Virus record (IMG/VR): IMGVR_UViG_3300007734_000508
Span: 1 to 25,044 of that record
Direction: 5' to 3' (one strand)
DNA length: 25,044 nt
From: a virus
The notes beneath the pieces are model-generated. The model did no database searches. It saw only the letters and a program-made list of their open reading frames with translations, and was not told where the DNA came from. The position numbers and the translations under genes were made by a program. This document shows, in pieces, positions 1 to 25,044 of this stretch (position 1 is its first letter; each line of letters starts with the position of its first letter).

Positions 1-296
1 GTGGGATCAGTCGGGTCGGCAGGACCGGTGTACTCGCGAAGAGTCACGAGCACTTTATCTTTCACAATGTTGCGGCTGTTGGCAGTACCAATGGTCTGCT
101 CAGCAGTGCGCTCACGTGACTCTTTGCTTCCCGGATTGCCCCAGAACCTGTAGCGGTCTAACTGCACAGTCTGGCCTGGCTGCTTGCTGAAGTCATGGAC
201 GACCACAGGCTCAGCTGCCATCTCTACAACGTACGCGGGATGCGGACGGTAAAGTTCAGCGCCGAGAAGCTTCGGGAAATCATTATCGACAAACAC
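1..296 (-). CDS. Probable major capsid protein, N-terminal part (runs off window start)
   Basis: The frame stays open on the minus strand from about position 314 to the window edge, so only about 98 N-terminal residues are visible. Segments such as QPGQTVQLDRYRFWG and VLVTLREYTGPADP resemble the N-terminal arm of N4-gp56-like phage major capsid proteins; this is recognition by eye. Its place at the end of the portal-scaffold block is where a capsid gene is expected. An in-frame TAG lies at 315-317 and no ATG follows it before the conserved part. The best start is GTG at 294-296, with GGAG nine bases upstream. The gene could instead be truncated or the 3' exon of a split gene, because an endonuclease gene begins only about 110 bp upstream. 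It could also be another head protein. Confidence 0.6.
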   Translation of the reverse strand, partial: MFVDNDFPKLLGAELYRPHPAYVVEMAAEPVVVHDFSKQPGQTVQLDRYRFWGNPGSKESRERTAEQTIGTANSRNIVKDKVLVTLREYTGPADPTDP

Positions 297-373
297 TGTC
301 GATAGCTCCAGAAACTACAAAATCAGTTTAAAAGAAAAAAAAGTAAAAAAACATTTTTTTGTTGCATTCTTAG

Positions 374-409
374 CGTTTGTTACACTGAGGCAAGTCGATT
401 CAACAAACG
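374..409. promoter_or_regulatory. Inverted repeat and possible promoter before the HNH gene
   Basis: CGTTTGTT at 374-381 and AACAAACG at 402-409 form an 8-bp inverted repeat with a 20-nt spacer. The right arm ends on the G of the GTG start codon of the endonuclease gene. A plausible sigma70-type promoter overlaps the left arm: TTGTTG at 359-364, 16-nt spacer, TACACT at 381-386. The repeat could act as an operator, or as an RNA hairpin hiding the start codon if transcription starts further upstream. Positions 297-408 also hold long A/T runs and no gene. Confidence 0.35.
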
Positions 410-852
410 TGACAAAAAGCTATACAACTGAATATCGTATATGGATTGACATAAAAACTAGATGTTATAATGTAAAAGCACACAATTATAAATACTATGG
501 TGCAAAAGGTGTAATTATGTGCGATAGATGGAGAACGTCTTTTGATAATTTTTTGCAAGATATGGGTCTTCGCCCGCAGGGTTACACAATTGGACGCAAA
601 AACGATCTAGGTAACTACGAACCTAGTAACTGTCGTTGGGAAAAAAAGTCAGATCAATCTAGCCAAGCTTTTCGAGGAGAAAAAAACGCACACAGCAAAT
701 TAACAGAAGAACAAATACTATGTATAAGATCGCTTTGGGCTACTAAAACAAAAAACTCAAAGTTTACAGCAGTAAATATTGCAGTAGATCTTAATCTAAG
801 TAAACAGAGTGTAAATAATATTGTAAGTTATAGAACATGGGTTCACGTTTAG
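409..852 (+). CDS. HNH homing endonuclease
   Basis: This 147-residue protein has the layout of free-standing phage HNH endonucleases. YYGAKGV (29-35) and CDRW (38-41) are followed by a FxxFLxDMG helix (45-53) and the metal-finger segment NDLGNYEPSNCRW (65-77). The C-terminal third begins GEKNAHSKLTEEQ and ends in a helix-turn-helix-like part, as in enzymes with a DNA-recognition tail. Such enzymes nick or cut a specific site and spread their own gene. The start is GTG. It is markedly more AT-rich than its neighbours, lies opposite to them, and sits between a virion gene and the capsid gene, all consistent with recent insertion. Its stop overlaps the facing gene's stop by 4 nt. Confidence 0.88.
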   Translation: MTKSYTTEYRIWIDIKTRCYNVKAHNYKYYGAKGVIMCDRWRTSFDNFLQDMGLRPQGYTIGRKNDLGNYEPSNCRWEKKSDQSSQAFRGEKNAHSKLTEEQILCIRSLWATKTKNSKFTAVNIAVDLNLSKQSVNNIVSYRTWVHV

Positions 853-1601
853 ATAGATTTTTGATTACTTGAATTAACCGTGGGACTAAAGACCCTCACC
901 ATGTTCCGCACAGACTCCGAACCCTGCATATAAACAGAGCCATAGTTGTAGGCATATCGCGTAGATTTGCCGCGATAAACATAACGTAAGGCAGAAGACA
1001 TAAGTCCAGGCGTACCTGAACGAATAGTTTCAGTATATGTACGACAATATACTGGAGGATTGTAGGTCCACTCAGAGCGATCAGCGGTGCCCTGAGACCC
1101 TAATGAATTAGTAAGAAGTGTGCCTTCGTAACTTCTATGAGTGACCCCACCTCCGGTTTTTCCTTGGGCTGCGCTATTAGCTTCAGGAGTGTTATAGGGA
1201 TTGTAATTTTGATCTGCGGGCGCAACGCCTCGATAATACGTGTATATGCCTTCGTTACGAATCCCGTATTCGGGTCCCGTTGAGGTAACGACTTTGGCGT
1301 TTGCGATTGTCGTAACACTGAGGGGCCGATAGCCGTTATACGAACTTAAAGAACCGCTAGGTAAATAATCTTTGTTTTCATAATCAATCCAATACCCAGA
1401 AACAGCTTGAGGAACTTGACGCCATTGATCCGTCAGATACCACGAGCCACTATTCGGTGGTCCCGGAACGATTACGCCAAGATCAGCTCCGATATCTTGA
1501 ATACCGGAGCTAAGTACAATGTAGCCCTCGTGGTTAGGACCGGATTGAATCCGATGAAAACCCGTGTCATATTTGTAATTAGAAAGCGGTGTGTAAACCA
1601 C
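849..1601 (-). CDS. Tyr/Ser/Gly-rich protein of the head block, probably virion
   Basis: This is a 250-residue protein rich in Tyr, Ser, Gly, Asn and Pro, with many short aromatic motifs (YNPYN, YRGVAP, YAYNYGS). It has no signal peptide, membrane segment or recognised domain. Such composition is common in beta-rich virion surface or decoration proteins, and the gene lies between the scaffold/portal group and the capsid gene. The start is GTG (VYTPLSNYK) without a clear Shine-Dalgarno sequence. The AT-rich endonuclease gene now separates it from the capsid gene, which was probably its immediate neighbour before. Function unknown; the virion role is inferred from position only. Confidence 0.6.
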   Translation of the reverse strand: MVYTPLSNYKYDTGFHRIQSGPNHEGYIVLSSGIQDIGADLGVIVPGPPNSGSWYLTDQWRQVPQAVSGYWIDYENKDYLPSGSLSSYNGYRPLSVTTIANAKVVTSTGPEYGIRNEGIYTYYRGVAPADQNYNPYNTPEANSAAQGKTGGGVTHRSYEGTLLTNSLGSQGTADRSEWTYNPPVYCRTYTETIRSGTPGLMSSALRYVYRGKSTRYAYNYGSVYMQGSESVRNMVRVFSPTVNSSNQKSI

Positions 1602-1620
1602 GAGGGATACGCGGGCTTAC

Positions 1621-1631
1621 ACTTAGTATAA
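1621..1631 (-). promoter_or_regulatory. Possible -10 element upstream of the 849-1601 gene
   Basis: On the minus strand the 11-mer TTATACTAAGT contains a TATACT -10-like hexamer (1625-1630) about 24 nt before the GTG start of the Tyr-rich gene. The same 11-mer occurs at 23500-23510, in front of another minus-strand gene. No good -35 hexamer is visible at either place, and an 11-mer match can arise by chance in 25 kb. Confidence 0.25.
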
Positions 1632-1635
1632 GATT

Positions 1636-1827
1636 TTAACTAACGACTTCCGTATCAGCGGGAGTAGCGGGCTCTACTTTTTGGTTCAAGCTACTCATAT
1701 CGGCACTGATATTTTGCATATCCTGCACATAAGCAGCGCGTAAACTTTCAAGCTCCGCCTTTAACTGCTCAACATCTGCAGATGCAGAAGGAGCGCTGGA
1801 GCGACGACGGCCAAGAGGATTAGGCAT
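1636..1827 (-). CDS. Small coiled-coil protein
   Basis: This 63-residue protein has a basic N-terminus (PLGRRRSS), a heptad-like helix from about residue 18 to 50 (DVEQLKAELESLRAAYVQ and onward) and an acidic tail. The helix suggests a short coiled coil, so an oligomeric or chaperone-like role in assembly is possible but unproven. It starts one base after the stop of the preceding gene (TGA-A-ATG), so it belongs to the same transcript. No family recognised. Confidence 0.6.
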   Translation of the reverse strand: MPNPLGRRRSSAPSASADVEQLKAELESLRAAYVQDMQNISADMSSLNQKVEPATPADTEVVS

Positions 1828-1828
1828 T

Positions 1829-2002
1829 TCAAGAACTCTTCTTAGATTCAGTATACTTCTGGGCTTTTTTCTTAGCCTTTACTCGTTCAGGTAAATCCTT
1901 TTTAGTTTCTTTTTCGTACTCCGCCACTTTGGCTTTAGAGATTTCACCTCGCTCCGCCATTGCGTAAAATTTACGCCGTTGAGCTTCTGACGCAAACGGC
2001 AT
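1829..2002 (-). CDS. Small basic phage protein (57 aa)
   Basis: ATG at 2000-2002 opens a 57-residue ORF ending TGA at 1829-1831. It begins MPFASEAQRRKFYAMAERG, a lead-in that recurs in small phage proteins near head genes, and continues as a highly charged helix with a lysine-rich end (KAKKKAQKYTESKKSS). The start overlaps the stop of the upstream methyltransferase gene (TGATG), and its stop is one base from the next start, so it is embedded in a coupled series. That arrangement and the familiar N-terminus are the evidence that this short ORF is real. Function unknown. Confidence 0.75.
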   Translation of the reverse strand: MPFASEAQRRKFYAMAERGEISKAKVAEYEKETKKDLPERVKAKKKAQKYTESKKSS

Positions 2003-2679
2003 CACTCTAAAAATAAACCCTTACTTATATTAACAAGACCGGAACCCGAAAAATGTCCGAAAGAACTTAGGTCTAATTTTGGTGATTGAATACGTCGCCA
2101 CAGTTTCTGCATATTAGGAAAGCGAATATCGTCAATAAAAAGCCAACGAGGTTTACGACACAGATTGGCATCGCGTAACCGCGTCAAAATTAATTCCTCA
2201 AAAATATCGTTTTTTGGGCCATCTAACATAATAAAATCAGCCTCACTAAGTAAGTCTATATATCTTTCAAAAACTTCTTGCTCACCTAAATCTTCTTGAA
2301 TAAATGTGAGCTTGTTACCTTCAAAATCACTGTTTTTAAGGACCGTCCAGTCAAAAGACTTCCAGTCCTCAATGTCAAAAGTATACGTTTGGCAATTTTC
2401 AGTCGAATTGTCCAGCATCACACGCGCGGAACATCCGCGATAAGTCCCAATATCAATACATAATTTCGGATTTAAGACTTTAATTAAACCACTCAACAAA
2501 CGATAATGCTCACCGGGATAGATATTTGCGTACTCAAAATCAGGTAAAATTTTATTAAATGATGCGTATAAAAGAGCTTCAATGACATAAAGATAATCAG
2601 AAAAACTCTGCGAAGCAGGGTCGTCATCTAGTGAAAAAAATTCACTTGAAATAACGTGACGTGGCGAATCTACAGACAT
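2002..2679 (-). CDS. Class I SAM-dependent methyltransferase (Methyltransf_24-like)
   Basis: This is a 225-residue Rossmann-fold methyltransferase. Motif I is CIDIGTYRGC (74-83). FDIED (101-105) fits the ribose-binding acidic loop, FIMLDGPKND (149-158) is the motif IV region, and LFIDDI (180-185) closes a core strand. Such enzymes transfer a methyl group from S-adenosylmethionine; members of this family often act on sugars or small molecules. Its presence among glycosyltransferase genes suggests glycan capping by methylation, which is inference. It starts right behind a strong terminator-like hairpin, so it may be expressed only by read-through, and its stop overlaps the next start (TGATG). 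Confidence 0.8.
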   Translation of the reverse strand: MSVDSPRHVISSEFFSLDDDPASQSFSDYLYVIEALLYASFNKILPDFEYANIYPGEHYRLLSGLIKVLNPKLCIDIGTYRGCSARVMLDNSTENCQTYTFDIEDWKSFDWTVLKNSDFEGNKLTFIQEDLGEQEVFERYIDLLSEADFIMLDGPKNDIFEELILTRLRDANLCRKPRWLFIDDIRFPNMQKLWRRIQSPKLDLSSFGHFSGSGLVNISKGLFLE

Positions 2680-2682
2680 AAG

Positions 2683-2708
2683 AAAAAACCCCGCCTAACG
2701 AGACGGGG
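2683..2708 (-). terminator. Intrinsic terminator after the scaffold gene
   Basis: Read on the minus strand, CCCCGTCT (2708-2701), a CGTT loop and AGGCGGGG (2696-2689) form an 8-bp stem with one G-U pair, followed by six T residues (2688-2683). It lies 24 bp past the stop of the 2733-3644 gene and 3 bp before the ATG of the methyltransferase gene. This is the clearest terminator in the window. Its 3' arm (GGCGGGG) is also the only purine-rich stretch near the methyltransferase start. Confidence 0.85.
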
Positions 2709-2732
2709 CGACAGTTTAGTGAACGTAGTTTA

Positions 2733-3644
2733 TCAGGCGTTATCCATGAACAGGAGTTTGCCACGGAAAGCATCGGGGCTCATCTGAGACAGATAACGCC
2801 AAGCTTGCTCGGGGCTGCGGTTCATGGCTTCGCTGAAACCATTCCACTGAGAATCGGTGTCCACATTAGGAGCACCGGCCATGGCAGAAGCAGGCACAGC
2901 AGGCAGCTGATCATAACGAGGCTGATAGTTTTGGGTATCAGCTTCGGTATCCACCGGGTAAACCTCGGTAAAGAAACGGTTGGTGTAGTCAGCTAATTGA
3001 TCGGGGTCGGTCAGGATCTGCTCCATGGCCATACCACGAGCCGCAATGTTCTCAAGAACACTGTGCTGCTCAATCAGAGCGTCCTCAAGCACGGTGGCAT
3101 ACTGATTCAGAATGCCGGGGGCTTCAATGCCGAAGTGGTTAACGACGGCGGCGGTTGCTTCGCTTAGGGCCGGAGCCTGTTGCTGCTCCGTAGAAATCGG
3201 ATAAGAAGTTTGGGTTGTAGAGTCGCTGCTGTACGAGGTCGGCTGAGCCGTAGGCGCTTGGTAAAGATACGGTTGGGCCTGTAAACTCTGACTGTACAGT
3301 TGAGTATCCTGCGGCGCCGTCTGGTACTGCGGATACTGTGCTGTCTGGCTGGGGGACGGGGAGAGACGCGAAACCACCCGCTCCAGGCTGCCCATTGCCG
3401 CCTCCCACGGGTTGGCCGGGGAGGACGTTGACGGAGACTGGCTGTACTGGCTGTTGGTAGAAGGGACCGTAGCCGGTGTTGCCTGCGACGGCGCTTGCGG
3501 CATAGTTGCCGAAGGTGCCACCTGGGTAGTTGCTACCCACTGGGGGTAGGCTGTAGAGCCCTGGTCCGCCGAGGGCGCCGCCTGCGGGGCTGCTACCGCC
3601 GGGGAGACCGGGCTCGGGATCGAAGCTTGGATCTGCTGGCTCAT
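2733..3644 (-). CDS. Probable capsid scaffold / assembly protein
   Basis: This is a 303-residue protein in two parts. Residues 1-155 are low complexity, dominated by Pro, Gln, Ser, Thr, Ala and Tyr. Residues 157-303 look folded and helical (ALSEATAAVVNHFGIEAP onward), ending EQAWRYLSQMSPDAFRGKLL. A helical protein encoded directly after the portal and before the capsid is typically the scaffold or a capsid-assembly factor. Its first 168 codons overlap the last 168 codons of the portal gene in another frame, while the folded part begins almost where the overlap ends. The upstream start has no convincing Shine-Dalgarno sequence, so initiation at Met84 (3395) is an alternative. A strong terminator follows. 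Confidence 0.65.
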   Translation of the reverse strand: MSQQIQASIPSPVSPAVAAPQAAPSADQGSTAYPQWVATTQVAPSATMPQAPSQATPATVPSTNSQYSQSPSTSSPANPWEAAMGSLERVVSRLSPSPSQTAQYPQYQTAPQDTQLYSQSLQAQPYLYQAPTAQPTSYSSDSTTQTSYPISTEQQQAPALSEATAAVVNHFGIEAPGILNQYATVLEDALIEQHSVLENIAARGMAMEQILTDPDQLADYTNRFFTEVYPVDTEADTQNYQPRYDQLPAVPASAMAGAPNVDTDSQWNGFSEAMNRSPEQAWRYLSQMSPDAFRGKLLFMDNA

Positions 3645-5373
3645 AGCTGCCCGAGTAAGTCAGTTCTTGCGCAAGGTGGTCAAACGTCCTATAGAGCAAG
3701 GGCGTTATGTTTAGCCGAGGATCAGCCGCAAGCGGTTGATTCGGCGCAAGTGGATGTGGCGCTTGCAACATCTGATTCAATAATACTAGAAATTGTTGAA
3801 ACGCGCCTTGTGTTTGTTGAATCATTCGGAAGGGGAATCCCTTCAACATTTCGGCTCTTTCAGAATCAGTTTTATCGGGGAACAGATACTTCAGAGCTTC
3901 GACGCTATCGACGCCGAGTTCTTGTAAGTTCCGAACGACGATAGATTTTTGGTTAACGTCATACGCCGTATCTTCGTAAACGTCTCCTTGGAATCGGTAG
4001 GAAACGTCACGATCACCATCTGGCGGTAAACCAAAGACACCACGTGGGACTTTGTTTTCTTGCAGAGCAACCTGCATTGCCGCAGTAACGTCGCTTTCGT
4101 ATTTAGCGAGTTTTTTCTGATAACGAGCTAAAGCTTCTTCGGTTTGTTCCTTCGGTTCTTTAGGGGGTTCTAACCCCATCACTTGAATAAAGCTCTCACG
4201 GAAAACTTGCTCTTGATGATACAGAATCATCTCAAGCAAACGACAGAAACCGTAAGTCAAAAAGCTCTTATTTTTGCGCAGCGCCGTGGCCTGTGCTCGA
4301 CCCATAAGACCTTTGATCTCGGTCGCGGTAGCGCCTGCAGAAATAGAGATTTCATCAACGCCGCCCAATGCCGTGCGAATTTCCTCGCGCAGTAATAAGG
4401 CATACCGATTCATATCCCCATTTACCGGGTCGGGCGTCATATAGCCCACGCGGTCAGACGGTTCGACGTTGGCAATAACCCGAGGAACTCTCAAACCGCC
4501 GATCATGGCGGACGAACCAAAGGGTTCCGATACTCGGGTCGACGGAGTGTCGCGACCAGCAAAGCCACTTTGACTGCTAATAGTCGGGCGGAAAGTGCGG
4601 TCCGCATCCGAAGCTTCGACCAGATCGCTACGAGGACGCGAACTGATCAGCGTGGGGTTCCCAAAGAACTCGATATTTTTTGCAATATTTTTCATCATGC
4701 TGTCGTGCAGCACGATTTGCTCCATGAAGGGCTCAAATTCGCCCTCACCCTCGGTTCCGCTGCTATTAGGTTTGTTTAAAACTTCAACAGCAGGAATAAA
4801 ACCTAATTCGTTGACCCGACTGTTTTTAGGAGTAAGAACAGTGCCAGGTTCGAGCTCAAAACTAAGCTCACTATTAGATTCAAATTCGTTGATCTTATCG
4901 GCAGTTATAGAAATACGGACATACCGTTTATTTTGTCCGTACGTGTCTGCAGGCAGCCCTAAAGTCGAATTTCGGACTTTATAGCTATATAAAATGACGA
5001 CTTCTTCAATTTCACCGTTTACATCGTGGTAAACGCGATATTGATTTTTAGAGAAAAAATAAATCTGGTATTTAAGTTTTTGATCTGGGCGGAAATAAAA
5101 CAATCCACAGCCGTCGATCAAGAAATTGCGGATAATCGCTGGAAAGCGAATATCCATTCGGTTGAGACTAATTAAAGACTCTAAAAATTTGCTTCTCGAC
5201 TTATAAGTATCTTGTTCGCAGTAAAAAAACAGCCCCTTTTTGATCATAAGCAGCGTCATCTGCTGCAAATGACTCAAAACGACCATCGTGGCAGACTGTT
5301 TGCTGCGGTCCTGCGTACGAGAAGCTTCGAGAATCTCGGTAAAACGCTGTCGGACGCTCAGTGAGTCTGCCAT
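3139..5373 (-). CDS. Portal protein
   Basis: This is a 744-residue protein. The body (about 1-575) fits a phage portal: a helical N-terminus, a strand-rich middle (LKYQIYFFSKNQYRVYHD), the ISSRPRSDL segment after a helix containing FFGNPTL, and a helical region with ATATEIKGLMGRAQATALRK (about 350-370), the kind of stem and crown seen in portals. The portal forms the dodecameric DNA gate at one capsid vertex and docks the terminase. Residues 577-744 are a Gly/Pro/Ser/Tyr-rich tail ending KRSNRRRR, and this tail is encoded over the start of the scaffold gene. It lies downstream of the terminase in the same direction. The portal body is confident; whether the whole tail is made as read is less sure. 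Confidence 0.82.
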   Translation of the reverse strand: MADSLSVRQRFTEILEASRTQDRSKQSATMVVLSHLQQMTLLMIKKGLFFYCEQDTYKSRSKFLESLISLNRMDIRFPAIIRNFLIDGCGLFYFRPDQKLKYQIYFFSKNQYRVYHDVNGEIEEVVILYSYKVRNSTLGLPADTYGQNKRYVRISITADKINEFESNSELSFELEPGTVLTPKNSRVNELGFIPAVEVLNKPNSSGTEGEGEFEPFMEQIVLHDSMMKNIAKNIEFFGNPTLISSRPRSDLVEASDADRTFRPTISSQSGFAGRDTPSTRVSEPFGSSAMIGGLRVPRVIANVEPSDRVGYMTPDPVNGDMNRYALLLREEIRTALGGVDEISISAGATATEIKGLMGRAQATALRKNKSFLTYGFCRLLEMILYHQEQVFRESFIQVMGLEPPKEPKEQTEEALARYQKKLAKYESDVTAAMQVALQENKVPRGVFGLPPDGDRDVSYRFQGDVYEDTAYDVNQKSIVVRNLQELGVDSVEALKYLFPDKTDSERAEMLKGFPFRMIQQTQGAFQQFLVLLNQMLQAPHPLAPNQPLAADPRLNITPLLYRTFDHLAQELTYSGSYEPADPSFDPEPGLPGGSSPAGGALGGPGLYSLPPVGSNYPGGTFGNYAASAVAGNTGYGPFYQQPVQPVSVNVLPGQPVGGGNGQPGAGGFASLPVPQPDSTVSAVPDGAAGYSTVQSEFTGPTVSLPSAYGSADLVQQRLYNPNFLSDFYGAATGSGPKRSNRRRR

Positions 5374-5404
5374 GGCCTTATTCTGCGATTTTTAAGGCCG
5401 AAAA

Positions 5405-5578
5405 TCAAGCTTCGGCGCCTTTCTCTTCAGCTTTACGCTTCATTTTGGCCTTCTGAGCCTTCCGAAGCGCTTCTTTGCGCTTCATTTTGGAGTGCTCTTC
5501 CGACTTTTCGCCTTGCTCACCGCCTTTTTCTTTTGATTCAAAGTGCTTCCGGAGCGCTTCGGGCATTTTTTCAGCCAT
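5405..5578 (-). CDS. Small highly charged Lys/Glu-rich protein
   Basis: This 57-residue protein opens MAEKMPEALRKHFESKEKG and continues as a Lys/Glu/Arg-rich helix with two near repeats (KMKRKEALRKAQK, KMKRKAEEKG). A longer frame with a start at 5638 exists, but the ATG at 5576-5578 is preferred because it overlaps the glycosyltransferase stop by 8 nt, an arrangement repeated at 6971-6978. Similar short charged proteins often accompany phage portal genes, but no function is established. It could bind nucleic acid or aid assembly. Confidence 0.65.
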   Translation of the reverse strand: MAEKMPEALRKHFESKEKGGEQGEKSEEHSKMKRKEALRKAQKAKMKRKAEEKGAEA

Positions 5579-6413
5579 TGGGTAAAAGATACTGGCGGAC
5601 TCTTTCAAGTTTAAACAATTCTGGCGGCAAAAGCTCATGCGGATAGGCTTCCAGAATGTGATCGCAACGTCCCAGAGGGTCTGTACCGCCAGCTTTTGCT
5701 TTGTAGTTATCTAAATGCGCCAACATTTCGTCACTGTTAGCCGGGGCTACAGAATTCGGGATGTCGTCAAAACAATGCGAGAACGAAGTGACCTTACGTT
5801 TCATGCGATTTGCATCTCCCATCCAAGAAAAATGCCAACCGGCATCGCAATCCCCGACAACAAGATCATTCGGATTCATCCGGATCTGGGAAGGGGTTTG
5901 CTCTAAATGTTCATACAGAACCACGGTGCCGCAAGTCCAATTATTGGGGGCTTTGGAGTTGTCCCCGTGGGGATCCTTGACCCTTAAATCAGCGCGCCCA
6001 TAAAACATAGGCATTGACAGGCGAACACAACGTGATGCGTCGGTTTTTGCAATCTCTACAGCTTCAAGAAGTTTTTCGGGTTTTGGTATTTCATCTACGT
6101 CACTAAAGAAAAAGACCGAATCCGGAGGACACATCCGCATACCAACCCCAAGAGCATCACGCTGCGCGTATTCCCGAGACCAGGGAATTGAGCACTCCTC
6201 GGGCGTTGGCAGTTCAACGTGTAAAACCTGAAGTTTTTCTTCAGGCAACCCAAGTTCTCGAATTGTGTCTACACAGGTAAAAGGTTTGGGGTCGCCACGG
6301 AAGGTACGATTGCCGTCCGTAATGATGAACCCATCTACAACGTCTTTGAGAATGTTATATCTGAGCTCTAAAAGCTCTTTTTCGTCAAAATATAGAAAAC
6401 AATCGAACAGCAT
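5571..6413 (-). CDS. Glycosyltransferase family 17
   Basis: This 280-residue protein has the hallmark order of GT17 (the family of beta-1,4-GlcNAc transferases such as GnT-III). MLFDCFLYFDEKELLELR at the start is followed by VDGFIITDGNRTFRG (26-40), the metal-binding DVDEIP (105-110), and AGWHFSWMGD (191-200) followed by SFSH. It would move a sugar from a nucleotide-sugar onto an acceptor glycan. Acceptor and donor cannot be read from sequence. It sits between two small genes upstream of the portal, suggesting a virion-linked role. A TATACT hexamer (6434-6439) lies just upstream, but a preceding gene is close enough for co-transcription. Confidence 0.9.
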   Translation of the reverse strand: MLFDCFLYFDEKELLELRYNILKDVVDGFIITDGNRTFRGDPKPFTCVDTIRELGLPEEKLQVLHVELPTPEECSIPWSREYAQRDALGVGMRMCPPDSVFFFSDVDEIPKPEKLLEAVEIAKTDASRCVRLSMPMFYGRADLRVKDPHGDNSKAPNNWTCGTVVLYEHLEQTPSQIRMNPNDLVVGDCDAGWHFSWMGDANRMKRKVTSFSHCFDDIPNSVAPANSDEMLAHLDNYKAKAGGTDPLGRCDHILEAYPHELLPPELFKLERVRQYLLPNG

Positions 6414-6439
6414 CTGACGCTGATAAAGCTGTCAGTATA

Positions 6440-6766
6440 CTAACTCTTGACCGCTGTGTTGTAACCCCCTCCAGCACGAATCACTAAGGATCCGTTCGAG
6501 GGGCGACGGCGATCCCGAGCGGAATCAAGCAACTCCCGTTTCAAGCTTTCTAAGTTGTCTGCAGGACCTTGATCTTGTCCATAAGGTCCTGATTGAGGCG
6601 GCACAGCGCCCTGCATGTAAGAAGTGTCATACCCTGCGTCATAACGTGTATCGTCCATACCCGTACCTTGGATGCGCTCCTGCATTTCAGAAGCACGCTC
6701 CATATCATTGAAAGCAGCGCCAAAAAATTCGCTGGCGCGACCGAAAGGGCTAGTCTGGCGCATCAT
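6440..6766 (-). CDS. Small protein of the head block, unknown function
   Basis: This 108-residue protein has a helical N-terminal third (ASEFFGAAFNDMERASEM), a Tyr/Gly/Asp/Pro-rich middle (DAGYDTSYMQGAVPP) and a basic C-terminal part (LLDSARDRRRPSNGSLVIR). It has no membrane segment and no recognised family. Its ATG overlaps the upstream gene's TGA, so translation is probably coupled. Position between terminase and portal suggests a head-assembly accessory, but that is guesswork from context. Confidence 0.6.
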   Translation of the reverse strand: MMRQTSPFGRASEFFGAAFNDMERASEMQERIQGTGMDDTRYDAGYDTSYMQGAVPPQSGPYGQDQGPADNLESLKRELLDSARDRRRPSNGSLVIRAGGGYNTAVKS

Positions 6767-6978
6767 GAGCTTTTACGTTTAATATACTCGGAAGCTTTAC
6801 GTCTGGCCTCCCGTGCTTTTTCGGTATTAGGAACCTGAGTATTGACCGGTTTGTCTCCACGCGTGGCAGCTTTTTTGCGCTCATCAGTAGCGCGACGCTC
6901 TTCAGGACTTAAAGCCGCCCAAGCTGCTTTAGGCAAATACCGTTCAGTCCTACCTTTTTCGCGAGCTAAATCAGCCAT
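6763..6978 (-). CDS. Small Arg/Lys/Ala-rich protein
   Basis: This 71-residue protein is almost entirely helical and charged. It has YLPKAAWAALSPEERRATDE in the first half and EKAREARRKASEYIKRKSS at the end. The 'LSPEERRATDERK' type of segment is common in small phage proteins of unknown role. The ATG lies within the end of the upstream broken gene, whose TGA at 6971-6973 makes an 8-nt overlap, and its own stop overlaps the next ATG. It is probably a small nucleic-acid- or assembly-associated protein; not identifiable further. Confidence 0.65.
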   Translation of the reverse strand: MADLAREKGRTERYLPKAAWAALSPEERRATDERKKAATRGDKPVNTQVPNTEKAREARRKASEYIKRKSS

Positions 6979-7192
6979 AAAGTTTTCCAGCCATTAAAGC
7001 TCTATCAGTTAATGCTTTAGCTAAAAGAGCATCTTTGGTGTAATCAACCAAGCCACTCATAATCGAAGTTTGACTCGTAGTTGTTGCAGAGCTAAGCCAA
7101 GAGGCAAAATCTTATGCTTCTGGAAGAGCACGCTCTCTAAAAGTCGAACCTCCGCTTAAAGCCGTAATTAAATCCGAAGCAGAGTAGTTCAT
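6971..7192 (-). pseudogene. Small phage gene with an internal in-frame TAA (26 + 46 residues)
   Basis: ATG at 7190-7192 overlaps the upstream gene's TGA (ATGA). The frame reads 26 residues (MNYSASDLITALSGGSTFRE and a short continuation), meets TAA at 7112-7114, then stays open for 46 more residues (DFASWLSSATTTSQTSIMSG and onward, ending MAGKLYG). It stops at TGA 6971-6973, overlapping the next gene by 8 nt. Both ends are coupled to neighbours exactly as in intact genes here, so the whole 74-codon frame looks like one gene with a nonsense codon. Alternatives are a sequencing error, read-through, or re-initiation at ATG 7058-7060 giving the last 28 residues. Function unknown. Confidence 0.65.
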
Positions 7193-7422
7193 TTTTTGTC
7201 CTTAGACTTTTCGTACTCTTCGCGGGTTTGCCAGTCTTCCTCGCCCCACCGGGTAAGCCGATTTTCGGAAGACTTTTTACCTTCGTAGGTTCCACCCATT
7301 TCTTTATAATACTTAGTCGCCAACTGCATGGCTCGTGCACTGTGGCCACCGAGTTTTTTTCGGGCTTTGGCCTTAGCGCGTGCCCACTTCTCGGGATCTC
7401 GTTTTTTAGCAATTTCGGCCAT
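7189..7422 (-). CDS. DUF5872-like small protein
   Basis: This 77-residue protein begins MAEIAKKRDPEKWARAKAKA. It contains WSAR-type spacing in GGHSARAMQLATKYYKEMGG and then KKSSENRLTRWGEEDWQTRE. The order (charged 'KKRDPE.W' start, 'SARkaQLA.kyYKe.GG.Y.GkK', 'L..W..EdW.T') matches the small DUF5872 domain found in phages and large DNA viruses. That assignment is from memory of the family pattern. Function unknown. It sits 3 bp after the preceding stop, and its TGA overlaps the next ATG. Confidence 0.75.
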   Translation of the reverse strand: MAEIAKKRDPEKWARAKAKARKKLGGHSARAMQLATKYYKEMGGTYEGKKSSENRLTRWGEEDWQTREEYEKSKDKK

Positions 7423-7425
7423 GGT

Positions 7426-7710
7426 TTAATAGAGCACGTAGCAGTGATCGACAGTTGAAGTGCCGCTGATTTGAGTTATGGATATAGGAAGCAAGATATC
7501 AGTCCGAATATGACTAAAAGTAATAGGTGACTTGGAGTCAGCCAAAAGCACAACTAAAGTTTTATCCGTGTTTTTATTCGCGCTCTCGATATAAACACCT
7601 CGACAAGCAGCAAAATTACTATTAGTGCCCGAAGCATTTACAAGAAACCCACTGGTATACGGCAGCGAGGCTGTCTGTGCGTATACACCCCCAAACGCTC
7701 TAACGTCCAT
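7426..7710 (-). CDS. Small beta-rich virion-type protein
   Basis: This 94-residue protein has the pattern of a common small phage structural family: an aromatic start, a strand ending in a 'CRGVYI' turn (35-41), a variable loop, then 'TLVVLLADSKSPITFSHI' and a closing 'LPISITQISGT...VLY'. That layout ('RGlYvg..g.v.v...dg..vtf..v..G..lPv.v..v...gT.a..i.aLY') is familiar from small spike-base or decoration-like phage proteins. It is therefore likely a virion component, though the family is recalled by pattern only. It lies 3 bp before the DUF5872-like gene in a tight run downstream of the terminase. Confidence 0.6.
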   Translation of the reverse strand: MDVRAFGGVYAQTASLPYTSGFLVNASGTNSNFAACRGVYIESANKNTDKTLVVLLADSKSPITFSHIRTDILLPISITQISGTSTVDHCYVLY

Positions 7711-7712
7711 AT

Positions 7713-8018
7713 TTAATCCAGTGTCTCTATCAGTTTAACCAGATATTCGACAGCTTTTTGCAGATCTTGTTTTCCATTTTTTTGTTCCCACCGCCACAAA
7801 TATTTTTGGGCGCAGCCCTCTAAATACCCTTGGTACTTGATTAAACCCATGGAAGCTCTCTGTACGTCGTAACACTCCAGACCGCCTTTCTTGTAATAAT
7901 TTGGCCGAACTGCCGGATCTTCAACCTGCAACGTTAAACCACCAAATTGTGGCTCCGCGCTGTTCCAGAAATCGTCGAAGTCTGTAGGCGTCGCTTCGGT
8001 GAAGGGTTTGTCGCTCAT
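7713..8018 (-). CDS. DUF3310 protein (nucleotide-kinase-like phage family)
   Basis: The 101-residue product from ATG 8016-8018 contains the DUF3310 signature: RPNYYKKGGLECYDV, then a helix with YQGYLEGCAQKYLWRWEQKN and QDLQKAVEYLVKLIE. DUF3310 is widespread in phages and has been linked to phage T7 gp1.7, a nucleotide kinase, so a role in nucleotide metabolism is possible. A GTG start at 8063 would add 15 residues with no family resemblance, so the ATG is preferred. It sits between the terminase-glycosyltransferase pair and a small virion-type gene. Confidence 0.82.
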   Translation of the reverse strand: MSDKPFTEATPTDFDDFWNSAEPQFGGLTLQVEDPAVRPNYYKKGGLECYDVQRASMGLIKYQGYLEGCAQKYLWRWEQKNGKQDLQKAVEYLVKLIETLD

Positions 8019-8079
8019 TTTTGCCGTTAAAGTAGTAGCAAATGTGGACGTACTCCGCTCCACGTGGGACCACTTTAGG

Positions 8080-8952
8080 TTACAAAACGAGCATCTCCTC
8101 TACACATAGTAAATCTTTTTCACGCTCTTTAAATTGTCGTGAATATTTGTCGTCGTCATGACAAATTAGACCGCACTCTAAAATGCGATAACTGTCTTTA
8201 TGTTTTACGACAGGCACACAGCGCCTGTGTTCAAAGTTAGGAGGTAAGTATTCAAACGCCAATCCCATAGAGCTGCGATCAGCTATTGGCCAGTTTCTAA
8301 TGCCCGTTTTGGCATAGCTTTTTTGAGGATCAAAGCTGTCGGAACGTATATAAAGCTCGCCATCATTTTGATCAAGGATCATTCCGCAGTAATACGGACT
8401 TCCGAGCTGAATAAAGAAATCGATCTCGTGGTCGACGACAAGAATTTTCGGAACCGTAAAGCCAATATTGTGCCAAACATCCGGAGTTTCTTTAGTTAAA
8501 TACCACTTCTCGTAATTACCAACCGGGACACGTTTACCTTCAAAATTCTCATAAAGAGCAAATCCAGGCTCCAATCCATAACGACTTAAAACAGGTTTCC
8601 ATTTTCTGTAATAGTCAAAATTGTCTTTACGGATCAGAACATCGTTCTCTTGGTAGATGTAATAATCCGCCACGCGATTCAAAACTGCCAAAGCCAGATC
8701 TGTTTTATGAGCCCATGTCAAATACCAACCTTCATACTCAGGCCCCGCAACTCTCACCTCGACATTAATATTTTTAAATTGTTCAAATAATGTATCTAAT
8801 GTCTCTACGTCCTCCTGAGCTTCGTAATTTATATAAATATGTATATCTAAATTATGTTTGAACTTGTCGTACTCAGACAACACATTTAGAAGCGGGTTTA
8901 TGCGCTCTAAAGGATTATGGGCAGTAATAGCAACCCAGATATTTTTAGTCAT
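8080..8952 (-). CDS. Putative GT-A type glycosyltransferase
   Basis: This 290-residue protein starts TKNIWVAITAHNPLERINPL, a nucleotide-sugar-binding type first strand, and contains DYYIYQENDVLI, which looks like the acidic metal-binding strand of GT-A enzymes (E-N-D in place of D-x-D). Further on are IGFTVPK and YYCGMILDQNDGELY. I infer a glycosyltransferase but cannot name a family. The ATG at 8950-8952 lies 1 bp past the terminase TGA; an in-frame TTG at 8964 is less likely. Directly following the terminase gene, it is the first of the sugar-modifying genes in the head transcript. Confidence 0.6.
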   Translation of the reverse strand: MTKNIWVAITAHNPLERINPLLNVLSEYDKFKHNLDIHIYINYEAQEDVETLDTLFEQFKNINVEVRVAGPEYEGWYLTWAHKTDLALAVLNRVADYYIYQENDVLIRKDNFDYYRKWKPVLSRYGLEPGFALYENFEGKRVPVGNYEKWYLTKETPDVWHNIGFTVPKILVVDHEIDFFIQLGSPYYCGMILDQNDGELYIRSDSFDPQKSYAKTGIRNWPIADRSSMGLAFEYLPPNFEHRRCVPVVKHKDSYRILECGLICHDDDKYSRQFKEREKDLLCVEEMLVL

Positions 8953-8953
8953 G

Positions 8954-10474
8954 TCAGTACTCAATGCTGAAGTTGCCTCGACGCTGTAAATATTGGATCA
9001 GCCAAGTGTAGGCGTCTAGCAAATCGTCATGAGCTGTCGCGCCGACGTTGATCAACTGATCGAACAAAGCGTCGAACTTACGGTACTTATTGAACACGAT
9101 TTTCTTGTTTTCTAGCAAACCTAAAGTTCCTCGGAAACGGGCGATCTTATCCCCTCTAAAACCTTTAACTTCGTGAATATTAAGATTGCCTAAATCACGC
9201 TCATTTATAAGAACACGTCTTAGGTCAGCCGCAAGCGAAGCTTGGTACGCCACAGATTCCACAACCAACGTCACTGTGGAATAAGTCGGCATAAACTGCC
9301 CGTCGTGCTGAGTGAGGATACCCCACTCCAAAAGCATGTCGCAGAGTAAATCGATTTTCTCCAGGTTTCCGATCGAACGACATTGATGCGCGTCGATGAT
9401 GTAGTACTTATCGCCTAACCGACCGCCAAGAACGAAGGCTGTGTAATCGCTCGTTTCATTCTTACTGGCTGAAAGATCGATACCGACAGCAAGCGAATCG
9501 AACTCGGTAACAACCTCACCTTTAACTAGAAGATCAGGCGAAACCACCAGATCTGAGGTCATAACTGGCTGTTGTTGATACTGGAAAGCAAATGCCACGG
9601 GGTCCAGCTCTTTCTGCGTCAACAAATATTGAGACGACCATTGTTCGGGCCAATAGCTAACGGGTTCGCCGTTGTTGTCGTAAGTAATAGCCTCCTGAGT
9701 TACTTGTTTCCAGCCTTTTTCAGGAACAAACATTGTTTTATGAATATCTAGGGGGTGAAATCGAGTACCCAGGCATATGGATCGCCCACCTTCAAACACA
9801 ATCGGCGCGATAACAGACGACCAGTTATTGTTCATTTCGTCTCGGATCGCAGGGTTCTTAATATCCGCGCTCGACTTAATAGGGTCATCGACAATAACCA
9901 GATGAGCACGCTTTGAAGTAATCGAACCTCGTAGACCAGCAGCACGTAACGTAAATTCTTCATCGCCGAGCCTAGGAATACCCGCATAATCGAAATCGAT
10001 CGACCAGCCGATATCTGACTGCATACCTGACTTCAGCTGTACCCGAGGAAAAACTTTCCTAAACTCAGGTGAATCGATCAGCTGGCGGATGATTCGACTC
10101 TTCGGAATAGCCGTGGCAATGTTGTAAGAAACATAAATAATCTGTAACGGCATTTTAGCCGTTGTGTGCTTACCGATAATCCACGCTGTAAACATGTTCA
10201 AGCAGGTACTTTTCGCGCTCCCGCGTGGAGCCAAGATATCTAAGTTCGGTCCAGCAATATCAAGTAGATACTTATTGGACTCACCAGTAATTAAGTGGCG
10301 ATGCCACTCCAACATGTGCTTTGCCGGCGGTTTATCAAGGAGCGTACAGAAAGTATGGAAATCATCTGCTGCTTTTTTGTATATCGTGTCAACACCTGAT
10401 CCAGTGTCTTCAGTAGCACGAAGTGCACGCATTTGAGCTGCACGACGATATGCAGATGTTTCCCGGCTAGGCAT
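8954..10474 (-). CDS. terL: Terminase large subunit
   Basis: This 506-residue packaging motor has both expected domains. The ATPase has Walker A APRGSAKST (82-90), Walker B HLVIVDDP (191-198) and the coupling motif LGTRFH (235-240). The RNase-H-like nuclease has GIDLSAS (331-337, Asp333), VVESVAY (404-410, Glu406) and HDDLLDA (482-488). It cuts concatemeric DNA and drives it through the portal. It leads the leftward head block; no clear small subunit lies beside it. The ATG start has no strong Shine-Dalgarno sequence. Transcription must start in the 53-bp gap shared with the divergent glycosyltransferase gene or come from further right. Confidence 0.97.
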   Translation of the reverse strand: MPSRETSAYRRAAQMRALRATEDTGSGVDTIYKKAADDFHTFCTLLDKPPAKHMLEWHRHLITGESNKYLLDIAGPNLDILAPRGSAKSTCLNMFTAWIIGKHTTAKMPLQIIYVSYNIATAIPKSRIIRQLIDSPEFRKVFPRVQLKSGMQSDIGWSIDFDYAGIPRLGDEEFTLRAAGLRGSITSKRAHLVIVDDPIKSSADIKNPAIRDEMNNNWSSVIAPIVFEGGRSICLGTRFHPLDIHKTMFVPEKGWKQVTQEAITYDNNGEPVSYWPEQWSSQYLLTQKELDPVAFAFQYQQQPVMTSDLVVSPDLLVKGEVVTEFDSLAVGIDLSASKNETSDYTAFVLGGRLGDKYYIIDAHQCRSIGNLEKIDLLCDMLLEWGILTQHDGQFMPTYSTVTLVVESVAYQASLAADLRRVLINERDLGNLNIHEVKGFRGDKIARFRGTLGLLENKKIVFNKYRKFDALFDQLINVGATAHDDLLDAYTWLIQYLQRRGNFSIEY

Positions 10475-10527
10475 ATCACTAAGTTGACACTATCGCTATA
10501 TTACTCGTATCTGAACACCTTTCAGGA
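10475..10527. promoter_or_regulatory. Divergent promoter region between terminase and GT4 genes
   Basis: This 53-bp gap separates two divergent genes, so it should carry promoters both ways. On the plus strand a consensus TTGACA (10492-10497) is followed after 18 bp by TATCTG (10516-10521), very close to the ATG at 10528; AGGA lies immediately before that ATG. On the minus strand TAATAT is a possible -10, with no good -35. Confidence 0.45.
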
Positions 10528-11700
10528 ATGGCCAAAATTCTTTGGTACGGTGATGCGTGCTGTAATACAGGGTTTGCCCGAGTAACACACAGTGTCCTAG
10601 AGCAACTGCAGAAGGAGCACGAAATTCATGTATTAGCTATTAATTACTCTGGTGACCCTCATAATTATCCATACACCGTATACCCTGCCTCCAACGTCAA
10701 CTGTGGGGATCGGTTCGGTATCCCACGGATTCCCGAAATTCTTGAGAAAGTAAAACCAGATATCTTCATATGCCTTCAGGACATCTGGATTTGCAATCAA
10801 GTTTGGGAACGTTGCCAGTTCCTAAAAGATAGCCTCAAATTTAAATTTATTTGTTATTTCCCCATCGACAGCGAGTCCTACATGCCGGACATGCTGCGCA
10901 ATATCCCGGAATGGGATATGGCAATCACCTTCACCATCGAGTGCGCGCAGCGGATCTTAAAACACGAAATCAAACCGTCCCGCTTAGGTGTGCTTCCCCA
11001 CGGGGTCGACATCGATAAATTCACACCGGGTTCCCGCTCAGAAGCCCGCAAAGCTTTTGGGTTACCCGAGGACAAATTTATCGTTCTTAACGCCAACCGC
11101 AATCAACCGCGTAAACGCATCGATTTGACTATCAAAACCTTCGCGAAATTTGCGGCTAATAAACCCGACACCATGTTGTACCTCCATATGGGGGCTAAGG
11201 ATATGGGCTGGGACATTATTCCGCTCTTTAAATACGAGATGCAAAAGTTGGGTCTCGACGGAACCAATCGCCTGATCCTGACCTCGCACCAAATGAATTA
11301 CCTAGATGCGCCGTCAGACGCTGTACTTAACCAGATTTACAACTGTTGTGACGTAGGTATAAATACAGCAGATGGGGAAGGCTGGGGTCTAGTTCCTTTT
11401 GAGCACGCGAGCTGCAAAAAACCTCAGGTCGTGCCAAACCACACCGCGTGCGCCGATATTTGGGATGGCGCCGCCCAACTTGTGGACATCGCGACGTGGT
11501 ACGTCGATAAAGATCTGGGCGTCGAGCGCGGCCTTATTGACGTAAACGACGCAGTTAAAAAACTAGACGAACTGTATTACGACAAAGATATTTATGACGA
11601 AGTAGCTGAAGCGTGCTACACCGTGACCCGGCGTAATGAATATCGCTGGGAAAGTGTTGCCGCTGGATTCTCTCACGCCATCAAAGATCTTCTCGCCTGA
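10528..11700 (+). CDS. GT4-family glycosyltransferase (GT-B fold)
   Basis: This 390-residue protein has both GT-B domains. The N-terminal one opens MAKILWYGDACCNTGFARVT (GFARV loop at 15-19). The linker region has LPHGVD (156-161), and the C-terminal donor-binding domain has NANRNQPRKRIDL (188-200) and GEGWGLVPFEHASC (283-296), the E-x7-E-type motif of GT4. It would transfer a sugar from an activated donor. It is followed after 3 bp by the GH130-like gene on the same strand, so the two probably work on one glycan. The pair runs against the flanking virion genes, as an inserted cassette would. Confidence 0.93.
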   Translation: MAKILWYGDACCNTGFARVTHSVLEQLQKEHEIHVLAINYSGDPHNYPYTVYPASNVNCGDRFGIPRIPEILEKVKPDIFICLQDIWICNQVWERCQFLKDSLKFKFICYFPIDSESYMPDMLRNIPEWDMAITFTIECAQRILKHEIKPSRLGVLPHGVDIDKFTPGSRSEARKAFGLPEDKFIVLNANRNQPRKRIDLTIKTFAKFAANKPDTMLYLHMGAKDMGWDIIPLFKYEMQKLGLDGTNRLILTSHQMNYLDAPSDAVLNQIYNCCDVGINTADGEGWGLVPFEHASCKKPQVVPNHTACADIWDGAAQLVDIATWYVDKDLGVERGLIDVNDAVKKLDELYYDKDIYDEVAEACYTVTRRNEYRWESVAAGFSHAIKDLLA

Positions 11701-11703
11701 TCC

Positions 11704-12783
11704 ATGCAGTCAACCACACGCTTTTTTCACGCACACAGCAGCGTTCTTTACCCGATCAAACGCCCTACAACGGGTATACCCGATGTATATACACAGGCCG
11801 ACAATTTAAACGGTGTATTTACGCGGATTAATTACGGACTCCCCGAGGGTTCCGTAGCGAACTTCAGCCCCTCAATCCTTAAACACAAAAACAAAACTTA
11901 CATAGCGTGGCGATCTCAGCCCGAGCCTTTTGGGTTCCGTTGGGACAACAACTATTTTTATTTAAACGACAAGCCTACGGATATTTACCTGGGGCTTCTG
12001 CACGATGATCAAACCGTTGTAGGCGCTAAAAATCTTCGTCCCAAAAAACACCGCCTTAGCTACGAAGATCCTCGACTGTTTATCGGTCCAGATGATGACG
12101 TTTATGTTCAGTTTGTCGCATCGACTTACGCAAGCCGACACAATAAGCACGGGCGCAACTTCTTCGATAATCCCAAAGTTGTTGTTTGTTACGTCGACGC
12201 CTTAGGCGAAGCATCGCAAGCTGCGATACCTCCTATTGGTGAGAATCGTACCAAAGATAAAACCGAGAAAAACTGGTGTTTCTTTACGCATAAAGAAGAA
12301 CTTAAGTGTTTGTACTCAACGCGTCCACTGGTGATTGAGTGCGAAAGAAATCCCCGCGTAGAAATTGATTCTTCGGTATTGGACGTAGTTACGCACGGGT
12401 CTCCCACTTTTAATTCCACAGCGCCAATCAATCTTGGGTATGCCCACTTAGTTTTTTACCACTGGAAACATATGGCGCGGAGACAAAACGGAACTCCGTA
12501 CCTTTTATATCACTTAAGTGCGTATTTAATTGATAAAGATTTTAAGAATATTACACACGTTATCAAGCGTCCTTTGTTCTCAGGATCCCTTAATGATGAG
12601 TTGATTTATTGGACAGATTACGGCGGCACGCCTTTGTCCAATCAGCCTGCCGTTATCCTGCCGTTCGGCGCATACATCGAGAACACAGACTTAGTGATGT
12701 CCCTGGGCGTAAACGACGCTTTTATGGGAATTATGCGTTGTCCGCTGGAATCGATTATGAAGCAGCTTGAACGCGTAAGCTAG
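11704..12783 (+). CDS. GH130/GT108-like beta-propeller enzyme
   Basis: This 359-residue protein reads as a five-bladed propeller of the GH130 phosphorylase group: NFSPSILKHKNKTYIAWR (53-70), SYEDPRLF (119-126), EKNWCFF (188-194), GSPTFNS (232-238), GYAHLVFYH (245-253) and a final SLGVNDAFMGIM. The Asp of the EDPR motif corresponds to the usual catalytic acid. GH130 enzymes cleave beta-mannosides, often with phosphate; the related GT108 enzymes build mannan. The pairing with a GT4 gene makes synthesis or trimming of a mannose-type glycan a reasonable idea, but the substrate is not visible. Its stop shares the CTAG at 12780-12783 with the facing gene. Confidence 0.72.
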   Translation: MQSTTRFFHAHSSVLYPIKRPTTGIPDVYTQADNLNGVFTRINYGLPEGSVANFSPSILKHKNKTYIAWRSQPEPFGFRWDNNYFYLNDKPTDIYLGLLHDDQTVVGAKNLRPKKHRLSYEDPRLFIGPDDDVYVQFVASTYASRHNKHGRNFFDNPKVVVCYVDALGEASQAAIPPIGENRTKDKTEKNWCFFTHKEELKCLYSTRPLVIECERNPRVEIDSSVLDVVTHGSPTFNSTAPINLGYAHLVFYHWKHMARRQNGTPYLLYHLSAYLIDKDFKNITHVIKRPLFSGSLNDELIYWTDYGGTPLSNQPAVILPFGAYIENTDLVMSLGVNDAFMGIMRCPLESIMKQLERVS

Positions 12784-13310
12784 CTCTTCTCCTCGCGTTC
12801 AATCGTCGACCACACGAGGAACGACGAATCATCTAAGAGAGTTTGAATTGCAGGCTGACCATCGAAAGTCTGCATCAACTCTCTTAGACAACGGTCGGCA
12901 CCGGCTAGCAGTAGCCCACGGCGATCTAAACCATCAGAGATAGAACGCACCGCCTGAATATGCGAACGCAGCTCCTTCTGAAGGGCGGAGATCTTAGTGG
13001 CTGCTGTGGCGTGATCCAACATACCGGTCAGCGTCATATTTCGAACGTTATCGATATCTTGTTTAATACCGTCAATTTCAATTAAGAGGATCTTACGAAG
13101 ATCTTCTTTAGGGTATTTCTCCTGAACCCAAGCGGTCAGATCGGAGATACTTCCGGTATATCCGGGCTGTAAAAATCGTGCGTATAAATACGCCTCAATA
13201 TCGCTGGTTGCGTTTTTTGCGTAAAAAACGAAAGCGTCTTTTTGAGATTTATCGAGACTAGCTAACCAGGAAGCGACAGTAGTCGAATCACCTACTTGAG
13301 ATTTGATCAC
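12780..13310 (-). CDS. Helical protein after internal virion genes; possible small terminase
   Basis: This is a 176-residue, mostly helical protein. The N-terminal part (SWLASLDKSQKDAF, then SISDLTAWVQEKYPKEDL) could hold a helix-turn-helix, followed by a long helix (KILLIEIDGIKQDIDNVRNM) and a C-terminal helical region. Small terminase subunits often combine an N-terminal DNA-binding part with a central helical oligomerisation part, and no other small-subunit candidate is visible. This is a weak call; a virion accessory protein is equally possible. The GTG start overlaps the upstream TGA (GTGA). Confidence 0.55.
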   Translation of the reverse strand: MIKSQVGDSTTVASWLASLDKSQKDAFVFYAKNATSDIEAYLYARFLQPGYTGSISDLTAWVQEKYPKEDLRKILLIEIDGIKQDIDNVRNMTLTGMLDHATAATKISALQKELRSHIQAVRSISDGLDRRGLLLAGADRCLRELMQTFDGQPAIQTLLDDSSFLVWSTIEREEKS

Positions 13311-14014
13311 GCGAAAGCTCGTTGACCTGCAAGAGCCATTCCAGCACCAAAACGCTTAAGTGCCAACTGCCCTTCAATATTTCCACGCTGAAGAGCAAGT
13401 TGATTACGAGTCTGTTCTTGCTGACGGCGTATATCTAAATTGGTTGCTGCGATATCGCCAGCAAGTTTATTTGAAGTCCGTTGAGCTTCGGTCGCCATAG
13501 TGGCTAAAGCTGTAGCGGCAGGAGTCAGCAGCGTGGTCTGACCTTTCAGACCTTCGGTAGCTAGTTCCTGAACACCCTGAGCATATTGACGGGTAAGAGC
13601 AGATGCCGTTTCAGGTCCAAGCATTTCGGTAGCTAACCGAGCCTTACCGGCTAAGTCACCAAGCCCGATTGCGCTGCTGGCGTATTGAGAAGCAATCCCA
13701 GCTTGTAAACCGGAAAGGGTTTGTTCCTTTTGCTTAGCTACATCGAACTGATCGTAAGCCGCTTGACCTAGGACTTTTGATTGAATTGCTTCAGTACCCG
13801 TAAAAGGCGCCATCAACGAAGCCAATTCAGTTGCAGCTGTGGTTAGAGGAGTAACACCGGCAGTCAGCCCTCCATACAAGCTTGCGAAATCAGTCCCCGC
13901 ACTTTGGCTTCCTCCGCCTCCACCAAATGCACCTAAAACGGAACCTAGACCAGAAAGGGCCATGCCCCCTCCAGCTAACCAAGCAGCGGGACCAGCAAGT
14001 AACGGAACAGCCAT
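13307..14014 (-). CDS. Ala/Gly-rich probable internal virion protein
   Basis: This 235-residue protein has a Gly/Ala-rich hydrophobic N-terminus (LLAGPAAWLAGGGMALSG, then a run of five Gly). A long Ala/Gln/Thr-rich helical region follows, ending in a Gln/Arg-rich coiled-coil-like stretch (NLDIRRQQEQTRNQLALQRG). It resembles in style the two genes upstream: glycine-zipper-like hydrophobic starts followed by amphipathic helices. That is typical of ejection or internal core proteins that cross the cell envelope with the DNA. The role is inferred from composition and neighbours. Confidence 0.6.
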   Translation of the reverse strand: MAVPLLAGPAAWLAGGGMALSGLGSVLGAFGGGGGSQSAGTDFASLYGGLTAGVTPLTTAATELASLMAPFTGTEAIQSKVLGQAAYDQFDVAKQKEQTLSGLQAGIASQYASSAIGLGDLAGKARLATEMLGPETASALTRQYAQGVQELATEGLKGQTTLLTPAATALATMATEAQRTSNKLAGDIAATNLDIRRQQEQTRNQLALQRGNIEGQLALKRFGAGMALAGQRAFA

Positions 14015-14018
14015 TTGT

Positions 14019-14804
14019 TTACTTTAAAGAAAAAGTGTTGAAAGGAGACAGTGCTGCCTGATAGACACCGCCGAGAGCGCCCATAACTCCTTGGCTGGGC
14101 AACATCGAAGCAGCAATGGTCGACCCAAGAGCAATTTGCTGGCGAGCATTAGCCTCGATACGCGCACGCTCTAATTCCTTCCACGCGTCGATGTTCTGGA
14201 GCTCAATCTGGCGCCGTGAATTCTCTCGGGTCTGGCGCATCGACAGAGCGCTAGTTAACAGAGCACGTTTGATAGCCTGCTCTGTATCTTGCGCCGCTAA
14301 TTTTGCCCGAAGCTCGGGGTCTAAAAGCCGCTCAAGAAGTTTGTTGTAGTAGTCAGTCTGAGGATCAGTGCTCTGACTTGCGGGAGGTTGAGAAGGAAGA
14401 CCCGCTGAAGTCGGGGTCGAAGGGCCGCGAGTTTCCACAGTGCTAGGAGGTTTTTCGGCGGGTTTTTTAGCGCCGCCAAAACGCGACTCTAAAACTTGCT
14501 GTAAACGACGAAACTCGGCTTGTTCGGTAGCGTCAGAGGCTGCTTCTTGCGGCTTCATGGTGCGCGCGGTATCGATGGTTTGATACCCGTACCGTGGACC
14601 CGTATACACCTTTGTGCCAATGTTCGGACCGAAATCTCGTTCTAATCCGATCTGAACAGTATCTGGAGCAGAAGGCTTAGCTGCAGGAGGTTTTGCTCCA
14701 GCACCCATTGCTTGCGCGGCTAAGGCCACCGGGGCCAGAGGAGGCGCTAAATACGGTGCTGCTTGGAGAGCCCAGTTAGCAAAATCGAAGGTTGGATTAG
14801 CCAC
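14019..14804 (-). CDS. Probable internal virion protein
   Basis: This 261-residue protein has an Ala/Pro-rich hydrophobic start (WALQAAPYLAPPLAPVALAA), a Pro/Ser/Thr-rich linker (about 110-150) and a helical, Arg/Gln/Glu-rich C-terminal half (MRQTRENSRRQIELQNIDAW). The start is GTG at 14802-14804. It is fixed by the best Shine-Dalgarno sequence in the window: TAAGGAGG at 14816-14809, whose TAA is the stop codon of the previous gene. Architecture matches its two neighbours, so I read the three as a set of internal or ejection proteins. No enzyme domain is visible. Confidence 0.6.
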   Translation of the reverse strand: MANPTFDFANWALQAAPYLAPPLAPVALAAQAMGAGAKPPAAKPSAPDTVQIGLERDFGPNIGTKVYTGPRYGYQTIDTARTMKPQEAASDATEQAEFRRLQQVLESRFGGAKKPAEKPPSTVETRGPSTPTSAGLPSQPPASQSTDPQTDYYNKLLERLLDPELRAKLAAQDTEQAIKRALLTSALSMRQTRENSRRQIELQNIDAWKELERARIEANARQQIALGSTIAASMLPSQGVMGALGGVYQAALSPFNTFSLK

Positions 14805-14813
14805 GTCGCCTCC

Positions 14814-15623
14814 TTAGATTGCCTTAGCTAACTCGGCAAGAGTTGCGTTATTTTCATAACGCTCCCTTGCAACCACATCTTTAATTGCCTGGTTCAGCAA
14901 GTTAGATGCAGCTCCGTAACTAGATTCTACACGCTGACGTTGAATATCACCCAGCGACTTCTCGCGTTGAGCAGCAACCTCAGCCTGAGATGCAATTCGC
15001 TGACGCTCAATTTCAGCCTGACGAATAATGTTCTCAAGCTGAATACGAATACCGCCTTCCGCCTGAAGCTTTTGAATCTCGCGAGCGGTAGCGCCCGCTA
15101 ATTCCCGCTCTTTACGAGCAGATGATTCTTGAATAAATGCGCCAGCGTCGAAAGATTCGAGAGGCTCTAAACCAGCCGCACTACGGATGGCGTTGTACAG
15201 ATTACGCCGGAGGCTTAACTCTTGCTCACGAGCATATTGCTCAGCAGCAAGAGCTTCACCGGTGGTCGTTAAGAACCCACGGCCAACAGGAGCAACCGAA
15301 GCTTGCGCGTAACTAGGTTCTTTAGCTCCAAAGAGCTTGCTGCCAATAAATTCTGTACCTAACGCCGTGGCTAAAGTTGCTAAAACAGATCCAGTACCAC
15401 CCGCAGCACCCGCAGCACCCGCAGCACCAGCTGCACCGGCAGCGCCCAAACCGCCCGCAGCTAACAAGGGCAGAATCTTGGCAATATCTCCGCCCTCAAA
15501 GCCGGCTTCTTTGAGCTTTGTGACTTGGCCCAGCAAGTCATCTACTTGTTGAACACCGCCCTGAATACCAGCCTGAACACCAGCGCGGGCACCGCCACCA
15601 CCGAAAAAAGGAATTTTAGGCAT
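14814..15623 (-). CDS. Probable internal virion protein with Gly-Ala-Ala repeats
   Basis: This 269-residue protein opens MPKIPFFGGGGARAG. A Gly/Ala segment (about 55-77) made of GAA repeats looks like a glycine-zipper membrane-active stretch. From about residue 130 it is helical and charged, with IRIQLENIIRQAEIERQRIA and further heptad-like sequence to the end. Membrane-active Gly/Ala plus coiled coil suggests an ejected core protein, but this is inference. The start overlaps the preceding stop (TGATG). The repeat region is encoded by 9-bp DNA repeats and may vary in length between relatives. Confidence 0.6.
   Translation of the reverse strand: MPKIPFFGGGGARAGVQAGIQGGVQQVDDLLGQVTKLKEAGFEGGDIAKILPLLAAGGLGAAGAAGAAGAAGAAGGTGSVLATLATALGTEFIGSKLFGAKEPSYAQASVAPVGRGFLTTTGEALAAEQYAREQELSLRRNLYNAIRSAAGLEPLESFDAGAFIQESSARKERELAGATAREIQKLQAEGGIRIQLENIIRQAEIERQRIASQAEVAAQREKSLGDIQRQRVESSYGAASNLLNQAIKDVVARERYENNATLAELAKAI
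15401..15427 (-). repeat. 9-bp tandem repeat coding for Gly-Ala-Ala
   Basis: Three perfect copies of CCGCAGCAC (plus-strand reading) lie end to end, followed by degenerate copies to about 15445. They lie in frame inside the gene at 14814-15623 and encode its GAA repeats, so copy-number changes would alter the protein by three residues at a time. Confidence 0.9.
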
Positions 15624-15856
15624 CAGTAACCTGCCGGATTATCGAAGGATGTGCCCGATAAAGGCTTCTTGTTATAGTTTACACCTTCTGTTTCTGCCTG
15701 CGCCATCACACCCATCAGCTTTTGTTCAGCTGAAGGGAGAGCAGCGGTTTGCGGGAATGTAGAGCGAATGTATAAATCTAGAAACGCCGCAGGATCTAGC
15801 TCCGGCGCAGTTTTACGAACATCACGTTCGCGCAATTGGCGTTCCCGTTCGTTCAT
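15623..15856 (-). CDS. Small protein of the virion block
   Basis: This 77-residue protein has a very charged N-terminus (MNERERQLRERDVRKTAPEL), a short helical part (PAAFLDLYIRSTFPQTA) and a polar end (KKPLSGTSFDNPAGY). It has no recognised family. Gaps to neighbours are 3 bp upstream and a TGATG overlap downstream, so it is translated with the block. It may be a small structural or assembly factor. Confidence 0.6.
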   Translation of the reverse strand: MNERERQLRERDVRKTAPELDPAAFLDLYIRSTFPQTAALPSAEQKLMGVMAQAETEGVNYNKKPLSGTSFDNPAGY

Positions 15857-15859
15857 CGA

Positions 15860-16375
15860 TCAACCGAGCTCTTGATAACGAACAGAAGCAGGGATCGTGG
15901 AGCTGCTCGGAGCATTCAGAAGAGAATACTGACCGCCGTAATTGGGCAGATCATATTCAAGAGGACGTTGCTGACTAAAATACTCACCCGCGTCATCAGC
16001 TTGCTCATTCATGTTCTGGAGAAAGTCCATAAACATAGCCATCACATTAGGATCGTTTAAGATCAACATGATGAGCTCTTCGACTTCGAACTCGTCAGCT
16101 TCATTAACCACACCAGCTTGTAAACGTCGGCCAAGCTGTACGCGAGCTTCTGGCTGAGTATTAGCGGGGTAAGCATTTAACGAACGAGTGGGGCTGGTGT
16201 TCATGCCTTCGCCCTCACGACCTGGCATCGGGGGCGCGGCTTTATAAAAATTCTTAAGTATGACAGCTGTCATCGGCGTAGCAGCTGCACGCTCAGCCGG
16301 AGTTTGCGGGCAAGGCAGACCGACGATGCGAGCCGCTAACTCATAATCCTGAGGAGAGAACACCGGAGCACACAA
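15860..16375 (-). CDS. Unknown protein following the XRE regulator gene
   Basis: This frame encodes up to 171 residues. The most distinctive part is acidic and hydrophobic helical (NEADEFEVEELIMLILNDPN, then VMAMFMDFLQNMNEQADDAG), followed by a Tyr/Pro/Ser tail. The 5' end is uncertain. The longest form begins TTG at 16375 and overlaps the regulator gene by 35 bp; GTG at 16361-16363 is an alternative, and no ATG occurs before residue 35. No family recognised. It lies in the same run as the probable internal virion proteins. Confidence 0.55.
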   Translation of the reverse strand: MCAPVFSPQDYELAARIVGLPCPQTPAERAAATPMTAVILKNFYKAAPPMPGREGEGMNTSPTRSLNAYPANTQPEARVQLGRRLQAGVVNEADEFEVEELIMLILNDPNVMAMFMDFLQNMNEQADDAGEYFSQQRPLEYDLPNYGGQYSLLNAPSSSTIPASVRYQELG

Positions 16376-16625
16376 CTACGTCTAACTCCAGTTTAGACCT
16401 AATCTCTAAAATATCGCCAGGCTGAACTTGTAAGCCAATACATATCCGTTCAAGAACGTCAGGAGACGGTATATACTCCTCATCAGAGTAAATCTTACGC
16501 GTCGTTGTGGGAGATAACTCAGCAATCCGGCTTAAACGAAACGAGGATAAACCGCGCGCGTCTAAAACATCTTTAAGACGATTTATTAATCTTCCGCAGC
16601 TCGGATAAGACGAATAAAAAGGCAT
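16341..16625 (-). CDS. XRE-family (Cro/CI-type) DNA-binding regulator
   Basis: This 94-residue protein consists almost wholly of a five-helix Cro/CI fold: LINRLKDVLDARGLSSF (helix 1), RLSRIAELSPTTTRKIY (the helix-turn-helix), then PSPDVLERICIGLQVQPGDI. The spacing fits the small XRE proteins that repress by binding a palindrome as dimers. A 14-bp palindrome ends 7 bp before its ATG, so it is probably autoregulated. It precedes a set of virion genes on the same strand, suggesting that it times their expression. There is no cleavage or inducer domain, so it is not a LexA- or CI-like switch by itself. Confidence 0.85.
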   Translation of the reverse strand: MPFYSSYPSCGRLINRLKDVLDARGLSSFRLSRIAELSPTTTRKIYSDEEYIPSPDVLERICIGLQVQPGDILEIRSKLELDVVVCSGVLSSGL

Positions 16626-16631
16626 CGGTAT

Positions 16632-16653
16632 ACCAATATATTGGTCTATTGGT
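16632..16653. promoter_or_regulatory. Candidate operator for the XRE regulator
   Basis: ACCAATATATTGGT (16632-16645) is a perfect 14-bp palindrome. A further half-site, ATTGGT, follows at 16648-16653. The palindrome lies 6 bp upstream of the regulator's ATG and abuts the stop codon of the CxxCxxCC gene, so a bound repressor would cover the -10 and ribosome-binding region. Its CAATATATTG core recurs only at 24620-24629. Confidence 0.55.
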
Positions 16654-16987
16654 TTCGATCATAATCGTTTATTAAATAAGATTCATCTAAACCGGCTGCA
16701 CGAATTAGTTGGTTACACGTCTCAGCATTAAGCCGATACCACTCCTCCGTGGAGTACCCCAACAAGACCCCTAATTCGCGGATATTACAGAGAAGAGGTC
16801 TCTCCTCGTAAACCGAGCACCTATTATCTACAAGTTTTTCACACACTCCGTTTGCATCAGCTTTATAAGGAAAATCCTTAACAGCTTGAACGACTATAGG
16901 AAGATTCCTAAATAAGTTAGGCTCTGCCAATATCGCTCCGATTGCGCGACAGCAGAGACTACAGCCCGTACAGGGAAACTCAGACAT
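16646..16987 (-). CDS. YkgJ-like CxxCxxCC metal-binding protein
   Basis: This 113-residue protein opens MSEFPCTGCSLCCRAIG, giving the CxxCxxCC cluster (Cys6, 9, 12, 13). Further cysteines follow at 49, 57 and 67 in GVCEKLVDNRCSVYEERPL, the layout of the YkgJ/UPF0153 family, which is thought to bind zinc or an iron-sulfur centre. No reaction is established for the family. The gene ends at the palindrome before the regulator gene and starts 2 bp after the GT2 gene, so the two are probably co-transcribed. Confidence 0.85.
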   Translation of the reverse strand: MSEFPCTGCSLCCRAIGAILAEPNLFRNLPIVVQAVKDFPYKADANGVCEKLVDNRCSVYEERPLLCNIRELGVLLGYSTEEWYRLNAETCNQLIRAAGLDESYLINDYDRNQ

Positions 16988-16989
16988 AT

Positions 16990-17787
16990 TTAAAAACCTA
17001 AATTCTTGCTGCGCACAAAGTGAAGATCGTAAGTGGTGAAATCAATCGGCAACGTTGGATTATTAAAAGGAGTTTCATAGACTTCACCTTCAATATGCGC
17101 CTGCCACGCAGGGTTCCATTTGGCGTGGAGATACTGTTTATTCATCTCATGCGCGTAGTGAATACCGGCAGCTAACTCAGGCTCGCTCCGCCACGTCTGA
17201 GACCCGTCTTGATAATCGCCTGCAGTTTCACCGTGGTAATAAGGAACCCCAACCGACATGTGCCGCTTCAGCTCTTGATGCTTAAAACGCATCCCGTAAT
17301 CCATATCCTCGCAATAAGCCGGGTACAGATTCTCATCAAATAACCCGAATTTCTGCACAACCCAATCTTTTAAAAGGAAGAAATCCCAGCTCCCGTTCTC
17401 CCCGTGGACGATACCTGTTTCCGCATCCTGGGCGTGCTCCACAGCTTTTGCCAAAAAGCCCGGTGTAAACATCAGATCGTGGTTTGTGATTATCCAATAC
17501 GGCGCCGTCATAAACGACTTGATAATCAGGTTCCATGCCCCCGAGCACCCAATATTGGAAGGCATGTGCGTGACTACCACGCGCTTTACATACTTATGCG
17601 GTATTTTTGTAAGTACATCAAGCTCCTCCGTGATCTGGTTGCGCCCGTTGTTATTAAAGACTACAAAGGTATCAACAGGGTAATCGATACTATAGAACAG
17701 CCTATAGACCCAATGGGGGGCGTTAACGACCGCAGTGCCAATAACAGGTATCGTCATTTCCGCCCGTGGCTGGTAATATGCTAGCAC
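16990..17787 (-). CDS. GT2-like glycosyltransferase
   Basis: This 265-residue protein shows a GT-A pattern of family 2: IPVIGTAVVNAPHWVYRL (13-30), VVFNNNGRN (42-50), SNIGCSGAWNLII (77-89) and WIITNHDLMFTPGFL (98-112), in which NHD holds the place of the metal-binding D-x-D. A later YPAYCEDMDYGMR segment is the usual acidic acceptor-side motif. It probably adds a sugar to a glycan. Two starts are possible: GTG 17785-17787 with AGGA four bases upstream, or ATG 17755-17757 with GGGCGG upstream. It is divergent from the FkbM methyltransferase gene with 15 bp between them. Confidence 0.82.
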   Translation of the reverse strand: MLAYYQPRAEMTIPVIGTAVVNAPHWVYRLFYSIDYPVDTFVVFNNNGRNQITEELDVLTKIPHKYVKRVVVTHMPSNIGCSGAWNLIIKSFMTAPYWIITNHDLMFTPGFLAKAVEHAQDAETGIVHGENGSWDFFLLKDWVVQKFGLFDENLYPAYCEDMDYGMRFKHQELKRHMSVGVPYYHGETAGDYQDGSQTWRSEPELAAGIHYAHEMNKQYLHAKWNPAWQAHIEGEVYETPFNNPTLPIDFTTYDLHFVRSKNLGF

Positions 17788-17802
17788 TAAATCCTAGCTT
17801 TA

Positions 17803-18522
17803 ATGGCGACTTACTTCTGGGGCCCGGAGAAGCGGCTTATTGTTCCCACGCCTGACTTGGCGTTCCTGATGCACGACGACGACTCCGGTCGTTGCCAGAT
17901 GCACCAAGTTGGTGTGCCCGAACTTGCCATCATCCAATGGGCCTCCCAAAACTTTGCCGACAAAGAAAAAATCTTTATCGACTGTGGCGCGCACATGGGC
18001 GCTTACTCCATCTTGCTTTCAGAGCACTTCAACACAGTTCATGCTTTTGAAGCCCAGACGCGCACGTACTACCAGCTCTGTGGCAACATCTTCATCAACG
18101 AAAAACAAAACATCATTCCTCACCACGAGGCGGTTACCAACATCACCGAAGCCAATCAAACTGTAACCCTGCACGTGGTTTCAGAAGATGGCGGCGGGTC
18201 AACAATTCGTGTTCCGCAAAAAGGCCAAAACGTTCTGGGCCACGAGAAAGTACGAACTGTCACGATCGACCACTACCACTTCAACCATGTCGGGCTGATC
18301 AAATTAGATATCGAGGGCAACGAACTCAAAGCCCTGCACGGCGCACGGTATACGTTAGAGCGCAACAACTTCCCCCCGATCATTTTCGAAGCCAACAACG
18401 ACGCGTGGTTCGAGCCTGAGAAAAAAGATCTCTTCGACCACCTGAAATCTTTAAATTATCAGATCGCCGAAATCCGCCCGTTCGACAATATGTACGTAGC
18501 AATCAACAATCCAAATCAATAA
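17803..18522 (+). CDS. FkbM-family methyltransferase
   Basis: This 239-residue protein has IDCGAHMGAYS (59-69, SAM-binding loop), VHAFEAQ (79-85, ribose-binding Glu) and LIKLDIEGNE (165-174), the FkbM hallmark, followed by IIFEAN. FkbM enzymes methylate hydroxyl groups, often of sugars in polysaccharides and glycolipids. With a glycosyltransferase gene divergent from it, glycan O-methylation is a reasonable guess. The 3' end overlaps the dCMP deaminase gene by 20 bp tail-to-tail. A TAATAT hexamer at 17774-17779 could serve as its -10. Confidence 0.92.
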   Translation: MATYFWGPEKRLIVPTPDLAFLMHDDDSGRCQMHQVGVPELAIIQWASQNFADKEKIFIDCGAHMGAYSILLSEHFNTVHAFEAQTRTYYQLCGNIFINEKQNIIPHHEAVTNITEANQTVTLHVVSEDGGGSTIRVPQKGQNVLGHEKVRTVTIDHYHFNHVGLIKLDIEGNELKALHGARYTLERNNFPPIIFEANNDAWFEPEKKDLFDHLKSLNYQIAEIRPFDNMYVAINNPNQ

Positions 18523-18943
18523 GAGTCAGTTCAAGACCGGCCTCTTTAAACATCGCGCGGGACATCTCAAAACTATCGACCCAACGGTCAGGTATTTCTA
18601 TATCTGGAGCCACGACGCGCTTGACACCCGACTGAATCAACAGCGTGCCGCACGAACTGCACGGTAGAAAAGGCCAAACATAAACAGTGGCGCGATCTAA
18701 CGAAACCCCGTTGCGTGCAGCCTGTGCAACTATGTTCGCTTCGGCGTGCACAGTGCGCATCAACTTCTCGTTCCGGTCTTGAAGACGCCCTGGTAAATCC
18801 GCAACACCCCGAGGAAAACCGTTATACCCTGTAGCTAAAATCCTGCGGTCACGCACAGCTACAGCGCCAACTTGCGTAGAAGGGTCTTTACTCCACGCGG
18901 AAATATGTTTGGCTAAGTCAAGAAATCGAAGATCCCAGGACAT
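18503..18943 (-). CDS. Deoxycytidylate (dCMP) deaminase
   Basis: This 146-residue zinc deaminase has the catalytic HAE motif at 66-68 (TVHAEAN) and PCSSC at 94-98 with both zinc cysteines. LATGYNGFPRGV (36-47) is characteristic of dCMP deaminases. It converts dCMP to dUMP, feeding dTTP synthesis during phage replication. Length fits the family. No thymidylate synthase or other nucleotide gene is visible nearby. It is encoded alone on the minus strand between two plus-strand genes. The ATG start has no strong Shine-Dalgarno sequence. Confidence 0.95.
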   Translation of the reverse strand: MSWDLRFLDLAKHISAWSKDPSTQVGAVAVRDRRILATGYNGFPRGVADLPGRLQDRNEKLMRTVHAEANIVAQAARNGVSLDRATVYVWPFLPCSSCGTLLIQSGVKRVVAPDIEIPDRWVDSFEMSRAMFKEAGLELTLIDLDC

Positions 18944-18971
18944 AAAATAAAGTGAGGAAGTAGTCGCTTGA

Positions 18972-19775
18972 ATGAACCGTCTTAACTTTCTGAAAGCGTT
19001 ACTTTCAAACGCTGGCGCCTATATTCCCGGACCCGCTAAAAGGTTTGCTGGCGAGGTTTTTGAGAAAATCCCCGTTGCAGTGAACCCGATCCGGACGCGT
19101 CAGCCTACTACAACTCTAGGGCGCCTAGGCAAGGAATTAAATCCTTTAAACCCGCGTAACTTCGCTGGTATTGCAATCGCCGAAGCCATCAGCAATATCG
19201 CCAACAAAACGCTGCCTGCCGACGCAGCTGCGCGAGTCGAATATCTGACATACGGCCCCCATATTGGAACAGCACTGAACGTACTCGATGCTGGCGGAGC
19301 GGGTGCAGCTCCAATGGAAGAACAGCAGCGCATCCAAGAATCTTTACGATATTTTGCTGCCAAAGAGCGCCAAAAAGGAAACGTGGCGGCACAACCTGCA
19401 GCAGGTCCCCGTATTGACGCGAGCACGACGCAAGCAATTCAAACAGGCGCAGTTGCTCCCAAACAATCACCCGTTATCACACCCGTAACCCCCACGGCTC
19501 CTCCGACTCCGGTTATCAGTCAAGCAGCGTACGGTGCTGCACAAGCTGGGTTTGAGGCCCCCGGAGCTCTGCCTCTCAGCGAGTTTTACGCTGCACAAAA
19601 AGGAATTGGGCAATACGCGGAGCAAGGTGGTGAGCTTCAGCGTCGCCTCAAAGAAGCCGGTGGGGCTGCCGGTATGAGCGACGCGGCTCTAATGGAATGG
19701 GTGCAAGCAAACCCCGCATTGGCCTACCGCGAATTAGTCCGGCGCGAAAAACGGTCTGCGCCCAGCGTGGATTAA
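18972..19775 (+). CDS. Ala-rich unknown protein
   Basis: This 267-residue protein begins MNRLNFLKALLSNAGAYIPG and has an Ala/Ile-rich helical part (FAGIAIAEAISNIANKTL, about 64-81). A Pro/Thr/Val linker (PVITPVTPTAPPTPVIS) and a helical, charged end (ALMEWVQANPALAYRELVRR) follow. No family recognised. Composition resembles the Ala-rich probable internal virion proteins at 13307-15623, but it is on the opposite strand and separate from them. GAGGAAG lies about 12 bp upstream of the ATG. The last 4 bp are shared with the facing gene. Confidence 0.65.
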   Translation: MNRLNFLKALLSNAGAYIPGPAKRFAGEVFEKIPVAVNPIRTRQPTTTLGRLGKELNPLNPRNFAGIAIAEAISNIANKTLPADAAARVEYLTYGPHIGTALNVLDAGGAGAAPMEEQQRIQESLRYFAAKERQKGNVAAQPAAGPRIDASTTQAIQTGAVAPKQSPVITPVTPTAPPTPVISQAAYGAAQAGFEAPGALPLSEFYAAQKGIGQYAEQGGELQRRLKEAGGAAGMSDAALMEWVQANPALAYRELVRREKRSAPSVD

Positions 19776-20059
19776 TCGCGCTCGCCGAGAAGCGGAAAAT
19801 CCACAAGCTCTTCTTGGCCCGCATCAACGCGGTGCACGAGCTCCTGCAAATATTTTAAAAATTCAAAACTGTACACGTTATCGGCGTTGATCTCCCACCA
19901 AAACCAATCGCGGCATTCTGAAAACGGGCAATCGTCAGGCAGAAGTGCGTAATCGCTGTAGTTCCCACGCATCAGATCGCACCAGATCTTGAACGTTCCT
20001 TGAACGGTTTGCCAACCCGTAGGAATGCAGTGCTGTAAGTAGTACTTTAAAATCTTCAT
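19772..20059 (-). CDS. Unknown small Trp/Cys-containing protein
   Basis: This 95-residue product starts at the ATG that overlaps the upstream TGA (ATGA at 20056-20059). A longer frame from 20080 lacks that coupling. The middle is unusual: DDCPFSECRDWFWWEINADN, with two Cys and three Trp close together, flanked by helical parts. No family recognised. It is the last gene of the coupled minus-strand run 21393-19772. Confidence 0.6.
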   Translation of the reverse strand: MKILKYYLQHCIPTGWQTVQGTFKIWCDLMRGNYSDYALLPDDCPFSECRDWFWWEINADNVYSFEFLKYLQELVHRVDAGQEELVDFPLLGERD

Positions 20060-20268
20060 TTGAGGTACAACGGGCGCCATTCGGTAGGATTTGCGTTAGC
20101 GGGGATGGTCTTACGGAAATGCGCCGTATCAAACCATTGCCAGCAAACAGGTTGAGCTTCAGGTTCTTCTAACGCCGATCGCACCTTATGCAAAAAATCT
20201 TCAGGGGGTTTTTGCGAGCGCTCTATATAGCTTAATAATTCCGCGCACAAAATTCGAAAATCAGTCAT
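20056..20268 (-). CDS. Small phage protein ending in an EWRPLY-type motif
   Basis: This 70-residue protein begins MTDFRILCAELLSYIERS, a start type seen in many small phage proteins. It ends HFRKTIPANANPTEWRPLY, which recalls the short beta-motif of DUF551-like phage proteins ('...W.PLp...'). The likeness is weak. Both ends overlap neighbours (ATGA type), so it is translated within the run. Function unknown. Confidence 0.6.
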   Translation of the reverse strand: MTDFRILCAELLSYIERSQKPPEDFLHKVRSALEEPEAQPVCWQWFDTAHFRKTIPANANPTEWRPLYLK

Positions 20269-20630
20269 GCCGACATTACGCGATGTAAATAAGGCTCGTA
20301 AGACGAACTGACCTCAGCAAACAGATCAAACAAATTAAAACATTCATTCGCTTTAATCAAACGTGTGTCTGCAAAAGCAACCTGAAGCAAAGGATCTTCC
20401 GACGAAAAAAATGTTAAACAATCAAAATCGTATACAGCCCGGTGGTAATCAAAAGCTAACTCAGGAAACGGTATGACCCGTTTGGCAGGAACATGTACCA
20501 CAAGGTCGTATCTACCTAAACAATATCCCGAAGCTTCGGGGCCGCACACAAGATAAGCCGAATACGGCTCTGTGCGACCCTGCGCAAATTTGTAATATAA
20601 AGGAACAGTAGGTCTAAAAAATAAACTCAC
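20265..20630 (-). CDS. Unknown protein, about 121 residues
   Basis: The frame could start at TTG 20651, overlapping the previous gene. GTG at 20628-20630 is preferred: TAGGG lies two bases upstream and the start then falls 4 bp after the preceding TAG. Readable parts are SAYLVCGPEASGYCLGRYDL and IPFPELAFDYHRAVYDFDCL, suggesting a mixed alpha/beta fold. There are no catalytic motifs, no membrane segment and no family I recognise. Confidence 0.55.
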   Translation of the reverse strand: MSLFFRPTVPLYYKFAQGRTEPYSAYLVCGPEASGYCLGRYDLVVHVPAKRVIPFPELAFDYHRAVYDFDCLTFFSSEDPLLQVAFADTRLIKANECFNLFDLFAEVSSSYEPYLHRVMSA

Positions 20631-20634
20631 GGCC

Positions 20635-20910
20635 CTATAGAGCAAACGCAACCGGCGAGGCTGACGTATCTGTGATCAAACAAGTTATACCCGGAGCCCA
20701 TTCTTGTGTATGTTGCGAATTATCAAGCTGCACTAAATAAAAATAAGTCTTTGCGCCATTACGATTGGGTTTCTCCACAAAGTCAATAATCGTACCTGTG
20801 CGGCACGGAGCTTTCAGCGAGCTGCAGGGCTTTTTCTTAAAAACACGAGTGCCAATGGAAAACTTTAAATTCATACAAAAACTCTTGTTGAGACACCTAA
20901 TGGTAGCCAC
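20635..20910 (-). CDS. Small beta-rich protein, possibly SH3-like
   Basis: The 79-residue core from Met13 (ATG 20872-20874) reads FSIGTRVFKKK, CRTGTIIDFVEKPNRNG, KTYFYLVQLDN, then EWAPGITCLI. This strand-turn pattern ('G..V......GtI.......Y.V.....') is that of small SH3- or KOW-like barrels. A GTG start at 20910, 2 bp past the upstream stop, would add 12 residues and is equally possible from spacing. The role may be binding nucleic acid or protein, but nothing proves it. Confidence 0.6.
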   Translation of the reverse strand: MATIRCLNKSFCMNLKFSIGTRVFKKKPCSSLKAPCRTGTIIDFVEKPNRNGAKTYFYLVQLDNSQHTQEWAPGITCLITDTSASPVAFAL

Positions 20911-20912
20911 GG

Positions 20913-21239
20913 TCAGCAGCTCAGACAGGTTTCGTAGTCAAGCTTCGGAAAATCTGAAGGTTCCTTGATCCGTGGGGGCACCTCGCCCTTCAAGCGAGCC
21001 AGATCAGGTTCGTAACTTGCAGTGCGAACGTCGGGGTGGTTCTTTACCGCTTCAAGCAAACGGCGCCGAAGCTTGGCCGCGTCAACAAAAACCTCAAGAT
21101 TGCCGTTGTAGTGGTTGGGAAAAGCGTCTCGTATCAGCTCATCAGCCAAATATTCCAGCACTGCGCCCATTTTTTCAGCCGATGAACCCGGCGAGGACGT
21201 AAATTCGTCCACGCAGCGGTCAAGGATTGGATCGTTCAT
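20913..21239 (-). CDS. Unknown acidic-to-neutral helical protein
   Basis: This 108-residue product starts from ATG 21237-21239, which overlaps the TGA of a 21-codon ORF upstream (ATGA). The first two thirds are helical (MGAVLEYLADELIRDAFPNH, then AKLRRRLLEAVKNHP). The end is Pro/Lys-rich and finishes ETCLSC, a CxxC at the very C-terminus. No family recognised. Confidence 0.6.
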   Translation of the reverse strand: MNDPILDRCVDEFTSSPGSSAEKMGAVLEYLADELIRDAFPNHYNGNLEVFVDAAKLRRRLLEAVKNHPDVRTASYEPDLARLKGEVPPRIKEPSDFPKLDYETCLSC

Positions 21240-21301
21240 CGAAAAAAGCGCCAAAAACGTCTAAAAGTCACGTATGCAAGCGCCGAAACTCCCCCAGACA
21301 T
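21236..21301 (-). CDS. Micro-ORF of 21 residues
   Basis: ATG at 21299-21301 overlaps the TAA of a 30-residue ORF (TAATG), and the TGA at 21236-21238 overlaps the next gene's ATG (ATGA). The peptide starts MSGGVSALAYVTF and ends RRFWRFFR, a strongly basic aromatic tail. Being locked between two genes at both ends argues that it is translated, either for its product or to couple translation downstream. It is very short, so confidence is limited. Confidence 0.4.
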   Translation of the reverse strand: MSGGVSALAYVTFRRFWRFFR

Positions 21302-21393
21302 TAGAAGAAGGAGTAAAAAATAGCCGAGAGGGTCATCTGCAACAGGAATAAAGCTGAAATACACCCGATTAGCAACAGACCCTCGTCTCTCAT
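21301..21393 (-). CDS. Micro-ORF of 30 residues, predicted transmembrane peptide
   Basis: ATG at 21391-21393 opens a 30-residue ORF: a charged start MRDE, then about 24 hydrophobic residues (GLLLIGCISALFLLQ and onward), ending YSFF. One membrane helix is the natural reading. It ends in TAATG coupling with the 21-codon ORF. There is no clear Shine-Dalgarno sequence; a hairpin-forming repeat lies 12 bp upstream. It could be a small phage membrane effector, but function is unknown. Confidence 0.45.
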   Translation of the reverse strand: MRDEGLLLIGCISALFLLQMTLSAIFYSFF

Positions 21394-21404
21394 ACTAAAT
21401 TTTT

Positions 21405-21420
21405 TTATCGCAAGCGATAA
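21405..21420. promoter_or_regulatory. Inverted repeat upstream of the micro-ORFs
   Basis: TTATCGC at 21405-21411 and GCGATAA at 21414-21420 form a 7-bp inverted repeat with a 2-nt centre. It lies 11 bp upstream of the 30-codon ORF, in the only sizeable gap (21394-21443) of this run. A run of T on the plus strand precedes it, so it is not a terminator for the minus strand. It may be an operator or RNA hairpin. Confidence 0.35.
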
Positions 21421-21443
21421 GAATGTCCTGGGAGCCTGAAAAT

Positions 21444-21839
21444 TCAAACCGTTTCCCGCTCGAACATTGAACATTCGTTCGCGAAGGTCCCTCCTGCGTC
21501 AGGGAAGTCGAAGCTGCATCCAGAGGAGCGCATGTAAACGCAGTCATCACAAGTGTCAGCAACGGAGTCATGTGTCAATTGCGGCGTCAGGTTTAAGTTT
21601 AGGCTTTTTATAAAGTTGTCAACTGCGCGCTGGTTAGCCAAAGCAGTTTTATAAAATTCTTCAGATACTTCATACGCCGTATATCTGTGTTTACACTCAG
21701 TGCACTCTTTTCGTCGGCGGCGAGTATTATCTTTATTTATGCGACTTTCGATTGTGATACACGTTTGTTGTTTACACGAAGGGCACTCCGAACCAACTTG
21801 CTTAGGAAAGCACCCACGAGGCTTAGAAAAAAGAGTCAT
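21444..21839 (-). CDS. Zinc-ribbon protein with NrdR-like N-terminus
   Basis: This 131-residue protein has CPSC (19-22) and CTEC (46-49) framing TRRRRKECTECKHRYTAYE, very like the N-terminal zinc ribbon of NrdR, the repressor of ribonucleotide reductase genes. The ATP-cone that follows in NrdR is missing. Instead the C-terminus has a second Cys set (97, 100, 108, 123: CDDC, GCSF, NECSMF). It is probably a DNA- or RNA-binding phage regulator. Starts and stops overlap neighbours (ATGA upstream). Confidence 0.7.
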   Translation of the reverse strand: MTLFSKPRGCFPKQVGSECPSCKQQTCITIESRINKDNTRRRRKECTECKHRYTAYEVSEEFYKTALANQRAVDNFIKSLNLNLTPQLTHDSVADTCDDCVYMRSSGCSFDFPDAGGTFANECSMFERETV

Positions 21840-22171
21840 TCTGTAAACGGTCGAGGTTGACTCAGAGAAACTTTTAAAAATTCAGACATCCGCTGTTTGG
21901 GCTCTTTCCAAACAACAGATTGAAGATATTCTTTGGCATCACGAAAACCTTCCCGCCCTAATTGCTCAGCAACCACCTCGACGCAACGAATAGCGCGATC
22001 CACGTGGAGCGGCCAGTCGGCCTCACTATGCCAATCAGAAATTGCTCGGGCGCTTTTTTCGACAAGAGGATGGCAAGCGTTTTCTTCAGACATGGCTTTT
22101 TTAAGAATAGAATCACGGACCACCGGCTTAGCCCGCTTCAAGTAAGCGAGCTTGATTTCTGAGTCCGTCAT
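21836..22171 (-). CDS. Unknown helical phage protein
   Basis: This 111-residue protein is mostly helical: IKLAYLKRAKPVVRDSILKK, then HVDRAIRCVEVVAEQLGREG, then EYLQSVVWKEPK. It has no motifs or membrane segment. The segment 'ARAISDWHSEADWPLHVDRA' resembles helical accessory proteins found near replication genes of phages, but I cannot name a family. ATGA overlaps both up- and downstream tie it to the run of genes leaving the tRNA region. Confidence 0.6.
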   Translation of the reverse strand: MTDSEIKLAYLKRAKPVVRDSILKKAMSEENACHPLVEKSARAISDWHSEADWPLHVDRAIRCVEVVAEQLGREGFRDAKEYLQSVVWKEPKQRMSEFLKVSLSQPRPFTE

Positions 22172-22374
22172 TCGTTTGCGTCCGCTGACCCAGGATAATC
22201 ACGGTTCGACAAATTCATGTCACTTTGAGTGGCTTGTATGAAGTACTCGCAATCTTTTCCGGGTTCAGGAGGTGCGAAGTAACTTTGACGCAGATGCGGA
22301 GTAATTAAGTACCGATAACAATCAAGACGCAGGCAACAGGTCTCGCCGTTAGCGCATTTAGAAATGTCAGCCAT
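22168..22374 (-). CDS. Small Cys-rich protein
   Basis: This 68-residue protein from ATG 22372-22374 reads MADISKCANGETCCLRLDCY, then HLRQSYFAPPEPGKDCEYF. A compact Cys cluster (C-x5-CC-x4-C, later C) followed by 'RQSYF.PPe.g.dCeYF' is a familiar small phage protein pattern, probably metal-binding. No function is known to me. Its start codon lies inside one arm of a 7-bp inverted repeat, directly downstream of the tRNA pair. Confidence 0.65.
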   Translation of the reverse strand: MADISKCANGETCCLRLDCYRYLITPHLRQSYFAPPEPGKDCEYFIQATQSDMNLSNRDYPGSADANE

Positions 22375-22391
22375 GTTCAAAAAATGAACAT
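22373..22391. promoter_or_regulatory. Inverted repeat over the start codon of the Cys-rich gene
   Basis: ATGTTCA (22373-22379), five A, then TGAACAT (22385-22391) form a 7-bp stem with a 5-nt loop in either strand's transcript. On the minus strand the second arm contains the ATG of the 22168-22374 gene, and the first arm touches the 3' end of the tRNA gene. It may limit translation or mark tRNA processing. Confidence 0.35.
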
Positions 22392-22463
22392 ACCCGAGGT
22401 GGGATTTGAACCCACGCTGGAACGATTTTAAGTCGTTTGCCTCTTCCGCTGGGCTACTCGGGC
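22391..22463 (-). tRNA. tRNA-Leu (anticodon TAA)
   Basis: This 73-nt cloverleaf reads on the minus strand. The acceptor GCCCGAG pairs with CTCGGGT (one G-U), followed by discriminator A. The D-arm is GCC...GGC, the anticodon stem AACGA/TCGTT has loop CTTAAAA (anticodon TAA), and the T-arm is GTGGG-TTCAAAT-CCCAC. CCA is not encoded. The variable loop is only 5 nt (CCAGC), whereas leucine tRNAs of bacteria normally have a long variable arm, so charging by the host leucine enzyme is not assured. It would read UUA codons. Confidence 0.88.
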
Positions 22464-22464
22464 G

Positions 22465-22540
22465 TGGTGCGCGTCGTCAGGATCGAACTGACCTACGGCG
22501 ATTTATGAGATCGCTGCCTTCACCAGATGGCTAGACGCGC
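22465..22540 (-). tRNA. tRNA-Met/Ile2 (anticodon CAT)
   Basis: This 76-nt cloverleaf includes an encoded CCA. The acceptor GCGCGTC pairs perfectly with GACGCGC, the D-arm GCC...GGC has a GGT loop, and the anticodon stem GCGAT/ATCGC has loop CTCATAA (anticodon CAT). The T-arm is GTCAG-TTCGATC-CTGAC, and discriminator A is followed by CCA. CAT could be elongator Met, or Ile2 if the C is modified to lysidine; the fully paired acceptor end argues against initiator Met. It ends one base before the next tRNA gene, so the two are processed from one transcript. Confidence 0.9.
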
Positions 22541-22583
22541 TGTGGTGAGATGCTAGGGGCGGAACCGGCTCAGAGGCTGCTTC

Positions 22584-22832
22584 TTAAGCATCATCACGCT
22601 TTTTTCTTTTGGCGTTTGCTTTTTGTATGTTGCTGTGGCTCGAACACCTGTAGTTACAGTAAGGCCCTAAAACATCGGGCCGTTCCTTTTTGTATTCAAT
22701 CCACCGGCGTAAACGAGAACCTTTGATGACAAATGATGTTTGACACGTGGGACAAACACAATGTAAAAAATTTAGAGGCACAGGAGAGAACAACTCCGCA
22801 TCCAGTAAACCGCGTGCGCACGGTTCCTGCAA
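22584..22832 (-). CDS. Small zinc-finger protein
   Basis: The frame encodes up to 82 residues with CPTC (27-30) and CNYRC (59-63) about 30 residues apart. They frame SFVIKGSRLRRWIEYKKERP and are followed by a basic tail (KANAKRKKRDDA). Two Cys pairs and a basic tail suggest a zinc-binding nucleic-acid-binding protein. The start is unclear: TTG at 22832 gives the full length, while GTG at 22779-22781 (residue 18) would still keep the finger. It ends 43 bp before the tRNA pair. Confidence 0.65.
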   Translation of the reverse strand: MQEPCARGLLDAELFSPVPLNFLHCVCPTCQTSFVIKGSRLRRWIEYKKERPDVLGPYCNYRCSSHSNIQKANAKRKKRDDA

Positions 22833-22858
22833 CCCTATCCCAAGATCTTTTTTGAGTC

Positions 22859-23185
22859 TCAGCGATTTTGCTTACGCTGGTAAGCCGCCAAAGCAGCTGC
22901 GTAGCATCGATCACTACCTGCGTTAAGTTCGCGGTTGGTAGTCCACTCACCGCGAGCACGGAACTCGGCAAAACAAAGGCTATATTCCTCCATCATCACG
23001 CGCTTGTCGTTATTAACCAGCGTGCTCTTGGAGATAGCCACGAGGCTTGCGCCAGTAAGCAGGATGACAAAGTACGTTTTAAGGGAAATCCCAAAAAGAG
23101 TCTTGAGAATTTTCGGAGCTTGCCAGACAGCAAGAGCCGGAATCAGGTGAACTGTGTTGACGTTGATTTTGGTGTGAGAGGTCAT
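22859..23185 (-). CDS. Small single-pass membrane protein
   Basis: This 108-residue protein has one hydrophobic segment at about residues 30-52 (LFGISLKTYFVILLTGASLV). A short N-terminal part precedes it; the C-terminal part is charged and soluble, with two Cys (71, 94) in MEEYSLCFAEFRARGE and AGSDRCYAAAL. A small N-terminal domain, one helix and a larger outer or inner domain is also the shape of some lysis proteins (spanins, antiholins), but no lysis gene is near and no family is recognised. A possible extended -10 lies 24 bp upstream. Confidence 0.6.
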   Translation of the reverse strand: MTSHTKINVNTVHLIPALAVWQAPKILKTLFGISLKTYFVILLTGASLVAISKSTLVNNDKRVMMEEYSLCFAEFRARGEWTTNRELNAGSDRCYAAALAAYQRKQNR

Positions 23186-23205
23186 GTGATGTGATTTCGA
23201 CCGCT

Positions 23206-23226
23206 CACACTATAGCATTATGTGTG
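23206..23226 (-). promoter_or_regulatory. Possible extended -10 promoter inside an inverted repeat
   Basis: On the minus strand TGCTATAGT (23217-23209) is an extended -10 element 24 bp before the ATG of the membrane-protein gene. It is bracketed by CACAC (23206-23210) and GTGTG (23222-23226), which could be an operator. The -35 region is poor. Confidence 0.4.
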
Positions 23227-23238
23227 CTTGTGTGCGCC

Positions 23239-23481
23239 TTAGATCAGACCCAACCTGGCGCGAATCCCAGGAATACGATCCAGAATCTCTTTAGGGGTTG
23301 GGTTGCCGACACCTTTTTTCTGCTCTAAGCGACCGCGTACGTAATCGCTAAATTCTTCTTGGCCCATAGGAAAAATGGGGTCCTGACCCACGGGGATGCC
23401 TTGAGCAACAGTTTGATTAACGACGGGGCCTCCAAACAACTTATCGGCAATAAATTGACTTAAAAATTCTTGGGGGTTCAC
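23239..23481 (-). CDS. Unknown small protein
   Basis: From GTG 23479-23481 the product is 80 residues: VNPQEFLSQFIADKLFGGPV, a Gly/Pro/Gln-rich middle, then EFSDYVRGRLEQKKG and a final helix with KEILDRIPGIRARLGLI. A frame extension to 23544 crosses the divergent promoter gap and looks non-coding. No family recognised. A TATACT hexamer (23504-23509) lies about 23 bp upstream of the start and could be its -10. Confidence 0.55.
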   Translation of the reverse strand: MNPQEFLSQFIADKLFGGPVVNQTVAQGIPVGQDPIFPMGQEEFSDYVRGRLEQKKGVGNPTPKEILDRIPGIRARLGLI

Positions 23482-23523
23482 GATCAAGCTGTTTCTACTA
23501 CTTAGTATAAACTCGTTACTACA

Positions 23524-23763
23524 TTGATAACCGTGGAAAAGCAATTATATAAAGATCTTAGTTGGGTGCATAAAATTCAGCTGGAAGTCGTCGAAAATGA
23601 AGATGACTCATTGGTTATCTCTTGCACGTGGGATGAAAAAGATGCAGATCTTCAGCTATGGAACGAATTAGGGGAAGAAAAACAAACAGAATTTGTGTTA
23701 ACTGCTTTACAGAACAGCATTAAAAAGTTTGATCTCCTGGATCCCGACCCGTCCGAAGAATAA
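23524..23763 (+). CDS. Small acidic protein
   Basis: This frame of up to 79 residues starts TTG 23524 or GTG 23533. It is strongly acidic: VVENEDDSLVISCTWDEKDA, then ELGEEKQTEF and the end DLLDPDPSEE. Strand-rich first half, helical second half. Acidic phage proteins of this size are sometimes DNA mimics that block host defences, but that is speculation here. It is divergent from the gene at 23239-23481, and its 3' end overlaps a small minus-strand ORF by 44 bp. Confidence 0.55.
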   Translation: MITVEKQLYKDLSWVHKIQLEVVENEDDSLVISCTWDEKDADLQLWNELGEEKQTEFVLTALQNSIKKFDLLDPDPSEE

Positions 23764-23857
23764 TTTCAGCACGTTTATAGAAAAAACTATCGGTCTTACC
23801 CGCTTTCTCTAATGCTTCTTTAACTAAACGCCATTTTTCAACCTGTTCTTTGTCCAC
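23720..23857 (-). CDS. Small protein, 45 residues
   Basis: GTG at 23855-23857 opens a 45-residue ORF with a clear helical pattern: VDKEQVEKWRLVKEALEKAG, KTDSFFYKRA, then EIILRTGRDPGDQTF. Its regular amphipathic helix and balanced charge look like protein rather than chance, and short phage proteins of similar build exist. It overlaps the acidic gene on the other strand by 44 bp tail-to-tail, which weakens the call. No function can be suggested. Confidence 0.5.
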   Translation of the reverse strand: MDKEQVEKWRLVKEALEKAGKTDSFFYKRAEIILRTGRDPGDQTF

Positions 23858-23929
23858 GCGGCGTTAACTGCGACTAAAAGTACTCTAAGTCGCGCAACGT
23901 ACGTACTTTTTTTATGCGGATTCTATTAA
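23858..23929. other. Intergenic segment with two overlapping inverted repeats
   Basis: AAAAGTAC (23876-23883) pairs with GTACTTTT (23903-23910), and GCGACT (23870-23875) pairs with AGTCGC (23888-23893). The two stems interleave, so they exclude each other. The first is followed by T on the plus strand and could be a weak terminator for the acidic gene; the second lies just upstream of the 45-residue ORF on the minus strand. Confidence 0.3.
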
Positions 23930-24049
23930 TTATTTCTTTTTTCCGCCATTTTTTGCTTTTTTAGCCGTGGCGTTGCCAGAGTTCTGCTTGGCGTTCTGCT
24001 TCGCAGCGGGTTTTTTCTTTTTTGAGGCAGCCACGGCACTAAAAACCAT
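23930..24049 (-). CDS. Lysine-rich basic peptide, histone-H1-tail-like
   Basis: ATG at 24047-24049 opens a 39-residue ORF ending TAA 23930-23932. After MVFSAVAAS it is almost only Lys, Ala, Asn, Gly and Gln (KKKKPAAKQNAKQNSGNATA, then KKAKNGGKKK), twelve lysines in the last 31 residues. A GTG start at 24032-24034 would remove five residues. Such sequence resembles the disordered tails of H1-like bacterial and phage basic proteins and would bind nucleic acid non-specifically. It may be packaged with DNA or act on host nucleoid; both are speculation. Confidence 0.5.
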   Translation of the reverse strand: MVFSAVAASKKKKPAAKQNAKQNSGNATAKKAKNGGKKK

Positions 24050-24116
24050 ATAAAAATATTTTAGGGCAAAAAATGCGCGCCGAAATTTTTTAAAAAGCGC
24101 TTAAATGTAATCGCGA

Positions 24117-24551
24117 TCAGATACCGGCAAAAGGCTGTGAATAGCCGTAAGGACCCATCGTGGATTTAACTTTCTCAAATTCAGCAGGATTGGAGCGACG
24201 TAACTCATTCAAACGCTGAATAATGTCATATTCCGCTGCATTAAGAGACACAGGTCGATCGTTTAAGAGCATTGGGCGCCCATAACGAGGATCCCCTGCG
24301 GGGTATGTCGGATTAACCTGGGCGACAACATCACCAAGTTTACCTAATAGGAAATCATTCAGAAACTTATATGCTTTATTTGCGTCATCTTTTTGCATTA
24401 CGTCTTGAAGAATATAGTCGCGCTTTAATTGCTGAGCAGAAGGGTTAATACCGGTTCCGCTTTTAACAGATTCAAGAGCAGCAGCAAACTCGTCCACGGC
24501 GTCGGGAATCCGATTAAATGTGATGCTGGGCCTGTTGTTATGAAGACTCAC
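24117..24551 (-). CDS. Unknown helical protein with possible regulator site upstream
   Basis: This 144-residue protein starts at GTG 24549-24551. It is mainly helical: VDEFAAALESVKSG (19-32), QQLKRDYILQDVMQKDDANK, YKFLNDFLLGKLGDVV, then NAAEYDIIQRLNELRRSNPA; it ends in a Gly/Pro/Tyr tail. No enzyme motif or membrane segment. It might be a virion or assembly protein; the family is not recognised. About 70 bp upstream lies CAATATATTG, the core of the palindrome at the XRE gene, so the two may be co-regulated. Confidence 0.6.
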   Translation of the reverse strand: MSLHNNRPSITFNRIPDAVDEFAAALESVKSGTGINPSAQQLKRDYILQDVMQKDDANKAYKFLNDFLLGKLGDVVAQVNPTYPAGDPRYGRPMLLNDRPVSLNAAEYDIIQRLNELRRSNPAEFEKVKSTMGPYGYSQPFAGI

Positions 24552-25044
24552 GACGCTGTGGGGGCTTCAATAATTCTAACTGAAATACAAAAAGCGATTT
24601 TTTTTCTCTAAACAGGTATCAATATATTGCTAGTCCAGAAGTTTCACCCCAATTTACCCAGAAAATTTACAGAACCTTCTCGCCCCCGCCGTCGACCAAA
24701 GCCCGTATTTAAAAAAAAGGCAAGATTGCGGGCAGGTTGCGGACAGGATTCGCCCCGGGGTTTGTATAACTAACTGTGCGGGCTTATCCTATCATCAGGT
24801 GCGCCCTATGTATAATTGTAACAGTTTGTGAAGTTGATTGACCGGGGGAGGGGTCGCGTGGTAATTACGCGCGCGCGTGCGGTTCCTTCTATGTAACTCC
24901 GGGAACGCCAGAGAACTAGAACACCTGTATCATAAGCTAAGCTAATGGAAGAATAGGTATAAATACCTAGGTTGGGGGGTTGACGGGCGAACCGATCCCG
25001 GGCGATGCTGTGCACATCGATCAACTGAGATCGATTGAATAGCA
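24552..25044. other. Gene-free region with repeats at the window's right end
   Basis: I see no convincing gene in these 493 bp. The region holds CAATATATTG (24620-24629), an 11-bp tandem repeat with one mismatch (24726-24747), TATAAT on the plus strand (24811-24816), an alternating CG run (about 24868-24877), TAGGTAT-AA-ATACCTA (24954-24969), CGATG...CATCG (25003-25019) and ATCGATC...GATCGAT (25016-25035). The density of inverted repeats suggests a regulatory or replication region. A 72-codon minus frame at 24806-25024 has no protein-like features. Confidence 0.5.
24620..24629. promoter_or_regulatory. Second copy of the XRE operator core
   Basis: CAATATATTG here matches the central 10 bp of the 14-bp palindrome at 16632-16645. 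GGTAT precedes it here (24615-24619) and GGTATA precedes the first copy, a similar flank with a different offset. It lies about 70 bp upstream of the GTG of the 24117-24551 gene. No third copy was found by eye. Confidence 0.4.

Follow-up and report, generated by a model that had tools for sequence, protein, structure and literature searches.

Sugar enzymes among the virion genes of an uncultured phage

The window, a stretch of 25,044 nucleotides (IMG/VR record IMGVR_UViG_3300007734_000508), is part of the genome of an uncultured relative of Synechococcus phage S-EIV1. It carries the following features.

3-296, minus strand: N-terminus of the major capsid protein, truncated at the contig end and almost identical to the first 98 residues of the relatives' capsid protein
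2002-2679, minus strand: accessory class-I methyltransferase, 225 aa, with weak, sub-threshold matches
3139-5373, minus strand: portal protein (phrog_20475, E 1e-162; phrog_64 portal, E 6e-8; 41% to S-EIV1)
5571-6413, minus strand: GT17-family glycosyltransferase, 280 aa, upstream of portal (PF04724)
8080-8964, minus strand: GT-A-fold glycosyltransferase outside the named families, 294 aa (AlphaFold2 fold match)
8954-10474, minus strand: terminase large subunit (phrog_38, E 3e-76; 52.6% to S-EIV1)
10528-11700, plus strand: GT4 glycosyltransferase, 390 aa, divergent from terminase (PF00534, phrog_2170)
11704-12783, plus strand: GH130-like enzyme with a five-bladed propeller, 359 aa, separated from GT4 by 3 nt
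16990-17787, minus strand: GT2 glycosyltransferase, 265 aa (PF00535, phrog_29879)
17803-18522, plus strand: FkbM methyltransferase, 239 aa, starting 15 nt from the GT2 start (PF05050, TIGR01444)
18503-18943: dCMP deaminase

The capsid protein of the relatives matches the major head protein family phrog_1357. All six sugar-enzyme genes are full open reading frames with the same coordinates as in the earlier note, and the set proposed there (GT17, GT-A, GT4, GT2, GH130/GT108-like, FkbM) proved real in its entirety, with catalytic motifs intact. GT17 scores 60 bits against PF04724 (cut-off 26) and carries a DxD metal motif, S104-D105-x-D107-E108, that is invariant in 57 sequences. GT4 passes PF00534 (32.8 bits; cut-off 26.4), matches phrog_2170 (E 8e-49) and has an E284-x7-E292 motif invariant in 64 sequences. 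GT2 passes PF00535 (28 bits; cut-off 23.3), matches phrog_29879 and keeps an acidic metal motif in which N102-H103-D104 and E160-D161 are both invariant. The methyltransferase FkbM scores 54 bits against PF05050 and 78 bits against TIGR01444 (cut-off 37.7); its SAM-binding motif D60-x-G62-A63-H64-M65-G66 is invariant, as is D169-x-E171-G172.

The GT-A gene, which shares its first 11 nt with the end of the terminase gene, encodes a protein for which Pfam, PHROG and NCBIfam profiles all gave no match. Its AlphaFold2 model (pLDDT 87) has a GT-A fold, with Z scores of 11-12 to SpsA, LH3, ManGT and others, the top matches being tied, and the motif E106-N107-D108 is invariant. Since the modelled fold is clearly GT-A, partial matches of the protein's profile to influenza hemagglutinin among solved structures (E 0.0055 or weaker) were taken as chance.

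The GH130-like enzyme has in common with the GH130 mannoside phosphorylases and mannosidases and with the GT108 mannosyltransferases a five-bladed propeller (model pLDDT 83; Z 23 to GH130, ~20 to GT108, ~17 to GH43) and an EDPR-type motif, here the invariant E121-D122-x-R124, with D122 as the candidate catalytic Asp. Unlike them, it falls below the curated PF04041 cut-off (20.3 bits; cut-off 26). Of the three basic positions that profile alignment places opposite the phosphate-binding residues of GH130 phosphorylases, the Arg varies while K189 and H253 are kept. Profile comparison by hhalign aligned it with planctomycete GH130, including the EDPR motif (probability 94%, E 1.6e-7), while its profile matched none of the sequences of solved structures at E 1. 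A search across 84,980 species genomes returned one weak planctomycete match, so that a cellular donor cannot be named; the family is almost without cellular relatives found.

Enzymes of the GH130 and GT108 families act on soluble manno-oligosaccharides, and GT4 shows a weak likeness, far under the NCBIfam cut-off, to mannosylglucosylglycerate synthase and MshA. Together with the apparent solubility of every enzyme, this speaks for a soluble small molecule or oligosaccharide, such as a compatible-solute-type glycoside or a methylated saccharide, made for infection and attached to neither virion nor cell surface. We give this reading a low probability: in unrelated phages, too, a related GT4 is found close to terminase or portal (below), and five glycosyltransferases plus GT47 exceed the needs of known solute pathways.

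The other methyltransferase of the earlier note (2002-2679) is an open reading frame with weak methyltransferase matches (PF01596, 19.5 bits, cut-off 22; PF13578, 19.8 bits, cut-off 26.3), but it does not belong to the core, being present in 6 of 31 groups. A defense-system reading was also tried and dropped, the sole PADLOC match being one of 18 bits to this accessory gene.

A collinear gene set at the core of one clade

Presence was counted in non-redundant contig groups covering both sides of a slot, out of 68 groups overall. GT17 was present in 52 of 52 such groups, the GT-A enzyme and GT4 each in 63 of 63, the GH130-like enzyme in 61 of 61, GT2 in 33 of 33 and FkbM in 23 of 25, and in each of nine larger relatives (9/9) the six genes keep both slot and strand. 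Given these counts and the fixed slots and strands, co-location is not a matter of chance, and a single clade has all six as core genes in collinear order. The search for the same gene set in related phages, which the earlier note had proposed, found it near-never lost and with no scattering seen. Decay, too, was looked for in the relatives and not seen: the catalytic motifs are invariant, and dN/dS values of 0.02-0.07 for the sugar enzymes (few pairs) indicate purifying selection.

A seventh glycosyltransferase, GT47, is also core; it lies outside the window, in a hypervariable region, and occurs in 10 of 10 records of at least 65 kb. The sugar set stays constant while a region resembling tail fibre genes varies. 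RmlA/B/D adjoins FkbM in some relatives, and an extra methyltransferase occupies the slot between GT2 and FkbM in others. The spacer between terminase and GT4 measures 52-54 nt in most relatives; what looked in six of them like an extra sugar gene between the terminase and GT4 matches was instead an intein-like insertion within the terminase.

The sugar genes are indeed dispersed in the virion block rather than gathered in one cluster, occupying four separate slots on two strands. The claim that several are co-transcribed with virion genes fits, by strand, half of the set: the strand of terminase and portal holds only GT17, the GT-A gene and GT2, with GT17 always there, whereas GT4 (209/209 loci), the GH130-like gene (190/190) and FkbM (63/63) always run opposite to the late genes. 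When intergenic sequence was searched for enriched k-mers, as a sign of a promoter motif common to sugar and late genes, only weak -10-like words emerged. The antisense position of half of the set is an observation that tells against a role in the virion.

Separate slots on two strands, and the weak correlation between GT17 and terminase distances (r 0.25), are what one might see if these were independent morons with unrelated roles that came to lie in one region by chance. We consider this very improbable, as GT17, GT-A, GT4, GH130-like and GT2 genes are missing from no slot-covered contig group and the sister clade is without all but GT4, save one GT2-family match.

Sister clade and other phages

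GT17 and GH130/GT108-like enzymes had been described as uncommon in phages, and the database search agrees: matches to GT17 came from 8 of 50,697 phage records, each with an identity of ~26%, and the GH130-like enzyme matched none. The GT-A protein likewise had no match among the 50,697 records.

S-EIV1 (KJ410740), of the sister clade, resembles the window phage in its capsid protein (69%), terminase (53%), portal (41-43%) and GT4 (42%). It differs in carrying GT4 elsewhere, and GT17, GT-A, GH130-like, GT2, FkbM and GT47 were not found in it. Throughout the sister clade the sugar set is absent from the virion block (0 of 62 loci), while GT4 occurs in 7 of 7 records, elsewhere in the genome. 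GT4 is the ancestral and oldest member of the set.

In two unrelated phage lineages, too, a GT4 relative and a methyltransferase lie close to terminase or portal. In S-CBS4-type cyanosiphoviruses a related GT4 (45%) lies with a GT2 and a methyltransferase behind the portal, and in Tetrasphaera phage TJE1 the order NTP transferase, kinase, epimerase, FkbM, GT4 (31%) precedes terminase, portal and capsid. Both differ from the window phage in having unrelated terminases and portals and a compact cassette on the late strand; GH130-like and GT-A homologues were not found in the S-CBS4 relatives. Two placements run against a virion role: the GT4 of S-EIV1 lies outside the head block, and the GT17 relative found in other cyanophages, such as S-H68, lies inside a gathered nucleotide-sugar cluster.

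A candidate pathway for a methylated virion glycan

The earlier note had suggested that the sugar enzymes act during virion assembly. The part that stands is a set dispersed in the virion block and near-never lost; the parts that fall are co-transcription beyond three genes and core membership of the 2002-2679 methyltransferase. The clade does conserve soluble phage-encoded glycosyltransferases alongside its virion genes, and we judge it an even call whether cytosolic phage enzymes make a methyl-capped glycan on a virion protein. In favour of this reading count the fixed presence, order and strand of the set, its invariant motifs and low dN/dS, its constancy beside variable fibre-like genes, the GT4 cassettes of S-CBS4 and TJE1, and the RmlA/B/D genes and extra methyltransferase of some relatives.

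The six window enzymes and GT47 would then constitute a single phage-encoded cytosolic glycosylation pathway, producing a short O-methylated glycan on a capsid, cement or fibre protein before or during assembly in infection, with mainly host sugar nucleotides as donors. GT4 would probably add an early sugar, to be extended by GT2, the GT-A enzyme, GT17, GT47 and probably the GH130-like enzyme, acting as a mannosyl-type transferase or a reverse phosphorylase, and FkbM would methylate the glycan. In some relatives the pathway may also include donor synthesis of the dTDP-rhamnose type and an additional methylation. The unity of the pathway, its step order, its sugars and its virion-protein acceptor are all inferred. 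A Ser/Thr-rich C-terminus was sought in the major capsid protein, against that of the sister clade without the set, and not found.

The enzymes might instead modify a host surface glycan during infection (cyanobacterial LPS core or exopolysaccharide), for instance to block superinfection or to keep progeny from sticking to debris. Multi-enzyme sugar clusters of marine myophages are usually read in this manner, pelagimyophage glycosyltransferases having been assigned to the host O-chain, and the gathered cluster around the S-H68 relative of GT17 and the hypervariable surroundings of GT47 fit it as well; the antisense GT4, GH130-like and FkbM genes would allow earlier expression. We nevertheless find it rather unlikely. 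The initiating lipid-carrier transferase PF02397 is absent from 10 relatives of 65-87 kb (0/10), and the window enzymes have no membrane-spanning stretch (no hydrophobic 19-residue window above 1.2). Moreover, genes directed at O-antigen would be expected to differ from host to host, but this set is invariant in the clade, and its genes are interspersed among virion genes rather than forming a single island. A host-polysaccharide target, named in the earlier note as refuting the virion reading, is thereby weakened.

Phage glycosyltransferases that add diverse glycans to DNA have been reported (Pyle et al. 2024, as cited in PMC12619734), and the dCMP deaminase at 18503-18943 would suit glycans on modified phage DNA bases that shield them from host nucleases. 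This seems scarcely probable here: none of the 10 relatives of 65-87 kb has a member of the thymidylate-synthase/hydroxymethylase family PF00303, one of them having ThyX instead, and FkbM capping is atypical for DNA sugars.

Building on the virion-protein pathway, we tentatively propose, at clearly less than even confidence, that virions of this cyanophage clade bear a conserved methyl-capped glycan as a constant particle component, made by seven core enzymes, expanded from one ancestral GT4 and forming a bacteriophage counterpart to the chlorovirus capsid glycan. Jointly with this proposal, and as tentatively, the GH130-like enzyme would be the first propeller of its kind among phage glycosyl enzymes. 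Should the enzymes act on the particle, phages widespread in aquatic habitats would carry a sugar coat of their own making as a constant part of the virion, with a bearing on particle stability, adsorption and host range. Sister phages, whose capsid proteins are ~69% identical, carry GT4 alone of the set, and a comparison of virions from both clades could reveal what the other enzymes contribute. The clade in any case supplies a set of soluble, uncharacterized glycosyl enzymes.

Comparison with known virion glycosylation

In the mycobacteriophages Che8 and Rita, phage-encoded glycosyltransferases are reported to place glycans on capsid and tail-tube proteins (Freeman et al. 2023, as cited in PMC11256854 and PMC12619734). 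The same sources describe an experimentally proven target and, in Maravista, genes near the genome end. The window phage differs in having seven core enzymes in several slots, GH130-like and FkbM among them, with a presumed target and with no capsid tail seen. A further parallel, and like the mycobacteriophage glycans a precedent for the virion-protein reading, is the capsid N-glycan of the chlorovirus PBCV-1, built by several mostly soluble viral glycosyltransferases and capped by methyltransferases at its terminal rhamnose (PMC9614988). PBCV-1 is a eukaryotic virus and uses other enzyme families; we draw the likeness without claiming kinship.

Kinship of the window

The terminase of this 25,044-bp viral contig best matches that of Synechococcus phage S-EIV1 (52.6% over the full protein; the runner-up reaches about 25%), and S-EIV1 matches were also obtained for the portal, the GT4 and the gene at 12780-13310. 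Together with the start of a major capsid protein encoded at 3-296, these matches identify the window, on sequence grounds, as a fragment of an uncultured S-EIV1-related phage. Its nearest cultured relative infects Synechococcus, and a host would be assigned solely through this kinship.

A dispersed enzyme set fixed in the clade

Three anchors were used to gather relatives: the GT-A protein, the GH130-like protein and, as a neutral marker, the terminase. They yielded 228 loci, which fall into 68 groups, no two of which had an identical 400-bp stretch in common. With counts restricted to groups whose sequence extends past a slot on either side, we found GT17 in 52/52 groups, GT-A in 63/63, GT4 in 63/63, the GH130-like gene in 61/61, GT2 in 33/33 and FkbM in 23/25, compared with 64/64 for terminase and 36/36 for portal. 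Among accessory genes, the methyltransferase at 2002-2679 was present in 6/31 groups and a CxxCxxCC protein in 15/38. Terminase-anchored loci taken alone gave the same order, with gaps largely at contig ends, and the complete set of six, collinear, is present in nine larger relatives of 42-87 kb. A GT47/exostosin gene occurs in 10/10 records of at least 65 kb, records lacking it being fragments under 52 kb. By these counts the enzyme set is a fixed trait of the window's clade, and GT47 is a core gene too. One relative, G002, has its GT47 at L087:1646-2518 (minus strand), within a hypervariable region, and gave a sulfotransferase-family match (PF13469), not pinned to one gene, elsewhere in L086-L088.

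The six sugar enzymes listed in the earlier note are real. Profile matches lie above curated cut-offs for GT17, GT4, GT2 and FkbM; the 8080-8964 protein has no family match, and its model (pLDDT 87) adopts a GT-A fold (Z 11-12). The 11704-12783 protein scores under the GH130 cut-off, its model (pLDDT 83) matches GH130 best (Z 23), ahead of GT108 (about 20) and GH43 (about 17), and alignment of its profile with that of 21 GH130 proteins from planctomycetes (E 1.6e-7) covers most of the propeller, pairing the phage EDPR with the planctomycete EDPR. Of the three positions that align with the phosphate site, two are retained while the Arg varies, so phosphorylase, transferase and hydrolase are all candidate activities. 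Decay in relatives, which would speak against the note's reading, left no sign: the residues expected for metal binding, acid-base function and SAM binding do not vary (26-64 sequences per family), and dN/dS is 0.02-0.07 (few pairs).

At all loci compared, GT17, GT-A and GT2 lie on the terminase strand and GT4, GH130-like and FkbM never do; GT-A overlaps or closely follows the terminase in most relatives. The proposed co-transcription with virion genes thus fits the first three enzymes and not the other three.

In the S-EIV1 sister clade, none of the six enzymes was found in the corresponding block; 80 loci were covered, of which 62 include both terminase and portal. All seven sister records of 52-88 kb keep a single GT4 (42-45%), which in S-EIV1 is far from the terminase; FkbM and GT47 were not found in these seven, and one has a GT2-family match. 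The simplest reading would make GT4 ancestral, with the other enzymes acquired in separate slots by the window's clade and then retained. Enzyme protein distances track those of the terminase (r 0.25-0.66), GT17 being least congruent.

Further features of the window and its relatives

In G002, RmlD, RmlB and RmlA genes (dTDP-rhamnose type) lie between dCMP deaminase and FkbM (L084:17007-19689); parts of this set occur in a few other relatives (L012/L166, L010, L036, L035) and it is absent from the window. The GT2-FkbM slot of some relatives (L010, L034, L059) holds an additional small methyltransferase, with PF13578 above cut-off in L010 and a weak RMNT_CmcI match (a resemblance to rhamnosyl O-methyltransferase). 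It is preceded by the palindromic TATAGTGGCACTATA, which L043 has as well without having the gene.

Over about 500 nt (3139-3644, minus strand) the 3' end of the portal gene is shared with a second reading frame on the same strand:

2733-3644, minus strand, 303-aa protein whose N-terminal half overlaps the portal 3' end in another frame

Across 33 relatives, substitutions by codon position are 0.43/0.19/0.39 in the overlap versus 0.29/0.06/0.65 in portal-only sequence, a pattern that constraint on both frames would produce; the second frame also has an S-EIV1 match. Six relatives (L203, L217, L128, L151, L162, L167) carry an intein-like terminase insertion of about 1.2-1.3 kb after ILAPRG or ILSPRG, immediately ahead of the Walker A region; the S-EIV1 terminase has a roughly 1-kb insertion at a different site, and the window terminase has none.

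A 147-aa ORF antisense to the late strand (409-852, plus strand), flanked by the capsid gene and the gene at 849-1601, gave no Pfam match; distant copies at other positions in some relatives and in S-EIV1 suggest that it may be mobile. Window tRNA genes Leu(taa) and Met(cat) lie side by side at 22391-22540 (minus strand). In S-EIV1 (KJ410740), the major capsid protein runs on the plus strand from about 60859, where the deposited annotation places a hypothetical minus-strand gene (60784-61545).

Likely target of the sugar enzymes

The earlier note suggested that the enzymes glycosylate, for example, capsid or fibre proteins; we give the virion about an even chance of being their target. Unrelated phages also have a related GT4 in their head module. 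In S-CBS4 and relatives the order is portal, gp13, GT4, head genes later, with GT2 and a methyltransferase next to GT4 in about half of 34 contigs; in the actinophage TJE1 it is NTP transferase, kinase, epimerase, FkbM, GT4, several small genes, terminase, portal, capsid. No membrane-spanning stretch was found in the window enzymes, and neither the lipid-carrier initiator PF02397 nor the base-modifying enzyme PF00303 in 10 relatives of 65-87 kb; the set is constant while putative host-recognition genes vary. All of this points towards an acceptor that is cytosolic and produced along with the virion. Against a virion target, the capsid protein, compared with that of the sister clade, lacks a Ser/Thr-rich tail, the S-EIV1 GT4 lies outside the head block, a GT17 relative in another cyanophage belongs to a cluster of nucleotide-sugar genes gathered in one place, and the glycosyltransferases of pelagimyophages have been assigned to host O-chains.

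Methyl capping of the glycan, likewise proposed in that note, is suggested by FkbM, by the extra methyltransferase in some relatives and, in a small number of them, by the presence of RmlA/B/D next to FkbM. The GH130-like enzyme matched no other phage record searched, and we found no precedent for the set in a partial coverage of the literature. Virus-encoded virion glycosylation as such is already known; what appears new is a dispersed, near-invariant seven-enzyme set with a GH130-like enzyme in a cyanophage clade. The glycan proposed here from genes alone would resemble those reported on the capsid and tail of mycobacteriophages (PMC11256854, PMC12619734) and also the capsid glycan of PBCV-1, on which enzymes of the virus methylate a terminal rhamnose (PMC9614988).
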